Assembly: GCF_001693515.2 (NCBI RefSeq)
Contig: NZ_CP042968.1
Location: forward strand, 806,001 to 870,000
Source of the DNA: Bradyrhizobium paxllaeri
GTDB lineage: Bacteria; Pseudomonadota; Alphaproteobacteria; Rhizobiales; Xanthobacteraceae
Reading direction: 5' to 3'
DNA length: 64,000 bases
Under the pieces are notes generated by a model that did no database searches, was not told the DNA's origin, and worked only from the letters and a program-made list of their open reading frames with translations. This document shows positions 1 through 64,000 of this stretch, piece after piece (within the stretch, counting starts at the first letter, position 1; every line of letters starts with the position of its first letter). A program made the position numbers and the translations under genes.

Positions 1-775
1 ACTGCATCAGCGCCAGACAGACCGATTTGACGCCCTCAAGGCCGGTGCGCTTGGAGAGGTTCTCATAGGCCACCTTGCGGTCCTGCAGGTAGGACAATTC
101 CGCCGTGGTCAGCGCGAATTCCTCCGACAGCGCGATCGATTGCGACGCGATTTCGGTCGAGACCTTGCGGAAGGCGACTTCCACCGACATGCCGGACTCG
201 ATGCAGATCAGCAAGAGATCGAGCGCATCGGGAAAGGCGCGCTTGATCTGGAGCTGGCGCTTGCTGATGGCGTTCTTCAGGAACAGCATCGGTGCCTGCA
301 ATCCGAGATAAGCGGCGCCGATGCAGATGCCGAGCTTGATCGTCAACGGCTTGTCCATCTGCGTGACCACGAACACGTAGAGGGCGGCGCCGAGGAACAG
401 CACGATCGGCGTCACGGCGCGGGCGAACAGGAAGGTGACGTAGGGCGCCTGGCCGCGGTAGCCGGCCATGATCAGCTTGTCGCGCGCGGCTTCCTGCGCC
501 AGCCATTTGGTCAGGTTGAAGTCTTCGACGACCTTGGAAACGAGCTGCTTCGGGGTTTGCCGCAGCGACACTTTCTCCGACTTGTTGAGCCGGTCGCGCT
601 CGCGCTGGCGCAGCCGTTCACGCTCGCTGGCGACCGCCTTCATGCGCTTGGCAAGGCCCTCGCCGGCGAACAGCGGCATGATCAGCGTATAGGCGGTCGC
701 GCTTGCCGCGATGCCGGCAAGCAGCATGGTCATGAACTGCGCATCGTGCATCTTGGCGATCAGGAACTCAATCAT
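1..775 (-). CDS. tadC: Tad pilus inner-membrane platform protein TadC (partial, C-terminus off the window)
   Basis: Type II secretion F-family protein that forms the inner-membrane platform of the Tad (Flp) pilus together with TadB. The reading frame starts with ATG at 775 (MIEFLIAKMHD), 11 nt after the tadB stop, and is still open at base 1, so about 258 residues are visible of a family length near 320. An N-terminal hydrophobic segment, a basic linker rich in Arg/Lys, a central membrane pair and the F-domain start (FPDALDLLLICIESGMS) can be read. It is the last visible gene of the minus-strand cpa operon. Family and context agree, and only the missing end is uncertain. Confidence 0.9.
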   Translation of the reverse strand, partial: MIEFLIAKMHDAQFMTMLLAGIAASATAYTLIMPLFAGEGLAKRMKAVASERERLRQRERDRLNKSEKVSLRQTPKQLVSKVVEDFNLTKWLAQEAARDKLIMAGYRGQAPYVTFLFARAVTPIVLFLGAALYVFVVTQMDKPLTIKLGICIGAAYLGLQAPMLFLKNAISKRQLQIKRAFPDALDLLLICIESGMSVEVAFRKVSTEIASQSIALSEEFALTTAELSYLQDRKVAYENLSKRTGLEGVKSVCLALMQ

Positions 776-786
776 GGCCGTTACCG

Positions 787-1758
787 TCAGAAATCGAAGT
801 TGATCATTTTCTTCATCACCATGATGCCGATCGACATCCAGCCGACGCAGCACACCAGCATGAACTGGCCGATATGGTGGGTCCAAAGCAGCGAGATGTA
901 GTCGGGCGTTGAAAGCCAGACCAGCAGCATCACGATCGGCGGCAGCGAGCCGATGATGCCGGCGGAGGCCTTGGCTTCCGTCGACATCGCCTGAATCTTT
1001 TCCGCCATCTTCTTGCGGTCGCGCAGCACCTTGGAGAGGTTGCCGAGCGCTTCCGACAGGTTGCCGCCGGACTTCTGCTGGATCGCGACCACGATGCCGA
1101 AGAAGTTCGCCTCGGGCACCGGCATCCGCTCGTACAGCCGGCCGCAGGCTTCGCCGAGCGGCATGCCGATGGTCTGGGTTTCGATGATGGCGTTGAACTC
1201 GCTCCTGAGCGGCTCCGGCGAGTCGGCCGCGACCACCTTGATCGACTCGAACAGCGGCAGACCGGCCTTGATGCCACGCACGATGACGTCGACGGCGTCC
1301 GGCAGCGCCTTCAGAAACGCCTTCTCGCGCCGCTTCTTGAGATAGCTGAGCATCCAGCGCGGCAGGCCGAGGCCGGTGCCGAAAGCCATCACGACGGCGC
1401 CCAGCGGGGAGCCGCCGATGACGAATGCGGCCACGAAGCCGACCGCGCCGAAAACACCGGACACGATCCAGAATTTCTGCGTCGTCCAGGTTCCCAGGCC
1501 GGCCTGGGCGAGGCGAGTCGACAGCGCGACGGTCTTGTCCTTCTTGCGGCGGGCGTCGAGCTCCTTGAGCGATCCTTCGACCTGCTCGCGGCGCGAGCGC
1601 TGGCTCTTTTCGGCCTGCCGCGCCGGAGCGTCGTTCCGGGCGATCGAGGCGCGGCGCGATTCCGCCTTCCGCTCGCCTGACAGCAGCGGATAGATGAACA
1701 CCCATGCCAGGCCGCCGAGGGCGGTGGCGGCGAGGAAGGCCAGTGCGAGTGCCTGCAT
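787..1758 (-). CDS. tadB: Tad pilus platform protein TadB
   Basis: Type II secretion F-family membrane protein, partner of TadC in the pilus platform driven by the CpaF ATPase. About 323 residues: an N-terminal membrane segment, a charged cytoplasmic stretch, two hydrophobic segments near residues 95-125, the F domain (FLKALPDAVDVIVRGIKAGL) and two C-terminal membrane segments. I chose the ATG at 1758 because AGGAAG lies about 9 nt upstream. A TTG at 1776 would overlap the cpaF stop and is the alternative, giving six more residues. Gene order cpaF-tadB-tadC is the canonical Tad order. Confidence 0.92.
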   Translation of the reverse strand: MQALALAFLAATALGGLAWVFIYPLLSGERKAESRRASIARNDAPARQAEKSQRSRREQVEGSLKELDARRKKDKTVALSTRLAQAGLGTWTTQKFWIVSGVFGAVGFVAAFVIGGSPLGAVVMAFGTGLGLPRWMLSYLKKRREKAFLKALPDAVDVIVRGIKAGLPLFESIKVVAADSPEPLRSEFNAIIETQTIGMPLGEACGRLYERMPVPEANFFGIVVAIQQKSGGNLSEALGNLSKVLRDRKKMAEKIQAMSTEAKASAGIIGSLPPIVMLLVWLSTPDYISLLWTHHIGQFMLVCCVGWMSIGIMVMKKMINFDF

Positions 1759-1772
1759 GCTTGTTGCCTTCC

Positions 1773-3239
1773 TCAAACTTTCTCGATGATTTCGGCGGCA
1801 TCGAGCGCGGCCGCAAGCCGCTTCTCTTCGTTGTAGTATCGCGCGCGTTCCCAGAACTTCGGGCGGCCAATGCCGGTCGAGCGGTGCCGTCCGATGATCT
1901 TGCCGTTGGCGTCTTCGCCCATCATGTCGTACAGGAACACGTCCTGGGTGATGATGGTGTCGCCTTCCATGCCCATCACCTCGGTGATGTGGGTGATGCG
2001 GCGTGAACCGTCGCGCAGGCGCGCGGCCTGCACGATGACGTCGATCGACGCGCAGATCATCTCGCGGATGGTGCGCGAGGGCAGCGAGAATCCGCCCATC
2101 GTGATCATGGATTCGCAGCGCGACAGAGCTTCGCGGGGATTGTTGGCGTGCAACGTTCCCATCGAGCCGTCGTGGCCGGTGTTCATGGCTTGCAGCAGGT
2201 CGAACGCCTCGGGTCCGCGGACTTCGCCGACGATGATGCGTTCAGGGCGCATACGCAGGCAGTTGCGGACCAGCTCGCGCATCGTGACCTGGCCCTCGCC
2301 CTCGATGTTGGGCGGCCGGGTTTCCAGCCGCACCACGTGCGGTTGCTGCAGCTGCAGTTCGGCGGCGTCTTCGCAGGTGATGACGCGCTCGTCATGCTCG
2401 ATATAGTTGGTCAGGCAGTTCAGCAGCGTTGTCTTGCCGGAGCCGGTGCCGCCGGAAATCAGCACATTGCAGCGGACGCGGCCGATGATCTGCAGGATTT
2501 GTGCGCCTTCCGGCGAGATCGCGCCGAATTTGACCAGCTGGTCGAGCGTCAGCTTGTCCTTTTTGAATTTACGAATGGTGAGCGCGGGGCCGTCGATTGC
2601 CAGCGGCGGAACGATGGCGTTGACGCGGCTGCCGTCGGCGAGGCGGGCGTCGCAGATCGGCGAGGATTCGTCGACGCGCCGGCCGACCTGGCTGACGATG
2701 CGCTGGCAGATGTTGAGAAGCTGCTGGTTGTCGCGGAAGCGGATGCCGGTCTTCTGGATCTTGCCGGCGACTTCGATGAACACCGTGCCGGCGCCGTTGA
2801 CCATGATGTCGGCGATGTCGTCGCGCGACAACAGCGGCTCCAGCGGGCCGTAGCCGAGCACGTCGTTGCAGATGTCATCGAGCAGCTCTTCCTGCTCGGC
2901 GATCGACATCACGATGTTCTTGATCGCGATGATCTCGTTGACGATGTCGCGGATTTCCTCGCGCGCGGACTCGCCATCGAGCTTGGCGAGCTGGGCGAGG
3001 TCGATCGCCTCGATCAGGGCGCCGAAGATGGTCGCCTTGACCTGGTAGTAATTGTCGGAACGCCGCGCCTCCATGGTGGGGGCGGGCGGTGGCGGTGCCT
3101 TGGGCGCGATTGGGGGAGAAGCGACGGCCGGCGCGGCCATTTCGCGCGCAACGACCGGCGCAGCCGCCGGCTCCGGCGCCTGCATGGCGGGCTTCATTAC
3201 CCGCGTATCACTATCATTTCCGCTACGCTTACCGAACAC
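1773..3239 (-). CDS. cpaF: Tad pilus assembly ATPase CpaF (TadA)
   Basis: Cytoplasmic hexameric secretion ATPase of the GspE/VirB11 class that powers Flp pilus assembly. It is 488 residues, starting from a GTG. The N-terminal 60 residues are a Pro/Ala-rich linker, followed by the N-terminal domain. Walker [10 protein letters not shown] lies near residue 262, then the acidic box ([20 protein letters not shown]), Walker B ([20 protein letters not shown]) and the histidine box ([15 protein letters not shown]). All catalytic motifs are intact. It sits between cpaE and tadB with short gaps. The next in-frame ATG is 14 codons in, so the exact start is less certain than the family. Confidence 0.95.
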
Positions 3240-3261
3240 GATGGCACTCCACGCGGGCTGT

Positions 3262-4533
3262 CTACTTCTTGGCCCGCAACTTCTCGATCAAAGGTGACAG
3301 CAACGAACTCTTCGGCTTCTTGGTCTCGCCGCGGCCGGTGAGCCGCTGCGCGATCTGCAGAAACATCTCGGTGGTGCGATGGGTCGCGGAGATCTCCGCG
3401 ATCATCTGGCCGTTGTTGGCGGCCGAGCCGAAGATCTGCGGCTCGAACGGGATGGTGGCGATCGGGTGGTTTTCGATCGCCTTGGCGAACTCGGCGGCGG
3501 GGATCTCCGGCCGCTTCGGGATGCCGACCTGGTTGAGGCAATAGAGCGGCGCGCGGTCGTTCGGCCGCGATGCCTTCAGGAGGTCGAAGATGTTCTTGGT
3601 GTTGCGCAGATTGGCGAGATCGGGCGCCGCCACGATCAGGATGTCGTCGGCCGCGATCAAAGCGCGCTTGGTCCATCCCGACCATTGGTGGGGAACATCG
3701 AGCACGATGCACGGCATCGTGGTGCGAAGCGTGTCGAAGATCGAATCGAATGCCTCGGCGCCGAAATCGTAGACCCGGTCGAGCGTCGCCGGCGCCGCCA
3801 GCAGGCTCAGATGATCGGTGCATTTCGACAGCAGGCGGTCGAGGAACGCGGTATCGATCCGGTCGGGCGAGAACACCGCGTCCGCGATGCCCTGCGGCGG
3901 ATCCTGGTTGTAGTCGAGCCCGGCGGTGCCGAAGGCAAGGTCGAGATCGGCGACCACCGAATCCAGCGCCAGATCGCGCGCAATCGCCCAGGCGACATTG
4001 TGGGCGACGGTAGATGCGCCGACGCCGCCCTTGGCGCCGACGACGGCGATGATGCGGCCGACGGCCTTGGCTTCCGGCGACGAGAACAGGTTGCAGACCG
4101 AGCGCACGACGTCGATGGCGTTGACCGGGGCGATGACGTAGTCGCTGACGCCGCGGCGCACCAGCTCGCGATAGAGCATGACGTCGTTGATGCGCCCGAT
4201 CACGATCACGCGGGTTCCGGCGTCGCAGACGCTGGCGAGCTGGTCGAGGCCGGCGAGAATGTCGTTGCGGCCCTCGGTCTCCAGGATGATGACGTTCGGG
4301 GTCGGGGCCGAGCGGTAGGCCTCGATGGCGGCGGCCATGCCGCCCATCTGGATCTTGAGATGGGCCTTGCCCAGCCGGCGGTCTTCGCCCGCCGACTGCA
4401 CCGCGGCCGCCGTTTCCACCGTCTCGCAGAAGGCCTGCACCGACACCCGCGGCGCCGGCGCGATGTGATCCTCGGTCGACGGTGCCGTGATTTCCGGCTG
4501 CTGTTCTGAATTCTGGCGCGAGTAAGTGATCAT
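3262..4533 (-). CDS. cpaE: Pilus assembly protein CpaE (receiver-like plus ParA/MinD-like ATPase)
   Basis: CpaE/TadZ localises the Tad machine, often to a cell pole. Of the 423 residues, the N-terminal half resembles a degenerate receiver domain. The C-terminal half is a ParA/MinD-family ATPase with a deviant Walker A (KGGVGASTVAHNVAWAIA) and the segment DSVVADLDLAFGTAGLDYN. The ATG at 4533 overlaps the cpaD stop in an ATGA, which points to translational coupling. A longer open frame upstream of 4533 runs antiparallel in sense to nothing known and overlaps cpaD, so I did not use it. Confidence 0.93.
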   Translation of the reverse strand: MITYSRQNSEQQPEITAPSTEDHIAPAPRVSVQAFCETVETAAAVQSAGEDRRLGKAHLKIQMGGMAAAIEAYRSAPTPNVIILETEGRNDILAGLDQLASVCDAGTRVIVIGRINDVMLYRELVRRGVSDYVIAPVNAIDVVRSVCNLFSSPEAKAVGRIIAVVGAKGGVGASTVAHNVAWAIARDLALDSVVADLDLAFGTAGLDYNQDPPQGIADAVFSPDRIDTAFLDRLLSKCTDHLSLLAAPATLDRVYDFGAEAFDSIFDTLRTTMPCIVLDVPHQWSGWTKRALIAADDILIVAAPDLANLRNTKNIFDLLKASRPNDRAPLYCLNQVGIPKRPEIPAAEFAKAIENHPIATIPFEPQIFGSAANNGQMIAEISATHRTTEMFLQIAQRLTGRGETKKPKSSLLSPLIEKLRAKK

Positions 4534-5285
4534 TTGCCGGTATCGCTGAGTTTGGCCTTGTCGGCCTCGGGATAGCTGGTCGTGGTTGTTGCGCCCTTGC
4601 GATATTTGTCGAAGGCGACGGCACGGCGCGGCGTAAAGGCTGGCGTTTCGGGGCGCGGCTGCGCGAGGTCGGCCGGATTGTCGACCATCGCCGCTAGATT
4701 GCGCTGATTGGCGCAGCCGAAATTGTAATAGGACTTGTTGTCGAAGTAGCCCTTGTTGTTGATCGACGGACCGAGATCCTCCGGCCACAACCCGCATGGG
4801 CCGGCCACGGCCGAAATCTTCGGATAGTTGAGGCGGATCGCAGCCATATGCCTGGGATCCTCGGGACTATACCGGCGGACATTGACCGCGCGCGGCGGCA
4901 CGCCGGCGGCGGAGAAGGCGGCCTGGATCTCCCGCAATGAATCCTCGGCCGCCCGCGCATTCGGTGTATTGACGGGGACGTCGACGCTGATCGCGCCTGT
5001 GCCTTCGCGAAGCCAGGTCTGGGCCAGGTACATGACGTCGGCGCGCTGGGAGGCGGAAAGGCCGCCACGCCCGCGACCGACGAAAACGACGATCGAGCGG
5101 TCGGCTTCCTGGACCGCGATCGGGTGGCGTAGGCGGTAATCATCGGGGACGCTGGCCGTCGTCGCGGGATCAACGACGGCATGCTTGCAGGCGCCGAGCG
5201 CCAGGGAAAGACCGATCAGCGCTCCCGTCAGGCGGAGCGCGCGCTTGCGATCGGCGGGTTTTGGGAATGTGCTCTGTGGTGTCAT
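4530..5285 (-). CDS. cpaD: Pilus assembly lipoprotein CpaD
   Basis: Outer-membrane-associated lipoprotein of the Tad system that assists the CpaC secretin. It is 251 residues with a lipoprotein signal: basic start, hydrophobic stretch and lipobox LGAC, so Cys near residue 33 would be lipidated. The family body contains a Cys-containing segment GPCGLWPEDLG and a conserved FGCANQRNLAAMVDNPADL motif, both typical of CpaD. It overlaps cpaE by 4 nt and follows cpaC by 9 nt, so it is clearly in the operon. Confidence 0.92.
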   Translation of the reverse strand: MTPQSTFPKPADRKRALRLTGALIGLSLALGACKHAVVDPATTASVPDDYRLRHPIAVQEADRSIVVFVGRGRGGLSASQRADVMYLAQTWLREGTGAISVDVPVNTPNARAAEDSLREIQAAFSAAGVPPRAVNVRRYSPEDPRHMAAIRLNYPKISAVAGPCGLWPEDLGPSINNKGYFDNKSYYNFGCANQRNLAAMVDNPADLAQPRPETPAFTPRRAVAFDKYRKGATTTTSYPEADKAKLSDTGK

Positions 5286-5294
5286 CGTCCCGCC

Positions 5295-6773
5295 TCAGTC
5301 CGTAATAAAGCCGTAGGTGCCGCGATAATTCCGTGCCTTTTCGACCCGGCCCGGAACGCCGTAGATGCGATTGATGCTGCCGAGCAGGTCGGCCTGCGGG
5401 TCCGCCGCGGCGGCAAAGCCGTCGTCGGGGCGCGACAGGTCCTTCTGCGCCACCGCGCGTACCACGTATGGCGTAACCAGAACCATCAGTTCGGTCTGGT
5501 TGTTGACGTAGTCTCGGCTGCGGAACAGCGAGCCGAGAATCGGCAGCTGCGCCAGGCCGGGCAGGCCGTTGATGGCCTGCTTGGTCTGCTCCGCGATCAA
5601 GCCCGCCATGGCCATCGCGCCGCCGGAGGGAATCTCCAGGGTGGTTTCCGCGCGGCGGGTCTTGATCGAGGGAATGGTCAGCGAATTCGTCGAATTGTTG
5701 TTGAGAGCCTGCGTCAGCGTGATCGAGTTGTCGTTCGACAGTTCCGACACTTCGGTCATGACGCGAAGGCTGATCCGTCCTTCGGTCATCACCACCGGCG
5801 TGAAGTTGAGCGAAATGCCGAACTTCTTGAATGAAATCTGGGTCGTACAGACGCGCGTGACCGGATCGCAGGCATAGCCTGCGGGAACGGGAAATTCGCC
5901 GCCGGCAATGAAGGTCGCGGATTCACCCGAGATCGCTGTCAGGTTGGGCTCGGCCAGCGTGCGCACGACGCCAGCGCTTTCCATTGCGCGCAGCGTAGCG
6001 GTCACCGACGAACCGCCGCTCCCGAATGTTCCCTGTGCCGAGTTGCCCGGGACCAGCGAACGGCCGAGGGCGGTGAACGGATTGGCGTTGGTGAAATTCA
6101 CCACCGAGGTGCCGTAGGTGAAGCTGGCCGAGAGATCGATGCCCAACTGCTTGATGATGTTGCGGGAGACTTCGGCGACCGTCACCTTCAGCATCACCTG
6201 GTCACGGCCGCGGACCGCGATCGAATTGACGACCTTCTCGCTGCCGCCGACGAGGCGGGCGGCAATGTCGGCGGCCTGTTGCGCTTCGATAGGGCTTGCT
6301 GCGCTGCCGGTCAGCACGACGCCGTCGCCGACGCCTTCGATCACGATGTCCGAATTCGGTAGCGACTGCTTCAGCGCGGCGCGCACGCCGTTGAGGTCGC
6401 GCTTGACCGCAATGTCATAGGCTGCGATCTGCGCGCCGGTGGAGTCGAAGAAAACGATGTTGGTCTGGCCGACCGCGGCGCCGATAATATAGGCGCGCTG
6501 GGTCGTCCGCACGACTGCGTTGGCGACCTTGGGGTCGGCGACCAGCACGTCCTTGATCTCGCGCGGCAGGTCGACCACCATTGATTTGCCGATCCCGAGC
6601 GAAACGAAACGCGCGTTCATCTGTCCGTCGGCGGCGGCCGGAGGCATGGCGCGATAGTCGCTCGCCACCACCGGCGTCAGCGCCGGATTGAGCGTCAGAG
6701 CAGCCACGGCCGAAAACGACAGGGCGCGGACGATGAACGTTCGCATCATCGGCTGAATTTCCCTGCACTTCAT
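5295..6773 (-). CDS. cpaC: Tad pilus outer-membrane secretin CpaC (RcpA)
   Basis: Secretin forming the outer-membrane pore for Flp pili. About 492 residues: signal peptide ending near TPVVAS, pilus-N domain (VDLPREIKDVLVADPKVANAV), BON-like region, and the C-terminal secretin domain with VPAGYACDPVTR and the closing SLFRSRDYVNNQTELMVLVTPYVV. I preferred the ATG at 6773 (GAAAGGA about 8 nt upstream). A GTG at 6794 overlapping the cpaB stop, or an ATG pair eight residues further in, are alternatives. A related stand-alone pilus-N protein lies at 13385-13885. Confidence 0.94.
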   Translation of the reverse strand: MKCREIQPMMRTFIVRALSFSAVAALTLNPALTPVVASDYRAMPPAAADGQMNARFVSLGIGKSMVVDLPREIKDVLVADPKVANAVVRTTQRAYIIGAAVGQTNIVFFDSTGAQIAAYDIAVKRDLNGVRAALKQSLPNSDIVIEGVGDGVVLTGSAASPIEAQQAADIAARLVGGSEKVVNSIAVRGRDQVMLKVTVAEVSRNIIKQLGIDLSASFTYGTSVVNFTNANPFTALGRSLVPGNSAQGTFGSGGSSVTATLRAMESAGVVRTLAEPNLTAISGESATFIAGGEFPVPAGYACDPVTRVCTTQISFKKFGISLNFTPVVMTEGRISLRVMTEVSELSNDNSITLTQALNNNSTNSLTIPSIKTRRAETTLEIPSGGAMAMAGLIAEQTKQAINGLPGLAQLPILGSLFRSRDYVNNQTELMVLVTPYVVRAVAQKDLSRPDDGFAAAADPQADLLGSINRIYGVPGRVEKARNYRGTYGFITD

Positions 6774-6790
6774 ATCGTGCGTCCTTTCGG

Positions 6791-7582
6791 TCACTTCTGC
6801 ATCATTTGCTGGCTGGCGACGCCATAACGAATGACGTTGAAATTCTCGCCGCGCCTGTTGCGTTGTTGTTCATCCAGATCATCGACCGTGTTGACGTCGG
6901 CGATGCTGCGCAGCGCCAGCGTCAGCGTGCCGCTCTGGCGCGACCGCGCCAGCATCTCGGCCTGCTCGGGCTTCAGTTCGAGGGTGACGGTCTTGCCGAC
7001 CAGCGAGTTGGCGCCTTCCTTTTCCTTCGGCGCCTGGTCGATTGCGAGAACGCGGACGTTGGAGAGGATGATTTCCGAATTGGAGACGTCCGCACCTCTG
7101 CCGTTGGCACTCCTCTCGCGTTTGGTGAGAAGCACGTCGACGCGGTCGTTCGGCAGGATGAAGCCGCCGGCGCCGGTTTCCGGCGAAATTTCGGTGGAAA
7201 TGGCCCGGTAGCCGGCCGGCAGGATCGCCGCCATGAAGCCGGAGCCATCGGCTTTCACCAGCTTCTGCTCGCGAATCGGCTCGCCCGCGATGAACGGGGA
7301 GCGCGCGATCGAGCCGGTGATTTCGGTGATGGCGTCGGCCTTGCTGGCCTTGCTGATGAAGTTGCTGTTGGCGGTCGCGGCCGGCCACATCTGCCATTGC
7401 AGATCGTCCGGCTTGACCGACTGGCCGAGGCCGATATCCGATTTCGCGACGAGAATTTCGACGGTCTGCATCTCCGCGACCGGTGCCGGCGCTGGCTTGT
7501 CGCCGGACCCGCTGGCGAGATAAGCGGCAATGCCGCCGGCGACGATCGCGATGGCCAGAACCACAATGCGTGGCTTATTCAT
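6791..7582 (-). CDS. cpaB: Tad pilus assembly protein CpaB (RcpC)
   Basis: Periplasmic/inner-membrane anchored protein with an SAF domain that stabilises the secretin complex. About 263 residues: one N-terminal membrane segment (IVVLAIAIVAGGIAAYLA), SAF-type domain (VEILVAKSDIGLGQSVKPDD) and the RcpC C-terminal domain (LLTKRERSANGRGADVSNSE, then VTLELKPEQAEMLARSRQSG). The start at 7582 has GGAAAG about 8 nt upstream. An ATG at 7600 in the same frame would add six residues. It is probably the first gene of the cpaBCDEF-tadBC transcript, since 126 nt separate it from cpaA. Confidence 0.93.
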   Translation of the reverse strand: MNKPRIVVLAIAIVAGGIAAYLASGSGDKPAPAPVAEMQTVEILVAKSDIGLGQSVKPDDLQWQMWPAATANSNFISKASKADAITEITGSIARSPFIAGEPIREQKLVKADGSGFMAAILPAGYRAISTEISPETGAGGFILPNDRVDVLLTKRERSANGRGADVSNSEIILSNVRVLAIDQAPKEKEGANSLVGKTVTLELKPEQAEMLARSRQSGTLTLALRSIADVNTVDDLDEQQRNRRGENFNVIRYGVASQQMMQK

Positions 7583-7708
7583 ACGCTTCACTTTCCACAT
7601 TACGCTGCGACGCTTCCGCCGCGGTGATGGGAGTTGACCAGCTATTCGTCAAAGCATGGTTAATGAGGCGTGTGTAAATTGCCTTAACGGAAAGTTAGCG
7701 ACGCCGGA

Positions 7709-8233
7709 TCAGCGCATGGCGAGGTGAGTGAGACCGATCGCCTTGATCCATTCGGTCTCCGGATAGACGATCAGCGCGCCGAGCGCGAGGGCGATGCCAT
7801 AGGGGATTCCGCTCTGCTTGTCGTGCAGCCGGTTCAGCCAGGCTTGTCCTGTGAGGAAGGAGGGCAGCGGCCATTGCCGGAACTGAATCAGCAGGATCGT
7901 CAGCGCGCCGCCGAGCAGCGAGACATAGAGCAGATAATTGAGCAGATGGTCGAAGCCGAACCACAGCGCCACGCTGGCCGCGACCTTGGCGTCGCCGCCG
8001 CCGACCCATCCCATCGCGAAGCAGCCAAAGGCCACCACCAGAACGGCGGCGCCGGCGCTGAAATGCAGGAGAATGTCGTGCAGGCCCATGCCGCCGAGTA
8101 CCGCAAGCGCGACGAAGCCGGCGATCAGTGCCAGCGAGACCCGGTTCGAAATCGTCATCGTGAACAGGTCGCTCGCTGCTGCGAACGCCATCAGGGCCGG
8201 AAACAGCAGGAGGCGGGCGGTATCGAGGATCAT
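7709..8233 (-). CDS. cpaA: Prepilin peptidase CpaA (TadV)
   Basis: Inner-membrane aspartic protease that cleaves the Flp prepilin and the TadE-like pseudopilins. It is 174 residues and polytopic. The two catalytic aspartates of the type IV prepilin peptidase family are visible: Asp22 in AASDLFTMTISN and Asp81 in GWVGGGDAKV. It lacks the N-terminal methylase domain of PilD, as expected for the short CpaA/TadV form. It lies between flp and cpaB on the same strand. Confidence 0.93.
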   Translation of the reverse strand: MILDTARLLLFPALMAFAAASDLFTMTISNRVSLALIAGFVALAVLGGMGLHDILLHFSAGAAVLVVAFGCFAMGWVGGGDAKVAASVALWFGFDHLLNYLLYVSLLGGALTILLIQFRQWPLPSFLTGQAWLNRLHDKQSGIPYGIALALGALIVYPETEWIKAIGLTHLAMR

Positions 8234-8378
8234 GAAATCACGCTTGCTGCGGTTGACCGGGGTGCAGGCTCCGGCCGAGCCTAGCCACCAGAAATGAACA
8301 ATCGGGAAACGGCGGAACGTTGCGGGGGCATGCCGCTTCCGGCAGTCGGATCGCCGGTGCGGGCTCTGACGGAAAACG

Positions 8379-8407
8379 AAAAAAGGCCCCGGCTTGCCGG
8401 GGCCTTT
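8379..8407 (-). terminator. Intrinsic terminator downstream of flp
   Basis: The arms 8382-8393 and 8396-8407 are a perfect 12-bp inverted repeat (AAAGGCCCCGGC and its complement). On the minus strand it is followed at once by six T residues (8384-8379) and more T-rich sequence. It ends the very abundant flp transcript before cpaA, a common way to uncouple pilin dose from assembly genes. Confidence 0.85.
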
Positions 8408-8429
8408 GACGCTAACTCGCAGCCGTCGC

Positions 8430-8594
8430 TTACTTCAGCGAGCTCGAGATCGTGTTGAAGTTCGTCGACAGCTTGGTGCCGAGACCGTTGACGGCGGTGA
8501 TGATCGCGATCGCGATGCCGGCGGCAATCAGACCGTACTCGATGGCGGTGGCGCCGGACTCATCCTTCACGAAACGCGAAACGAGATTCTTCAT
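8430..8594 (-). CDS. flp: Flp-type major pilin
   Basis: Small 54-residue prepilin, the structural subunit of the Tad pilus. Start ATG 8594 is preceded by AGGAG at 9 nt spacing. The translation reads MKNLVSRFVKDESG followed by ATAIEYGLIAAGIAIAIITA. The Gly before ATAIEY is the predicted CpaA cleavage site, and Glu at +5 and Tyr at +6 of the mature protein are the Flp hallmarks. The hydrophobic stretch is followed by a short Ser/Asn-rich tail ending SSSLK. It has its own terminator. Confidence 0.95.
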   Translation of the reverse strand: MKNLVSRFVKDESGATAIEYGLIAAGIAIAIITAVNGLGTKLSTNFNTISSSLK

Positions 8595-8903
8595 AGATGA
8601 TAACTCCTGTGTACACGTGGCTGGTCGAACTTAAGTTTGGTCTTGCCGGCGTTCTCAGCACCGTGACCATGGCGTCACCCTAGGGTGCGACAATTTCGAC
8701 GCAGTTAATTCGAACGTCGAAAAATGCTCGGAACTTGCTGTTATTGAGCACAGTAAACGCTGCATTAAAGCGTTCGATAAAAATCGAAATGCGACTTCGA
8801 AGCGCCTTCGTCGCGATCGCATTGTGTCGGCCGACTCCTTCGATTCACGGCTCCTTAAGCGCGAGCGGATACCCCTTTGCAGATGTGATCGAGCGGGGCC
8901 GTC
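8595..8903. other. Divergent intergenic region between flp and the first desaturase
   Basis: 309 bp without a gene, holding the flp leader and promoter on the minus strand and the promoter of the gene at 8904 on the plus strand. Visible elements are a 12-bp perfect palindrome CACCCTAGGGTG (8676-8687) and an inverted repeat TTTCGAC/GTCGAAA (8694-8700 and 8716-8722). I see no confident -35/-10 pair and no TTAA-N7-TTAA CtrA box. Confidence 0.5.
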
Positions 8904-9734
8904 ATGTCGAGTTTGCCAATGGAAGTCATCGAGGTGGTCGGCCAGACGATGGCGAAGGTCGTTCCGGTCACGATCGTGCTCGCCGTTGTATTCACGGTGC
9001 TCTCGCATTTCTGGGCCTGCAATCCCGGCAAACCCTGGTGGCGCAAGCGCGAACTCATTACCGACATCTGCTACTGGTTTTTCGTGCCGGTGTTCGCGCG
9101 CATCTTCCGCATCGGCCTATTGGTGATCGGCGCTTCAGTCGTCTTCAACATTCACGAGGTCGACGAACTGATCGCATTCTACGACAACGGCCATGGACCG
9201 CTGGCGCAGCTTCCGCTCTGGATGCAGGCGATACTGTTCCTCGTCGCGTCCGACTTCATGCTGTACTGGCTGCACCGCATGTTTCACGGCGGCGGGTTCT
9301 GGAAATATCACGCCATCCATCATTCCTCGGAAGATCTCGAGTGGATCTCGGCGGCGCGCTTTCACCCCGTCAACCTGTTCATCGGAACGATCCTGGTCGA
9401 CGTCATCCTGCTGATGGCGGGCATATCGCCTAACATCATGCTGTGGGTGGGGCCGTTCACGACCTTCCACTCCGCCTTCGTTCACGCCAACCTGAACTGG
9501 ACGCTCGGGCCGTTCAAATATGTGCTGGCCACGCCGGTCTTCCATCGCTGGCATCACACCTCGCTGGAAGAGGGCGGCAACACCAATTTTGCGGGCACCT
9601 TTCCGCTCTGGGACATTCTGTTCGGAACGTTCCGCATGCCCGAGAACCGGCTGCCTGAAACTTACGGCGTGGACGAAGATCAGCAGGTCCCGACCGAGAT
9701 TGGCGGGCAACTGGCCTATCCATTTCGTCAATAG
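8904..9734 (+). CDS. Fatty acid hydroxylase / sterol desaturase family protein, copy 1
   Basis: Integral-membrane di-iron oxygenase of 276 residues. The histidine clusters of the superfamily are present: HRMFH (HxxxH), HAIHH and HRWHH (HxxHH), with several membrane segments between. The family hydroxylates or desaturates sterol, hopanoid, carotenoid or acyl substrates, and the substrate here cannot be read from sequence. It closely resembles the protein at 12319-13146 (about three quarters of residues identical by eye). It is followed after 19 nt by the GT-C-like gene, so 8904-13146 reads as one operon. Confidence 0.85.
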   Translation: MSSLPMEVIEVVGQTMAKVVPVTIVLAVVFTVLSHFWACNPGKPWWRKRELITDICYWFFVPVFARIFRIGLLVIGASVVFNIHEVDELIAFYDNGHGPLAQLPLWMQAILFLVASDFMLYWLHRMFHGGGFWKYHAIHHSSEDLEWISAARFHPVNLFIGTILVDVILLMAGISPNIMLWVGPFTTFHSAFVHANLNWTLGPFKYVLATPVFHRWHHTSLEEGGNTNFAGTFPLWDILFGTFRMPENRLPETYGVDEDQQVPTEIGGQLAYPFRQ

Positions 9735-9753
9735 GACCGGCCGGTAATTTCGC

Positions 9754-11211
9754 ATGAGCATCGAAGCGGAGGCGATCCGGAGCGAGAAAACCTTCAGCCT
9801 TGCCGACATTCCGGCATGGCTGTGGCTCGGCATTGGCGTCTACGCGCTGTTGCTGATCCGCGGCGCGGCGCTTCTGAACGATTCCGACACTTACTGGCAG
9901 ATCGCCGTGGGTCAGTGGATCCTCGACCACCACGCCTTGCCGCGCGTCGACATCTATTCCTTCACCAAGGCCGGCGAGCCGTGGACGTCGTCGTCCTGGC
10001 TGGCGCAGGTGCTCTATGCGGTGAGCTACAATCTGGCGGGCTGGACCGGACCGGTCGTTCTCGCCGCGAGCTCGATCGCAGCAACCTTCGCATTGTTTGC
10101 CCACATTCTAGGCCGCCGCATCCCCGCCGGCTATGCGGTCGCGGTCGCGATCGCGGCGCTGGTGCTTTCGATGGGGCATTTTCTGGCGCGCCCGCACGTG
10201 CTGGTGCTGCCGATCATGCTGGCGTGGGCGTACGGGCTGATGTCGGCGAGCGAGCGCGGAGAGGCGCCCTCGCCATGGCTGTTGCCGTTGCTCGCGTTGT
10301 GGGCGAACCTGCACGGCGGGTTCGTGTTCGGCCTCGTGCTGGTCGGCGCGTTCGCGCTGGACGCGCTGTGGAATGCTGAGCACGCCCGGCGACGGTCGGT
10401 GACGCTGCGCTGGGCAGTGTTCGGCGTCGGTGCGCTGGTAGCCTGCTGCGCCACGCCGTACGGCTGGGGATCGATCCTCGCCGCCCGCAAGATCCTGGAT
10501 CTCGGCGAACTCCTGCATCTGATCTATGAATGGATGCCGGCGGACTTCAGCAAATTCGGCGCGTTCGAAGCGGCGATCCTTCTCTTGATCGCCGGCGGGC
10601 TCTATGGCGGCGTCAAGCTCACGCCGCCACGAATCGCGCTGGTGCTGGGCCTGCTGCACATGGCGCTGTCGCATGTCAGGAATGTCGAAATCTTCGCGCT
10701 GCTGCTGCCGATCGTGGTGCTCGCGCCGGTGGCCTCGCAGTTCGCGCTGCGGCCTGCCTGGTCCGCCCGCACCGGTGCCCCGATGTCCGTGGTGGCGATG
10801 GTAATCGCCCTGCTCGGTGGCTGGACGTGGCTGCTGGCGGCCAACACCACTTTCGCACCGCCCCAAAACCATTCGCCGGCGGCGGCCGTCGATGCGCTGA
10901 TGGCGCATCATCCGAAGCGGGTTCTCAACGATCTCCCGTTCGGCGGCTATCTGATCTGGCGGCAGATGCCGGTCTTCATCGACGGGCGTGCCGAGCTCTA
11001 CGGCGAAGCCTTTGAGATGGCCTATTACCGCGCGATGCAGCTCAAGGACGTGAACGAGCTTCTGAATATCCTCAAGGCCTGGCAGATCGATGCCGTGCTG
11101 CTGACGCCTTTCACGCCGGCGGCCAGCCTGCTTGACCACACCGCCGGCTGGCGGCGCGTCTACGCCGATGGCAACGCCATATTGCACGTCCGTACCGCCG
11201 GCACACCATGA
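9754..11211 (+). CDS. Polytopic membrane protein, GT-C glycosyltransferase-like
   Basis: 485 residues with about ten hydrophobic segments. The first loop, after membrane segment 1, carries an acidic motif NDSDTYWQIAVGQWILDHH followed by PRVDIYSFT. This layout resembles the first external loop of GT-C (PMT/ArnT-like) lipid-linked sugar transferases, where the acidic pair is catalytic. A C-terminal soluble part (PVFIDGRAELYGEAFEM) follows. The stop overlaps the acyltransferase start by 4 nt (ATGA), so the two are probably co-translated. I assign only the likely fold class and cannot support donor or acceptor. Confidence 0.6.
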   Translation: MSIEAEAIRSEKTFSLADIPAWLWLGIGVYALLLIRGAALLNDSDTYWQIAVGQWILDHHALPRVDIYSFTKAGEPWTSSSWLAQVLYAVSYNLAGWTGPVVLAASSIAATFALFAHILGRRIPAGYAVAVAIAALVLSMGHFLARPHVLVLPIMLAWAYGLMSASERGEAPSPWLLPLLALWANLHGGFVFGLVLVGAFALDALWNAEHARRRSVTLRWAVFGVGALVACCATPYGWGSILAARKILDLGELLHLIYEWMPADFSKFGAFEAAILLLIAGGLYGGVKLTPPRIALVLGLLHMALSHVRNVEIFALLLPIVVLAPVASQFALRPAWSARTGAPMSVVAMVIALLGGWTWLLAANTTFAPPQNHSPAAAVDALMAHHPKRVLNDLPFGGYLIWRQMPVFIDGRAELYGEAFEMAYYRAMQLKDVNELLNILKAWQIDAVLLTPFTPAASLLDHTAGWRRVYADGNAILHVRTAGTP

Positions 11212-12260
11212 CACGGCGCAACCAGTCGCTGGATCTTTTGCGCGGCGTCGCCATTCTGCTGGTCGTGCTGGTGCACTGCCAGGAAGAGTCCACCGGCGTC
11301 GTTCCCGGCCTGACCTGGTTTGCCAAGAACTACGGCGGGCTCGGCGTCCAGCTCTTTTTCATCATCAGCGGCTATACGATGATGCTGACATTCGGCGACA
11401 GGCTCGATCTGGCCGCCGCCCGCTCGTTCTATATCCGGCGCTTCTTCCGTATCGCGCCGCTGTTCTGGGTCGCCATTGTTTTTTATCTGCTGGCGACGCG
11501 CGGTCGCGGCATCACGAATTTTGCGCCTGACGGCGTCGGCGTCAGCGAGGTGCTGCTGACGTTTTTCTTCCTGCATTCGTGCAGCGTCACCGCCTACAAT
11601 TCGGTCGTTCCGGGCGGCTGGAGCATTGCGGTGGAAATGCAGTTCTATCTGCTGTTCCCGCTGCTGATCTACCTGTTCCGCCGCCGCAACGGCGCCACGC
11701 TGTGTTACACGTCGATCGCGCTTGTCAGCGTCATCGGACAATTGGCCGTCGAGCCCTATCTGATTCCGCGGTTGGCGGCGTCGCTGCCCGCCAGCCAGGC
11801 GTTTCTGGCTGAAGGCGTCTTCACCAGCTGGCTGCCGCGCCAGGTGATCTGCTTCGGCTTTGGTATCCTGCTGTATGACTATATCGAGCTGAAGAACAGG
11901 CCGACATTCGCCGCGCTGCTGCTGCTCGGCGCTGCGCTGATCGTCACGCCGCAGGCTGCCGAAATCGCGCTGCTGGCTGCATTCGCGTTCGGTGTCCTGA
12001 TCTCGAACGTCGCGCTGTCCTGGATGACGGTGCTGGGACGCCACTCCTACGCCATCTATCTCGTTCATTTCGCCGTGGTGTCGCTGATCGCCGGACTGGT
12101 CCCGGTGGGCCTGGTGCCGCTGTTCTTGCTGGTTTCCACCGTGTCGCTGGCGTTCAGCTATTATCTGATCGAGCCCCGGATCGAGCGTCCCTTCAACCGG
12201 CTGGGCCACGCATTGGCGTCGGCCGGTGGTGCCCCGAAAGCCGTCGTGACGACCGCCTGA
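11208..12260 (+). CDS. Acyltransferase family 3 membrane protein
   Basis: 350-residue membrane O-acyltransferase of the OafA/Acyl_transf_3 type, which transfers acyl (often acetyl) groups to surface sugars or lipids. The family signature is at the N-terminus (LDLLRGVAILLVVLVHC, with the catalytic-region His), then FFIISGYTM, the Arg-rich SFYIRRFFRIAPLFW, and about ten membrane segments. It is translationally coupled to the upstream GT-C-like gene and 58 nt from the second desaturase. This suggests synthesis or decoration of a surface glycolipid. Confidence 0.88.
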   Translation: MTRRNQSLDLLRGVAILLVVLVHCQEESTGVVPGLTWFAKNYGGLGVQLFFIISGYTMMLTFGDRLDLAAARSFYIRRFFRIAPLFWVAIVFYLLATRGRGITNFAPDGVGVSEVLLTFFFLHSCSVTAYNSVVPGGWSIAVEMQFYLLFPLLIYLFRRRNGATLCYTSIALVSVIGQLAVEPYLIPRLAASLPASQAFLAEGVFTSWLPRQVICFGFGILLYDYIELKNRPTFAALLLLGAALIVTPQAAEIALLAAFAFGVLISNVALSWMTVLGRHSYAIYLVHFAVVSLIAGLVPVGLVPLFLLVSTVSLAFSYYLIEPRIERPFNRLGHALASAGGAPKAVVTTA

Positions 12261-12318
12261 AGCCCGCCGACGGCTGGGCAACTGGCGGCGAGGCGGGGAT
12301 TCTGATACGCCGGTCGAA

Positions 12319-13146
12319 ATGAATCTGCCGACCGAAATCGTCGAGATGTTCGGCCAGACCCTGGCCAAGGTGGTGCCCGTCACGATCGCGCTGGCGTTGC
12401 TGTTCTCGCTGCTTTCGCATTTCTGGGCCTGCAATCCCGGCAAGCCCTGGTGGCGCAAGCGCGAGCTCGTCACCGACGTCTGCTACTGGTTCCTGGTGCC
12501 GCTGTTCGCGCGCGTATTTCGCATCGGGCTGCTTGTGCTCGGCGCCGCGCTGCTGTTTGGAATTCGCGATGCCGACGAACTGATCGCCTTCTATGACAAC
12601 GGCCACGGCCCGCTATCGACGCTGCCCTTGTGGCTGCAGGCGATCCTGTTCCTGGTCGCCGCCGATTTCATGATGTACTGGCTGCACCGCATGTTTCATG
12701 GCGGCGGGTTCTGGAAATACCATGCCATCCACCATTCCTCAGAGGACGTGGACTGGATCTCGGCGGCGCGCTTTCATCCCGCCAACCTGCTGCTCGGGAC
12801 CATCGGGGTTGACGTCGCGCTGCTGCTGGCCGGCATTTCGCCGGGCGTGATGCTCTGGCTCGGGCCGTTCAACATCTTCCATTCGGCCTTCGTCCACGCC
12901 AACCTCAACTGGACGCTCGGGCCGCTCAAATACGTCGTGGCGACGCCGGTGTTTCACCGCTGGCACCACACCGCCCGCGAAGAGGGCGGCGACACCAATT
13001 TCGCAGGCACCTTTCCGCTCTGGGACCTCCTGTTCGGGACCTTTCGGATGCCGAAAGACCGCCTGCCGGAGCATTATGGCGTGGACGATCAGGTCTCGTT
13101 TCCCCGCGAGATCGTCGGGCAACTGGTCTATCCGTTCCGCAAGTAG
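12319..13146 (+). CDS. Fatty acid hydroxylase / sterol desaturase family protein, copy 2
   Basis: 275 residues, a paralogue of 8904-9734 with the same three histidine boxes (HRMFH, HAIHH, HRWHH). DNA is also highly similar over most of the length, for example around 8996-9050 versus 12410-12465, which indicates a fairly recent duplication or gene conversion. Differences concentrate in the N-terminus and in the periplasmic loops. It closes the four-gene block that interrupts the pilus genes. Retention of all metal-binding histidines suggests both copies are active. Confidence 0.85.
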   Translation: MNLPTEIVEMFGQTLAKVVPVTIALALLFSLLSHFWACNPGKPWWRKRELVTDVCYWFLVPLFARVFRIGLLVLGAALLFGIRDADELIAFYDNGHGPLSTLPLWLQAILFLVAADFMMYWLHRMFHGGGFWKYHAIHHSSEDVDWISAARFHPANLLLGTIGVDVALLLAGISPGVMLWLGPFNIFHSAFVHANLNWTLGPLKYVVATPVFHRWHHTAREEGGDTNFAGTFPLWDLLFGTFRMPKDRLPEHYGVDDQVSFPREIVGQLVYPFRK

Positions 13147-13177
13147 AGCCGGACCCGCAGGGCCACGTTAGCGCAAA

Positions 13178-13234
13178 AGTGGGCACCGGTTTTCCCTCGC
13201 GACAAACGCGAATGCGCTTGCGCGGAGATCATGC
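13178..13234. repeat. Dispersed intergenic repeat, copy A
   Basis: The stretch from GTGGGCACCGGTTTTCCCT to GGAGATCATGC closely matches 57261-57314 (both contain ACCGGTTTTCCC, GCGACAAACGCG and TTGCGCGGAGATCATGC). A diverged relative with the same GATCATGC ends lies at 46462-46510. These are short non-coding dispersed elements of the kind common in this genus. Confidence 0.75.
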
Positions 13235-13384
13235 TCAAATCAAAAAGGGTAAATGGCGGATTTCTTGCCGCCGGGCGCGGCCTATTTGCCCTTTGTTCAT
13301 GAATTGTCGTCAGATTCACCTTGTCGGGCGCCGGTTCCGCTGTGTATCCGCCATTGCCGGCCTGTTGATGCCCCGGGGTAGAGT

Positions 13385-13885
13385 ATGTCGTTCAAGTTTC
13401 CGCGTATTCGCGCGCGCGCGCGTTTTGGATTGCGTTCCGTCGTTGCAGGAATCCTGCTGTGGCCGGCCGTCTGCCTGGCCTCGCCCGATCCCGACCGCAT
13501 CGCCGTCTATGTCGACCAAGCGAAGCTTGTGAAGCTTCCTGCCAAGGTCTCCACCATCGTGGTTGGAAACCCGCTGATTGCGGACGTGACGCTGCAGAGC
13601 GGCGGCATCGTCGTGGTTACCGGCAAGGGCTACGGCGCGACCAACTTCATCGCCATGGACCGCAACGGTGAGGTGCTGGTGGACCGCCAGATCCAGGTCG
13701 AGGGCCCGTCCGAGCAACTCGTCACCATCTATCGCGGCGTCGAGCGCGAATCCTATAGCTGCATGCCGACCTGCCAGCGCCGCGTCACCCTCGGCGACGG
13801 TGTGAACTACTTCCAGACCGCAATCAGTCAGGCCGGCGTGCTCTCCGGCCAGGCCGCGGGCGCGGCGGCCGGCGGTAGGAACTAA
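13385..13885 (+). CDS. Periplasmic pilus-assembly N-domain protein
   Basis: 166 residues with a signal peptide (cleavage near AVCLAS). It consists essentially of one T2SS/T3SS pilus-N domain (VKLPAKVSTIVVGNPLIADV, then GKGYGATNFIAMDRNGEVL), the same domain found at the N-terminus of the CpaC secretin at 5295-6773. A short tail carries a CMPTC pair of cysteines and a Gly/Ala-rich end. It lacks the secretin domain, so it is not a truncated secretin by frameshift that I can see. Its position next to two TadE-like genes argues for a role in the Tad system. Confidence 0.8.
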   Translation: MSFKFPRIRARARFGLRSVVAGILLWPAVCLASPDPDRIAVYVDQAKLVKLPAKVSTIVVGNPLIADVTLQSGGIVVVTGKGYGATNFIAMDRNGEVLVDRQIQVEGPSEQLVTIYRGVERESYSCMPTCQRRVTLGDGVNYFQTAISQAGVLSGQAAGAAAGGRN

Positions 13886-13900
13886 TCCGTTGCACGGGCT

Positions 13901-13923
13901 CGCCCCCCATTGGATTGGGGGCG
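13901..13923 (+). terminator. GC-rich hairpin after the pilus-N gene (weak terminator)
   Basis: Perfect arms CGCCCCC (13901-13907) and GGGGGCG (13917-13923) with a 9-nt loop lie 16 nt after the stop codon. No T-run follows, so termination would be inefficient or Rho-assisted. Confidence 0.4.
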
Positions 13924-14058
13924 TCGGCAACGGTCTCTCGGCACGGTTAAGACCGGTTTAACGCAACGGGTCGTTCTGGCTGGATCGGCCGAAACAATTC
14001 AACAATCAGTTTCGGATAGGTTTTCGCGGCAATCCCCTCGCGTTCTGAGGTCTCGTCG

Positions 14059-14595
14059 ATGCCGCCTTCCACAGCTTCCAAGACAAACATCCTGCGCCGG
14101 TTTCGTCGCAATCGAAGGGGCACGGCCGCCGTCGAGTTCGCGCTGATCGCGCCGATATTCTTCGGCGTCCTGTTCGCGATCATCGAACTGGCGCTGGTGT
14201 TCTTTGCCAGCCAGATTCTCGAGACGGTGACGCAGGATACGTCCCGTCTGATCTTGACCGGCCAGGCGCAGAACTCCTCCTTCACCCAGGCGCAATTCAA
14301 GAACGCCGTTTGCGCCAAGCTCACCATCATGTTCGATTGCGTCAACGGCATCTCGATCGACGTGCAGAGCTACAAGGCGTTTTCCAGCGTCAACGTTTCC
14401 GACCCGATCGTTGCGGGAAATTTCGTTCCTCCGAACAATTATCTGCCGGGCGGACCCGGCGACATCGTCGTCGTGCGGCTGTTCTACAAGTGGCCGCTGT
14501 TCGTCACCGGCCTCGGCTTCAACGTTGCGAACATAGGCAACAATCAGCGGCTGTTGACGGCGACCGCGGCATTCCAAAACGAACCCTACCTATAG
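14059..14595 (+). CDS. TadE-like pseudopilin
   Basis: 178 residues. A short basic N-terminus (RRFRRNRRG) precedes the TadE motif GTAAVEFALIAPIFFGVLFA, with Glu in the position used by prepilin-like proteins, then a periplasmic domain. TadE/TadF minor pseudopilins are processed by the CpaA-type peptidase and needed for Flp pilus assembly. It is followed 11 nt later by a second protein of the same kind, as in most tad loci (tadE-tadF). Confidence 0.88.
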   Translation: MPPSTASKTNILRRFRRNRRGTAAVEFALIAPIFFGVLFAIIELALVFFASQILETVTQDTSRLILTGQAQNSSFTQAQFKNAVCAKLTIMFDCVNGISIDVQSYKAFSSVNVSDPIVAGNFVPPNNYLPGGPGDIVVVRLFYKWPLFVTGLGFNVANIGNNQRLLTATAAFQNEPYL

Positions 14596-14606
14596 GGCCC
14601 AGGACG

Positions 14607-15188
14607 ATGAAACCGATTACTGGAATCTGGCTTCGTATGCGCCGCCACGCGTTCGAATTGGTTGGGAACAACCGTGGTGTCGGAGCGGTCGAATTCGCGA
14701 TGATCATGCCCCTCATGGCAATGATGCTCGTCGGAACCTACGAGTTCTCGGCCGGCGTCGCCATCGACCGCAAGGTGACGATCATGGCGCGCACGCTGTC
14801 GGACCTGACGTCCCAGAACGAGAAGGTCACCGATGCGCAGTTGACCAATTTCTTCAATGCCAGCAAGGCGATCATGACGCCTTATGCGTCGACTCCGGTG
14901 GAGGGGACGATCACCGAACTCTGGATCAATCCGACCACGTTGAAGGCGCGGGTACAGTGGAGCCAAGGCGCCAACGCGCACTCCGCGGGCGACATCATCG
15001 AGATTCCGGAGGCGCTCAAGATCGCCAACACCTACCTGATCTACAGCGAGGTGAAATACAAATATGTTCCCAGCGTTGCCTGGTTCATCAACAAGGCGAA
15101 TGGCATCACGCTGAGCGATGTCACCTTCACCCGTCCGCGCCAGTCGCTTTGCGTGATGTACAATACGACGGTCTGCGAACAGAAATGA
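14607..15188 (+). CDS. TadE/TadF-like pseudopilin
   Basis: 193 residues starting at the ATG at 14607, preceded by AGGA at 14601. After a basic leader comes the motif GVGAVEFAMIMPLMAMMLVG, the Tad pseudopilin hydrophobic N-terminus, followed by a periplasmic domain ending with two cysteines (SLCVMYNTTVCEQ) that could form a disulfide. It forms a two-gene operon with 14059-14595 and ends at a strong terminator. Assigning it specifically as TadF rather than a second TadE is not possible from sequence alone. Confidence 0.86.
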   Translation: MKPITGIWLRMRRHAFELVGNNRGVGAVEFAMIMPLMAMMLVGTYEFSAGVAIDRKVTIMARTLSDLTSQNEKVTDAQLTNFFNASKAIMTPYASTPVEGTITELWINPTTLKARVQWSQGANAHSAGDIIEIPEALKIANTYLIYSEVKYKYVPSVAWFINKANGITLSDVTFTRPRQSLCVMYNTTVCEQK

Positions 15189-15230
15189 AACGCCCGTGCC
15201 GGGCGAACTGCCAGGAAAACGATGAGATGA

Positions 15231-15259
15231 AAAAGGCCGCGCCATGGGCGCGGCCTTTT
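15231..15259 (+). terminator. Intrinsic terminator, usable from both sides
   Basis: Perfect 13-bp arms AAAAGGCCGCGCC (15231-15243) and GGCGCGGCCTTTT (15247-15259) with a 3-nt loop. The plus-strand T-run ends the pseudopilin transcript, and the A-run on the left gives a T-run for the convergent cspA transcript. Confidence 0.85.
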
Positions 15260-15319
15260 GATTTATTCGGCTGAATTGTTCAGCGGCGATCTTCGGGACG
15301 CTGTCGGCCCGAAAATCGC

Positions 15320-15532
15320 TTATCCGGCGGCGCGCAGATTGTCGGCCGAAGATTTGCCAGAGCGGCGATCTGCCACGATTTCGTAGGAGATCTTCTGGCC
15401 TTCACGCAACGTTCCGAGGCCGGCACGTTCGACAGCGCTGATGTGCACGAACACGTCATTGCCGCCGTCATCCGGCTGGATGAAGCCATAGCCCTTGGTT
15501 GCGTTAAACCACTTCACGGTTCCCATGCTCAC
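15320..15532 (-). CDS. cspA: Cold-shock protein (CspA family)
   Basis: 70-residue single cold-shock domain, an RNA chaperone. RNP1 is KGYGFIQP and RNP2 is VFVHISAV. The GTG at 15532 has AAGGGA 8 nt upstream. The ATG at 15526, two codons in, would be 14 nt away, so I chose GTG ([10 protein letters not shown]). The 5' region (15533-15700) is long and includes a short hairpin near 15567-15586, as is common for cold-shock leaders, but I cannot demonstrate a thermosensor. Confidence 0.94.
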
Positions 15533-15803
15533 TGGGGTAGTCCCTTCTCAGATATACAAGTCGTAGCCCACCCTTCGATGGGCTGGTGAGATCGAATTTT
15601 TGGAAGGGTCGTCAGCGTCTAAACCGGCTGTACCGGTGGATAGCTAATGTCGTCCGGCCGAAAATCGATGCTTAATATTATTCGATTGCATCAGTCAAAA
15701 CAATCCTGACGTGCACGATTTTTTGATTCGGCCGGCCAGCCGGCCGCGTTCGCGCACGACAAGAAGCGTATCGGGCGCGTTTTCGCAGGTGTTAAGGGTT
15801 CGT

Positions 15804-16091
15804 TTACCGGCGACGGAACTGTCCGCCGCGCGGTGGCGCACCGCGCGGGGCGCCGGGATTGCTGGGACGCTCGTCCTTGTGACGGAAGATCAGGCGTCCT
15901 TTCTCCAGATCATAGGGTGACATTTCGATCGTGACCCGATCGCCTGCGAGCGTCTTGATCCGGTTCTTCTTCATCTTGCCCGCGGTATAGGCAACAATCT
16001 CGTGTCCGGCATCGAGCTGCACGCGATAGCGCGCGTCGGGGAGGATTTCGGTCACCAGTCCTTCGAACTGGATCAGCTCTTCTTTAGCCAT
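15804..16091 (-). CDS. infA: Translation initiation factor IF-1 with C-terminal basic tail
   Basis: S1/OB-fold protein of 95 residues. The core ([19 protein letters not shown], then [20 protein letters not shown]) is IF-1, which binds the ribosomal A site during initiation. IF-1 is normally about 72 residues; here about 20 extra residues rich in Arg, Pro and Gly ([19 protein letters not shown]) follow. It lies 23 nt downstream of the DEAD-box helicase on the same strand, so the two are probably co-transcribed. It may be a second, specialised IF-1 copy; the primary infA is not in the window. Confidence 0.88.
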
Positions 16092-16114
16092 GGTGGTCTC
16101 CAGGTCGATCGAGG

Positions 16115-17569
16115 CTAGCGCTGCGGTCGGTGGCTACGGTTCGGTTGATTATTCGGACGGCTCTCGCGATGCAAGAAGGCGACGCCTTGAATGCCTTCGC
16201 TGTGGCCGGCTTGGCTCTTGCTGCCCTGCTGCGGCTGACGCGGCGACTCATGCCGGTTCGGCTGCGGCGCGGCATTATTACCACCACCGCGGCGTCGTCG
16301 GCGAGGGCCTTTTGACGGCTGCTGCTCATTGGAACGGCCAGCATGGGCGCGCGGCGCGGACCGTCCGTTCCGGTGCTGGGCGGAGTGATGCGGGGCCGCC
16401 GGTGCGGCGTCGCGGCTCCCCGGCGTGCGGCGGTCTTCCCGCGGCAGCGCAATTCGGATCAGCCGCTCGATGTCGCGCAGATAGCCCATCTCCTCGGCGC
16501 CGGCGATCAGCGAGATCGCGACACCTTCCCTGCCGGCGCGGGCGGTACGCCCGATACGGTGCACATAGGTTTCGGGCACGTTGGGCAGGTCGAAATTCAC
16601 CACATGGCTGATGCCGTCGACGTCGATGCCGCGGGCGGCGATGTCGGTGGCGACCAGGGTACGGATCTCGCCGGAGCGGAACGCCGCCAGCACGCGTTCC
16701 CGGTGGTTCTGCGACTTGTTGCCGTGAATGGCGTTGGCTTCGATGCCGGCCTTGGCCAGCACCTTCACTACCTTGTCGGCGCCGTGCTTGGTGCGGGTAA
16801 ACACCAGCGCGCGGTCGACCGGTTCCTGCTTCAAAAGCTGCGCCAGCACCGCCGGCTTGGCAGCGAAATCGACCTGGATGATGCGCTGGGCGATCCGGTC
16901 GGCCGTCGAGGCCACCGGGGTCACCGCCACGCGGGCGGGGTCGCGCAGCATGGATTCGGCGAGTTCTGCGATATCCTTCGGCATGGTGGCCGAGAAGAAC
17001 AGCGTCTGCCGCTTGATAGGCAGCTTGGCGACGACTTTGCGAATGTCGTTGATGAAGCCCATGTCGAGCATGCGGTCGGCTTCGTCGAGCACTAGGAACT
17101 CGACCTGGTTCAGCTTCAGCCCGTTGCTCTGGACGAGATCGAGCAGGCGGCCGGGGGTGGCCACCATGACTTCCACGCCCTGCATGACCGAGCGGACCTG
17201 TCGGCCCATTGGCACGCCGCCGATCGCGAGCGCCGAGGTCAGGCGGATGTGGCGGCCATAGGCGTTGAAGCTGTCGAGGATCTGACCGGACAGTTCGCGG
17301 GTGGGGGACAGCACCAGCACGCGGCAGCTCTTCGGCTGCGGCCGGACGCGGTTCTCCAGGATCCGGTGCAGGATCGGCAGCGCGAAGGCCGCGGTCTTGC
17401 CGGTTCCGGTCTGGGCGATGCCGACGACGTCGCGGCCGGTCATTGCGATGGGGATGGTCTGGGCCTGGATGGGCGTGGGCGTGTGGTAATTTTCTTCCTT
17501 GAGCGCACGCGAGATGGGATCGGCGAGGCCGAAATCCTGAAAGAAGGTCAAAAGGGTGGTTCTTTCCAT
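16115..17569 (-). CDS. DEAD-box RNA helicase (RhlE type)
   Basis: 484-residue ATP-dependent RNA helicase, likely for cold-adapted RNA unwinding or ribosome assembly. All motifs are present in order: Q motif ([11 protein letters not shown]), I (AQTGTGKT), Ia (PTREL), GG, TPGRLLD, II (DEAD), III (SAT), then [23 protein letters not shown] and VI ([10 protein letters not shown]). The last 90 or so residues are a low-complexity Arg/Gln/Gly tail typical of RhlE-like RNA binding. It is followed by tailed IF-1 and cspA on the same strand, giving an RNA-chaperone neighbourhood. Confidence 0.93.
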
Positions 17570-18112
17570 AAAAAGAGCAGGCGCCCGGCGGTTTCAGCCA
17601 AGGAGCGCGCGAGTGTGTCTGGAGACACCCGCGTGTTTGGGGCGTCGGTTTTGCTAGCTGAAGGGGGCAAGCCAGAAACCGCAAAACGGGATCAGAACAC
17701 GCGGCTCGCAGGGACCTGATGATTCTCTAGGTCACGGGGATCATATGGAGCAGTCGCACGGCGCTTTCAAGGTGAATTCCGTGCGCTTTGCCTGCGCTGT
17801 TAAGGAAGCCGATCGGCGCGGCCCGCGTGGTGCCGCTCGTCAGACCGAAACGATCAAAAAGCGTGCAAGAAATTTAGCCAAATTGCGGCTTTTGCACAAA
17901 AAATAGATAGTTTGCCGCCAAAGCATACATTTCCGAAGCTCAGGAAATAGGCATATCGGCCGTCATCGGTTTTGGTGTAGCCAGAATTTTCAAGCGATTA
18001 GAGGAGCTTATGCCGTCATATAGCCGTGGCATGGTTCTTGCGATTCCCTTAACGCAGGCGGCCGTGGGGCCGTTCGCAGCGTTTAACGCCTGCGTCAGGG
18101 AGATGACATTTC
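17570..18112. other. Divergent regulatory region between the helicase and urtA
   Basis: 543 bp with no convincing gene. It must hold the helicase promoter on the minus strand and the urt promoter on the plus strand. Visible on the urt side are GTGCAA (17863-17868) facing TTGCAC (17892-17897), which could be activator half-sites, an A/T-rich tract at 17893-17915, a sigma-54 promoter at 18027-18041, and a 9-bp inverted repeat (18052-18060 and 18087-18095) that begins at the predicted transcript start. A longer open frame starting near 18010 overlaps urtA in another frame and is not supported. Confidence 0.6.
18027..18041 (+). promoter_or_regulatory. Sigma-54 (RpoN) promoter of the urea operon
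   Basis: TGGCAT, five bases, TTGC matches the consensus TGGCAC-N5-TTGC with the invariant GG and GC exactly 10 bp apart. Transcription would start near 18053, about 60 nt before urtA. RpoN promoters need an enhancer-binding protein. For urea uptake genes in proteobacteria that is usually NtrC under nitrogen limitation, so nitrogen control is inferred. Confidence 0.75.
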
Positions 18113-19429
18113 ATGCTTACAAAATTGACTCACGATATAGCGACGCTGAGCCGCCGCCGCTGGCTGGCGGCCACCGCCGGCCTGGTTCTGGGTCTGGCGG
18201 CGTTCTCGAACGCCAAAGCGCAGGAGACCATCAAGGTCGGCGTCCTGCACTCGCTCTCCGGCACCATGGCCATCAGCGAAACCACGCTGAAGGACACCAT
18301 CCTCTTCCTGATCGACGAGCAGAACAAGAAGGGCGGCGTGATGGGCAAGAAGCTCGAAGCCGTCGTCGTCGATCCCGCGTCGAACTGGCCGCTGTTTGCC
18401 GAAAAGGCCCGCGAGCTGATCACCAAGGACAAGGTTTCGGTCGTGTTCGGCTGCTGGACCTCGGTGTCCCGCAAGTCCGTGCTCCCGGTGTTCAAGGAGC
18501 TGAACTCGATCCTGTTCTACCCCGTGCAGTACGAGGGTGAAGAATCCGAGCGCAACGTGTTCTACACCGGCGCCGCCCCGAACCAGCAGGCGATCCCCGC
18601 TGTCGACTATCTGATGAAGGACGAGAAGGTGAAGCGCTGGGTGCTGGCAGGCACCGACTACGTCTATCCGCGCACCACCAACAAGATCCTCGAAGCCTAC
18701 TTGAAGTCGAAGGGCGTCAAGCAGGAAGACATCATGATCAACTACACGCCGTTCGGTCACTCCGATTGGCAGACGATCGTGGCCGACATCAAGAAGTTCG
18801 GCTCGGCCGGCAAGAAGACCGCCGTGGTCTCCACCATCAACGGCGACGCCAACGTTCCCTTCTACAAGGAGCTCGGCAACCAGGGCATCAAGGCGACCGA
18901 CATTCCGGTTGTCGCGTTCTCGGTCGGTGAAGAAGAGCTCGCCGGTATCGACACCAAGCCGCTGCTCGGCCATCTCGCCGCCTGGAACTACTTCCAGTCG
19001 ATCAAGTCGCCGGAGAACGAGAAGTTCATCAAGGCGTGGCAGGCCTACACCAAGAATCCGAAGCGCGTGACCAACGATCCGATGGAAGCGCACGTCATCG
19101 GCTTCGACATGTGGGTCAAAGCGGTCGAGAAGGTGAAGTCGACCGATCCGGACAAGGTGATCGACGCTCTCCCGGGCATCGAAGCCAAGAACCTGACCGG
19201 CGGCACCTCCAAGATGCTTCCGAACCATCACATCACCAAGCCGGTATTCATCGGCGAGATCAAGGCCAACGGCCAGTTCGACGTGGTGTGGAAGACCCCG
19301 GGTCTCGTCGCTGGCGACGCCTGGTCGAAGGAGCTCGACGGCTCCAAGGACCTGATCGGCGATTGGGTCGGCAAGAAGTGCGGCAACTACAACACCAAGA
19401 CCAACAAGTGCGGCGGTCAGGGCTCCTGA
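18113..19429 (+). CDS. urtA: Urea ABC transporter substrate-binding protein UrtA
   Basis: 438-residue periplasmic solute receptor of the amide/urea branch of the branched-chain amino acid family. The N-terminus carries SRRRWLAATAGLVLGLAAF with cleavage near NAKAQ, and the RRRW suggests possible Tat export. Body segments KVGVLHSLSGTMAISETTLK, VFGCWTSVSRKSVLPVF and FYPVQYEGEE are characteristic of UrtA rather than LivK. It heads urtABCDE and is the most highly expressed member by position. A hairpin after the gene separates it from urtB. Confidence 0.95.
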   Translation: MLTKLTHDIATLSRRRWLAATAGLVLGLAAFSNAKAQETIKVGVLHSLSGTMAISETTLKDTILFLIDEQNKKGGVMGKKLEAVVVDPASNWPLFAEKARELITKDKVSVVFGCWTSVSRKSVLPVFKELNSILFYPVQYEGEESERNVFYTGAAPNQQAIPAVDYLMKDEKVKRWVLAGTDYVYPRTTNKILEAYLKSKGVKQEDIMINYTPFGHSDWQTIVADIKKFGSAGKKTAVVSTINGDANVPFYKELGNQGIKATDIPVVAFSVGEEELAGIDTKPLLGHLAAWNYFQSIKSPENEKFIKAWQAYTKNPKRVTNDPMEAHVIGFDMWVKAVEKVKSTDPDKVIDALPGIEAKNLTGGTSKMLPNHHITKPVFIGEIKANGQFDVVWKTPGLVAGDAWSKELDGSKDLIGDWVGKKCGNYNTKTNKCGGQGS

Positions 19430-19486
19430 TCCCGATCTGATCCGACAGGATCATGATCCTCCTGACGTAAAAAAGCCTTTTAAAAA

Positions 19487-19510
19487 AACTTCCAAGAGAA
19501 CTTCCAAGAG
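19487..19510 (+). repeat. Tandem 12-bp repeat in the urtA-urtB gap
   Basis: AACTTCCAAGAG occurs twice in direct tandem (19487-19498 and 19499-19510). It lies between a short AAAAAGCCTTTT hairpin near the urtA stop and the larger hairpin at 19533-19562. Function unknown. Confidence 0.7.
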
Positions 19511-19532
19511 AACCTGAACTACAAGCAAGAAC

Positions 19533-19562
19533 GGAGAAGGCGGCGATACCGCCGCCTTCTCC
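19533..19562 (+). promoter_or_regulatory. Long hairpin between urtA and urtB
   Basis: A perfect 13-bp stem, 19533-19545 paired with 19550-19562 (GGAGAAGGCGGCG and complement), has a 4-nt loop and no following T-run. It ends 24 nt before the urtB start. Such hairpins behind a binding-protein gene usually protect the upstream mRNA or attenuate read-through, so UrtA would be made in excess over the membrane subunits. Confidence 0.65.
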
Positions 19563-19585
19563 CCACACTCCTGCCGGGGCGTATT

Positions 19586-21199
19586 GTGTCTGCCAATTTC
19601 CTTGACCGTTTTCGCGCGGTTCTACTCGCCATCCTGCTCGCCGCTTGCGTTGCCGTGCCGGCGCTGGCCGGTCCGTTCGAGGATGCGGTCGCCAAATTCG
19701 CCAATGACGACTTCTCCGACACCGACGAGGCGATCGGCGCGGTCGCGACGTCGGGCAATCCACTCGCCTTTCCCATCATCAGCGCGCTGCAGGACGGCCG
19801 TCTGTCGGCCGATCCCGATACCAAGAAGGTTTTCGTCACCGGTGCCGACGGCAAGATCATCGACGCCGCTACCGGCGCAGCCGTCGACAAGCTGCCCGAC
19901 AATGCAGCCGCCGTCCGTCTCAACAACCGCCTGCGTCGCGCCGTGGAGGCTGCGCTCGGCGGCCTGACCCTGTTGTCGCCCGATCCCGCCAAGCGCATCG
20001 CCGCCGCGCAGTCGGTCTTCAAGAGCCACGACGAGAATGCCTTGCCCGTGATCGACGGCGCACTGGCCAAGGAAACCAACAAGACGGTGAGTGCGGCCTT
20101 CGCCGAGGCCCGTGCCGCTATCCTGCTTTACAAGTCCGACGCCACCGAACTCGAAAAGCTCGAGGCCGTTGCCGTGGTCAAGGCAAAGGGTGACCAGGAA
20201 GCGATGGCGCTGTTGACCGGTCTCGGCAGCGATCTGCCGCCCAATGTCGCGCGCGCCGTGACCGGCGCGATCGCCTCGATCCAGAGCAATTTGCAGATGT
20301 GGTCGATGGTGCAGAACGCCTGGTACGGCCTGTCGCTCGGATCGGTGCTGCTGCTTGCCGCGATCGGGCTCGCCATCACCTTCGGCGTCATGGGCGTCAT
20401 CAACATGGCGCATGGCGAAATGGTGATGATCGGCGCCTACACCACTTTCGTGGTGCAGGAGGTCATCCGCACCCGCTATCCCGGCCTGTTCGATTACTCG
20501 CTCCTGATCGCGGTGCCGCTGGCGTTCCTCGTCGCCGGCGCCATCGGCGTCCTGATCGAGCGCGGCATCATCCGCTTCCTCTATGGCCGTCCGCTGGAAA
20601 CGCTGCTGGCGACCTGGGGCCTGTCGCTGGTGCTGCAGCAGGCCGTGCGCACCATGTTCGGCCCGACCAACCGCGAGGTCGGCAATCCCTCCTGGATGAG
20701 TGGCGCATTCGAACTCGGGCAGATCACCATCACCTATAACCGGCTCTGGATCCTCTGCTTCACGCTGGCGGTGTTCGTCATCCTGCTGGCGATGCTGCGC
20801 TACACGGCGCTTGGGCTCGAGATGCGCGCGGTCACTCAAAATCGCCGCATGGCGGCCTCCATGGGCATCGCCACCTCGCGCGTCGATGCGCTCACCTTCG
20901 GCCTCGGCTCGGGCATTGCCGGGATCGCGGGCGTCGCGCTGTCGCAGATCGACAATGTCAGCCCCAACCTCGGCCAGAGCTACATCATCGACAGCTTCAT
21001 GGTCGTCGTGTTCGGCGGTGTCGGCAATCTCTGGGGCACGCTGGTTGGCGCCTTCACGCTCGGCATCGCCAACAAGTTCCTGGAGCCGGTGGCCGGCGCC
21101 GTGCTCGGCAAGATCGCCATCCTGGTGCTGATCATCCTGTTCATCCAGAAGCGTCCGCGCGGCCTGTTCGCGCTCAAGGGTCGGGCGGTGGAAGTATGA
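19586..21199 (+). CDS. urtB: Urea ABC transporter permease UrtB
   Basis: 537 residues from a GTG start. As in other UrtB proteins, an extra periplasmic region of about 210 residues follows the signal segment (LLAILLAACVAVPALAG) and precedes the LivH-type permease half (SLGSVLLLAAIGLAITFGVM, NMAHGEMVMIGAYTTF). It forms the inner-membrane channel with UrtC. Its stop overlaps the urtC start (ATGA). Confidence 0.94.
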   Translation: MSANFLDRFRAVLLAILLAACVAVPALAGPFEDAVAKFANDDFSDTDEAIGAVATSGNPLAFPIISALQDGRLSADPDTKKVFVTGADGKIIDAATGAAVDKLPDNAAAVRLNNRLRRAVEAALGGLTLLSPDPAKRIAAAQSVFKSHDENALPVIDGALAKETNKTVSAAFAEARAAILLYKSDATELEKLEAVAVVKAKGDQEAMALLTGLGSDLPPNVARAVTGAIASIQSNLQMWSMVQNAWYGLSLGSVLLLAAIGLAITFGVMGVINMAHGEMVMIGAYTTFVVQEVIRTRYPGLFDYSLLIAVPLAFLVAGAIGVLIERGIIRFLYGRPLETLLATWGLSLVLQQAVRTMFGPTNREVGNPSWMSGAFELGQITITYNRLWILCFTLAVFVILLAMLRYTALGLEMRAVTQNRRMAASMGIATSRVDALTFGLGSGIAGIAGVALSQIDNVSPNLGQSYIIDSFMVVVFGGVGNLWGTLVGAFTLGIANKFLEPVAGAVLGKIAILVLIILFIQKRPRGLFALKGRAVEV

Positions 21200-22362
21200 C
21201 GCCGCATGTCCTGACGCGATCGCTGGATCGCAGCGCCACCATATTCCTCGTCGTCGTCGCTGGCCTCGGCGTGCTGATCCCGCTGTCCAACCTGCTGATG
21301 CCGGCCGGCTCGGCGCTGCAGGTGCCTACCTATCTGGTCGCGCTGTTCGGCAAATACGCCTGCTACGCCATCCTCGCGCTCTCGATCGACCTGATCTGGG
21401 GCTATTGCGGCATTCTCTCGCTCGGCCATGGCGCCTTCTTCGCGCTCGGCGGCTACGCGATGGGCATGTACCTGATGCGCCAGATCGGCAGCCGCGGCGT
21501 CTACGGCAATCCGATCCTGCCCGACTTCATGGTGTTCCTGAATTATCCAGCGCTGCCGTGGTACTGGCACGGCTTTGATATGTTCTGGTTCGCGGCCTTG
21601 ATGGTGCTGCTCGTCCCGGGCCTGCTCGCGTTCTGCTTCGGCTGGCTGGCGTTTCGTTCGCGCGTCACCGGTGTCTATCTCTCCATCATCACGCAGGCGA
21701 TGACTTACGCGCTGCTGCTGGCGTTCTTCCGCAACGATTTCGGCTTTGGCGGCAATAACGGCCTGACCGATTTCAAGGACATTCTGGGTTTCAACGTGCA
21801 GGCCGACGGCACCCGCGCGGCGTTGTTCGCATTGAGTTGCCTGGCGCTGATCCTGACTTTCCTGATCTGCCGCGCGGTGGTGACCTCCAAGCTCGGCAAG
21901 GTCTTGATTGCGATCCGCGATGCCGAGTCGCGCACCCGCTTCCTCGGGTACCGCGTCGAGTCCTACAAGCTGTTCGTATTCACGCTGTCGGCCTGCATGG
22001 CCGGTGTCGCCGGTGCGCTCTACGTGCCGCAGGTCGGCATCATCAATCCGAGCGAATTCGCGCCGGGCAATTCGATCGAGGCGGTGATCTGGGTCGCCGT
22101 CGGCGGCCGTGGCACGCTAGTGGGCGCAGCCCTCGGCGCCGTCGTCGTCAATTACGCCAAGACCTTCTTCACGTCGGGTCCGCTGGCGCCATACTGGCTG
22201 TTCATGCTGGGAGCGCTGTTCATCCTGGTGACGCTGCTGCTGCCGAAGGGCATCGTCGGCACCTTCAATGCCTGGCGGGAGTCCCGCAAGGAAACGGAAA
22301 AAGCCAATGCCGAAAGCGCCGCGCTCGAGGACGGCGTCGGCGAACCGAAGCCCGCGGAGTAA
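21196..22362 (+). CDS. urtC: Urea ABC transporter permease UrtC
   Basis: 388-residue LivM-type permease with about nine membrane segments. Family motifs DLIWGYCGILSLGHGAFFAL and AIRDAESRTRFLGY (the ATPase-coupling loop) are present. It starts inside the urtB stop codon and ends 4 nt before urtD. The hydrophilic C-terminal tail of about 25 residues is rich in Glu and Lys. Confidence 0.95.
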   Translation: MTPHVLTRSLDRSATIFLVVVAGLGVLIPLSNLLMPAGSALQVPTYLVALFGKYACYAILALSIDLIWGYCGILSLGHGAFFALGGYAMGMYLMRQIGSRGVYGNPILPDFMVFLNYPALPWYWHGFDMFWFAALMVLLVPGLLAFCFGWLAFRSRVTGVYLSIITQAMTYALLLAFFRNDFGFGGNNGLTDFKDILGFNVQADGTRAALFALSCLALILTFLICRAVVTSKLGKVLIAIRDAESRTRFLGYRVESYKLFVFTLSACMAGVAGALYVPQVGIINPSEFAPGNSIEAVIWVAVGGRGTLVGAALGAVVVNYAKTFFTSGPLAPYWLFMLGALFILVTLLLPKGIVGTFNAWRESRKETEKANAESAALEDGVGEPKPAE

Positions 22363-22366
22363 GCGC

Positions 22367-23128
22367 ATGAGTGTCATGGAGGGAAGGACCACTTCGGCGC
22401 TGCTCTATCTCGACGGCGTGCACGTCTCGTTCGACGGCTTTCACGCCATCAACAATCTTTCGCTGACGCTCGAGCCCGGCGAGATGCGTGCCATCATCGG
22501 CCCCAACGGTGCCGGCAAGACCACGATGATGGACATCATCACCGGCAAGACCAAGCCGGACGAAGGCACGGTGCTGTTCGACGGCATGACCGACCTGACG
22601 CGTCTCGATGAGACCCGCATCGCCGAGCTCGGCATCGGCCGCAAGTTCCAGAAGCCGACGGTGTTCGAAAGCCAGACCATCGAGGACAATCTGCTGCTCG
22701 CGCTCAATGTCGATCACAGCGTCAAGGGCACGCTGTTCTGGCGCGGCAACAAAGCCGAATCCGAACGGATCGACCGCGTGCTGGAAACCATCCGCCTGAC
22801 CAATGCCCGCAATCGCCTAGCCGGCAGCCTGTCGCACGGCCAGAAACAGTGGCTGGAGATCGGCATGCTGCTGGCGCAGGACCCGAAACTGCTGCTGGTC
22901 GACGAACCCGTCGCCGGCATGACCGACGTCGAGACGCATCAGACCGCGGAGCTGTTGAAGGAAATCAACAAGGAAAAGACGGTCATGGTGGTCGAGCACG
23001 ACATGACCTTCGTCCGCGAGCTCGGCGTCAAGGTGACCTGCCTGCACGAAGGCACGGTGCTGGCCGAAGGGACCATCGATCAGGTCTCGTCGAACGAGCG
23101 GGTGATCGAAGTGTATCTGGGGCGCTGA
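22367..23128 (+). CDS. urtD: Urea ABC transporter ATP-binding protein UrtD
   Basis: 253-residue ATPase of the LivG type. Walker A GPNGAGKTT, signature motif LSHGQKQWLEIGMLLAQ, Walker B LLLVDEPVAG and the H-loop VVEHDMTFV are intact. I start it at the ATG at 22367, 4 nt after the urtC stop. An upstream in-frame extension would overlap urtC and has no family support. Confidence 0.95.
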   Translation: MSVMEGRTTSALLYLDGVHVSFDGFHAINNLSLTLEPGEMRAIIGPNGAGKTTMMDIITGKTKPDEGTVLFDGMTDLTRLDETRIAELGIGRKFQKPTVFESQTIEDNLLLALNVDHSVKGTLFWRGNKAESERIDRVLETIRLTNARNRLAGSLSHGQKQWLEIGMLLAQDPKLLLVDEPVAGMTDVETHQTAELLKEINKEKTVMVVEHDMTFVRELGVKVTCLHEGTVLAEGTIDQVSSNERVIEVYLGR

Positions 23129-23131
23129 TCC

Positions 23132-23827
23132 ATGCTGAAGGTCGACAACATCAGCCTTTATTACGGCGCGGCTCAGGCCCTGCGCGGTGTCTCGCTGTCC
23201 GCCGAGCCGGGCAAGGTGACCTGCGTGCTCGGCCGCAACGGCGTCGGCAAGACCTCGCTGCTGCGCGCGCTCGTCGGGCAATATCCGATTGCGGGCGGCT
23301 CGATCACGCTCGAAGGCAACGACATCACCGGCTTGAAGCCCTACGAGCGCGCACGGCGCGGCATTGGTTTCGTGCCGCAGGGCCGCGAGATCTTCCCGCT
23401 GCTCACCGTTGAGGAAAATCTCAGGACCGGGTTCGGTCCGCTCAAGCGCGACGATCGCTACATACCCGATGACGTGTTCTCGCTGTTTCCGGTACTGAAC
23501 ACGATGCTGGGACGCCGCGGCGGCGACCTCTCCGGCGGGCAACAACAGCAGCTCGCGATCGGCCGCGCGCTGGTGATGCGACCGAAGCTGTTGCTGCTCG
23601 ACGAGCCGACCGAAGGCATCCAGCCCTCGATCATCAAGGACATCGGCCGCGCCATCTCCTATCTGCGCAGCCTCGGCAACATCGCGATCGTGCTGGTCGA
23701 ACAATATCTCGACTTTGCCTGCGAGCTCGGCGACAATTTCGCGGTCATGGACCGCGGCGCGGTGAAATTTGCCTGCGACCGCGCCAACCTCGACCCCGCC
23801 GAGATCAGCCGCCAGATGGCGCTGTAA
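23132..23827 (+). CDS. urtE: Urea ABC transporter ATP-binding protein UrtE
   Basis: 231-residue LivF-type ATPase, the second nucleotide-binding subunit. Walker A GRNGVGKTS, Q-loop region FVPQGREIFPLLTVEENL, signature LSGGQQQQLAIGRAL and Walker B LLLLDEPTEGIQPS are present. It starts 3 nt after urtD. The pairing of UrtD and UrtE completes the transporter. Confidence 0.95.
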   Translation: MLKVDNISLYYGAAQALRGVSLSAEPGKVTCVLGRNGVGKTSLLRALVGQYPIAGGSITLEGNDITGLKPYERARRGIGFVPQGREIFPLLTVEENLRTGFGPLKRDDRYIPDDVFSLFPVLNTMLGRRGGDLSGGQQQQLAIGRALVMRPKLLLLDEPTEGIQPSIIKDIGRAISYLRSLGNIAIVLVEQYLDFACELGDNFAVMDRGAVKFACDRANLDPAEISRQMAL

Positions 23828-23870
23828 ACCTCGTGTGTCGGGGAGCGTCGTAACGTCGTTTGGGGGACGG

Positions 23871-24707
<837 letters not shown>

Positions 24708-24750
24708 AGGCTGTGGCTCAACTAGGTCTATCAATTACCAGAGTGCTCGC

Positions 24751-25053
24751 ATGAATCTCTCCCCCCGCGAAAAGGACAAGCTCTTGATCTCGATGGCGGC
24801 CATGGTGGCGCGCCGCAGGCTCGAGCGCGGCGTCAAGCTCAACCATCCCGAGGCGATTGCCATCATCTCCGACTTCATCGTCGAGGGCGCGCGTGACGGC
24901 CGCACTGTCGCCGAACTGATGCAGGCGGGCGCGCAGGTCATCACCCGCGCGCAATGCATGGATGGGATCGCGGAGATGATCCACGACATCCAGGTCGAGG
25001 CGACGTTTCCCGACGGCACCAAACTCGTCACCGTGCATGAGCCGATCAGATAG
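24751..25053 (+). CDS. ureA: Urease gamma subunit
   Basis: 100-residue structural subunit, the usual length. Sequence segments [40 protein letters not shown] and [14 protein letters not shown] are highly conserved in UreA. It lies 43 nt downstream of ureD and is separated from ureB by a palindromic repeat. Confidence 0.97.
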
Positions 25054-25057
25054 TCAT

Positions 25058-25155
25058 CGTCATTCCGGGGCGGCCGCAAAGCGGCCGAACCCGGAATCCA
25101 GAGGTTGTATTTGCGAGATTCCGGGTTCGATGCTGCGCATCGCCCCGGAATGACG
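25058..25155. repeat. 98-bp palindromic intergenic repeat between ureA and ureB
   Basis: The outer 15-bp arms CGTCATTCCGGGGCG (25058-25072) and CGCCCCGGAATGACG (25141-25155) are perfect inverted copies. Nested inside are a GCCGC-AAA-GCGGC hairpin and GAACCCGGAATC facing GATTCCGGGTTC. This cruciform-like element has the form of the REP-like palindromes seen across Bradyrhizobium genomes. It lies inside an operon, so it is transcribed. Confidence 0.85.
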
Positions 25156-25166
25156 GAGGAGGAAAG

Positions 25167-25468
25167 ATGATCCCCGGCGAACTCTTCATCAAGGACGGCG
25201 AGATCGAGCTCAATGCCGGCCGCAAGACGGTGACGCTCACCGTCGCCAACACCGGTGACCGCCCGATCCAGGTTGGCTCGCACTACCATTTCTTCGAAAC
25301 CAATCCCGCGCTGAAATTCGACCGCAGGAAAGCCCGCGGCATGCGCCTCGACATCGCCGCCGGCACCGCGGTCCGCTTCGAGCCCGGCCAGACCCGCGAC
25401 GTGCAACTCGTCGCGCTTGCGGGCAAGAAGACAATTTACGGCTTCCGCGGTGACGTGCAGGGGAAACT

Positions 25469-25472
<4 letters not shown>
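25167..25472 (+). CDS. ureB: Urease beta subunit
   Basis: 101 residues, typical of the separate bacterial UreB. Conserved segments [37 protein letters not shown] and [14 protein letters not shown] are present. AGGAGGAAAG precedes the ATG. Its stop overlaps the ureC start by 4 nt, so the catalytic and structural subunits are co-translated. Confidence 0.97.
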
Positions 25473-27184
<1,712 letters not shown>

Positions 27185-27231
27185 GGTCGCTCCCGGAACT
27201 TGAGCCAGAACAAAAGTCCGGGAGGATTGAA

Positions 27232-27531
27232 GTGATTTACGTCGTTGCCACGCTGACCATCAAGCCTGAAACGCGCGCCGATTTCATCGCCGCGGCCACC
27301 GCTTGCATCAAGGAAACCCGGAAAGAGCCCGGCAATATTGCCTATGATCTGCATGAGAGCGTTACCGATCCCGCCAAGATGGTGTTCGTCGAGCAGTGGG
27401 AGAACATGGAAGCGCTGGGGCCGCACCGCACGGCAGAACACATGAAGACGTTCGGCCGCGTCGCCGTGAAATGCATGAGCGCGCCGCCGAAGATCGAGTA
27501 TATCACGCCCGAGAAAGTCGAAACTCGCTAA
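27232..27531 (+). CDS. ABM-domain protein 1 (antibiotic biosynthesis monooxygenase fold) in the urease operon
   Basis: 99 residues from a GTG at 27232, with GGAGG 6-7 nt upstream. It is a dimeric alpha/beta ferredoxin-like ABM domain: YVVATLTIKPETRADFIAAA, then GNIAYDLHESVTDPAKMVFV and EQWENMEALGPHRTAEHM. Members include small monooxygenases and heme- or quinone-modifying enzymes, and many have no known reaction. It lies 47 nt after ureC and 25 nt before a paralogue. ABM proteins are not part of the standard urease set. Confidence 0.82.
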   Translation: MIYVVATLTIKPETRADFIAAATACIKETRKEPGNIAYDLHESVTDPAKMVFVEQWENMEALGPHRTAEHMKTFGRVAVKCMSAPPKIEYITPEKVETR

Positions 27532-27556
27532 CAAGAAAAGCAACGGGAGAGAATTC

Positions 27557-27856
27557 ATGATTTACGTCATCGCCACCACGCCGATGAAGCCGGAAAACAA
27601 GGACGACTTCATCAAGGGACACAAGGCCTGCACTGTCGAAACGCTCAAGGAGAAAGGCTGCATCTCCTATGAAGGCCATGTCAGCGTGAACAACCCCAAT
27701 CTCTATGTGGTGGTGGAGCGCTGGGAAACCCGCGACGATCTCAATGCGCATGGCCGTGCGCCGCACATGAAGGTGTGGCGGGAGTATTCCTCGCAGATGA
27801 AGACGGCGCCGACGGTGATCGAGATCATCAGCGACGGCAAGGTGGAGAAATTCTGA
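27557..27856 (+). CDS. ABM-domain protein 2, tandem paralogue
   Basis: 99 residues, the same length and fold as its neighbour: [20 protein letters not shown], then [20 protein letters not shown] and [18 protein letters not shown]. The W and H positions of the domain are kept. It is preceded by GGGAGAG and lies 4 nt before ureE, so it is transcribed with the accessory genes. Whether it has any role in nickel or urea metabolism cannot be read from sequence. Confidence 0.82.
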
Positions 27857-27860
27857 ACCC

Positions 27861-28457
27861 ATGATCCGCGCGACCAAAGTCCTGGGCCAGCATCGCTGGA
27901 CGCAATCAGCCACCGATACCGTCGTGCTCGATTTCGACGACCGGCACCGGCGGCGGATGGCGATGACCGGGACGCGCGGGCTGGAATTCCTGCTCGACCT
28001 GGAAAACGCGGTCGCGCTGCGCGGTGGTGATGCGCTGGTGCTGGAGGACGGCAGGCTGATCGAGGTGGTGGCGGCGGCCGAGCCCTTGATCGAGATTCGT
28101 GGGGCCGATCCCCTGCATCTGGTCCGCATTGCCTGGCATCTCGGCAACCGCCATCTGCCAACGCAGATCATGCCGAAGGGCCTGCGCATCCGCCGCGACC
28201 ATGTCATCGAGGCGATGGTGAAGGGGCTCGGCGCGCGCATCATCGAGATCGAGGCGCCGTTCGATCCCGAGGGCGGGGCGTATGCGCAAGCGGCTCATGA
28301 CCATGCCGCGCACGATCACGGCCATTACCATCATGCTCACGGTCATCATCACCACGGTGATCACCATCACCATGATGATCACGACCATCATCACGACGAA
28401 CATTGCGACCACGATCACCACCATCACGACCACTCCCATGCTCATGACCACAAATGA
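27861..28457 (+). CDS. ureE: Urease nickel metallochaperone UreE with a long His tail
   Basis: 198 residues: peptide-binding N-domain, metal-binding domain ([20 protein letters not shown]) and a C-terminal tail of about 55 residues containing some 30 histidines interspersed with Asp, Gly and Ala. UreE delivers nickel to the UreDFG-apourease complex, and tails of this sort store several Ni(II) ions. The tail is encoded by CAT/CAC-Asp repeats and is thus prone to length variation. Confidence 0.95.
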
Positions 28458-29175
28458 GCCCGCGCCCGCCGACGCAATCGGCGGGATGACGGCGGAGGAA
28501 GCTGGGGCGCTGTACCGGCTGATGACCTGGCTGTCGCCGTCGTTTCCGGTCGGCGCGTTTTCCTATTCCAGCGGCATCGAATGGGCGGTGGAGGCGGGGG
28601 ACATCACCGACGCCGCATCGCTGCGCGACTGGCTGGCGGCGATGCTGGCCGATGGGTCCGGTTTCTGCGACGCCGTGTTCCTGGCGCAGGCCCATCGAGC
28701 GGCGACCGCACGGGATGACGAAAGACTGCGCGGCATTGCCGAACTGGCGGCTGCTTTCGTGCCCTCACGGGAACGCCAGCTCGAAACCGCGACGCAGGGC
28801 CGCGCCTTCATCGATATCGCACGGTCTGCCTGGGCCTGCGACGGCCTTGACGTGATGGTCGCAGCTTGTGGTGGCGCGATCGTCTATCCCGTTGCGGTCG
28901 GCCTCGTCGGCGCCGCCCATGCCGTTCCCCTTCCGCCCGCGATGCACGCTTTCCTGCACGCGCTGGTGTCGAACTGGATTTCCGCCGGCGCCCGCCTCGT
29001 GCCGCTCGGGCAGACCGACAGCCAGCGCATTCTCGCGAGCCTCGAAGCCGACGTTGCCGCCACGTCGACGCGTGCGCTCGCCGCCTCGCTGGATGATCTC
29101 GGCAGCGCCACCTTCCGCGCCGATCTCGCCAGCCTCCGCCATGAGACGCAATATACGAGGCTGTTCAGGTCATGA
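28444..29175 (+). CDS. ureF: Urease accessory protein UreF
   Basis: About 243 residues, all-helical GTPase-activating partner of UreG. Family segments [29 protein letters not shown] and [13 protein letters not shown] are clear. It starts inside the end of ureE. ATGs at 28438 and 28444 are both possible, and 28486 is a shorter alternative. I chose 28444 without strong ribosome-site evidence because the region is the His-tail coding repeat. Confidence 0.92.
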
Positions 29176-29190
29176 TGCCGCAGCAAGCTG

Positions 29191-29310
29191 TAGCCCGGAT
29201 GGAGCCAACGGGTCGCGCGAACGCGCCCGATGACAGGCTCCGCGCAAATCCGGGGCCGTCCCACATTTGGATCAACCTGTCCCGGATTGCGCTGCGCTCC
29301 ATCCGGGCTA
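29191..29310. repeat. 120-bp palindromic intergenic repeat between ureF and ureG
   Basis: Arms TAGCCCGGATGGAGC (29191-29205) and GCTCCATCCGGGCTA (29296-29310) are perfect inverted copies. The interior has further dyads. Related half-elements occur at 32234-32318 and 54294-54324. It is placed inside the urease operon, 34 nt before ureG. Confidence 0.82.
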
Positions 29311-29344
29311 CGATCGTTCAAGCGCAACTGGAAGAGCATTCGAC

Positions 29345-29983
29345 ATGTCTAATTCTCACGGACCCTTGCGGATCGGCGTCGGCGGCCCCGTCGGCTCCGG
29401 CAAGACCGCGCTGATGGACCTGCTCTGCAAGTCGATGCGCGAGCGCTACGACATCGCCGCGATCACCAACGACATCTACACCAAATGGGATGCGGAATTT
29501 TTGGTGCGCTCGGGCTCGCTGACGCCGGACCGCATCGCCGGCGTCGAGACCGGCGGTTGCCCGCACACCGCGATCCGCGAGGACGCCTCGATGAACCTCG
29601 CAGCCGTTGCTGACATGCGCGCAAAGTTTCCCGATCTCGATCTGGTGCTGATCGAATCCGGCGGCGACAATCTCGCCGCGACGTTTTCGCCCGAACTCGC
29701 CGATCTCACGATCTACGTCATCGACGTCGCCGCCGGCGACAAGATCCCCTCCAAGGGCGGACCCGGCATCACCCGCTCGGACCTTTTGGTGATCAACAAG
29801 ATCGACCTCGCGCCCTATGTCGGTGCATCGCTCGAGAAGATGGATACCGATGCGAAACGGATGCGCGGCGAGCGGCCGTTCGTGATGACCAACCTGAAGA
29901 AGAGCGAGGGGCTCGATCGCATCATCGGCTTCATCGAGGCCAAGGGCGGCCTGCGCCCGGCCGCGAAGGCCAAGGCCAGGTAA
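29345..29983 (+). CDS. ureG: Urease accessory GTPase UreG
   Basis: 212 residues. SIMIBI-class GTPase that drives nickel insertion. P-loop [13 protein letters not shown], the metal-binding [17 protein letters not shown] (Cys-Pro-His), ESGGDNL and base-recognition NKIDL are present. It starts at ATG 29345 after the intergenic repeat. An in-frame extension upstream runs through the repeat and is not supported. It is the last gene of the urea block. Confidence 0.96.
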
Positions 29984-30253
29984 TCCAAGGAGCAGCCCGG
30001 GAGACAAGTAGCTCAGAAGCAAGCAGGCTTCGATAATCAGGCCGGCCGGGCTCGGCGAGCAGGCGGCCGGACCAAGCGGTCAGGCCAGCGGGCGGTGAGC
30101 TGCGCGTTAATCTTAATTTGCCGTCTGCCGCCAAAGCCCGCGGATTTGTCCGTCCGCGGCGGAACCAAATCGACGCTGTCAGCTTATCAATCTCTGGCCC
30201 CGCCAAATCAGCGTTAACGGCGGCCGTGTTGTTGCCCGCTGCCAACCTCTCAG

Positions 30254-32035
30254 TTGCGTGCTGATGATCGCTCCGTCATATTCGCCGCGGTTGGCTTGCG
30301 CGCTATTGCCAATGTGTTTCTGCCCCGGCAGACCCAAAAATGCTTTCAATACGTCGTCGCCAACACGTCATTCCTGAGTAAGCGAGTGGTTCGGCTGGGC
30401 TTCATTATCGGCTTTATCGCGCTGATCGGAGTTCTGCTCTCCGGTCTCGCGGCCTATCGCGTCCACGATCAGGAACTGGCGCTCGACGGGATCGCGCTCG
30501 CCCGCGCCATCGACGTTCATGCCAGCTTGGTGCAGGACCGCCTGACCGAACGCGAATTGCTCGCACGCGTTGCATCTGGACTGTTTCGCACACCTTCGGT
30601 AGTGAAGGCCAATATGCTGCAGCCGCTGCGCTCGGCAATCTATGCCTTCAAGGCCGATTTCGTAGTCGCGTCCTGGATCGCGCGGCTCAAGCCGGGCGAT
30701 CTGGCTGTGGCGCAGGCGGAGCTGAAGAGCGCTGGCTTCACCAATCCAGCGATCCGGGATTTCGACGACAAGCCGCTGGACATCAAGACGATCAACAAGC
30801 CGATTGACGTGCTGATGGACGTCGAGCCGCGCAACTCGGATACGCTGGGCGCTCCGGGCCGGGCCTACGACCGGCATTCGGTGATCGGGCCGATGCTGGT
30901 GCAAGCGGCGGCGGCCGGCAAGCCGCTGGCATCGGACCCGATCCCGCTGTTGCGCCAGAACGGGCCGATCGGCATCGTGCTGGCGTCCGCCATCGTGCCG
31001 GAAGGCAGCGCCGAGCCGGCAGGCTTCGTCACCTTTTCGTACGAGTTGGCGCCCTTGATGCTGACCAATGACGACCGCTCGCTGTTTGCGGTGGTGCTGA
31101 AGGACCCCGATGACGTCAGCGACGAATATGTCGCCAACGAGCAGGGCGTCGTCACCTTGCGGCCGCTGAAGCAGGGCGATCCGTTGCCGTCGGTGGTGCG
31201 GACGGTGACGTTCGGCGGCCGCGACTGGTCGCTCGGCTATTATGCTAAGAACAACGCCGCACTGCGCGCGCAGCAGACGGCGATGATCGTGGCAGCGATC
31301 GGCCTTGCGCTCACCGGCATCGTCTGCGGCCTGTTCGGCTATGTCGCCTACAACAATCTGCGGCTCAGCCGCGAGATTCAGGTCCGGATCGGTTTCGAGC
31401 GGCGATTGACCGCCGTCATCGACGAGCTCAACCACCGGGTCAAGAACATCCTTGCCGTGATCCAGTCGATCGTGACGCGCACGCTGCGCCACGGCTCCGA
31501 CATGGACGTGTCGCGCGAGCTGTTGATCGGCCGCATCCACGCGATGTCGAACGTGGTGACGCTGCTCAGCGAGAGCCAGTGGCAGGGCGTCAAGCTCAGG
31601 GGCCTGTTCGAATCGCGCGCGATCCCGCATGCCGACCGCATCGTGGTCAACGGGCCGGACATTTCGGTGAGTGCGCGCGCCGCGCAGTCGCTGTCGTTGC
31701 TGTTTTTCGAGCTGGCCTCGCATTCCGATGAGGGGCTGTCGCTGGTCGGCAAGCATCCGCACATCGTCGCCAACTGGGAAGTCACCGGCGAGGAGCCGGA
31801 CGAGATCTTTCATTTCCGCTGGGAGGAGTTCAACACCAGCGCGGCGACGCGGCGGGAAGACAGTGATTTCGGCCTGATCCTGCTCGATCGCGTCGCGCCG
31901 GAAGCGATGGGCGGCACCGCAAAGCGCTACTTCACCGACGTCAGCTACGTATACGAACTCACCGCGCCGATGGTCACCGTCGTCGACATGACCGAGCGCG
32001 ACCGCACCGGCGAGATTTCCGCGCCGCTGCGTTGA
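30254..32035 (+). CDS. CHASE-domain HRxxN sensor histidine kinase with degenerate ATPase domain
   Basis: Up to 593 residues from TTG 30254; a GTG at 30386 (residue 45) is an equally likely start because the first membrane segment begins just after it. Order: membrane segment, periplasmic CHASE-like domain (FKADFVVASWIARL), second membrane segment near 345-370, then the HWE/HisKA_2 dimerisation domain with ELNHRVKNILAVIQSIV, where His is the phospho-acceptor. The following ATPase region reads FFELASHSDEGLS instead of the usual HELATNAAKYG, so the N-box Asn is absent. It lies next to ecfG-nepR-phyR and may act on PhyR as kinase, phosphatase or pseudokinase. Confidence 0.8.
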   Translation: MRADDRSVIFAAVGLRAIANVFLPRQTQKCFQYVVANTSFLSKRVVRLGFIIGFIALIGVLLSGLAAYRVHDQELALDGIALARAIDVHASLVQDRLTERELLARVASGLFRTPSVVKANMLQPLRSAIYAFKADFVVASWIARLKPGDLAVAQAELKSAGFTNPAIRDFDDKPLDIKTINKPIDVLMDVEPRNSDTLGAPGRAYDRHSVIGPMLVQAAAAGKPLASDPIPLLRQNGPIGIVLASAIVPEGSAEPAGFVTFSYELAPLMLTNDDRSLFAVVLKDPDDVSDEYVANEQGVVTLRPLKQGDPLPSVVRTVTFGGRDWSLGYYAKNNAALRAQQTAMIVAAIGLALTGIVCGLFGYVAYNNLRLSREIQVRIGFERRLTAVIDELNHRVKNILAVIQSIVTRTLRHGSDMDVSRELLIGRIHAMSNVVTLLSESQWQGVKLRGLFESRAIPHADRIVVNGPDISVSARAAQSLSLLFFELASHSDEGLSLVGKHPHIVANWEVTGEEPDEIFHFRWEEFNTSAATRREDSDFGLILLDRVAPEAMGGTAKRYFTDVSYVYELTAPMVTVVDMTERDRTGEISAPLR

Positions 32036-32089
32036 CAGGATCGTAAGGGTGGACAAGGGCGCATTTCGCCATGTCCACCTGACGGCTTC

Positions 32090-32114
32090 GGAACCCCTGC
32101 ATGCCCCATGCATT
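32090..32114 (+). promoter_or_regulatory. Candidate EcfG-type promoter
   Basis: GGAAC (32090-32094), 16 bases, CATT (32111-32114). The general-stress consensus is GGAAC-N16/17-CGTT, so one -10 base differs. It would start transcription near 32120, just before the 27-aa gene. The same GGAAC-N16-CATT arrangement occurs in front of nepR. Confidence 0.4.
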
Positions 32115-32143
32115 TAATCCTCATCAAAAGCGAGGAGTTCGTC

Positions 32144-32227
32144 ATGGGACGTTATCTTTTGCTGTGGCTGCTCGGCGTGCCAATTCCGATTCTGGTCCTG
32201 ATCTACGCCTTCGGCGGTCTGAATTGA
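32144..32227 (+). CDS. 27-residue hydrophobic membrane peptide
   Basis: Reads MGRYLLLWLLGVPIPILVLI followed by YAFGGLN. It is one membrane segment with a Pro-Ile-Pro kink. CGAGGAG lies 6-8 nt upstream of the ATG. Peptides of this pattern (short, LLWLLG.PIPIL) are conserved in proteobacteria but have no assigned function. Its place between the stress kinase and ecfG, and the EcfG-like promoter ahead of it, suggest a stress-response membrane peptide. Confidence 0.72.
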   Translation: MGRYLLLWLLGVPIPILVLIYAFGGLN

Positions 32228-32233
32228 TCGAGG

Positions 32234-32318
32234 GTAGCCCAATGTAGCGAAGCGCAATCCGGGAGTCGGCGGCGCGACAAAGTGTGTCCTGGGTTGCGCT
32301 GCGCTTCACCCGGCTACA
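32234..32318. repeat. Imperfect palindromic intergenic repeat
   Basis: GTAGCCC and GAAGCGCAATCCGGGA face TCCTGGGTTGCGCTGCGCTTC and CCGGCTAC with several mismatches. It is a diverged member of the family at 29191-29310 and lies between the 27-aa gene and the ecfG terminator. Confidence 0.65.
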
Positions 32319-32327
32319 CCTCAAACA

Positions 32328-32355
32328 AAAAGGCGGCCCATCGGGGCCGCCTTTT
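32328..32355 (-). terminator. Intrinsic terminator of ecfG (bidirectional)
   Basis: Perfect 12-bp arms AAAAGGCGGCCC (32328-32339) and GGGCCGCCTTTT (32344-32355) with a 4-nt loop lie 22 bp beyond the ecfG stop. T-rich sequence follows on both strands. Confidence 0.85.
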
Positions 32356-32377
32356 CCATGTCATTTCGATAGCGTCA

Positions 32378-32926
32378 TCATCCGCCATTGCCACCGATCA
32401 CGGCGCGCACGGTCTCGTCAGGTCCGAAATCCTCGGCGCCCTCGACATAGAGCAGGGCCGAGAGTTTCGAGCGCGCGCGATTGACGCGGCTCTTGATGGT
32501 GCCGACCGCGCAGCCGCAGATAGCGGCGGCATCCTCATAGGAGAAGCCGGAGGCGCCGACCAGAATCAACGCTTCGCGCTGGTCCTGCGGCAGCTTGTCG
32601 AGCGCGGTGCGAAACTCCTCGAATTCCAGATGCGCGCCTTGCGACGGCTGGGTCTTCAGGGTCTTCGCATAATTGCCCTCGGCGTCCTCCACCTCGCGCC
32701 GCCGCTTCCGGTAGTCGGAGCGAAACAGGTTGCGCAGGATGGTGAACAACCAAGCCGGCAGGTTCGAGCCGGGCTGGAACGAGTCGATGTTGGCAATGGC
32801 GCGCAGCAACGTTTCCTGCACCAGGTCGTCCGCACGATCGCCATTACCGGAGAGCGAGATCGCGAACGCGCGCAGGCTGGGTACCGACGCCAAAATGTCG
32901 TCGCGAAGAGAGTCGGTGAGAGGCAT
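32378..32926 (-). CDS. ecfG: General stress response sigma factor EcfG
   Basis: 182-residue ECF sigma factor of the EcfG (ECF15) group that directs stress genes at GGAAC-type promoters. Region 2 (DRADDLVQETLLRAIANIDS, then WLFTILRNLFRSDYRKRRRE) and region 4 (LDKLPQDQREALILVGASGF, SYEDAAAICGCAVGTIKSRV) are complete. It has no extracytoplasmic anti-sigma partner; NepR, encoded immediately upstream with a 1-nt TAATG overlap, holds it inactive until phosphorylated PhyR titrates NepR. Confidence 0.95.
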   Translation of the reverse strand: MPLTDSLRDDILASVPSLRAFAISLSGNGDRADDLVQETLLRAIANIDSFQPGSNLPAWLFTILRNLFRSDYRKRRREVEDAEGNYAKTLKTQPSQGAHLEFEEFRTALDKLPQDQREALILVGASGFSYEDAAAICGCAVGTIKSRVNRARSKLSALLYVEGAEDFGPDETVRAVIGGNGG

Positions 32927-33123
32927 TAGTCCCTCCCGTCATTTTTTGCTGTTTCGTCGATTTGAGCCGCCGCCGCTTCCGGCCCATCGAGCTTTCGGAT
33001 CAGCTCCGCAAAGCGGTCCGGCACGCCTTGTCGGACCACGTCATCGTACATGGCGCGGAGCTGATGGCCGATCCTGGATTGAATCTCGGCGTTAAGCCCG
33101 CCCTGCTTCTTTACTTCCTTCAT
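32926..33123 (-). CDS. nepR: Anti-sigma factor NepR
   Basis: 65 residues from ATG 33123. Core helices are GGLNAEIQSRIGHQLRAMYD and PDRFAELIRKLD, the segment by which NepR binds EcfG or the sigma-like domain of PhyR. In-frame TTG (33168) or GTG (33135) starts are possible, but 65 residues matches the family. Overlap with ecfG (TAATG) gives stoichiometric synthesis. Confidence 0.93.
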   Translation of the reverse strand: MKEVKKQGGLNAEIQSRIGHQLRAMYDDVVRQGVPDRFAELIRKLDGPEAAAAQIDETAKNDGRD

Positions 33124-33218
33124 GGTGTGATCCACGCTTCCCCGAGAGTTAATTCTCTGTGTTTTCAAGAGGTTACCTCGAAATTGGGCCTAGGCCGCCG
33201 CGTTATTGGTCACAGGCT

Positions 33219-33243
33219 AATGCGAATATGCGCGGAAGGTTCC
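33219..33243 (-). promoter_or_regulatory. Candidate EcfG autoregulatory promoter of nepR-ecfG
   Basis: On the minus strand GGAAC (33243-33239), 16 bases, CATT (33222-33219), one base off the GGAAC-N16/17-CGTT consensus. Predicted start near 33211, about 90 nt before nepR. Autoregulation of ecfG is well known in alphaproteobacteria, which raises the likelihood. Confidence 0.45.
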
Positions 33244-33250
33244 GAATTCC

Positions 33251-33320
33251 TGGAACTTTTTCTGGAACTTTTTTGCCCTTCGCGAGTAATCGGGGGGACA
33301 GGGGAACCTGGGTCCCCCCG
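33251..33320. promoter_or_regulatory. Repeat and hairpin cluster between nepR and phyR
   Basis: TGGAACTTTTT occurs twice in direct repeat, 12 bp apart (33251-33261 and 33263-33273). It is followed by a perfect 9-bp inverted repeat CGGGGGGAC (33291-33299) and GTCCCCCCG (33312-33320). The direct repeats contain GGAAC cores but no matching CGTT at 16-17 bp, so they are not obvious EcfG promoters for phyR. Confidence 0.5.
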
Positions 33321-33416
33321 CCGAAGCTCAATTGACGCCCGCCGCGGCGCCTTGGTTACATCCGCCCGGCTGAGACCCTAACTACGGCCAAGGTTACGGC
33401 CCAAGATAAGGATGGA

Positions 33417-34229
33417 ATGGGGATGTCCCGATCACAGCTCGTTGCTGAACATCTGCCGCTGTTGCGGCGCTATGCCCGTGCGCTGACCGGAAACCAGGCC
33501 TCGGGCGATGCCTATGTGGCCGCCATGCTGGAGGCCCTGCTGCAGGATGGCTCCCTGCTGGACGAACGCCACGGCCCGCGCGCCGGGCTGTTCAAACTGT
33601 TCACCCAGATCTGGAATTCGGTCTCGCTCAACGACAACCCTGACGTCGCGACGCTGGCGCTGCCGCCGGAGCGCAGGCTGTCGAACATCACACCGCTGCC
33701 GCGGCAAGCCTTCCTGCTGCTGTCGCTTGAAGGCTTCTCCGAGGAGGAGGTGGCGTTCATTCTCAATACTGACATTGCCGAGACCCGGCAGTTGACGGAC
33801 ACCGCCGGCCGCGAGATGGCGGCGGAAATCGCCACCGATGTCCTGATCATCGAGGACGAGACCTTCATCGCGATGGATCTCGAGAGCCTGGTGAAGAACC
33901 TCGGTCACAACGTAATCGGCGTCGCCCGTACCCATGCCGATGCGGTGGCGCTCGCCAAGAACAAGAAGCCTGGCCTGATCCTCGCCGACATCCAGCTCGC
34001 CGACGGCTCGTCGGGCCTGGATGCAGTCAACGAATTGCTGCGCGTGTTCGAGGTGCCGGTGGTGTTCATCACTGCCTACCCCGAGCGCTTCCTGACCGGC
34101 GAGCGCCCGGAGCCGGCGTTCCTGATCTCGAAACCGTTCCAGCCCGCGATGGTCTCGGCGGTGGCGAGCCAGGCGCTGTTCTTCCAGCGCAACTCGCGCA
34201 ATCGTGCGCCGCGGGCGGCCACGGGCTGA
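33417..34229 (+). CDS. phyR: Anti-anti-sigma response regulator PhyR
   Basis: 270 residues: N-terminal sigma-like domain (LLRRYARALTGNQASGDAYV, PRQAFLLLSLEGFSEEEVAF) and C-terminal receiver domain (TDVLIIEDETFIAMDLESL, phospho-acceptor Asp in LILADIQLADG, Lys in LISKPFQP). Phosphorylation exposes the sigma-like domain, which captures NepR and frees EcfG. ATG 33417 has AAGGA close by; the ATG two codons later (33423) is the alternative. It is divergent from nepR-ecfG, the conserved arrangement. Confidence 0.95.
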   Translation: MGMSRSQLVAEHLPLLRRYARALTGNQASGDAYVAAMLEALLQDGSLLDERHGPRAGLFKLFTQIWNSVSLNDNPDVATLALPPERRLSNITPLPRQAFLLLSLEGFSEEEVAFILNTDIAETRQLTDTAGREMAAEIATDVLIIEDETFIAMDLESLVKNLGHNVIGVARTHADAVALAKNKKPGLILADIQLADGSSGLDAVNELLRVFEVPVVFITAYPERFLTGERPEPAFLISKPFQPAMVSAVASQALFFQRNSRNRAPRAATG

Positions 34230-34257
34230 CAGTTCTTCGCTGAGTGAGTAGAAAAGG

Positions 34258-34289
34258 ATCCGGCGTGCCCACTGCGCGCCGGATTTTTT
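34258..34289 (+). terminator. Intrinsic terminator of phyR
   Basis: Arms ATCCGGCG (34258-34265) and CGCCGGAT (34277-34284), followed by a run of six T. It lies 29 nt after the phyR stop. Confidence 0.85.
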
Positions 34290-34380
34290 GTCGTGAATTG
34301 TTGACCTCCCATTTTGGTCATGTGCTGGAAGCGGTGCATCCGCCAATGTCACCGCAACGAACCTTTGAATGGTGAAATCG

Positions 34381-35376
34381 ATGAGCATCGGGCTGATAGG
34401 CCTTCTCGATGATGTTGCCGCGATCGCGAAAGTAGCCGCGGCCTCGCTCGATGACGTGGCCAGCCAAGCCGTCAAGGCAGGCGCGAAGGCGGCCGGTGTC
34501 GTCATCGATGACACCGCAGTCACGCCCGGTTACGTGATCGGGTTCGAGCCGAAGCGCGAACTTCCCATTGTCGGCAGGATCGCCGCGGGATCGCTACGCA
34601 ACAAGCTGCTGATCCTGCTGCCGGCGGCCCTGCTGCTGAGTTATTTCCTGCCCTGGATGATCACGCCACTCCTGATGCTGGGGGGTGCGTATCTCTGCTA
34701 CGAGGGGGTGGAGAAGGTGCTCGAGGCCGTCATGCCCCATCATGCGCACCAGCATGAAGCCCAGCTCGGCACCGTGGCGTTGAACGCGCAGTCGGTCGAA
34801 GATCAGAAGGTCGCAAGCGCGATCAAGACCGACTTTATCCTCTCGGCCGAGATCATGGCGATCACACTGGCCGCGCTTCCCGCAGGGAGCATCTGGAAGC
34901 AGGCCCTGGTGCTGGCGGTGGTGGCCATCGGAATCACCGTCGCCGTGTATGGCGTGGTGGCCCTGATCGTGAAGGCCGACGATGTCGGTGTGGCGTTGGC
35001 ACGGAGCGACGGTGCCTCGTTCGCCGGCCGCGCGCTTGGACGTGGCATTGTTCGCGGCATGCCGGGGCTCCTGAAAGTCCTCAGTGTGGTCGGGACTGCT
35101 GCCATGATCTGGGTTGGCGGCGGCATCATCCTGCATGGCGTCGAGGTCTACGGCCCGCCTGCGATCCACCACGCGGTCAAGGCCGCAGCCGAGGCCGTGG
35201 CTCACGCATTTCCGCCCGCTGCCGCAATCCTCGAATGGGCGGTAGAGGCGGCCATGTCCGGCGTCATCGGCCTCCTGGTCGGCGCCGCAGCAATTCCGGC
35301 GGTCGGATTTGTGTTCGCGCCGGCATGGAAATCGCTAAAGCGCCTGCGGCAACGCCGTCAGGACCGGCGACCATAA
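34381..35376 (+). CDS. DUF808 (YedI-like) inner-membrane protein
   Basis: About 331 residues. N-terminal signature MSIGLIGLLDDVAAIAKVA, VDDTAVTPGYVIGFEPKREL-like segment, then about six membrane segments with HHAHQHEAQL in a loop and a basic C-terminus (RLRQRRQDRR). The function of DUF808/YedI is unknown. I start at 34381 (GGTGA upstream, and matching the family N-terminus); an ATG at 34369 would add four residues. Confidence 0.85.
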   Translation: MSIGLIGLLDDVAAIAKVAAASLDDVASQAVKAGAKAAGVVIDDTAVTPGYVIGFEPKRELPIVGRIAAGSLRNKLLILLPAALLLSYFLPWMITPLLMLGGAYLCYEGVEKVLEAVMPHHAHQHEAQLGTVALNAQSVEDQKVASAIKTDFILSAEIMAITLAALPAGSIWKQALVLAVVAIGITVAVYGVVALIVKADDVGVALARSDGASFAGRALGRGIVRGMPGLLKVLSVVGTAAMIWVGGGIILHGVEVYGPPAIHHAVKAAAEAVAHAFPPAAAILEWAVEAAMSGVIGLLVGAAAIPAVGFVFAPAWKSLKRLRQRRQDRRP

Positions 35377-35636
35377 ACCTTCGTATAGCCGGTCCATCCG
35401 TTTCGATGTCGGTCATTTACCTCGGTACAATTGAGCATGGTGTGAATCGGCCCTAACCTCGGCATGTCGAGGCAGGTGGGCACTATCGAATTGCTCGGCG
35501 CGTTGTCTGTTCCTCCCGGTCGCCGGCGACGCCTGCCTCGTCACCTCGATCAATTTAGGCGCCGCATTGCCTGCGGCCAAAGCCTGCGCGAATATTTCTC
35601 TTGGCCTGCGTATCCTGAATGAGGGGTCAGTGCCCG

Positions 35637-36245
35637 ATGTCATCGTCTGCCAGAATTGCGCTCTTTATCGATGGTGCCAATCTGTACTCGACCGCCAAGG
35701 CGCTCGGCTTCGACATCGACTACAGGCGTCTATTGACGGAATTCCAGGACCGTGGCGCGCTGTTGCGCGCGTTCTACTACACGACCATTATCGAGGATCA
35801 GGAATATACATCGATCCGTCCGCTGATCGATTGGCTCGACTATAACGGCTACACCGTCGTCACCAAGCCCACCAAGGAATTCATCGACGCCAGCGGCCGG
35901 CGCAAGGTGAAGGGCAGCATGAATATCGAGCTTTCCGTCAATGCAATGGAGCTCGCCGATCATGTCGATGCCATGTATCTGTTCTCGGGCGACGGGGACT
36001 ACCGTCCGCTGCTGCAAGCGGTGCAGCGTCGCGGCGTCCACGTCACCGTCGTTTCCACTCTGGCTAGCCAGCCACCGATGGTGGCCGACGAACTGCGCCG
36101 TCAGGCTGATACCTTTCTCGACCTTGCGGATTTGAAGCCGAAGCTGGGCCGCGATCCCTCGGAGCGGCCGCCGGCACGCGAGCTCCGCCAACAATCGCCG
36201 CAATTCCTGCGCGCGACGGTCAATGGAAATGGTCTGGCCAAATGA
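35637..36245 (+). CDS. NYN-domain (LabA/PIN-like) protein
   Basis: 202 residues. NYN domains are PIN-fold putative RNases. Acidic residues of the predicted metal site are visible in ARIALFIDGANLYSTAK, MNIELSVNAMELAD and LFSGDGDYRPLLQAVQ, with the typical KGSM segment before. A C-terminal tail of about 35 residues is disordered. I chose the ATG at 35637 (MSSSARIALFIDG); an in-frame ATG at 35619 is possible. The gene is followed by a candidate small RNA. Confidence 0.87.
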   Translation: MSSSARIALFIDGANLYSTAKALGFDIDYRRLLTEFQDRGALLRAFYYTTIIEDQEYTSIRPLIDWLDYNGYTVVTKPTKEFIDASGRRKVKGSMNIELSVNAMELADHVDAMYLFSGDGDYRPLLQAVQRRGVHVTVVSTLASQPPMVADELRRQADTFLDLADLKPKLGRDPSERPPARELRQQSPQFLRATVNGNGLAK

Positions 36246-36336
36246 TTGACCCTTTGCCCCGCAGACGCGCCGGATTTGCGCGCGCCGTGTGAACCAGTTC
36301 ACGTCGCCTTCGCCGGGCTCGCGGTATTATTGTCGT

Positions 36337-36471
36337 GACACGGAGACGACGCTTCGGGAAGGGCGATCCAGGTTCGCGGCCAGGCACCTCCCCCTGGCTG
36401 GGCCACCAGCTTCGATCTGAAAGCTGGTCGGACTGATCCGGCGCGTTCCACCAGCGCGCCGGATCTTTTTT
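36337..36471 (+). ncRNA. Candidate small RNA with anti-Shine-Dalgarno loop
   Basis: Three consecutive hairpins end in a classic terminator. Hairpin 1: GCCAGG (36379-36384) with CCTGGC (36393-36398) and loop CACCTCCC, an exposed CCUCC anti-Shine-Dalgarno. Hairpin 2: ACCAGCTT (36405-36412) with AAGCTGGT (36421-36428). Hairpin 3 is the terminator at 36435-36471. A TATTAT (36325-36330) could be the -10, so the start is placed near 36337. No family could be named. The alternative is a long 3' region of the NYN gene. Confidence 0.5.
36435..36471 (+). terminator. Intrinsic terminator
   Basis: Perfect 11-bp arms GATCCGGCGCG (36435-36445) and CGCGCCGGATC (36455-36465), then six T. It lies 190 nt after the NYN gene, unusually far for that gene, which is why a separate small transcript is suspected. 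Confidence 0.88.
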
Positions 36472-36513
36472 GCGCGCAACGACATGGAGCCATTGTCTGC
36501 AAGCTGCTAAGCG

Positions 36514-37401
36514 ATGGGCATGGATGCGGTGCGGGGCGACAGGTGGATCGGCTTTCTCTGCCTGGGCGTCACCGCCTTCGGATGGGCGCTGAACTGGCCG
36601 CTTATGAAGCTGTTGCTGCAGCAATGGCCGCCGCTGTTTGCCCGCGGGCTGGCCGGCGTCGCCGCGGCAGTCATCCTGTTCGGATTAGCGAAGGCGTGGG
36701 GACAGTCGCTGCAGGTCCCGCGCGAGGCGCTGGGTCGGTTGTCGTTCGCGTCCTTCACCAACGTGTTCGCCTGGATGGGATTTTCCACGGTGGCGATGAA
36801 GTTCGTCCCCGTCGGCGAGGGCGCGCTGATCGTCTACACCATGCCGATCTGGGCCACGCTCCTGGCATGGCCACTGGCCGGAATCCGGCCCAAGCTCGTG
36901 GACATCGCAGCGCTCGTTCTCGGCGTCGGCGGTATCGCCGTGCTGCTGGGAGGCAACGGCCTTAGCTTCGACAGCGGGCGGATCGTCGGAATCCTGCTGC
37001 TGTTTTCCGCGGCGATCCTGTTTGCGGTCGGCAATATCCTCAACCGCGTTGCCTTGCCGATGCCGCCTTTGGTCGTGGTCGCCTGGCAGGTCGGGCTCGG
37101 CTGTCTTGTGATGCTGATCCTTGGCGTTGCGTTCGAACAGCCGAACTACCGCGCGCTCACTGCGCAAGGCCTGGCGTGCTTCGTCTACATGACGCTGGTG
37201 CCTATGGGGCTCTGCTATCTCACCTGGTTCGAGACCCTGCGCCGCCTGCCGCCGTCATCGGCCTCGACCGGCATGTTGCTGGTGCCGCTGATCGGCGTGA
37301 TCTCGGCGGCGCTCATCCTCGGCGAGCCGCTCGGTGCGCGCGAGATTGTCGCGATGGTGCTGGTGCTGGCCGGCGTGGCGCTGGCGCTGCAGCGGGCGTA
37401 A
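36514..37401 (+). CDS. DMT-superfamily (EamA) transporter
   Basis: 295 residues with ten membrane segments in two EamA repeats (first GVTAFGWALNWPLMKLLLQQ, second from about residue 155, with GLCYLTWFETLRRLPPSSAS near 230). Such proteins export or import small metabolites. Substrate unknown. An ATG two codons further in is an alternative start. It is separated from the MFS gene by 84 nt. Confidence 0.88.
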   Translation: MGMDAVRGDRWIGFLCLGVTAFGWALNWPLMKLLLQQWPPLFARGLAGVAAAVILFGLAKAWGQSLQVPREALGRLSFASFTNVFAWMGFSTVAMKFVPVGEGALIVYTMPIWATLLAWPLAGIRPKLVDIAALVLGVGGIAVLLGGNGLSFDSGRIVGILLLFSAAILFAVGNILNRVALPMPPLVVVAWQVGLGCLVMLILGVAFEQPNYRALTAQGLACFVYMTLVPMGLCYLTWFETLRRLPPSSASTGMLLVPLIGVISAALILGEPLGAREIVAMVLVLAGVALALQRA

Positions 37402-37485
37402 GCCGCATTGTTTGTTGAACTGCGCGGCGGGCCCGCATAGGCTCGCTGCAGCAACAAGAAAATAACCGGAAACGTCCCTTCACCG

Positions 37486-38772
37486 ATGCAGTCCGCCGAG
37501 CGGCCTTTCCCCCACCGCCGGGGCCTGATCATCGTCGCGACACTGGCCACCGCCTATGTCGCCAGCCATTTTTTTCGCGCCTCCAACGTCACCATCGGCC
37601 TCGATCTGATGCGCGATCTCGCCATCGGGCCGGAAGCGCTGGGGGCGCTGACCGGCGCGTTCTTCTTCGGCTTTGCCGCGATGCAGATTCCCTGCGGCTT
37701 CTTCTTCGACCGTTTCGGCCCGCGCTATACCGTGGTCGGCATGCTGATCGTGGCCTCGATCGGTGGTGCAATGTTCACGCTGGCGCCGAGCTGGCCGGTG
37801 CTGCTCACCGGCCGCGTGCTGATGGGCGCCGGCTGCGGCGTGATGCTGATCGGCAGCATGGTGGTGATCTCGCGCTGGTTTCCGCCCGATCGTTTTTCCA
37901 CGCTGACCGCGATGGTGCTGTCGATCGGCCTGCTCGGCAACCTCGCGGCCACCACGCCGCTTGCCTGGGCATCGCAGGCGGTTGGCTGGCGTCCGGTGTT
38001 CGGCGCCGTCGTCGTCTTCATCGCGCTCGCTACCGTCGCGATCTTTCTGGTGGTGCGCGACGCGCCGCCCGGCCATCCCTTCCTGAGCCGCAAGGTGGAA
38101 CCATCAGGCGAGATGCTCAACGGCTTCCTCGAGGTGCTGCGCAACCCGCGCCTGAAGCCGATCCTGGCGCTGAATTTCTGCAACTACGCCTGCACCTTCA
38201 CCGTGCAGGGCTTGTGGGGCGGTGCGTTCCTGCGCGAGGTCCATGGTTTGAGCCCGATCGCAGCCGGCAACATCCTGCTTTGCGCCGTGATTGCCTACCA
38301 GGCTGGCATGCTCGCCTTCGGCCCGCTCGACCGCCGGCTCGACACCCGCAAGGGCATTGCGATCGGCGGCACGCTGGTGATCGTTTGTCTGCTCGCGATT
38401 CTCGCGCTGTTCTCGCGCCCGCCGGCCTGGCTGCCGGTTGCCGTCATCATCGCCATGGGCTTCTTCTCTGCTTCCTCTACCATGGTGATGACGCACGGCC
38501 GCGGCATCTTCCCCGACCGCCTGATCGGCCGCGGCATCGCAACCATGAACACCTCGGTGATGCTCGGCGTCGCCTGCATGCAGACGCTCTCCGGCATCAT
38601 CATCGGCGCGTTCGAGCCGCTCGCAAGCGGCGCGCGCACGGAAGACGCCTACCGCGCGCTGTTCGGCACGCTGACGCTGGTGCTGATTGCGGCGGTCGCG
38701 ATCTACAGCCGCTCGCAGGATGTCAAGCCGAGTGATGAGATGAAGGCGGCTCGCGATCCGGCGCGAGCTTAG
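37486..38772 (+). CDS. Major facilitator superfamily transporter
   Basis: 428 residues with twelve membrane segments. Loop 2-3 motif FFFDRFGPRYTVVGMLI fits the MFS GxxxDRxGRR motif, and segments AYVASHFFRASNVTIGLDL and MGAGCGVMLIGSMVVISRWF recall organic-anion or nitrate/phthalate-type members. The substrate cannot be assigned. Same strand as the DMT gene, possibly one transcript. Confidence 0.85.
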   Translation: MQSAERPFPHRRGLIIVATLATAYVASHFFRASNVTIGLDLMRDLAIGPEALGALTGAFFFGFAAMQIPCGFFFDRFGPRYTVVGMLIVASIGGAMFTLAPSWPVLLTGRVLMGAGCGVMLIGSMVVISRWFPPDRFSTLTAMVLSIGLLGNLAATTPLAWASQAVGWRPVFGAVVVFIALATVAIFLVVRDAPPGHPFLSRKVEPSGEMLNGFLEVLRNPRLKPILALNFCNYACTFTVQGLWGGAFLREVHGLSPIAAGNILLCAVIAYQAGMLAFGPLDRRLDTRKGIAIGGTLVIVCLLAILALFSRPPAWLPVAVIIAMGFFSASSTMVMTHGRGIFPDRLIGRGIATMNTSVMLGVACMQTLSGIIIGAFEPLASGARTEDAYRALFGTLTLVLIAAVAIYSRSQDVKPSDEMKAARDPARA

Positions 38773-39215
38773 CGAGCGGGTGCGGCCCAGGCTTCTGCGC
38801 CGCCTACAGGACAAGCAAGCATTCCGCCGGGGCTCAAGTCCGACATATGTGAGGTGCTTCACAGACACCACGTGGCTAAATTTGATATGACGCCCGCGCG
38901 TTCCGTCACCACTCCCAGCGCGCTCATCTGCAGCGATTGGTCTTGGAGAAGAACGGACGTGCGTAATCGTCGTTCTTGGATGCCGACAATTACGTCAAGC
39001 CGGATCAAATGCGCTCAAGGTCCTTGCCACGGCTCGAATAGACGTGGTCGTGTGAAGGGCTTGGGGGCGCGCGCGATGCGACCCGGATATTGGACGTTGC
39101 AATTCGCTCGATGGTATCGATGGTTTTATTGAAGTATTGAAGGCAGTGGTATTCCCGTAGGGGTGGGTAGCCAAGCAAGGGCGCTTTATTCACTCCTCTT
39201 CGCGACGAGGTTTTC
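38773..39215. other. Gene-free stretch before the peroxidase module
   Basis: 443 bp with no convincing gene. One frame near 38972-39040 reads DADNYVKP, reminiscent of a response-regulator core, but is too short to call a gene remnant. The last 200 bp are A/T-richer and must contain the promoter of the 39216 gene; GACGAGG precedes its ATG. No sigma-54 or EcfG consensus was found. Confidence 0.45.
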
Positions 39216-39821
39216 ATGGCCGATCGTGCGCGCAATAAGGACGGACTTGGCAAAGCCGTTACGTTCAACGTCATCACGCCGATGAATCGCTTCGGCACCT
39301 GCGTCGTTCGCTTGCTGCTCTGGATATTCGATCGCTGGAAGCGAACCCAGAACACCGCGAAGGCGCTGGCGTTTCTGCCTTTCGTTCATTGGGTTGTGAT
39401 CAAGCGCGATCGCTTTCCGCAACTCGAAGGTCAGCCTGCGGAAAAGCTGAACTACGATTATCTGTTCTTTTTGAGCACGTTCAATGGTCCGTGGGGTCCT
39501 TACATCGAGGCCTTCGCGGACGTCCTCTATGCGCCACTCGACGCCGTGTGGTTCTGGAGCATCCGCTATCCCATGGCCCGGCCGGTCGGGCCGCTGAAGA
39601 CGTACATCAAACGCAATCAGGTCGAGTCGGATCACTCGTACAGCGCTTACCCCGGCGCCTCGGTGCGCGACGTCCGTGCGGGCCTCGAGGTACGCCGCGA
39701 GCTTGAACAGTTCGCGAGAGATTCGCGCGACCTGGCGCCCGATAAATTTGCGACGGAATTCGATCGCCTGCTCATGAGCCTGCAGAACAAGCTGGGTAGC
39801 TTCGGCCCCATTCCCAAGTAG
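39216..39821 (+). CDS. Protein of unknown function, family X member 1 (peroxidase operon)
   Basis: 201 residues, no signal peptide, one possible amphipathic/hydrophobic stretch near residue 30. A core FVHWVVIKRDRFPQ, then LNYDYLFFLSTFNGPWGPYI, then DAVWFWSIRYP aligns by eye with VVHMARFVVIDRL, SNYLLFACDFDGFSIDVLI and KTIWQNCRGFPG of the next protein, so the two appear to be distant paralogues. Function unknown. It is 27 nt upstream of member 2 and starts the run of genes leading to DyP, the catalase-like protein and the cyclase. Confidence 0.72.
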   Translation: MADRARNKDGLGKAVTFNVITPMNRFGTCVVRLLLWIFDRWKRTQNTAKALAFLPFVHWVVIKRDRFPQLEGQPAEKLNYDYLFFLSTFNGPWGPYIEAFADVLYAPLDAVWFWSIRYPMARPVGPLKTYIKRNQVESDHSYSAYPGASVRDVRAGLEVRRELEQFARDSRDLAPDKFATEFDRLLMSLQNKLGSFGPIPK

Positions 39822-39848
39822 CAAATCGTTCGAGCGGAGTACCCGCGC

Positions 39849-40436
39849 ATGGCAAATCAGAACGGCGAAAAATACGGCTTTACCGGACTGTTTCCAATCA
39901 AGGATGGGCAAACAGCCGCGTTGCGCGCCTTTCTGCGCACACTGGACGAAAAATATCCGCGCGGTTCGCCGTTGGCTGAGGTTTCGGTCGTCCACATGGC
40001 CCGCTTTGTCGTGATCGACCGGCTTGCCTATCAGGGAACGCCGGCGAAGGTCGATACACTGAAGTCAAACTATCTGCTGTTCGCCTGCGACTTCGACGGT
40101 TTCAGCATCGACGTTCTGATCCGTGAAATGGTCGCGCATATCCCGGATCAATTGAAGACCATTTGGCAAAACTGCCGTGGCTTTCCGGGCATCGAGAGCC
40201 GCGATGGTCTCTCCAGGTATTTTGAGCAGTGCCAGGTTACGACCAATTTGTTGCTGGCCGACCAGCCCGACGCCACCGTGAACGATATTCTGCTGGGGCT
40301 GATGTACCGGCGAGGGCTCGGGGAATTCATCAGGCACGTTCAGGAAACGCAGCCAACGCCGGCAGAACTCAAGGAAGACTTCGCGAAGTTGTGGCAAAGG
40401 CTGCAAGAAGTCAGGCCGCACGCAGGAGATTTGTGA
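39849..40436 (+). CDS. Protein of unknown function, family X member 2 (peroxidase operon)
   Basis: 195 residues, soluble. It contains TGLFPIKDGQTAALRAFLRT, a central VVHMARFVVIDRL and a beta-rich SNYLLFACDFDGFSIDVLI core, then KTIWQNCRGFPGIESRDG. The repeated pattern of hydrophobic strand, acidic-Gly turn and tryptophan suggests a ferredoxin-like domain, but I recognise no named family. It sits 29 nt before the DyP peroxidase start. Confidence 0.72.
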   Translation: MANQNGEKYGFTGLFPIKDGQTAALRAFLRTLDEKYPRGSPLAEVSVVHMARFVVIDRLAYQGTPAKVDTLKSNYLLFACDFDGFSIDVLIREMVAHIPDQLKTIWQNCRGFPGIESRDGLSRYFEQCQVTTNLLLADQPDATVNDILLGLMYRRGLGEFIRHVQETQPTPAELKEDFAKLWQRLQEVRPHAGDL

Positions 40437-40465
40437 CGACATAGCGATTGAAAGCGAGTACCGCG

Positions 40466-41860
40466 ATGTTCGACTTTTCCAATATTCAAGGCAATATTCT
40501 TCGTGGCTACGGCTCCTTTCCGCATGCGCGTTTCCTCTATCTGGCCATTCACGATGAGCGCGCTGCCAGGACGTTGCTGCAACAGCTCATGGACACGGGA
40601 TCCGTCACCCCCGGCCAGTGGAGCGAAAAGCCGGATACGACACTCAATCTTGCCCTGACCTTCGACGGCCTGCGCGCCCTCGGCCTTCCGGAGGAAAGTC
40701 TCGCGACTTTTCCGGCCGAGTTTCGGGAGGGCATGAAAGTCCGTGCAGACGAACTCGGAGATGTCGGAAAGAGTTCGCCGCGATATTGGGATGAACCGTG
40801 GAGGACGGGCCGCGTCCATCTCCTGGTCATGATCTATGGCAAGACGGAAGCAGCGCTCGAGGCTGGTTGCCGAAACTTCCGGCGGTTGTTGCCGGCCGGT
40901 CTGGAGGAACTCGGGCCTGAGCAATCTGCCGAAAGTCTCCGCATCGAAGGCGAGACGGCGCGTCGTGAGCATTTCGGTTTCGTCGACGGCGTGAGCAATC
41001 CCGATGTCGATGGTGTGCCGCGAGAGGCGGGCGCGGCGAGATCGCAGGACATAGGCAATCCCGATCACAGCGGAAAATTTCGCAAGATCCCGCTGGGGGA
41101 ATTCATCCTCGGCTACCCTGGCGAAGGTGGGGATCTCGCGCCGATGCCGCTGCCGAACCTGCTTGCGCATAACTCAACCTATATGGTGTTCCGCAAGCTC
41201 GAACAGAACGTACCGTTGTTTCGAGACTACATCAGCAAGCAAGCCAAATCGTTTGCCCGCACGATCCCCGGCGGTCTGCCGGACGACAAGAGCGCGGAAG
41301 AATTCCTGGCTGCCAAGATGATGGGACGGTGGCGCGACGGATCTTCGCTGATCAACCATCCGCATGCATCGGCCAAGGATATCAGCAATGCATTCGCCTA
41401 TGCCGACGATCCTGCGGGCGCGCGATGTCCGTTGGGGGCCCATGTGCGGCGCACCAATCCGCGCGATGCGCTGGGTTTTGGCGGCAAGACCATGAGCCGG
41501 CACCGCCTGATCCGCCGCGGCATCACCTACGGCAAGTATCTTCCGCCTGGCGATCGTGATGAGGAACGGCGGGGCCTCATCTTCATCGCCTTCAATTCCG
41601 GCTTTGATCAATTCGAGTTCGTGCAGCAGTTATGGATCAACTTCGGCGACGAGTTCGAGCAGGGCAACGACGGCGATCCGATTGCCGGCAGTCGCGAGGG
41701 CAGCCAAATGATGATCCCGGGCGACGAGGCCACGGGACGGCGGCCATTTATATGCTTCGACATCCCGCGCTTTGTCGAAACCAAGGGCGGCGATTATTTC
41801 TTTGTCCCGAGCCTCGCCGCGCTCAGGCTGTTGGCCTCCGGCAGAGTGCACGCGTCATGA
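40466..41860 (+). CDS. DyP-type heme peroxidase
   Basis: About 464 residues from ATG 40466; an in-frame TTG at 40448 is less likely. DyP proteins use H2O2 to oxidise dyes, lignin-like or other organic substrates. The GxxDG motif GFVDGVSNP carries the catalytic Asp, and the proximal heme His is in GAHVRRTNPRDA. Start NIQGNILRGYGSFPHARFL is typical of the long (class C/D) DyPs. No signal peptide, so cytoplasmic. Its stop overlaps the next start (ATGA). Confidence 0.93.
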   Translation: MFDFSNIQGNILRGYGSFPHARFLYLAIHDERAARTLLQQLMDTGSVTPGQWSEKPDTTLNLALTFDGLRALGLPEESLATFPAEFREGMKVRADELGDVGKSSPRYWDEPWRTGRVHLLVMIYGKTEAALEAGCRNFRRLLPAGLEELGPEQSAESLRIEGETARREHFGFVDGVSNPDVDGVPREAGAARSQDIGNPDHSGKFRKIPLGEFILGYPGEGGDLAPMPLPNLLAHNSTYMVFRKLEQNVPLFRDYISKQAKSFARTIPGGLPDDKSAEEFLAAKMMGRWRDGSSLINHPHASAKDISNAFAYADDPAGARCPLGAHVRRTNPRDALGFGGKTMSRHRLIRRGITYGKYLPPGDRDEERRGLIFIAFNSGFDQFEFVQQLWINFGDEFEQGNDGDPIAGSREGSQMMIPGDEATGRRPFICFDIPRFVETKGGDYFFVPSLAALRLLASGRVHAS

Positions 41861-43194
41861 GCCGGTCCGTCACCCCGCGGCGGCTCGATCAGCCCGCAAC
41901 AGGGAAGTGGCTCATGGCGCATCTCATTGGAGATCAGCCAGTCAGCCTCGGCTTCCGCACGGCGCGCCGCCTGAGGGAATTCGGCCAGATGGTGCTCCAG
42001 ATCGTGCGCCCGGCGCGACACGGCCCTGAGCGGACATCGGCCGCGAGCCCGGCGCGATACCGGCACCTCGTGAACGCGCTGGAATTTCCGGACCGGCCAA
42101 TGCCGTTGCATGTGCTCGAGCGGGCCGTGCCTGGCGAGGCAACCATGACCCGGCAAATGGCGCGCATTGCCGCAGAAGCGGTGATTAGCAATTACTGCAC
42201 GAGCAGGGTCTCGGACAGCTTCGTCCCCGCGATGCGCGACCAGCACGCGAAGTCGCACGGATGCGTGACCGCGGAATTGATCGTTCGCGAGGATCTTCCG
42301 GCCGAGTTCACCACAGAGCTGTTTCGTCCAGGTGCTCGCTATCCGGCCGTGGTCCGGTTTTCCAACGGGCTCGGCCGGCGCCAGAGCGACCGCAGGATGG
42401 ACGCGCGCGGCATGTCCATCAAGCTTCGCGAGGTCGGGACGAAGACCATTCTTTCAACGCTGGTGCCCGACAAGGTGTCACCCGGCGAGCATGATTTCGC
42501 GCTCTCCAGCTTTCCGATCTTCTTCTGCAAGGATGTGGTCGATTATACGCAGCTGATGAACGCGGTGAGTGCACCACAGGCAACCTGGCGGGAAAAGCTT
42601 CGCAAGGCAGCGCTATGGCTCGGGTTCATAGTTCGGCGTCCGCGCCAATTTTACCTGTTTTTGCGGACGGCGCTGCAGGGCCTTTTCACCATCCGCAATC
42701 CGCTGACGGCCACCTATCACAGCATGTCGCCGTTCTTGTTCGGCGAGCACAGGGTCGTGCGCTATGTGGTTGGTCCTGCCGGCGGCCGAGACAAGCCCGC
42801 CCGATGGTGGACATTCATGTTTTGGGCTCGATCGAAAAGCTTTCTTCAGGATGCGCTTGTACGGGATCTGGACCCGCATGCGCGTCAGCCCGGCCTTGAT
42901 GCCGTGCTGGATTTCTCCATACGGGTGCGGCACGCCGCCACGTCGGATGACGTCGAGGATGCGTCCCGGTGGTGGACCCGTCGCAACGACAAGATCGTGC
43001 GGCTGGGGAGCATTGCTATTCCACGGCAGAACTTTCTGGCGCAGAATCAGCTGTACGATACCGAGCACATGATGTTCAATCCCTGGAACTGTCTGCCCGA
43101 GCACAGACCACTAGGCAGCGTCAACCGGATGCGGCTTGCGGTCTATCTTGCCTCGCGGCAGATACGACGGAAATTGAACCTGGTCGCGTCATGA
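41857..43194 (+). CDS. Catalase-fold heme protein
   Basis: 445 residues, catalase superfamily but diverged. Distal His lies in QHAKSHGCVTAELIV; the barrel continues with PAVVRFSNGLGRRQSDRR, DARGMSIKL and HDFALSSFPIFFCKD; the proximal Tyr is in RLAVYLASRQ with Arg four residues before. Where catalases have an NN-x-P segment bearing the distal Asn, this has SSFP, so the Asn seems absent. That points to a peroxidase, hydroperoxide isomerase or lyase rather than a true catalase. Both ends overlap neighbours by ATGA. Confidence 0.83.
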   Translation: MSRSVTPRRLDQPATGKWLMAHLIGDQPVSLGFRTARRLREFGQMVLQIVRPARHGPERTSAASPARYRHLVNALEFPDRPMPLHVLERAVPGEATMTRQMARIAAEAVISNYCTSRVSDSFVPAMRDQHAKSHGCVTAELIVREDLPAEFTTELFRPGARYPAVVRFSNGLGRRQSDRRMDARGMSIKLREVGTKTILSTLVPDKVSPGEHDFALSSFPIFFCKDVVDYTQLMNAVSAPQATWREKLRKAALWLGFIVRRPRQFYLFLRTALQGLFTIRNPLTATYHSMSPFLFGEHRVVRYVVGPAGGRDKPARWWTFMFWARSKSFLQDALVRDLDPHARQPGLDAVLDFSIRVRHAATSDDVEDASRWWTRRNDKIVRLGSIAIPRQNFLAQNQLYDTEHMMFNPWNCLPEHRPLGSVNRMRLAVYLASRQIRRKLNLVAS

Positions 43195-46100
43195 ACAGCC
43201 AGCCGCCGCCCGATCCGTCGGGCGGACTTCAGCGGACATCGTCGCCGCCGAACGTCGAGGGCGAGGCGCTGCACGCCGAACGTCGGCAGCTTACCGTGGT
43301 ATTTGTCGACATCGTCGGCTCGACGCCGCTGAGCGAGCGGATTGATCCGGAAGACTTCTTCGCGGTTATCAGAACCTACCGCGATATCTGCGACGAGCAG
43401 ATTCGCCGCTACGGCGGTCACATCGCCAGAATGATTGGCGACGGATTGCTGGCCTATTTCGGCGTGCCACAAGCCCATGAAAACGATCCTGAACGGGCGG
43501 TGCGCGCCTCGCTGGCGATCGCTGCGGCAATCAAGGAACAGAAGTTTCCCCTGTCGGATGGCAGCTTCGTCCGCCTTGGTGTGCGCATCGGGGTCAACAC
43601 CGGGGAGGTCGTCGTCGGCAGCGTGCCCGGCGAGCCCGCTGATCGGCGTGAAGTGTTCGGCAGCTCGGCACATGTCGCTGCCCGCCTGCAAGGGCTCGCC
43701 AGTGAGAATGGTGTCGTGGTCGGTTCGAGCACCTACGAGCTGACGCGCGGCACGTTCAGCTACACGCCGCTTGGCAGGCGCCCGCTCAAGGGCGTGGAAG
43801 AGCCGGTCGAAGCCTGGCGTGCGGAAGCGCTGGCGTCCAGCGGAAGCAGGTTCGACCGGGCGCAGAGGTCGCCTTTGGCCCCGATGATCAACCGAACCAA
43901 CGAAGGCGCATTGCTTGCCGAGATGTGGCGGCAGGCTGCAGCGGGCTCGGGACGGGTCGGCGTGGTTTCCGGTGAACCCGGCATCGGCAAGTCACGCCTG
44001 ATCCGCCAGTTCCGCAGTAATCTTGATGCGTCTCCGCGTGAGGTTCTGTCGCTGCAGTGCTCGCCGTTCCACGTCAACACGCCGCTTGCTCCGGAAATCG
44101 AGCGGCTCAGGCGCGCGACCGGCATCCAGGAAACCGACGACCCCGAACTTGCATTGGCGAAATTGCGCGCGCTCCTGGCACGAGCCGTGCCCAATGTTGG
44201 GCACGCGCTTCGCTACTACGGAGCGGTCCTGTCGATACCGGCCTGCTCGGAGTACGAACCGGCGGATCTCGGATCTCCTTTTGAGCGAGAGCGTGCTTTT
44301 CAGGTGTTCATCGATGTTCTCGTCTCGGCGTCGCGCAGGCAGCCTATCCTGATGATCTTCGAGGACGTTCAATGGATGGATCCGACCACCATCGAACTGC
44401 TGGTACGCGTGATAGCTCACTGTTCCGGCGAGCGGGTCATGATCCTGATCACGCATCGCGATGACTACCGGGCGGACTGGTTGTCGGGCTCTGCAATTCA
44501 ACGGATTGCTCTGCAAAAGCTGGCAACGCATTACTGCGAGGAGATGGTCGCAGCCGTCGCTGGCAAGGATATCGTGTCGCGCCGGATTACCAGCCAAATC
44601 GTGGAAAGAACCGATGGCGTGCCACTCTTTGTCGAGGAGTTTACGCGGGCCGTGATCGATTCCAGCACGGTCGCCAATGCCGCTGACGGCTTGGCGCTGG
44701 GCGAAAAACTGCCCAAACCGCTGGTGCCGTCAAGCATTCACGATTCGCTGATGGAGCGCCTTGATCGTCTCGGTCCCGCCAAGCGCGTCGCCCAGATCGC
44801 CTCCGTCTTCGGAAGGCAATTCACCTATGACGGCATTTTCAACGTACTCCCGGGTAAAGGCGAAACGCTGAGACGCGCGTTGCAGGCACTGGCGAGCGCC
44901 GGCGTCGTGTATCGCATCGAGGAATCTCAAGGCACCGTCTTCACCTTCAAGCACGCGATGATACAGGAAGTCGCCTATTCCTCGCTGCTCAAGGAGGAAA
45001 GGCGCGAGCTCCATGCGCGCGTCGCGTCGTGGTTGCTCCAGGAGGCCGCGATCGGCGAGAGCAGCCAGCCTGCCGTGCTCGGCTATCACTATGCGCGCGC
45101 GGGGAACATCCCGGAAGCGATCGAGGCCTGGCTTCAGGCGGGTAAATCCGCGCTCCGCCGATCCGCAACCAAGGAGGCCGTTGCCCATCTTCGCGAGGGT
45201 CTCTCGCTGATACCGAAGCTGCCCGCCTCGGCGCGGCGTTTCGAGGCTGAAATCGCGCTGCAATCCAACCTGGCGATGGCATACACCGCCAACGCAGGAT
45301 GGTCCGACCCGAACGTCTATGGACCGTATAGTCGCGCACTCAAACTTTGCGCGAACTATGGCACCATTCGCGAGAAGGCGACGGTGCTGTGGGGAAGTAC
45401 CATCGCCAAACTGGTCAACTGCGAGCTCACCAAGGGCCTCAAACACGCACAGGATTTCGTCCGGCGGGCCGAGGAGTGGCGCGACGACGAGGCCGCCCTC
45501 ATGGCGTATACCGCTGCCTTGATCGCCAATTTCTTTCTCGGTCGTCTGGAGCAGGCGGCTGAACTCGCGACTCTGGTCAGCGCCCGCTACAATCCTCGCG
45601 AGCATGCCAAGCTGGTCCAGATCTATCAGCATGATCCATTGATCGTGTCGCTCGTCTATTCCGGACACACCGAATGGCTGTTGGGCCGGCCCGGGCGGGC
45701 CCGAGAGTGCTGCGAAACGGCGCGACAGCTCGCGAGCGAGATCGGGCATCCTTTCATGCTGGCGTTTGCCTCTATTCTCGGGGTTAGCGATCATTGGTAC
45801 GAGGGCGATCTTGCGGCCAATCTGGCCAGCGTCGAGCGCGGCATGAAGGTTGCTGACGAGTATGGCTATCCGATGTACCGGGTCATCGGTCCGTTGTGGG
45901 CGACCTCTGCGTTGGCGGCACGGGGCCCTGCGCCGGAAGTGCTCGAACACCTATGTCGCCTGCTCGGCAAACTGCCCGCCGAGAACAGGTGCATCCAGAT
46001 GCCGCTCTATCGAATCCTGCTCGCCACGGAGTTCGGAAGAATCGGGCAGATAGAAAGAGCTCGGAGCTTCGCTGCTTCGGCCGAAGCTCTGATGAAGCAA

Positions 46101-46412
46101 ACCGGCGAACGCTGGGCTGCTCCCGAGATTTATCGGATTCACGGCTCGCTGTTGTGCCAGGAACCTTTGCGGGACGACCGGGCGGCCAAGCGTCTGTTCA
46201 AGCGCTCGCTGGACTCCGCCAGGAAGCTCGGGGCGGTGGGCTGGGAATTGCGCACTGCCATCAGTATCGCCCGCCTGCTCAGCGCTGACGATGGCGCATC
46301 CGGGCGCGCTGAGGCGCGCGAACTGCTGATATCAACCAGGGCGAAATTCGCCTCCGCGGAAACTTCCGGCGATCTGCGCGAGGCGGACGAACTGGTAAGA
46401 GCGCTGAACTAA
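43191..46412 (+). CDS. Class III adenylate/guanylate cyclase fused to AAA ATPase and TPR-like region
   Basis: 1073 residues. N-terminal cyclase domain (about 30-205): LTVVFVDIVGSTPLSERIDP with first metal Asp, RMIGDGLLAYFGVPQAHEND with second, and FGSSAHVAARLQ, where the usual Asn before AAR is His. Then a MalT/ORC-like ATPase (about 230-560) with Walker A GEPGIGKSRLIRQ and Walker B-like PILMIFEDVQWMDP, then an all-helical TPR-like region to the end. Such proteins may make cAMP in response to ligand or protein binding. The start overlaps the catalase-like stop (ATGA), so it is co-translated with it. Confidence 0.88.
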   Translation: MNSQPPPDPSGGLQRTSSPPNVEGEALHAERRQLTVVFVDIVGSTPLSERIDPEDFFAVIRTYRDICDEQIRRYGGHIARMIGDGLLAYFGVPQAHENDPERAVRASLAIAAAIKEQKFPLSDGSFVRLGVRIGVNTGEVVVGSVPGEPADRREVFGSSAHVAARLQGLASENGVVVGSSTYELTRGTFSYTPLGRRPLKGVEEPVEAWRAEALASSGSRFDRAQRSPLAPMINRTNEGALLAEMWRQAAAGSGRVGVVSGEPGIGKSRLIRQFRSNLDASPREVLSLQCSPFHVNTPLAPEIERLRRATGIQETDDPELALAKLRALLARAVPNVGHALRYYGAVLSIPACSEYEPADLGSPFERERAFQVFIDVLVSASRRQPILMIFEDVQWMDPTTIELLVRVIAHCSGERVMILITHRDDYRADWLSGSAIQRIALQKLATHYCEEMVAAVAGKDIVSRRITSQIVERTDGVPLFVEEFTRAVIDSSTVANAADGLALGEKLPKPLVPSSIHDSLMERLDRLGPAKRVAQIASVFGRQFTYDGIFNVLPGKGETLRRALQALASAGVVYRIEESQGTVFTFKHAMIQEVAYSSLLKEERRELHARVASWLLQEAAIGESSQPAVLGYHYARAGNIPEAIEAWLQAGKSALRRSATKEAVAHLREGLSLIPKLPASARRFEAEIALQSNLAMAYTANAGWSDPNVYGPYSRALKLCANYGTIREKATVLWGSTIAKLVNCELTKGLKHAQDFVRRAEEWRDDEAALMAYTAALIANFFLGRLEQAAELATLVSARYNPREHAKLVQIYQHDPLIVSLVYSGHTEWLLGRPGRARECCETARQLASEIGHPFMLAFASILGVSDHWYEGDLAANLASVERGMKVADEYGYPMYRVIGPLWATSALAARGPAPEVLEHLCRLLGKLPAENRCIQMPLYRILLATEFGRIGQIERARSFAASAEALMKQTGERWAAPEIYRIHGSLLCQEPLRDDRAAKRLFKRSLDSARKLGAVGWELRTAISIARLLSADDGASGRAEARELLISTRAKFASAETSGDLREADELVRALN

Positions 46413-46461
46413 AGCGTGATGACTTTTCTTCGAATCGTCATCCCGCTTTATCTTTTTGTTT

Positions 46462-46510
46462 GAGCATGATCTTTTCGGAAAACCGCTACACACTTTTCCG
46501 GATCATGCTC
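46462..46510. repeat. Nested palindrome, dispersed repeat (diverged copy)
   Basis: GAGCATGATC (46462-46471) faces GATCATGCTC (46501-46510). Inside, CGGAAAA (46476-46482) faces TTTTCCG (46494-46500). It shares GATCATGC and GGAAAA/TTTTCC features with 13178-13234 and 57246-57314. It lies between two convergent genes and could also halt transcription. Confidence 0.7.
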
Positions 46511-46599
46511 TAGCTTGTCAGCGCGTGATCGCTGCAGGATTGCTGGCGCCGGCGGCATGAGCGCGCCTGATGCGAAAGGAGGGTTGAACTGGTGCGTTG

Positions 46600-47757
46600 T
46601 CAGTTCGCCAAATTCGCCAGCGGAATTTGCACCTTGATGATCAGGCCGTTCTGCGACCAGTCGTAATCGATGCGGCCGTTGTGCGAGGCAATCGTTGAGG
46701 CAACCAGATTGCTGCCAAATCCCAACTGAGCCGGCGCCTCGACCGGTTTGCCGATTTCACGCCAGACGATGTCGACGTTTTCGTTTTCGATCCGCCACGC
46801 CACGTCGACCTTTCCGTCATCCCGGAGAGCGCCGTATTTCGCGGCGTTGGTTGCGAGTTCGTGGAAGACGAGGGCGATGCTGTTGGTGGCGCGTTCTCCC
46901 AGCGACACCATCGGCCCGTTCAGCTCAGGCATGCTGTAAGGCCGGAGCACGGTACGGATGGCCTCCGCCATGTCCACGCCCTTGAGGGCGCTGCCGGCAT
47001 TGAACGAGCGCCGAACCAGCGAATGGGCATCGGAGAGGGCGGTGAGGCGGCCGGTCAGTGACTCGGTCATCTCTTCCTTGGTTTCGGTGTGCCGCGCGGT
47101 CATCTTGATCATCGCGCCGGCAACGGCAAACAGGTTCTTGACCCGGTGGCTCATCTCCTTGGCCAGGATCTCCTGGGCTTCGAGCGCCTTCTTCAAGTGA
47201 AGGTCAGTGTGGATCATCTGCAGCGCGATGCCGGTGAACACGGCCAGCTCGGACAGCACGCGCGCATGCCCCGAGTGGAACTTGTGTCCCTCCTTGGCGA
47301 CCACCCAAAGCGTCCCAACCGGGATGGTGCCGTTCCTCAACAGCGGCACCAGCAGAACTTCGGGCACGGTGATGTTAGCTTCCGCAATCCACGAGTAAGC
47401 GCGCTCGGGCCGCTCCATCAGGATCGGACTGCTCTGGTCGAGACAAACGCCGCACGGGCTGAAGTTCCGGGGCGTGGTCGCGCCTTCGAACACCGATAAT
47501 TTGCCGACGAGGGAGTTCCAGCGAAACACGTCGCCATCGAGAACGCTGACGCCGGCCGAGTCCGCGTCGCAAGCTTCCATCGACAGCCTGACGAGGCGCG
47601 GCAACACTTCGGCGGGATGATCCGCCATGTTGCTGGCGAGGTCCTGCAGTGCCAGCTTTTCGCTGAGGTAATCGGGCGCTGGCGCCGGGCGAACCAAAAG
47701 TTCGTCGGTCGTGAAAACCTGCGCTATTGCGGCGGGCAGTTCTGTTGGGCGGCCCAT
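46600..47757 (-). CDS. Cytosolic HWE-family sensor histidine kinase with GAF domain
   Basis: About 385 residues, no membrane segment. N-terminal GAF-like sensor domain (about 45-190, including FSPCGVCLDQSSPILMERPE, a segment also seen in light- or redox-sensing GAF domains), then HWE kinase domain with EMSHRVKNLFAVAGAMIKM (phospho-His) and a full N-box HELATNAAKYGAL plus G-box LGFGSNLV. In contrast to the kinase at 30254, the ATPase site looks complete. ATG 47757 has a GGAGGGGGAAGAG Shine-Dalgarno. No cognate regulator is adjacent. Confidence 0.88.
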   Translation of the reverse strand: MGRPTELPAAIAQVFTTDELLVRPAPAPDYLSEKLALQDLASNMADHPAEVLPRLVRLSMEACDADSAGVSVLDGDVFRWNSLVGKLSVFEGATTPRNFSPCGVCLDQSSPILMERPERAYSWIAEANITVPEVLLVPLLRNGTIPVGTLWVVAKEGHKFHSGHARVLSELAVFTGIALQMIHTDLHLKKALEAQEILAKEMSHRVKNLFAVAGAMIKMTARHTETKEEMTESLTGRLTALSDAHSLVRRSFNAGSALKGVDMAEAIRTVLRPYSMPELNGPMVSLGERATNSIALVFHELATNAAKYGALRDDGKVDVAWRIENENVDIVWREIGKPVEAPAQLGFGSNLVASTIASHNGRIDYDWSQNGLIIKVQIPLANLAN

Positions 47758-48120
47758 GATCTCTTCCCCCTCCGGCACTATAACCCGGAGATCTTCGGCG
47801 CCTGGCTCGCTAGTTTGTCGGGGCAGAGTTTCGTCAGGATCGTAACTGGATCACGTTGCGCCAATTCAGCATCGCTCGTCGTCGATCCATCAGCAGAAAA
47901 AAGCAGGGCGCGACCGGCATCACCACGGTCGCGCCCTACGTCGCCGGTCAATGGGGCAGGGGGAATAACCGGCTGCCGGGATGACTCCGACCCCCCCAAA
48001 GTCGTTCCATGGTGCCGCAAATATTTTTCGTACACGGTTAAGTGATCGAGAAGTGCCGGACCCCCGGCGGCTCGCTTCGGGTTATTTCGGTGATCGCCAT
48101 GGGGCGAGGGATGCACCGTC
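47758..48120. other. Divergent intergenic region before the exported protein at 48121
   Basis: 363 bp holding promoters for both neighbours. The notable feature is a minus-strand terminator (47897-47936) that does not follow any gene. A long minus-strand frame through the region runs through this hairpin and shows no known domain, so it is not called. Confidence 0.5.
47897..47936 (-). terminator. Orphan intrinsic terminator on the minus strand
   Basis: Perfect 11-bp arms GGGCGCGACCG (47906-47916) and CGGTCGCGCCC (47926-47936). On the minus strand TGC and six T follow (47902-47897). There is no minus-strand gene between here and 48507, so a short minus-strand transcript starting around 47950-48120 would be needed to use it. 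Confidence 0.7.
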
Positions 48121-48507
48121 ATGTCACAGATTTTCCAAGCAATTTTTACCGTTCTCGCCGTCTCCGCCACGTTAGGCGCCGTCCAGCTTGCTTCCGGTCA
48201 TGATCTCACCGGCCGCCAGGAACTCACTCCACCCGCGCCTGCGACGGACATCAACCGTGCTGCCAAGGCCGACCGCGTGGGCCTGAAGGTCGCACCGGGT
48301 GAGAGTGAGACGATTACGATCCGCACCGTCGGTCTCAAGGATACGTCGGTGGTGGTTCGGGTTCCCGTCGTCAAGGACGAAGCACGGAACCGCCCGCCGC
48401 CGCCAGCCAAGCCCGACAAGCCGAAGACGACGATTGCCTGCGAACCGCCGGTCAGCGTGCTGACCGAGGTCGCCAAGCTGCTTCAGCCCGGTCGCTGCGT
48501 GACCTGA
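48121..48507 (+). CDS. Exported protein of unknown function
   Basis: 128 residues with an N-terminal signal or anchor (IFQAIFTVLAVSATLGAVQL). The rest is Pro/Lys-rich, ending CEPPVSVLTEVAKLLQPGRC with two cysteines that could pair. Patterns like this, a short secreted protein closing with PGRC, are common in Bradyrhizobium but unassigned. The start is directly supported only by the open frame and the signal sequence. Confidence 0.65.
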   Translation: MSQIFQAIFTVLAVSATLGAVQLASGHDLTGRQELTPPAPATDINRAAKADRVGLKVAPGESETITIRTVGLKDTSVVVRVPVVKDEARNRPPPPAKPDKPKTTIACEPPVSVLTEVAKLLQPGRCVT

Positions 48508-48540
48508 TCGCGGCGTAGGACGAACCTCTCCGTCCTTGCG

Positions 48541-49392
48541 TCAAGACTTTACCGCGCCCGCAGTCAGTCCGCCCACCATATACCGCTTGAATGCGTAATA
48601 GATCGCGGCCGGCGGCAGCGCGTAGATGAAGCCGGTGGTCATCAGCAATTCCCACGGCGAGTCGTCGGCGGCCAGGAAGTTGCCGAGCGCGACCGGGAGC
48701 GTGATCTCGGTGTCCTTGGAGAGCAGCAGGAACGCGTAGAGATACTCATTCCAGGCCAGCAAGATCGCGTAGGTGCCGATCGCCACCAGCGAGGGCATCA
48801 TCAGCGGCACGTAGACCAGGCGGAACAGTTGCAGCGTGGTGGCGCCGTCCATGGTGGCGGCTTCGTCGAGTTCGACCGGCAGCTTGTCGGACGCCTGCTT
48901 CAACACCCAGATCGCGTAGGGAGAGGCGATCGTCACCATCGCCAGAATCAGCGACCAGTGATTGTTGAGGAGGCCGTAATTGCCCATGGTGCGGTACATC
49001 GGCACGGCGAGGAACGCCGCCGGGATGAAGTAGGTGAACAGCGCCAGATTCATCACCCAGCGGCCGCCGGGCACGCGCAGCCGCGAGATCGAGAAGGCGG
49101 CTGCGGTCGCGATCATCAATGTCAGCGCGCCCGCTGAAAGCGCGATCACCACCGAATTGAAGAACTGGATCCAGAAATCGCGCAGGAAGTAATGCTCCTG
49201 GTAGAACACGATCTTGAAATTGTTCAGCGTCGGATGCGCCGGCCACAGCTTGCCCGAAAACGCGTCCTCCTTCGGCGAGATCGCGAACAGGAACATGTGA
49301 TAGATCGGCACCAGGGTCCAGATCAGCACGGGAATGCCGATCAGAAGCAGCTTCGCTTCGGTGCCGATTTCGTGCAGTGTTGGCAGCTTCAT
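48541..49392 (-). CDS. Sugar ABC transporter permease, MalG type
   Basis: 283 residues with six membrane segments. The EAA loop DEAATMDGATTLQLFRLVYV places it in the carbohydrate CUT1 MalG group. It starts inside the stop of the partner permease (ATGA at 49389-49392) and is last in a three-gene minus-strand operon, SBP-MalF-MalG, without an ATPase gene. Confidence 0.92.
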   Translation of the reverse strand: MKLPTLHEIGTEAKLLLIGIPVLIWTLVPIYHMFLFAISPKEDAFSGKLWPAHPTLNNFKIVFYQEHYFLRDFWIQFFNSVVIALSAGALTLMIATAAAFSISRLRVPGGRWVMNLALFTYFIPAAFLAVPMYRTMGNYGLLNNHWSLILAMVTIASPYAIWVLKQASDKLPVELDEAATMDGATTLQLFRLVYVPLMMPSLVAIGTYAILLAWNEYLYAFLLLSKDTEITLPVALGNFLAADDSPWELLMTTGFIYALPPAAIYYAFKRYMVGGLTAGAVKS

Positions 49393-50261
49393 CGCGACAA
49401 CCGTTTCATCATGAAATAGACCAGCGGCAGCACGAACGGCAGCGCGCAGACGATCGAGGCCATCGCGAGTGAGAGCTGATCGAGCCTGAGATAGCGGATA
49501 CCCAACGTCGCCAGCACATGAGTGAGGTCGGCGGGGCCGCCGCCGGTGAGCAGATAGACGCTGTTGAAATCGCCGAGCGTCCAGATCATCGAAAGCAGCG
49601 TGCAGGTGACGTAGAGCGTCTGCATCGATGGCCAGGTAATATAGCGGAATTTCTGCGACCAGCTCGCGCCGTCGACTTCGGCGGCCTCATAGAGGTCATG
49701 CGAGATCGCGAGCCGTCCGGTCATCAGGATCAGCGTCCAGAACGGCAACGATTTCCAGATATGGACGCCGATCGCCATGCCGAGCGCCACGGTCGGATCG
49801 TTCAGCCAGTTCGGGCCGTCCTCGGCGGTGAGCTTGAAGATGATCTGGTTGATCACGCCCCATTCCGGATTGAGCATGAACCGCACGGAGAGGATGGTCG
49901 GGATCGACGGCACCGCCCAGGGCAGGATGAACAGCACCGACAGCCATTTGATCCAGGTGCGCTGCTGCGCAAAGAAGCCGGACAAAAACAGCGCAATCGC
50001 CATTTTCAGATTGATGCCGACCAGGAGGAAGATCAGCGTATTGACGGCAGCGCGCGCAAAAATCGGGTCGTGCCAGAGCGCGGCATAGCTCGCCGGATGC
50101 CGCGCCAGCCACAGCCCGTAGCCGACGGGATAGACCACGAAGGCCAGGAACACGAGGATGTAGGGCGCGAGCAGCACGATGCCCCAGACCTGCGGCGTGG
50201 TCAGCCGGGCCGATAAAGGCGGGCCTGGAATTGCCTGATCGCCCGAAAGCGTGATTGCCAT
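49389..50261 (-). CDS. Sugar ABC transporter permease, MalF type
   Basis: 290 residues, six membrane segments, EAA loop YEAAEVDGASWSQKFRYITW. CUT1-family permease, partner of the MalG-type protein downstream. Between it and the binding-protein gene lies a repeat element of 141 bp. Confidence 0.92.
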   Translation of the reverse strand: MAITLSGDQAIPGPPLSARLTTPQVWGIVLLAPYILVFLAFVVYPVGYGLWLARHPASYAALWHDPIFARAAVNTLIFLLVGINLKMAIALFLSGFFAQQRTWIKWLSVLFILPWAVPSIPTILSVRFMLNPEWGVINQIIFKLTAEDGPNWLNDPTVALGMAIGVHIWKSLPFWTLILMTGRLAISHDLYEAAEVDGASWSQKFRYITWPSMQTLYVTCTLLSMIWTLGDFNSVYLLTGGGPADLTHVLATLGIRYLRLDQLSLAMASIVCALPFVLPLVYFMMKRLSR

Positions 50262-50300
50262 AGGTTTACTCTTGAAACGAGATGCCGGCCGCGGTTACGC

Positions 50301-50441
50301 CGTCGTCCCTGCCTAATGCGCAATTGCGCACGGGCGCAGGGACCCATAACCACAGGCGGTTGTTGGTACGCAAGGTCGTCGACCGGCATTTTTCAAAACG
50401 GCCGCCGCGGCGCATGGGTCCCTGCGTTCGCAGGGACGACG
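50301..50441. repeat. 141-bp palindromic intergenic repeat
   Basis: Outer arms CGTCGTCCCTG (50301-50311) and CAGGGACGACG (50431-50441). Inner arms CGCAGGGACCCAT (50335-50347) and ATGGGTCCCTGCG (50414-50426) are perfect. It is in the operon between the binding protein and the first permease, where it would form a large RNA fold and lower permease expression relative to the binding protein. Confidence 0.82.
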
Positions 50442-50476
50442 AACAACATACTGCGCGGCGGCCGGCATGAGCTATC

Positions 50477-51856
50477 TTAACCAGCGACCTGCTTGATGCG
50501 GGCGATCAGTTCGTCGACGGCCTTGTCGACCGGCACCTTCTCGCTCACCACGCGGTTCATCGCCTTGGCCCAGACGTTCTCGTTGTTGAGGATCGTGAAC
50601 TTCCAGTTCTTGGTGAAGTCGAACGGCGTGGTGCCGCCGGTGAACTGGTTGTACACGGCCTTGCGATGCCGGTCAGCCTGCCAGAACGGGCTCTGCTGGC
50701 TGGCCGTCGTCACCGGGAACCAGCGGCCGAGCGCGCCCTCGATATAGGGGCGGAGGTTCTCTTCCTGCATCAGGAACTTGATGAACTCCTTGCCTTCCGC
50801 CTTGTTCTTGGCGGCGGTGAACATCAGTCCGGTCTTGACGTCGGAGCGATACTTGATCGGCGTGCCGTCCGGCTTGTTCGGGAAGGACGAGGTAATAATG
50901 ACCTCGTCATAGTTCTTCTTGCCAAGCGCGCGCTGCTCCGGCGTCAGCGCCGGATTGTTGGCGTCGTCGAGCCATTTCGCCGCGATCGAGATCGTGAAGT
51001 TGTGCGTCATCACGATCGTCTTGTTGTGGAAGGCGACGTTATTGTCCGGATCCTTCCAGGTGGTGGAGGAAGGCGGCGTGCAGCCCTTGATGTAGGTGTC
51101 GGTATAATCCTTCATCGCCTTGATCAGGTTTTCCCGCACCTTGGGATCGTCGACCAGAAGCTTGCCCTCGTCATCGACCAGCTTGACGTTGTGGGCGTCC
51201 ATGAAGGTGTAGAACGACTGGAAGCTGTCGGTGGATTCCACACCCATCGGCTGGCCGACGGCGTAGACCCGCTGACCGGTTGCCTTGCGCGCTGCGGGCT
51301 GCACCTTGTCGCACCAGAACGACCAGTAATCCTCCCACTTGGTCGGAATATCGCTCTGCTTGAAGCCGGCCTGCTCCAGCATGTCCTGCCAGATCTGCAC
51401 GTGCATGCTCTGCTGTTTCAGCGGGAAGCCGTAATAAGCGCGCTTCTTGGCTACGTCGTTGTAAAGGTTGACCGTCTCCAGCGTGTTCGGCGCGAACGCC
51501 GGCTTCATCGGCGTCATGATGTCGGAAAGATCTTCCAGCTTGCCTTCGAACGCCCATTTGCCCTGCGCCTGGACGTCATAGCTGTCGGAATAGGCGACAT
51601 CGGGCACGGTGCCGGAGTCCAGCGCGGCCACCGTCTTCGGGATCATGTCCTGAATGGCGTATTGCGACAGTTCGACCTTGATGCCGGTCTTGGCCTCGAA
51701 TTTCTTGATCGCCTCGAGCAGCGCGTCGTCTTCGGATTTGTAAAAGCCCTTGCCGAACCAGACCGTGATGGTCTTCTGCTGGGCGAGCGCGGGTGCAGTG
51801 GCGTAAAACAGCCCGACCGCAGCGACCGCGAGTGAAACTGATCTCCTGGATATCAC
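50477..51856 (-). CDS. Sugar ABC transporter substrate-binding protein
   Basis: 459 residues, family 1 solute-binding protein. I chose GTG 51856, which has GGGAG 6 nt upstream and starts straight into the signal peptide (SLAVAAVGLFYATAPALAQQ, cleavage after ALA). Mature start KTITVWFGKGFYKSEDDALL, typical of large extracytoplasmic sugar receptors. Ligand unknown. Tandem operator-like repeats lie about 150 bp upstream. Confidence 0.9.
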   Translation of the reverse strand: MISRRSVSLAVAAVGLFYATAPALAQQKTITVWFGKGFYKSEDDALLEAIKKFEAKTGIKVELSQYAIQDMIPKTVAALDSGTVPDVAYSDSYDVQAQGKWAFEGKLEDLSDIMTPMKPAFAPNTLETVNLYNDVAKKRAYYGFPLKQQSMHVQIWQDMLEQAGFKQSDIPTKWEDYWSFWCDKVQPAARKATGQRVYAVGQPMGVESTDSFQSFYTFMDAHNVKLVDDEGKLLVDDPKVRENLIKAMKDYTDTYIKGCTPPSSTTWKDPDNNVAFHNKTIVMTHNFTISIAAKWLDDANNPALTPEQRALGKKNYDEVIITSSFPNKPDGTPIKYRSDVKTGLMFTAAKNKAEGKEFIKFLMQEENLRPYIEGALGRWFPVTTASQQSPFWQADRHRKAVYNQFTGGTTPFDFTKNWKFTILNNENVWAKAMNRVVSEKVPVDKAVDELIARIKQVAG

Positions 51857-52474
51857 GTTGTTCTCCCTGAAAACCCGGCTTGTTAACCGGTTGGATAATG
51901 ATAGCGCAACCATGTGGCGCGATCCAGATGGCGCGGTGCAAACTTGTGTAGGGGGATGTTCGCGGCGCAAATGCGGCAAAGCGCTCGCGCATGTGCGGGC
52001 GTTGGTTCAACCATTTTGGCTTCATGGTTCAATCATTTTGGGTCCAAGCATCCTGCGTCCATGGATACCGTGAGCCCACGACGCAGAGCGTAAGTGTCGT
52101 TCACAACGTTTTCTTCCGAAACTGAGGATGTGGTGGAACGCCGGACCCTTGCTATCGGTCGGTGAGCGTTGATCGGTACGACGCCTTCGGCCGCTCGAAT
52201 TGCTGTCCGCCGTCGACCGCCGGCGCAGCACACCCATGACGGCTGATCATTTACTTGTTATCGACCCGCCGTGTTGCTGGCGGAGAAAGAGAAACATTCG
52301 GGGCCGGCGAAAGGTTTGCCGCTGTTGCGGCCCGGTGGCAATCGGCCGGCAGCCTGATGTCTCCTCGCGAACAATGATCAGCAGTCCGCTTGCCTAATCA
52401 ATGATCGGCATTTCGTCGCCCACGGATGTCGCTTTACTCATCCGAGGCGCGATGGCCAAGCTGCCCGCGTCCGG
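51857..52474. other. Gene-free region upstream of the sugar transporter
   Basis: 618 bp without a supported gene. Several open frames up to 70 codons exist but overlap each other in opposite senses and show no domain. It holds the binding-protein promoter and the operator-like repeats at 52003-52041. Confidence 0.5.
52003..52041. promoter_or_regulatory. Tandem operator-like repeats upstream of the sugar transporter
   Basis: A 17-bp sequence beginning TGGTTCAA and ending CATTTTGG occurs at 52003-52019 and 52025-52041 (16 of 17 bases equal), offset by 22 bp, two helical turns. The first copy contains a perfect palindrome TGGTT-C-AACCA. The form resembles binding sites of FadR-type GntR repressors, but no such regulator gene is present here. 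Confidence 0.45.
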
Positions 52475-52636
52475 CTACAGCGTATCGGGTGTGCGGACGG
52501 GCGACGACTTGTCCTCGTTGCGCAGTTCCTGTTCGGCGAGGCGCCAGAATTCGTCCTCTTTGCCTTCGGGCCTGCCGTTGCGCTCCCAGATCTGATAGGC
52601 GCGGTTCTGGATTTCCTTTTCGGTCGGCTCGCCCAT
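52475..52636 (-). CDS. DUF2934 small protein
   Basis: 53 residues, starting at ATG 52636 with AGGAGG 7 nt upstream. Reads MGEPTEKEIQNRAYQIWERN, then GRPEGKEDEFWRLAEQEL, the DUF2934 pattern (R-A-Y-x-I-W-E-R-x-G-R-P-E-G-x-x-x-x-W). Function unknown. It is followed on the same strand by no other gene. Confidence 0.82.
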   Translation of the reverse strand: MGEPTEKEIQNRAYQIWERNGRPEGKEDEFWRLAEQELRNEDKSSPVRTPDTL

Positions 52637-52715
52637 CCAGGTCCTCCTATGCCGGGCTTCCCTTCGGGAATAAGCACGCAGCGAGGAGCAAGGTTCCTGG
52701 ACGGCAGCCGCTCGC

Positions 52716-52895
52716 TCAGAACGAGTTCGCCAGTTCGATCTCCGCCTTCAGCGCGGCAATCCGCCGATCGGCTTCCTGTGCAGTCAGGTTCTTCTCGAAC
52801 AATTTTGGCTGATAGGCCTCGGCGCTCAGCGTCCGGAGCGTCGTCGATTGGCGCGGCGTCATCGGCGCGTCGATCTGGTCCGGAAGGCGGGGCAT
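52716..52895 (-). CDS. DUF3072 small protein
   Basis: 59 residues from ATG 52895 with GGAG 6 nt upstream. MTPRQSTTLRTLSAEAYQPK followed by LTAQEADRRIAALKAEIEL fits DUF3072. Function unknown. Possibly one transcript with the DUF2934 gene 79 nt downstream. Its promoter region overlaps the LexA box shared with the divergent gene at 52991. Confidence 0.75.
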   Translation of the reverse strand: MPRLPDQIDAPMTPRQSTTLRTLSAEAYQPKLFEKNLTAQEADRRIAALKAEIELANSF

Positions 52896-52945
52896 CGAAA
52901 ACTCCAAGATTCTTTGATCGGGGCCGGACTCTTAACTTGAAATTT

Positions 52946-52960
52946 GTTCTTTATTTGTTC
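52946..52960. promoter_or_regulatory. LexA/SOS box (alphaproteobacterial type)
   Basis: GTTC, seven bases, GTTC (52946-52949 and 52957-52960) is an exact match to the direct-repeat GTTC-N7-GTTC recognised by LexA in alphaproteobacteria. It lies 31 bp before the ATG of the plus-strand gene at 52991 and 51 bp before the divergent DUF3072 gene. Confidence 0.65.
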
Positions 52961-52990
52961 TTGTGAGGCTCAACCGCAGCGAGGTGGTCC

Positions 52991-53275
52991 ATGGACAACA
53001 AGTTGAATGAAATTCGCAGGAAAATCAGGCTCTTGCGGACGGAGATGCTGATCGCGGAGGTCAGTATCCGCAAACAGGTCAACCGGGACGAGGACTGCTC
53101 AGAAGCTGCTGTTCACCTGATGTCCATGCGAGTCACCATGCTCGGCCTGATCAGAGAGCGGAATCGGCTCGGCGGCGAAGAACGCCTGCTCAATGTCGAT
53201 GAGCGGCTGAAGCTGGATGTCCGCGCGGTCAGCAGAAGGCCTTCGAACGAGGCGGTCGACCGCCGTGAGCGATGA
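52991..53275 (+). CDS. Small charged coiled-coil protein, possibly SOS-induced
   Basis: 94 residues, highly charged with heptad-like spacing: MDNKLNEIRRKIRLLRTEML, LMSMRVTMLGLIRERNRLGG. No known domain. Upstream AGCGAGGTGG serves as ribosome site. It overlaps the next gene by 11 nt. The LexA-type box ahead of it suggests DNA-damage induction. Confidence 0.6.
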   Translation: MDNKLNEIRRKIRLLRTEMLIAEVSIRKQVNRDEDCSEAAVHLMSMRVTMLGLIRERNRLGGEERLLNVDERLKLDVRAVSRRPSNEAVDRRER

Positions 53276-53477
53276 TCGGATTGAAATGATGCGCCGGCGG
53301 ATTGCTGAGCTGGACCGGCTTATGCGTCAGCTCGATCACTCCGGACTGGACAATGCGCGGGCGCAGCTCCTGCTCGCGCGCATGCGAGCGGAGCTGAAAG
53401 ATTTCATCGACAGGGGCCAGTTATGTGTGGACCGCTTAGATGGTACGGCCAAGACGCAGACAACCCGCCGTGGATAA
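53265..53477 (+). CDS. Small coiled-coil protein, partner of the previous gene
   Basis: 70 residues from GTG 53265; an ATG at 53286 is the alternative. Reads VSDDRIEMMRRRIAELDRLM, then RAQLLLARMRAELKDFIDRG. Alpha-helical and charged, like its upstream neighbour, with which it overlaps. No recognised family. Confidence 0.5.
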   Translation: MSDDRIEMMRRRIAELDRLMRQLDHSGLDNARAQLLLARMRAELKDFIDRGQLCVDRLDGTAKTQTTRRG

Positions 53478-53567
53478 AGCCCCTGGCGGAGGTGCGGATC
53501 AGGGCGGGCGTGGCGAAGATCGCATCCAAATAGTTCGATACGCCGATCAATCCATATCGCAGGTTGA

Positions 53568-53595
53568 AGCAGGGTAACACATGTGTTACCCTGCT
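53568..53595. promoter_or_regulatory. 28-bp perfect palindrome over the toxin start codon
   Basis: AGCAGGGTAACACA and its exact inverse meet at 53581/53582, so the toxin ATG (53581) is at the centre and the AGGG ribosome site lies in the left arm. It is likely the operator of the toxin-antitoxin pair; as RNA it could also fold into a hairpin hiding the start. Confidence 0.75.
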
Positions 53596-53928
53596 CCTCC
53601 GATTGATATCCGCTACTATGTCGATGTTGGCGGCGATGCGCCGTTTGCCGAATGGTTTGCGGAGTTGGAGCCGGTGGCAAGCGCCAGGATTGCGCGTGCC
53701 ATTGCCCGCATGGAGCAAGGCAATTTCTCCAACGCCAAGAGCGTTGGAGAGGGCGTGCTGGAATACAAGATCGATTTTGGACCGGGTTATCGCGTATATT
53801 TCGGGCGAGACGGCGACACCATCGTCATCTTGCTCACGGAAGGTACAAAGAAGCGGCAGCAACGGGATATCGATGCGGCAAAGGCGTACTGGCGGGACTA
53901 CAAGCTGAGCAAGCGTGGGCGGCGTTGA
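53581..53928 (+). CDS. HigB/RelE-like toxin of a type II toxin-antitoxin pair
   Basis: 115 residues. The family core IDIRYYVDVGGDAPFAEWFA, then SVGEGVLEYKIDFGPGYRVY and FGRDGDTIVILLTEGTKKRQ matches phage-derived Gp49/HigB-type killer proteins, which cut mRNA at the ribosome. It precedes its antitoxin, which is the HigBA order rather than the RelBE order. The N-terminal MCYPAPP is unusual and comes from the palindrome. Confidence 0.87.
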   Translation: MCYPAPPIDIRYYVDVGGDAPFAEWFAELEPVASARIARAIARMEQGNFSNAKSVGEGVLEYKIDFGPGYRVYFGRDGDTIVILLTEGTKKRQQRDIDAAKAYWRDYKLSKRGRR

Positions 53929-53945
53929 GAAGTGCGGAGAGACAG

Positions 53946-54254
53946 ATGGCGAAGACAGGAAGCTTCAAGGAACTGGTGCAAACCCGCGTCAAGAATGACA
54001 AGAAGTTTGCCGAAGCGCTGCTTCGTGAAGGCGTCGATGCGATGTTAAGCGGGGATGTCGAAACCGGCAAAACGATCCTGCGTGATTATATCAAGGCAAC
54101 TGTCGGATTTGAAGAGCTTGGCGAGGCGACCGGCACCCAGCCCAAGAGTCTTATCCGGATGTTCGGTCCGCGCGGTAATCCGCAGGCCAAGAACCTCTTT
54201 AGCGTTCTCGGTTATCTTCAGAAGCGTGCGGGTTTGAAACTTCACGTCGCATAG
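53946..54254 (+). CDS. HigA-like antitoxin
   Basis: 102 residues. The helix-turn-helix antitoxin core is FKELVQTRVKNDKKFAEALL, then ILRDYIKATVGFEELGEATG and QPKSLIRMFGPRGNPQAKNL, typical of addiction-module antidote proteins. ATG 53946 is 17 nt after the toxin. It should bind the 28-bp palindrome to repress the operon. Confidence 0.87.
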   Translation: MAKTGSFKELVQTRVKNDKKFAEALLREGVDAMLSGDVETGKTILRDYIKATVGFEELGEATGTQPKSLIRMFGPRGNPQAKNLFSVLGYLQKRAGLKLHVA

Positions 54255-54293
54255 AGAACGCGAGGTCACCGACATGCGGGAATAATGAAAATA

Positions 54294-54324
54294 AGCCCCG
54301 GATGTCGCCATGCTCATCCGGGCT
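54294..54324. repeat. Short palindromic repeat/hairpin after the antitoxin
   Basis: AGCCCCGGATG (54294-54304) faces CATCCGGGCT (54315-54324) with one bulged base. It is a half-size relative of the element at 29191-29310, sitting between convergent genes where it may terminate both. Confidence 0.6.
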
Positions 54325-54352
54325 ACGCGCTGAGACGGTTTTCACGCAGATA

Positions 54353-56287
54353 TTAGTTCTGCTTCGCGCTCTCCGCAGCCTCAGGCGCCGGCTGTCGTGG
54401 TCCGCCGGTAAACCTTTCGATCACCGAGCGTACCGCATCGCGCGTCTTGCGATCCTTCACCGCGTCGAGCAAGGGCGCAGCGCCCGGCGAGCGGCGGATC
54501 AGGCTTTCCGGATCGGGAAACACCAGCGGATCGTCCCACGGGCCCTGCACGACGAAGGGCAGCTCGAATCCCTTGTCGCCGCCGGCGGCGGCCGAGGTCA
54601 GGCTGGCGACCCCCTTGAGGTCGTATTCGCGTGATGGCACCGAGGCGGTGCCGGTCAGCGACAGGCGTGTCGTCGGGCCGTCGACACGGAGATCCTCGAC
54701 GGTAGCGATGCCGTCATTGAACCGAACGGAAACGTTGAGATTGTCGTAAGGCGTCGAGCCGCTGCGCAGATTGCCGCCGCCGGAGAGCGGCCGCCGCTCC
54801 AGCCGCTTGAGCAGTTGCTCGACATTGAAGCCCGCGATCGCGCCGTCATGGCCGGTCAGCGTGGCGGTGCCGTCGAGCGAGGAGGCGAGGCCGAACGGGC
54901 TCGAGCCGGAGGCCGTTAGGGAGAGGCCGAGATTGCCGCGGCCGGACAGTTTGGTGATGCCGAACAATTCGTTGGCGCAGGTCTGCAGATCGACATCGGT
55001 GAACTGGAGTTGCGCCTTGACGTCGGCGACCACATCGGAGCGCGCGATCCCGAGCGAGCCCTTGGCGATGCCGCCATACATCTGCGCTTCGCCGATCGAG
55101 AGCGCCAGCGCGCCGCCGCGCAAATTGGCGCCGAACGCGGTTCGGCCGAGCTTGGTCGGGCCCACCGTCACCCGCGCCGCCGACAGCCGCATGTCGAGAT
55201 CGGTGGCGGAGAGCGAGGAGAGGTCGAACAATTGCCGGTTCCAGTCGCGCGCGCCGCTCGCGAGCAGGCGGACGGTCGAGATGTAAGGCGTGAAATCCAG
55301 ATTGCCGGCCGCCAGCGTCGCTTGCAGCGTCTGACGGCCATTATTGGCGACCGTCATCACGCCTTCGGCGGCGTTGCCGTCGAGCTCGACATTCACGTTG
55401 GTCAAGGCGACCGAGGCGCCGACGACATTGGCGCGGGCCTTCAGCGTGAAACGGCCGAAGCCGCCGCTGCCGGGCACCGGCTGTCCCATCCAGCGCAGCG
55501 CGTTGCGCAGCGACAGGCTGTCGACGCTGACTGTGCCCTCCATCATCAGGCTGGTGCGGTTGGCGACAAAGCCGTCGAAGCCGAGCTTGAGCGGCGCGCT
55601 GACCAGCCGCGCCTTCAGGCCGGAGCGATCGCCCGACAGCATCGCGACGAAGTCGCTGGCCGAGATCGAGCCGTCGACGCGTTCGCCGCGAAAGTCGAAT
55701 TGCCCGGTCGCCGCGAACGAGCGAGAGATCGACGGCCAGGCCAGCGACAGATCGATGTCGCCGAGCTGTTCCTTGACGTTGTTGGTGGCGTCCTCGTATT
55801 TCAGCACACCGTCCTGAATCCTGATTTCGGAGAACGACACCTGATTCTCCGCGCCGGGCCTCATCGTGCGCGCGATCCGCTCGACGAACGGCGTCCAGTT
55901 GCTCTCGCCGCCGGCTTCCCTGACGACGCGGATGTGCGGCCGCAACATCATGACGTCGGCGATCTCGAACCGGCGCAGCAGCAAAGGCAGCAGGCGCAGG
56001 TTGGCCGTCAGCACGTCGACCTGCAGCGCAGGGTCGGTGGTGCCGCCGCCCTTCAGTCCGACATTGTGAAAGGAGACGTAGCTTCCCGGAAACACCGACA
56101 CGTCGATCGCGCCTGACACGACCAGATCGAGCCCGGTGACTGCGCGGATCTGCGCCTCGACCGCCTGGCGCAGCGCGTCGCGGTTGAGGAACCACGAGGT
56201 TCCGATCAGGGCGAGTACTGCCGCGCAAAACAGCACCGCAATCGGCATCCCGAGGCGCTTCATTCCTTGAGCCATCGTCAATGACAT
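54353..56287 (-). CDS. AsmA-family protein
   Basis: 644 residues, one N-terminal membrane anchor (MPIAVLFCAAVLALIGTSWF), then a long beta-rich periplasmic region. The AsmA N-domain is visible (VSGAIDVSVFPGSYVSFHNV) and the C-terminal AsmA_2 part includes DVDLQTCANELFGITKLSGR and a GTATLTGHDGAIAGFN segment. Members form elongated bridges that carry phospholipid to the outer membrane. Monocistronic here. An internal ATG (MKRLG) eight residues in is a possible start. Confidence 0.88.
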   Translation of the reverse strand: MSLTMAQGMKRLGMPIAVLFCAAVLALIGTSWFLNRDALRQAVEAQIRAVTGLDLVVSGAIDVSVFPGSYVSFHNVGLKGGGTTDPALQVDVLTANLRLLPLLLRRFEIADVMMLRPHIRVVREAGGESNWTPFVERIARTMRPGAENQVSFSEIRIQDGVLKYEDATNNVKEQLGDIDLSLAWPSISRSFAATGQFDFRGERVDGSISASDFVAMLSGDRSGLKARLVSAPLKLGFDGFVANRTSLMMEGTVSVDSLSLRNALRWMGQPVPGSGGFGRFTLKARANVVGASVALTNVNVELDGNAAEGVMTVANNGRQTLQATLAAGNLDFTPYISTVRLLASGARDWNRQLFDLSSLSATDLDMRLSAARVTVGPTKLGRTAFGANLRGGALALSIGEAQMYGGIAKGSLGIARSDVVADVKAQLQFTDVDLQTCANELFGITKLSGRGNLGLSLTASGSSPFGLASSLDGTATLTGHDGAIAGFNVEQLLKRLERRPLSGGGNLRSGSTPYDNLNVSVRFNDGIATVEDLRVDGPTTRLSLTGTASVPSREYDLKGVASLTSAAAGGDKGFELPFVVQGPWDDPLVFPDPESLIRRSPGAAPLLDAVKDRKTRDAVRSVIERFTGGPRQPAPEAAESAKQN

Positions 56288-56543
56288 ATCCGGATCTGGC
56301 TAAACCGAACTCGGCTTTGATGCTACAGGGTCAATGTTGATGACGGCAGGCGGCGCCAAAGGTGATGCCCGTGCCAACCCACACAACTTGAAGGGTTTTC
56401 TTGACGCTTTCAAGGCCGAGATGGCGCTCCTTGGGCTACTCGGCGGCATAATCCACCCGTCATTGACGCACCGCGAAGAATTCGCCTAATAATCCGGAGA
56501 TAAATGCCGGCTTTCAGCCGTTCCCTCCATCAGGTCATATTCC

Positions 56544-57251
56544 ATGAACAAGGTTTACCCCGACGCCAAATCGGCACTCGACGGCGTTCTCAAGGACGGC
56601 ATGATGATCATGTCGGGCGGTTTCGGTCTGTGCGGCATTGCCGAAACCCTGTCGGACGCGATCCGCGATTCCGGCGTCAAGGGTTTGACGGTCGTTTCCA
56701 ACAATGCAGGCGTCGACGGCATCGGCCTCTCCAGGCTCCTGGAAACGCGACAGATCAAAAAGATGATCTCGTCCTATGTCGGCGAGAACAAGCTGTTCGC
56801 CCAGCAATACCTCGCAGGCGAACTGGAACTCGAATTCAACCCGCAGGGCACGCTGGCCGAGCGCATCCGCGCCGGCGGCGCCGGTATCCCGGCCTTCTTC
56901 ACCAAGACCGGCGTCGGCACGCTGATCGCCGAAGGCAAGGAAGTGAAGGAATTCGACGGCGAGAAATACATCATGGAGCGTGGGCTGTTCGCCGATCTCG
57001 CCATCGTTCATGCCTGGAAGGGCGACACCGCCGGCAACCTGATCTATCGCAAGACCGCGCGCAATTTTAACCCGATGATGGCGACCGCCGCGAAGATCAC
57101 GGTGGCCGAGGTCGAGCAACTGGTTCCGGCCGGCGAACTCAATCCCGACCACATCCACACGCCCGGCATTTTCGTCAAACGCATCATCGAGGTCGGCACC
57201 GGCAAGAAGCGGATCGAATTCCGCAACACCCGCCCGCGGCCCAGCGCATGA
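56544..57251 (+). CDS. scoA: 3-oxoacid CoA-transferase subunit A
   Basis: 235 residues. Converts acetoacetate and succinyl-CoA into acetoacetyl-CoA and succinate with subunit B. Family I CoA-transferase alpha segments: MMIMSGGFGLCGIAETLSDA, NNAGVDGIGLSRLL, GAGIPAFFTKTGVGTLIAEG and FADLAIVHAWKGDTAGNL. It links ketone body use and PHB turnover. A dispersed repeat lies between it and scoB. Confidence 0.95.
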   Translation: MNKVYPDAKSALDGVLKDGMMIMSGGFGLCGIAETLSDAIRDSGVKGLTVVSNNAGVDGIGLSRLLETRQIKKMISSYVGENKLFAQQYLAGELELEFNPQGTLAERIRAGGAGIPAFFTKTGVGTLIAEGKEVKEFDGEKYIMERGLFADLAIVHAWKGDTAGNLIYRKTARNFNPMMATAAKITVAEVEQLVPAGELNPDHIHTPGIFVKRIIEVGTGKKRIEFRNTRPRPSA

Positions 57252-57314
57252 TCCGGAAAAGTGGAAACCGGTTTTCCCTGCGACAAACGCGTAGCGTTTG
57301 CGCGGAGATCATGC
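57246..57314. repeat. Dispersed intergenic repeat, copy B, overlapping the scoA stop
   Basis: GCATGATC (57246-57253) faces GATCATGC (57307-57314), with GGAAAA/TTTTCC dyads inside. Bases 57261-57314 match copy A at 13178-13234. The scoA stop TGA lies in the left arm, so the repeat supplies the scoA stop codon. Confidence 0.75.
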
Positions 57315-57344
57315 GCAAACTAACGAGCATTTAAGGAGCTCCCC

Positions 57345-57995
57345 ATGGCCTGGACCCGTGAACAGATGGCCGCGCGTGCCGCGAAAGAGTTGCGCGACGG
57401 CTATTACGTCAACCTCGGCATCGGCATTCCGACGCTGGTCTCGAACTACATCCCCGACGGCATCGACGTGAACCTGCAGAGCGAGAACGGCATGCTCGGC
57501 ATGGGTCCGTTCCCGTATGAAGGCGAGGAAGATGCCGACCTCATCAACGCCGGCAAGCAGACGGTGAGCGAACTGCCGTCGACCAGCTATTTCTCCTCGG
57601 CCGATTCCTTCGGCATGGTGCGCGGCGGGCATATCGATCTGTCGATCCTCGGCGCAATGCAGGTGGCGCAGAATGGCGACCTCGCCAACTGGATGATCCC
57701 CGGCAAGATGGTGAAGGGCATGGGCGGCGCAATGGACCTCGTCGCCGGCGTCAAGCGCGTCGTCGTGGTCATGGAGCACTCCGCCAAGGACGGCCCGAAG
57801 CTTCTGAAGACCTGCAACCTGCCGCTGACCGGCGAGCGCGTGGTCGACATGGTGGTGACGGATCTTGCCGTCTTCACCATCGACAAGCACGGCAAGGACG
57901 GCATGGCCCTGATCGAGCTCGCCGACGGCGTCACGCTGGATGAGGTCAAGGCCAAGACCGAAGCCGAGTTCCGCGTCGCGCTGAAGAACGCCTGA
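57345..57995 (+). CDS. scoB: 3-oxoacid CoA-transferase subunit B
   Basis: 216 residues. The catalytic Glu that forms the CoA thioester is in [14 protein letters not shown]. Segments [18 protein letters not shown] and [20 protein letters not shown] complete the subunit B signature. GGAG precedes the ATG. It is co-transcribed with scoA. Confidence 0.96.
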
Positions 57996-57999
57996 CGCG

Positions 58000-58659
58000 A
58001 TGGCGGCCGGGCGGTCGCAACCTGCGATCCGTCCCGCGCGCAACGACGACGCCGGCTTCATTGCCCGTAATATCCTGGCCTCGCAGCGCGGCCCGCTGCC
58101 GCGCGGCTGGTTCGACATCGCACTCGGCTGGAGTGAGCCGGAATGCCTGGCGTTCGTCGAACGGATTGCCACAGCAAAACAGCCGTCATGGTGGCACGTC
58201 TCGCAATTCATCATCGCCGAGGTCGAAGGAAAGCCGGCGGCCTCGCTGTGCGCGTTGCCTGCCTCCGGCATCGGCCCTGCAGCGAAGGTGGCGATCGAAA
58301 TGGCGGCGGCCGAGAGCGGGCTGACCGCATCGGATGTCGCGGCGATCTTCCAGCGCAGCGCTTACACCAGGAATTGCTGGGTGCAGGGCGGCGACGGCGA
58401 CTGGCTGATCGAGCATGTCGCGACGCTGCCGGAATATCGCGGTCGTGGGCTGGTACAGGCGCTGATCGACCACGCAGTCGCCGCCGGCAAGCAGGCGGGC
58501 TTCGAGCGGGCATCGATATCGTTTCTGATCGGCAACGAGGCGGCCGAGCGATGTTATGCGAAAGCGGGCTTTGCGTTCGCCGAAGAGAAGCGCGATCCGG
58601 CGTTCGAGGCATTGACGGGATCACCTGGCTTTCGCCGGTTTGTGCGCGCGATCCCGTAG
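58000..58659 (+). CDS. GNAT-family acetyltransferase
   Basis: 219 residues. GNAT motif A is in EHVATLPEYRGRGLVQALID, with the acetyl-CoA pyrophosphate loop RGRG. N-terminal PAIRPARNDDAGFIARNILA is the usual GNAT start. It follows scoB by 4 nt, though without a functional link I can name. Its stop codon is inside the repeat at 58655-58743. Substrate unknown. Confidence 0.87.
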   Translation: MAAGRSQPAIRPARNDDAGFIARNILASQRGPLPRGWFDIALGWSEPECLAFVERIATAKQPSWWHVSQFIIAEVEGKPAASLCALPASGIGPAAKVAIEMAAAESGLTASDVAAIFQRSAYTRNCWVQGGDGDWLIEHVATLPEYRGRGLVQALIDHAVAAGKQAGFERASISFLIGNEAAERCYAKAGFAFAEEKRDPAFEALTGSPGFRRFVRAIP

Positions 58660-58743
58660 GGTGGGCAAAGCGAAGCGTGCCCACCACCCGTCCTCAATCT
58701 CGGAACGCAATGGTGGGCACGCTTGCGCTTTGCCCACCCTACG
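58655..58743. repeat. 89-bp palindromic intergenic repeat
   Basis: Arms CGTAGGGTGGGCAAAGCG (58655-58672) and CGCTTTGCCCACCCTACG (58726-58743) are perfect 18-bp inverted copies, continuing with AAGCGTGCCCACCA and its near inverse. It lies between convergent genes, overlaps the GNAT stop codon and could serve as a two-way terminator. Confidence 0.85.
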
Positions 58744-58749
58744 CACTGC

Positions 58750-60396
58750 TTACGCCGGTCCGGCCGGCACATCCGAAAACCGCGTCAGCCACGCCACCGG
58801 GCCGATGCTGGCGGCGACGATCAGCAGTGCGGCGAGCGCGCCTTCCTCAAAACTGCCGCGGCTGGCGTACTGGTAGATCGAGGTCGCCAGCGTGTCGACG
58901 TTGAGCGGCCGCAGCAGCAGCGTCGCCGGCAATTCCTTCAGGCAGTCCACGAACACCACGATGACGGCGCCGAGCATGGCAGGGCGCAGCAGCGGCAGAT
59001 GGATCAGCCACATCGTCGTGGTCTGGCCGGCGCCGACCGCGCGTGCGCTGTCGTCATAGTCGCGCGGAATCCGCTCGAATCCCGCCTTGATGAATCCGGT
59101 CGGCACCGCCAGAAACCGGATCACATAGGCGATGATGACGGCAGCGCCCGAGCCGACAATGATCAGTCCCGGCAGCGATTGTCCGAGCCACCCGGCGAGC
59201 GTGTTGATGCCATTGTCGATGGCGAGCACCGGCGCGAGCAGGCCCAGCGCCAGCACCAGTCCCGGCAGTGTGTAGCCAGTTTGCGCAATGTTCATCGCAA
59301 CGTAGCGCAGCCCGTTCGGTCGCCAGCGCCACGCCAGAATGGTGGCGAAGCCGAGCAGGAGCGCGGTCAGCGTGGCAATGCTTGCGAAGGCAACCGAGTT
59401 GAAGGCGTCGCGCCACAGCGCCATGTCGAAATTCGCGAACAGTCCGCGCTTGAAACTCTGATGCGCGAGAAACAACAGCGGCACCAGAAATCCGAGGCAT
59501 ACCGGCAGCAGGCAGGTGGCGAAGGCGCAGGCGCCCTTGATGCCGGTGAGCGGCGTCCGTTGCGTGAGCCGCGGGCTTTCGGCGGAAAATTCCGTCGTTA
59601 CATTGCGTCGTCCGTAACGCTCGATCGCGATAAGTCCGGCCACAATCGCCAGCATGAAGCAGGACAACTGCGCTGCGCCGGCAAGGCTGCCGCGATTGAG
59701 CCAGGTGGTGAACACCGAGACCGTGAGCGTACGGACGCCGAGATATTCGCTGGCGCCGATGTCGTTCAGGGTTTCCAGCGAGACCAGCGCGACGCCGACG
59801 GCGAGGGCCGGTCGCGCCATCGGCAGCGAGATGCGCCAGAAGGTGGTCCAGCGGCCGGCGCCCAGCGTCTTCGCAGCTTCGGCGAACTCCGCGCTCTGAA
59901 ACTGGAACATCGTGCGCGCCGAAAGATAGACGTAGGGGTAGAGCACCAGCGCGATCACGATGATGGCGCCGGGCAGCGAGCGCAGGTTGGGAAGCACGCG
60001 CACCGCGTCTTGCAGTGGCAGCCAAAGCGCGAGCGTCTTGTGGATCAGGCCGAGCGGCTCGAACAAATCGACATAGACATAAGCCGCCAGATAGGTGGGG
60101 ATCGCGAGCGGCAGCGGCACCAGCCACAGCAGCATCTGGCGGCCGCGAAATTCATGCAGCGAGATCGCCCACGCCGTGCCGGTGCCGATGGCGAGTGACA
60201 AGATGCCGACACCGCCGAGCAATAGTGCGGTATCGAGCAGGCTCCGCGGCAGCACGTATTCGATGAGGGGCTGCCAGACGTCCGGCGCTGGCTGCATCGC
60301 TAACGCAATGATCGAGATAACGGGGGCCGCAACCAGCATGGCGGTCCCGACCGCAATCGCTGCCGCGATCCGGCCCGAGTGCGTAGTCCGGGTCAC
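58750..60396 (-). CDS. Ferric iron ABC transporter permease (FbpB type)
   Basis: 548 residues from GTG, a fused permease of two six-segment halves, as in FbpB/SfuB. Each half has its EAA-type loop (AEFAEAAKTLGAGRWTTFWR and YDDSARAVGAGQTTTMWLIH). It works with the periplasmic protein encoded just upstream in the same transcript. No FbpC ATPase gene is seen downstream, since the next gene is convergent. Confidence 0.92.
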   Translation of the reverse strand: MTRTTHSGRIAAAIAVGTAMLVAAPVISIIALAMQPAPDVWQPLIEYVLPRSLLDTALLLGGVGILSLAIGTGTAWAISLHEFRGRQMLLWLVPLPLAIPTYLAAYVYVDLFEPLGLIHKTLALWLPLQDAVRVLPNLRSLPGAIIVIALVLYPYVYLSARTMFQFQSAEFAEAAKTLGAGRWTTFWRISLPMARPALAVGVALVSLETLNDIGASEYLGVRTLTVSVFTTWLNRGSLAGAAQLSCFMLAIVAGLIAIERYGRRNVTTEFSAESPRLTQRTPLTGIKGACAFATCLLPVCLGFLVPLLFLAHQSFKRGLFANFDMALWRDAFNSVAFASIATLTALLLGFATILAWRWRPNGLRYVAMNIAQTGYTLPGLVLALGLLAPVLAIDNGINTLAGWLGQSLPGLIIVGSGAAVIIAYVIRFLAVPTGFIKAGFERIPRDYDDSARAVGAGQTTTMWLIHLPLLRPAMLGAVIVVFVDCLKELPATLLLRPLNVDTLATSIYQYASRGSFEEGALAALLIVAASIGPVAWLTRFSDVPAGPA

Positions 60397-60435
60397 GCCG
60401 GCTCACATCGGCAAGGAGCCCGAAGCCCATGCAGC

Positions 60436-60470
60436 AATATGCCCTCTCCCGGGGAGGGAGAGGGCATATT
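60436..60470. promoter_or_regulatory. Long hairpin between the iron-binding protein and permease genes
   Basis: Perfect 15-bp arms AATATGCCCTCTCCC (60436-60450) and GGGAGAGGGCATATT (60456-60470), 5-nt loop. It lies 30 nt past the binding-protein stop and probably reduces read-through into the permease or protects the 3' end. Confidence 0.7.
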
Positions 60471-60499
60471 GAAGGAAATGCTTTCGCGACTTGGTGCGA

Positions 60500-61525
60500 T
60501 CAATTATCGAACCCGACCTTGTCGACCAGCGTTGACGCCGCCTTGCGGTTGGCGACAATCTTGGCGATTGGCGTCGGATCGGCGGTGAGTTTGCCGTAGC
60601 CCGCAATGGTCGGGTTGACGGCGACGCCGGCGCGGATCGGGTATTCGTAGTTGGCATCGGCGTAGATCTTCTGCGCCTTCTCGCCCGCGAGCCACTCGAT
60701 CAGCTTGACGCCGTTAGCCTTGTTCGGCGCGTGCTTGGCGAGAAGGACGCCGGAGAGATTGACGTGGGTGCCGCCGCCCTCGAACGTCGGCAGGATCACC
60801 TTGGTGGCTTCCGCCCACGGCTTCTTCTCGGGGTCGTTGTTCATCATCAGCGCCCAGTAATAGGTGTTGCCGATGCCGATATCGCACTTGCCGGCCGCGA
60901 CGTCGCGCGCGGCTTCGCGGTCGCCGCCGGACGGCTTCTGCGCCAGATTGGCCTTCACGCCCTTCAGCCATTCCTCGGCCTTGGCCTCGCCGTGCTTGGC
61001 CACATAGGCCGCGAACAGGCCGTTATTGTAGATGTGCTGGCCGGAGCGGATGCAGATCTTGCCCTTCCACTTGGGATCCGCGAGCTCTTCATAGGTGATC
61101 TTGTCCTGCTTGACGCGGTCCTTCGAGGCGTAGATCACGCGCGCGCGCATCGAAATGCCGGCCCACTGTCCATCCGGATCGCGATATTGCGCCGGCACGA
61201 TCTCGTCGAGCACCACCGACTTGATCGGCTGAGTGACGCCGGCCTGTACGGCGTCGTCGAGGCGGCCGAGATCGACCGTGAGCAGCACGTCGGCCGGACT
61301 ATTGGCGCCCTCGGCCTTCATCCGCTGCTCGAGACCCGAGCTTGCCGAGACCACGTTGACCTTGATGCCGGTGTCCTTGGTGAAGGCATCGAACAGCGGC
61401 TGGATCAGCTTGGTTTCACGATAGGTGTAGACGTTGACCTCGCCGTCGGCGGACGCTGTCGAGGCTCCGAATGCGGTGAAACAGAGCAACGCTGCGGTTG
61501 CTGCGGTAGCGCGAAAATTCGTCAT
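60500..61525 (-). CDS. Ferric iron ABC transporter substrate-binding protein (FbpA type)
   Basis: 341 residues with signal peptide (cleavage after STASA). NVYTYRETKLIQPLFDAF, SSGLEQRMKAEG, ADVLLTVDLGRLDDAVQAG and the tyrosine-rich IGNTYYWALMM match the FbpA/FutA group, whose clustered tyrosines hold Fe(III). It heads the operon with the permease at 58750-60396. A tandem 16-bp repeat lies upstream. Confidence 0.92.
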   Translation of the reverse strand: MTNFRATAATAALLCFTAFGASTASADGEVNVYTYRETKLIQPLFDAFTKDTGIKVNVVSASSGLEQRMKAEGANSPADVLLTVDLGRLDDAVQAGVTQPIKSVVLDEIVPAQYRDPDGQWAGISMRARVIYASKDRVKQDKITYEELADPKWKGKICIRSGQHIYNNGLFAAYVAKHGEAKAEEWLKGVKANLAQKPSGGDREAARDVAAGKCDIGIGNTYYWALMMNNDPEKKPWAEATKVILPTFEGGGTHVNLSGVLLAKHAPNKANGVKLIEWLAGEKAQKIYADANYEYPIRAGVAVNPTIAGYGKLTADPTPIAKIVANRKAASTLVDKVGFDN

Positions 61526-61615
61526 GAGGGCTGCCCGACAAAGCTGGTGGAGATGCCGGTTTCAGTAGCGCAGCAGCCAGCATGGCGGCAGCGACTGGAT
61601 GTCGCGAACGGCTTC

Positions 61616-61654
61616 ATTTAGAGCGATTCCAGTATTTGATTTAGAGTGATTCCA
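61616..61654. promoter_or_regulatory. Tandem 16-bp repeats upstream of the iron-binding protein
   Basis: ATTTAGAGCGATTCCA (61616-61631) and ATTTAGAGTGATTCCA (61639-61654) differ at one base and are offset by 23 bp. They lie 90-130 bp before the start of the gene ending at 61525. They could be an operator pair for an iron regulator, or part of a dispersed repeat; neither Fur nor Irr consensus is exact. Confidence 0.45.
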
Positions 61655-61669
61655 AAGTGTGGCCCGGGA

Positions 61670-63169
61670 CTAATCCTCGTTTGCCTTGAATCGGTTCATC
61701 CCCTTCAGCACGAACGGCGCCAATAGCGCAATCAGCGCAATGCCGAGCAGCGTCGCCGACATCGGACTTTGCAGCAGCACCAGGGGATCACCGAGGCTGA
61801 TCGCCAGCGCCCGGCGCAACTGGCTTTCGGCGATCGGGCCGAGGATGAGGCCGACGACGACGGGCGCGATCGGAAAATCGTACCGGCGCATCAGAAAGCC
61901 CAGTACGCCAAAACCCGCCAGCATCGACAATTCGACCACTGACGGTTTTGCGGCGATGGTGCCCATGGTCGCGAACACGAGAATACCGGCGTACAGCCAC
62001 GGCTGCGGGATCGCGAGCAGCCGCACCCACAGTCCTACCAGTGGCAGGTTGAGAACCAGCAGCATGACGTTGGCGATGAAGAGGCTCGCAATCAGGCCCC
62101 ACACCAGATCGGGCCGCTCGGCGAACAGCAGCGGCCCCGGGTTCAGGCCGTATTGCTGAAAGCCAGCCAGCATCATCGCGGCGGTGGCCGAGGTCGGAAG
62201 GCCCAGCGTGAGCAGCGGCACGAGCGTGCCGGCGGCGGAGGCGTTGTTGGCGGCTTCCGGCCCGGCGACGCCTTCGATCGCGCCCTTGCCGAATTCCTCC
62301 GGATGTTTCGTCAGCCGCCTCTCGGTCGAGTAGGACAGGAATGTCGGAATCTCCGCGCCGCCGGCCGGCAGCGCGCCGATCGGAAAGCCGAACATCGTCC
62401 CGCGCAGCCACGCCTTCCATGAGCGCTTCCAGTCTTCCATCGTCATCCATAGCGAGCCGCGCACCGGCTCGATCTTCTCCTCGGCATGATGGCGGCGGGA
62501 GGCGACGTAAAGCGCTTCGCCGACGGCGAACAGGCCGACCGCCAGCGTCGTTACTTCCACGCCGTCGAGCAGTTCGGGGATGCCGAACGCAAGCCGCGCC
62601 TGTCCCGTGAGCTTGTCGATGCCGATCAGGCCAAGCGTCAATCCGATGAACAGGCTGGTCAGCCCGCGGATCGGCGAATCGCCGAAGGTCGCCGATACCG
62701 TCACGAAGGCCACGCACATCAGCGCGAAATAATCTTCAGGCCCGAACTTCACCGCGAAATCGACCAGCAGCGGCGCGAGAAAGGCCAGGCCAATGGTGGC
62801 GATGGTGCCCGCGACGAACGAACCGATCGCCGCCGTCGCCAGCGCCGGGCCGCCGCGGCCGGCCTTGGCCATCTTGTTGCCCTCCAGCGCGGTCGCCATC
62901 GATGCGCTCTCGCCGGGCGTGTTGATCAGGATGGCGGTGGTCGAGCCGCCATACATGCCGCCGTAATAGATGCCGGCGAACATGATCAGCGAGCCACCGG
63001 GGTCGAGCTTGTAGGTGACCGGCAGCAGCAACGCAACGGTGAGTGCCGGGCCGATGCCGGGCAGCACGCCCACGGCAGTGCCGAGGAACACGCCGATCAG
63101 CGCGTAGAGCAGGTTCATCGGCTGGACGGCGACGGCCATGCCATGCGCGAGGGCGGCGAAGGTTTCCAT
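61670..63169 (-). CDS. Tripartite tricarboxylate transporter large membrane subunit TctA
   Basis: 499 residues, twelve or so membrane segments. Family motifs [40 protein letters not shown] and [20 protein letters not shown] are present. It is the channel of a TTT transporter for carboxylates. Start overlaps the TctB stop by one base (TAATG). Confidence 0.94.
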
Positions 63170-63669
63170 TACAGCAGTCTTTCAAGGGGGCCGGCAGGGA
63201 GGCTCAACGTCAGCAGCCGATCGAAGGCGAGATAGATCAGGGTGGTCATCACCAGGGCGATGACGAGATCGGCGAGCAATGCGCGCCGTCCGAACGCCGC
63301 CGAAGTGGTGACGAACAGCGCCGATGTCGCAAGGATGAAGCCGCCGCCGAGGCCGATGATGGCGATCAGCAGCGCAAGTCCGCCCAGGATCAGCAGCACG
63401 GGCTTCGGATCGGCGCTCTCGCGCGGCGGCAGGTTGCCGCGCAGCGCGTCGATCAGGTTGCCGATCGCAAGCAGGCCGAGCCCGACCGCGACGACGATCG
63501 GCATCGCCTCAGGGCCCATGCCGTACATCGTGGTGGCGGGCAGTTGCCATGCATCCAAGACCAGCACCACGGCGAGCACCGCGAGCGCGGCGGCAACCAC
63601 CAGACCCGCAGGATCGATGCGCCGCCCCGCCGGCCCCTGCGGAAAATCGCTCGAAGGGGTGTCCGTCAT
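63169..63669 (-). CDS. Tripartite tricarboxylate transporter small membrane subunit TctB
   Basis: 166 residues with four membrane segments. The family core is [20 protein letters not shown] followed by the C-terminal membrane hairpins. It is overlapped by 4 nt with TctC upstream (ATGA) and by one base with TctA, so the three are co-translated. Confidence 0.88.
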
Positions 63670-64000
63670 GATTTGACGAGGCCGACCGATTTCAGCACGT
63701 CGGTGACGCGCGCCGTTTCCTTCTTCAGGAAGTCCGCGAACGCATCGCCGGAAAGATAGGCGTCATCCCAGCCCTTCTGCTTGAGGATGTCCTTCCAGGC
63801 GTCCGATTTGACCATTTTCTCGACCGCCTCGCTCAGGACCTTGCGCTGCTCCGGCGTGATGCCGGGAGGCGCGACCACCGAGCGCCAGTTGGCGATCACG
63901 AGGTCAATGCCCTGTTCCTTGAAGGTCGGAATGTCGACGCCGGCGATGCGCTTCTCCGAGGTGACGCCGAGCGCGCGCAATTTGCCCGACTTGATCTGGC
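63666..64000 (-). CDS. Tripartite tricarboxylate transporter binding protein TctC (partial, N-terminus off the window)
   Basis: The C-terminal 110 or so residues of a Bug-family periplasmic receptor. KLRALGVTSEKRIAGVDIPT, then VVAPPGITPEQRKVLSEAVE and the closing FADFLKKETARVTDVLKSVG are typical of this family. The frame is open through base 64000, so the start and ligand-binding half are outside the window. Confidence 0.9.
   Translation of the reverse strand, partial: QIKSGKLRALGVTSEKRIAGVDIPTFKEQGIDLVIANWRSVVAPPGITPEQRKVLSEAVEKMVKSDAWKDILKQKGWDDAYLSGDAFADFLKKETARVTDVLKSVGLVKS

Follow-up and report, generated by a model that had tools for sequence, protein, structure and literature searches.

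Conserved module of family X proteins and DyP-type peroxidases

Genes for family X proteins and DyP-type peroxidases form a compact module that is distributed over five phyla. The gene module itself is well supported, and the substrate, chemistry and cAMP output are what we infer from it. Among 63 loci chosen by X, 18 of which came from the window's genus, the DyP gene was on the same strand as X in 62, fused to it in 13 and within 300 bp in 61 (gene ends were set as the longest open frames, and intergenic gaps are therefore lower bounds). Judged from the sequences, X and DyP are the core, the catalase-fold protein is one of three interchangeable third enzymes, and the cyclase is optional but strongly enriched. 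The preliminary description had taken five families as one set. X, DyP, the third enzyme and the cyclase did not prove to co-occur rarely across the 63 loci, so that the proposal of a conserved module is supported. The set of five is not obligatory: the catalase-fold protein is interchangeable, the cyclase is present at one-third of the loci, and, apart from the window and its three orthologous operons, only locus L094 was found to have all five families together.

The window operon, L133 and L019 (genome G059, whose contig ends about 110 bases past X) were not among the 63 loci, and the matches in G226, G246, G165, G302, G320, G331, G347, G289, G199, G265, G273, G296, G864 and G875 were also left out. 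One locus (L124) carried DyP without X. Fatty-acid genes were located beside a minority of loci, and three oleate-hydratase cassettes proved to be one mobile element, about 92% identical.

The window is the whole 64-kb stretch of DNA analysed. All five genes lie on its + strand at the positions given earlier. X1 (39216..39821, 201 aa) matches the X-family profile, and is followed by the second family X protein, X2 (39849..40436, 195 aa), the DyP-type peroxidase (40466..41860, 464 aa counted from ATG), the catalase-fold heme protein CAT (41857..43194, 445 aa) and the signalling protein CYC (43191..46412, 1073 aa), which combines a class III nucleotidyl cyclase with AAA_16 (STAND-like) and TPR-like parts. 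The coordinates confirmed gaps of 27 nt between X1 and X2 and 29 nt between X2 and DyP, and two 4-nt ATGA overlaps on the + strand, DyP/CAT at 41857..41860 and CAT/CYC at 43191..43194. An in-frame TTG at 40448 lies ahead of the DyP ATG at 40466. The five-gene order is conserved in three more genomes of the genus (G024, G163, and G342). The DyP/CAT overlap is kept in all four orthologous operons, the window included, and the CAT/CYC junction varies, with ATGA shared by the window and L051, GTGA found in L015 and TAATGA in L052. No RNA element reached the gathering score in 36000-48500. In one genome the window-type cyclase remains and its catalase-fold gene is reduced to the end part; a different catalase-X-DyP set lies next to them.

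Family X proteins

X1 and X2, which had been grouped together earlier, proved to be homologs, 24% identical over 185 columns with an E of 7e-11, and neither matched a family in Pfam or NCBIfam at E 0.1. The structure prediction proposed in the preliminary description gave X2 an AlphaFold model with a pLDDT of 78.8 and an ABM-like ferredoxin fold. The modelled X fold is a dimeric alpha+beta-barrel, ABM/SchA-like, of which X1 would form one half; this assignment was made because VIA re-alignment of the models supports it, Foldseek alone giving no match under E 0.001 for either X model. By sequence, X had no relative among solved structures below E 0.1, and the weak matches looked spurious. The 43 X-X fusions matched no ABM family, just two weak unrelated families. 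A paralogous origin of X from a DyP half-barrel was rejected, with a profile comparison probability of 0.2% and no detectable homology. We regard X as an unnamed protein family, with a predicted barrel fold, that adjoins or is fused to DyP; it is newly defined here and has no Pfam or NCBIfam entry. The earlier suggestion that the X proteins act as heme-delivery partners was not supported.

DyP peroxidase and its Deinococcus relative

The window DyP matched PF21105 (39.4 bits, cut-off 27.5) and PF20628 (28.5 bits, cut-off 20). The GxxDG Asp, the proximal His and the distal Arg, for which we assume the usual catalytic roles at these positions, were conserved in all 64 aligned DyPs, including that of the window. 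PF04261 matched nothing in the window's genome even though a DyP is present there, so that this model is unsuited here. The closest solved relative is DrDyP of Deinococcus radiodurans (DR_A0145, E 5e-61). The DyP of plasmid locus L113 is DrDyP, matching 8re3 along its full 445 residues with 1023 bits. Its gene is flanked by an X gene on one side and, on the other, by a catalase-family gene that is taken to be DR_A0146 from the locus number.

DrDyP was reported to be inactive at pH 7.5, its authors proposed an interaction with other proteins, e.g., encapsulin, and the physiological substrates of DyPs were described as unclear (PMC10820274). A text search of that paper returned none of the words operon, neighbo- and catalase. 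The X gene adjoining DrDyP, which is inactive at physiological pH, is a concrete candidate for the protein partner that those authors suspected. With this candidate, the question of the DyP substrate and partner becomes directly testable.

Catalase-fold protein and alternative third enzymes

A third heme enzyme adjoined X and DyP in 53 of the 63 loci, consistent with the earlier proposal that two heme enzymes act together. It was a P450 in 38 loci, a catalase-fold protein in 11 and a di-heme cytochrome-c peroxidase in 4; the P450, CAT and RoxA-like profiles were seeded from module loci and grown on the same sequences, and these class labels are therefore not independent. Two classes were never found together in the 63 loci, and six of the 10 loci where no third enzyme was seen are full-length stretches (L017, L018, L082, L085, L092, and L095). 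For L069 the P450 label comes from a fragment of just 84 aa (E 2e-5), and for L067 from a partial gene at a contig end. With the L053 query, no module P450 was found in G330 and G211 at E 1e-15. Two loci speak against strict exclusivity: L115, which is not one of the 63, carries CAT plus a P450, but this P450 has the canonical AGHETT and is located beside ferredoxin and reductase genes, and L083 has a second, canonical P450. The third enzyme of L016 matched NCBIfam NF040606, di-heme-cytochrome C peroxidase (494 bits), and those of L060, L061 and L108 matched L016 by a local profile.

The window CAT matched PF00199 Catalase (31.6 bits, cut-off 25) and keeps the distal His, as aligned to catalase 4b7f, and the proximal Tyr and Arg in R-x-x-x-Y. 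The Asn pair of catalases, whose location in the alignment and catalytic member are our assumption, is replaced by Ser-Ser in the window CAT and its three orthologs. The distal His was absent in 4 of 16 aligned CAT rows, and Asn was found at one of the two pair positions in 4 of 16 (L089, L097, L099, and the separate CAT of L100). At L001, L002 and L114, members of the catalase-fold family are found with neither X nor DyP. The module P450s are unusual: the acid of the I-helix motif (A/G)Gx(D/E)T, a hallmark of oxygen-activating P450s, is missing in 33 of 35, being kept in L063 and L075. The residues of the third enzymes suggest hydroperoxide chemistry.

Cyclase-ATPase

The window cyclase matched PF00211 (Guanylate_cyc, 72.8 bits) and AAA_16 in Pfam; all matches to Pfam TPR models were below the cut-offs. 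Both metal-binding Asp motifs are conserved, and Arg and His stand at the aligned positions of the usual Lys and Asn, which we take to be the substrate Lys and the transition-state Asn. A cyclase-AAA-TPR protein was found at 21 of the 63 X loci against 0.36 expected, and at the module in 7 of 37 genera against 0.33 expected. None of the 21 cyclases is farther than 301 bp from a module gene, and in genomes with exactly one such cyclase it was at the module in 6 of 10 loci. The recurrent link to the cyclase-ATPase that had been proposed thus held. The proposed single operon held only in part, in that the cyclase was on the same strand in 7 of the 21 loci; in the other 14 it was convergent (the L020 cyclase has this orientation) and therefore not on the same transcript as the module.

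In a tree that included only eight non-module cyclases, all from the window's genome, and in which long branches were flagged, the module cyclases did not form a single clade; the three changes on this tree may reflect a single gain plus two losses. The attached ATPase of L017 is a kinase/AAA/GAF/PAS/histidine-kinase protein by Pfam, and in the AAA proteins of L018 and L136 no cyclase domain was matched. The module ties cyclase/AAA signalling proteins, which are abundant in the genus, to an enzymatic partner.

Proposed function

The module probably oxidizes lipids or similar molecules. The explanation that we favor, and hold at somewhat less than even confidence, is a heme module working in two steps, in which a hydroperoxide, probably that of an unsaturated lipid, is formed and then converted, and to which some lineages have added a signalling ATPase. 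The X1 and X2 pair would form one dimeric barrel that binds the substrate or DyP and controls DyP activity. DyP would oxidize an unsaturated lipid or a hydrophobic compound like it, and in doing so generate or consume a hydroperoxide. The third heme enzyme, which has features of a hydroperoxide isomerase or lyase and not those of an ordinary catalase or of a P450 that activates oxygen, would turn this hydroperoxide into the product. The cyclase-ATPase may sense the substrate, product or complex and produce a nucleotide signal or regulatory response. We infer an organic hydroperoxide as substrate, as had been suggested before; the pockets of the P450 and of the catalase-fold protein, together with the fatty-acid genes at some loci, add some weight to this. 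Several observations weigh against the two-step reading. Its lipid link comes from the neighborhood of a minority of loci, the oleate-hydratase cassettes being a single element; 2 of 35 module P450s retain the acid, and a quarter of the CAT rows lack the distal His and a quarter have one Asn. In addition, 10 loci are without a third enzyme, the catalase-fold family also occurs apart from X and DyP, 42 loci are without a cyclase, most cyclases are convergent, and the Lys and Asn positions of the window cyclase are changed.

A bolder form of this explanation, which we consider a speculative possibility, is a new and widespread oxylipin-type bacterial system. In it, the X-X barrel would present an unsaturated lipid to DyP and activate DyP as a lipid oxygenase, the P450, catalase-fold protein or di-heme peroxidase would convert the lipid hydroperoxide, and a STAND-type cyclase or kinase would read the product. 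If so, DrDyP and its relatives would gain their missing activator and physiological substrate.

The main rival, unlikely in our judgment but to be taken seriously, is peroxide detoxification, in which DyP and CAT destroy H2O2 or organic peroxides, X stabilizes both and the cyclase senses oxidative stress. The DyP and catalase families both act on peroxides; however, the third slot is held mostly by P450s, which are not known as general peroxide scavengers, and the window CAT has Ser-Ser for the Asn pair. Reports on D. radiodurans point both ways. DR_A0145 and DR_A0146 rose after UVC/vacuum (PMC5731708), mutation of a CRP homolog lowered the DR_A0146 transcript about twofold (PMC4868304), and DR_A0146 is listed as one of three catalases, but it scavenges H2O2 less efficiently than KatE1 (PMC7143949), and DrDyP is inactive at pH 7.5 (PMC10820274).

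Tailoring of a specialized, nonlipid metabolite (polyketide, terpenoid, or aromatic), in which X would work like an ABM enzyme (oxygenase, decarboxylase or cyclase), is improbable. This compact unit is found across five phyla, the fold likeness shows no function, and no PKS, NRPS or terpene synthase was present among 30 scanned proteins, several of which belong to the module, so that the neighbor sample is small. More doubtful still is the hydroperoxide sensor reporting through cAMP that the preliminary description had put forward. The overlap of the cyclase with the CAT gene, the enrichment of cyclases at the module and the retained metal-binding Asp are in its favor, but the majority of loci have no such cyclase, two-thirds of the cyclases are convergent, the Lys and Asn positions are changed, and L017, L018 and L136 carry other ATPases. 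An anti-phage system with a Pycsar-like cyclase is very unlikely: the cyclase domain scores against the PycC models of PADLOC (best E 1.6e-19), but X1, X2, DyP and CAT had no PADLOC match at E 0.01, the five genes include no Pycsar effector, and the cyclase is missing at most loci. A chance neighborhood of common genes, conceivable in that nine rows in the window's genome cover both the cyclase and ATPase parts, is refuted by the cyclase enrichment and proximity to module genes and carries almost no weight.

Comparison with known systems

DrDyP, a class C (class V) DyP (PDB 8RE2/8RE3), is a member of the X-DyP set, and its locus differs from the window in that no cyclase-AAA match was found in the 16.9-kb stretch. 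The predicted barrel of X resembles ABM and SchA-CurD-like proteins (WhiE-ORFI, 9LMN) at 11% identity, and their function is not transferable. The window CAT is a distant relative of the catalase of pNGR234a, presumably y4iL. That gene belongs to the same catalase-fold family and has a di-heme cytochrome-c peroxidase and a patatin as neighbors; unlike the window, its stretch (L001) had no X or DyP match. The oleate diol synthase of Pseudomonas aeruginosa (PA2077/PA2078) is given the family name di-heme cytochrome C peroxidase, and the portion of that account considered here mentions neither X nor DyP (PMC5155153). The third enzyme of L016 is likened to it by family name only.

Fatty-acid hydroperoxides are converted in eukaryotes by two families that are unrelated to each other, one of P450s and one with a catalase fold (PMC5617202). 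The likeness of our module to CYP74 and to the catalase-related allene oxide synthase and hydroperoxide lyase is the alternation of P450 and catalase fold in its single slot. Against the PDB, no CYP74 was among the best 60 of 198 matches of the module P450, and neither of the two matches of the window CAT was named as a catalase-related allene oxide synthase. In the module, DyP plus X stand as partner where the eukaryotic comparison has a lipoxygenase fusion. The module is compact and lets three unrelated heme enzymes occupy one slot beside DyP; if the oxylipin-type reading is true, it would be a bacterial counterpart to the P450/catalase-fold alternation of the eukaryotic hydroperoxide enzymes.

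Structure and genomic context of the operon

The preliminary description placed X1 (39216-39821), X2 (39849-40436), DyP (40466-41860), the catalase-fold gene CAT (41857-43194) and a cyclase-AAA-TPR gene (43191-46412) on the + strand, with gaps of 27 and 29 nt and two ATGA overlaps, and this layout was confirmed. X1 is homologous to X2, and neither matched a family in Pfam or NCBIfam. The genome holding the window is a single contig of 8.38 Mb, and the named close relatives of the window genes belong to Bradyrhizobium. DyP and CAT each had one match in this genome, and the cyclase had 43, of which 9 by row count span the cyclase and ATPase parts. A gene for an HWE histidine kinase with a GAF domain (46600-47778, - strand) is convergent with the operon and also adjoins it in another genome, G024 (locus L015).

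Association of family X with DyP

Matches to a first X profile of 15 rows were found in 41 of 296 genomes of the family, and a wider profile of 25 rows matched in 12 of 387 genomes of the class and 26 of 397 genomes of the phylum. We annotated 63 loci from 60 genomes with local profiles, excluding locus L019, which is truncated by a contig end. DyP was present in 62 of the 63 loci, in every case on the same strand as X; in the sole locus without it (L076), the contig edge falls within X. The distance between DyP and X was at most 300 bp in 61 loci and 1033 bp in L092, and DyP was fused in 13. DyP also matched in 81 plasmid records; 17 loci were fetched of 50 matches listed (L115-L124 and L135-L141), and X was close to DyP in 16, the exception being a Streptomyces DyP without nearby X (L124). 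Further loci with both genes were found via X itself (L013, L014) and via CAT (L113). The pair occurs in Pseudomonadota, Acidobacteriota (Granulicella), Deinococcota, Actinomycetota (Rhodococcus, Streptomyces) and Cyanobacteriota (Nostoc, Gloeothece), and the Asp, His and Arg of DyP were conserved in all 64 aligned sequences. Family X is a marker of a module. Some arrangements were more elaborate: one DyP accompanies three X genes in L085 (7364-10977), and L120 (4264-7270) reads X-DyP-NIPSNAP-X, NIPSNAP being another barrel protein in the set.

Exchange of the third heme enzyme

The third enzyme was a P450 in 38 of the 63 loci, CAT in 11, a RoxA-like di-heme cytochrome-c peroxidase in 4 and absent in 10, and no locus (0/63) carried two classes. 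No more than 300 bp separated it from X or DyP in 53 of 53 loci; it was on the same strand in 52 (exception, L078) and fused in 16. Because fusions occur in every order of the parts, we argue that the module parts work together. Four of the ten loci without a third enzyme (L062, L076, L105 and L110) are short contigs; in L017, which also lacks one, a DUF4331 and Polyketide_cyc2 gene comes next.

In 21 genomes picked for a separate module P450 gene, the P450 of locus L053 as query (E ≤1e-15) gave 23 matches in 19 genomes, 21 of them at the module by position. The others were half a gene on another contig of genome G202 and one elsewhere in G334; nothing was found in G330 and G211 at this threshold. 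CAT was present in 10 of the 17 plasmid loci found via DyP, 3 of these being one shared cassette, and is less exclusive to the module, as 3 of 4 plasmid loci fetched via CAT (L001, L002, L114) were without X or DyP. In L001 (pNGR234a, 4459-9810), where X and DyP had no match, the catalase-fold gene has as neighbors a patatin gene, a gene for a di-heme cytochrome-c peroxidase and a second that matches this enzyme type in part.

Association of the cyclase with the module

The cyclase was at the module in 21 loci against 0.36 expected, and in 7 of 37 genera against 0.33 expected, where the expectation is derived from how many such cyclases each genome has and from the length read, placement is assumed uniform and related genomes are non-independent. 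The cyclase is optional, yet far from random at the module. In all 21 loci a module gene was no more than 301 bp away; the cyclase was on the opposite strand and convergent in 14 and on the same strand in 7, where it is the last gene in the window type, the first in L101, L106 and L107, and 3' of a fused X-DyP-P450 in L064. Ten loci came from genomes with exactly one such cyclase, which was at the module in 6. The module cyclases do not form one clade: the window group falls among 7 of 8 own-genome paralogs, and starred branches of the tree force at least 3 changes. The window cyclase keeps the Asp, and its Lys and Asn positions are changed; judged from these residues, its catalytic competence is uncertain. 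It matched NCBIfam TOMM_kin_cyc at 466 bits, below the 706 cut-off, and a Gloeothece X-DyP pair (L118) lies near TOMM genes.

In genome G027 (L133, G027:C1:6416500-6436000, arrangement at 5099-13275), the CAT gene of a window-type cyclase (88% identical) is reduced to its final 49 codons. The 38 kb read contained no window-type X1, X2 or DyP; a different CAT-X-DyP set, oriented convergently, lies 1.4 kb from the cyclase. Here the operon was lost or replaced and the cyclase retained. Locus L017 has a kinase/AAA/GAF/PAS/histidine-kinase protein (Pfam; 9934-16215) at the module, and AAA proteins of L018 (10479-16913) and L136 (Bradyrhizobium plasmid, 1-4267) match the same profile, with no cyclase domain matched in these two. 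All three are very long and divergent from the X-DyP genes.

Pocket residues of the P450 and catalase-fold enzymes

The I-helix acid typical of P450s that activate oxygen was absent in 33 of 35 module P450s, where the column holds 22 Pro, 10 Ala and 1 Gly, and was retained by those of L063 and L075 and by a canonical control P450 in L083; the heme Cys was conserved in 36 of 36 rows. CAT rows, 2 of 16 not at a module, had R-x-x-x-Y in 16 and the distal His in 12. Window CAT has Ser-Ser at the columns aligned to the catalase Asn pair. Taken by analogy, both pockets look more like ones suited to hydroperoxide conversion than to oxygen activation or H2O2 dismutation. The analogy is with CYP74 and the catalase-related AOS/HPL (PMC5617202); cAOS retains the catalase residues named in that paper, and therefore residues alone are not decisive for the chemistry.

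Neighboring genes and proposed function

In Roseomonas, Novosphingobium and Agrobacterium, CAT-X-DyP has genes for an oleate hydratase, a 3-hydroxyacyl-CoA dehydrogenase, a thioesterase and a TetR regulator next to it, the whole forming one mobile plasmid cassette of ~6.3 kb, about 92% identical (L123, L135, L138). The Roseomonas mucosa record gives atopic dermatitis skin as its source. A 3-hydroxyacyl-CoA dehydrogenase also adjoins the module in D. radiodurans and Acinetobacter lwoffii, and a patatin gene in L064; lipid-type neighbors were not seen in other fetched loci. In some of the loci, the neighbors suggest a link to lipids. Detoxification is a serious rival to a role in lipid oxidation, as the D. 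radiodurans pair is up after UVC/vacuum according to PMC5731708.

Full-text searches of an open-access library listed no paper that describes the gene set in its title or the opening of its abstract, subscription papers and preprints being outside this scope. Neither the module nor the swapping of its third enzyme nor family X appears to have been described before. All parts except X are known enzyme families, and the novelty concerns the system, not its enzymes. The di-heme third enzyme shares the family name that PMC5155153 gives to the P. aeruginosa oleate diol synthase; on this likeness and the lipid-type neighbors, we therefore favor lipid oxidation through a hydroperoxide as the module function.
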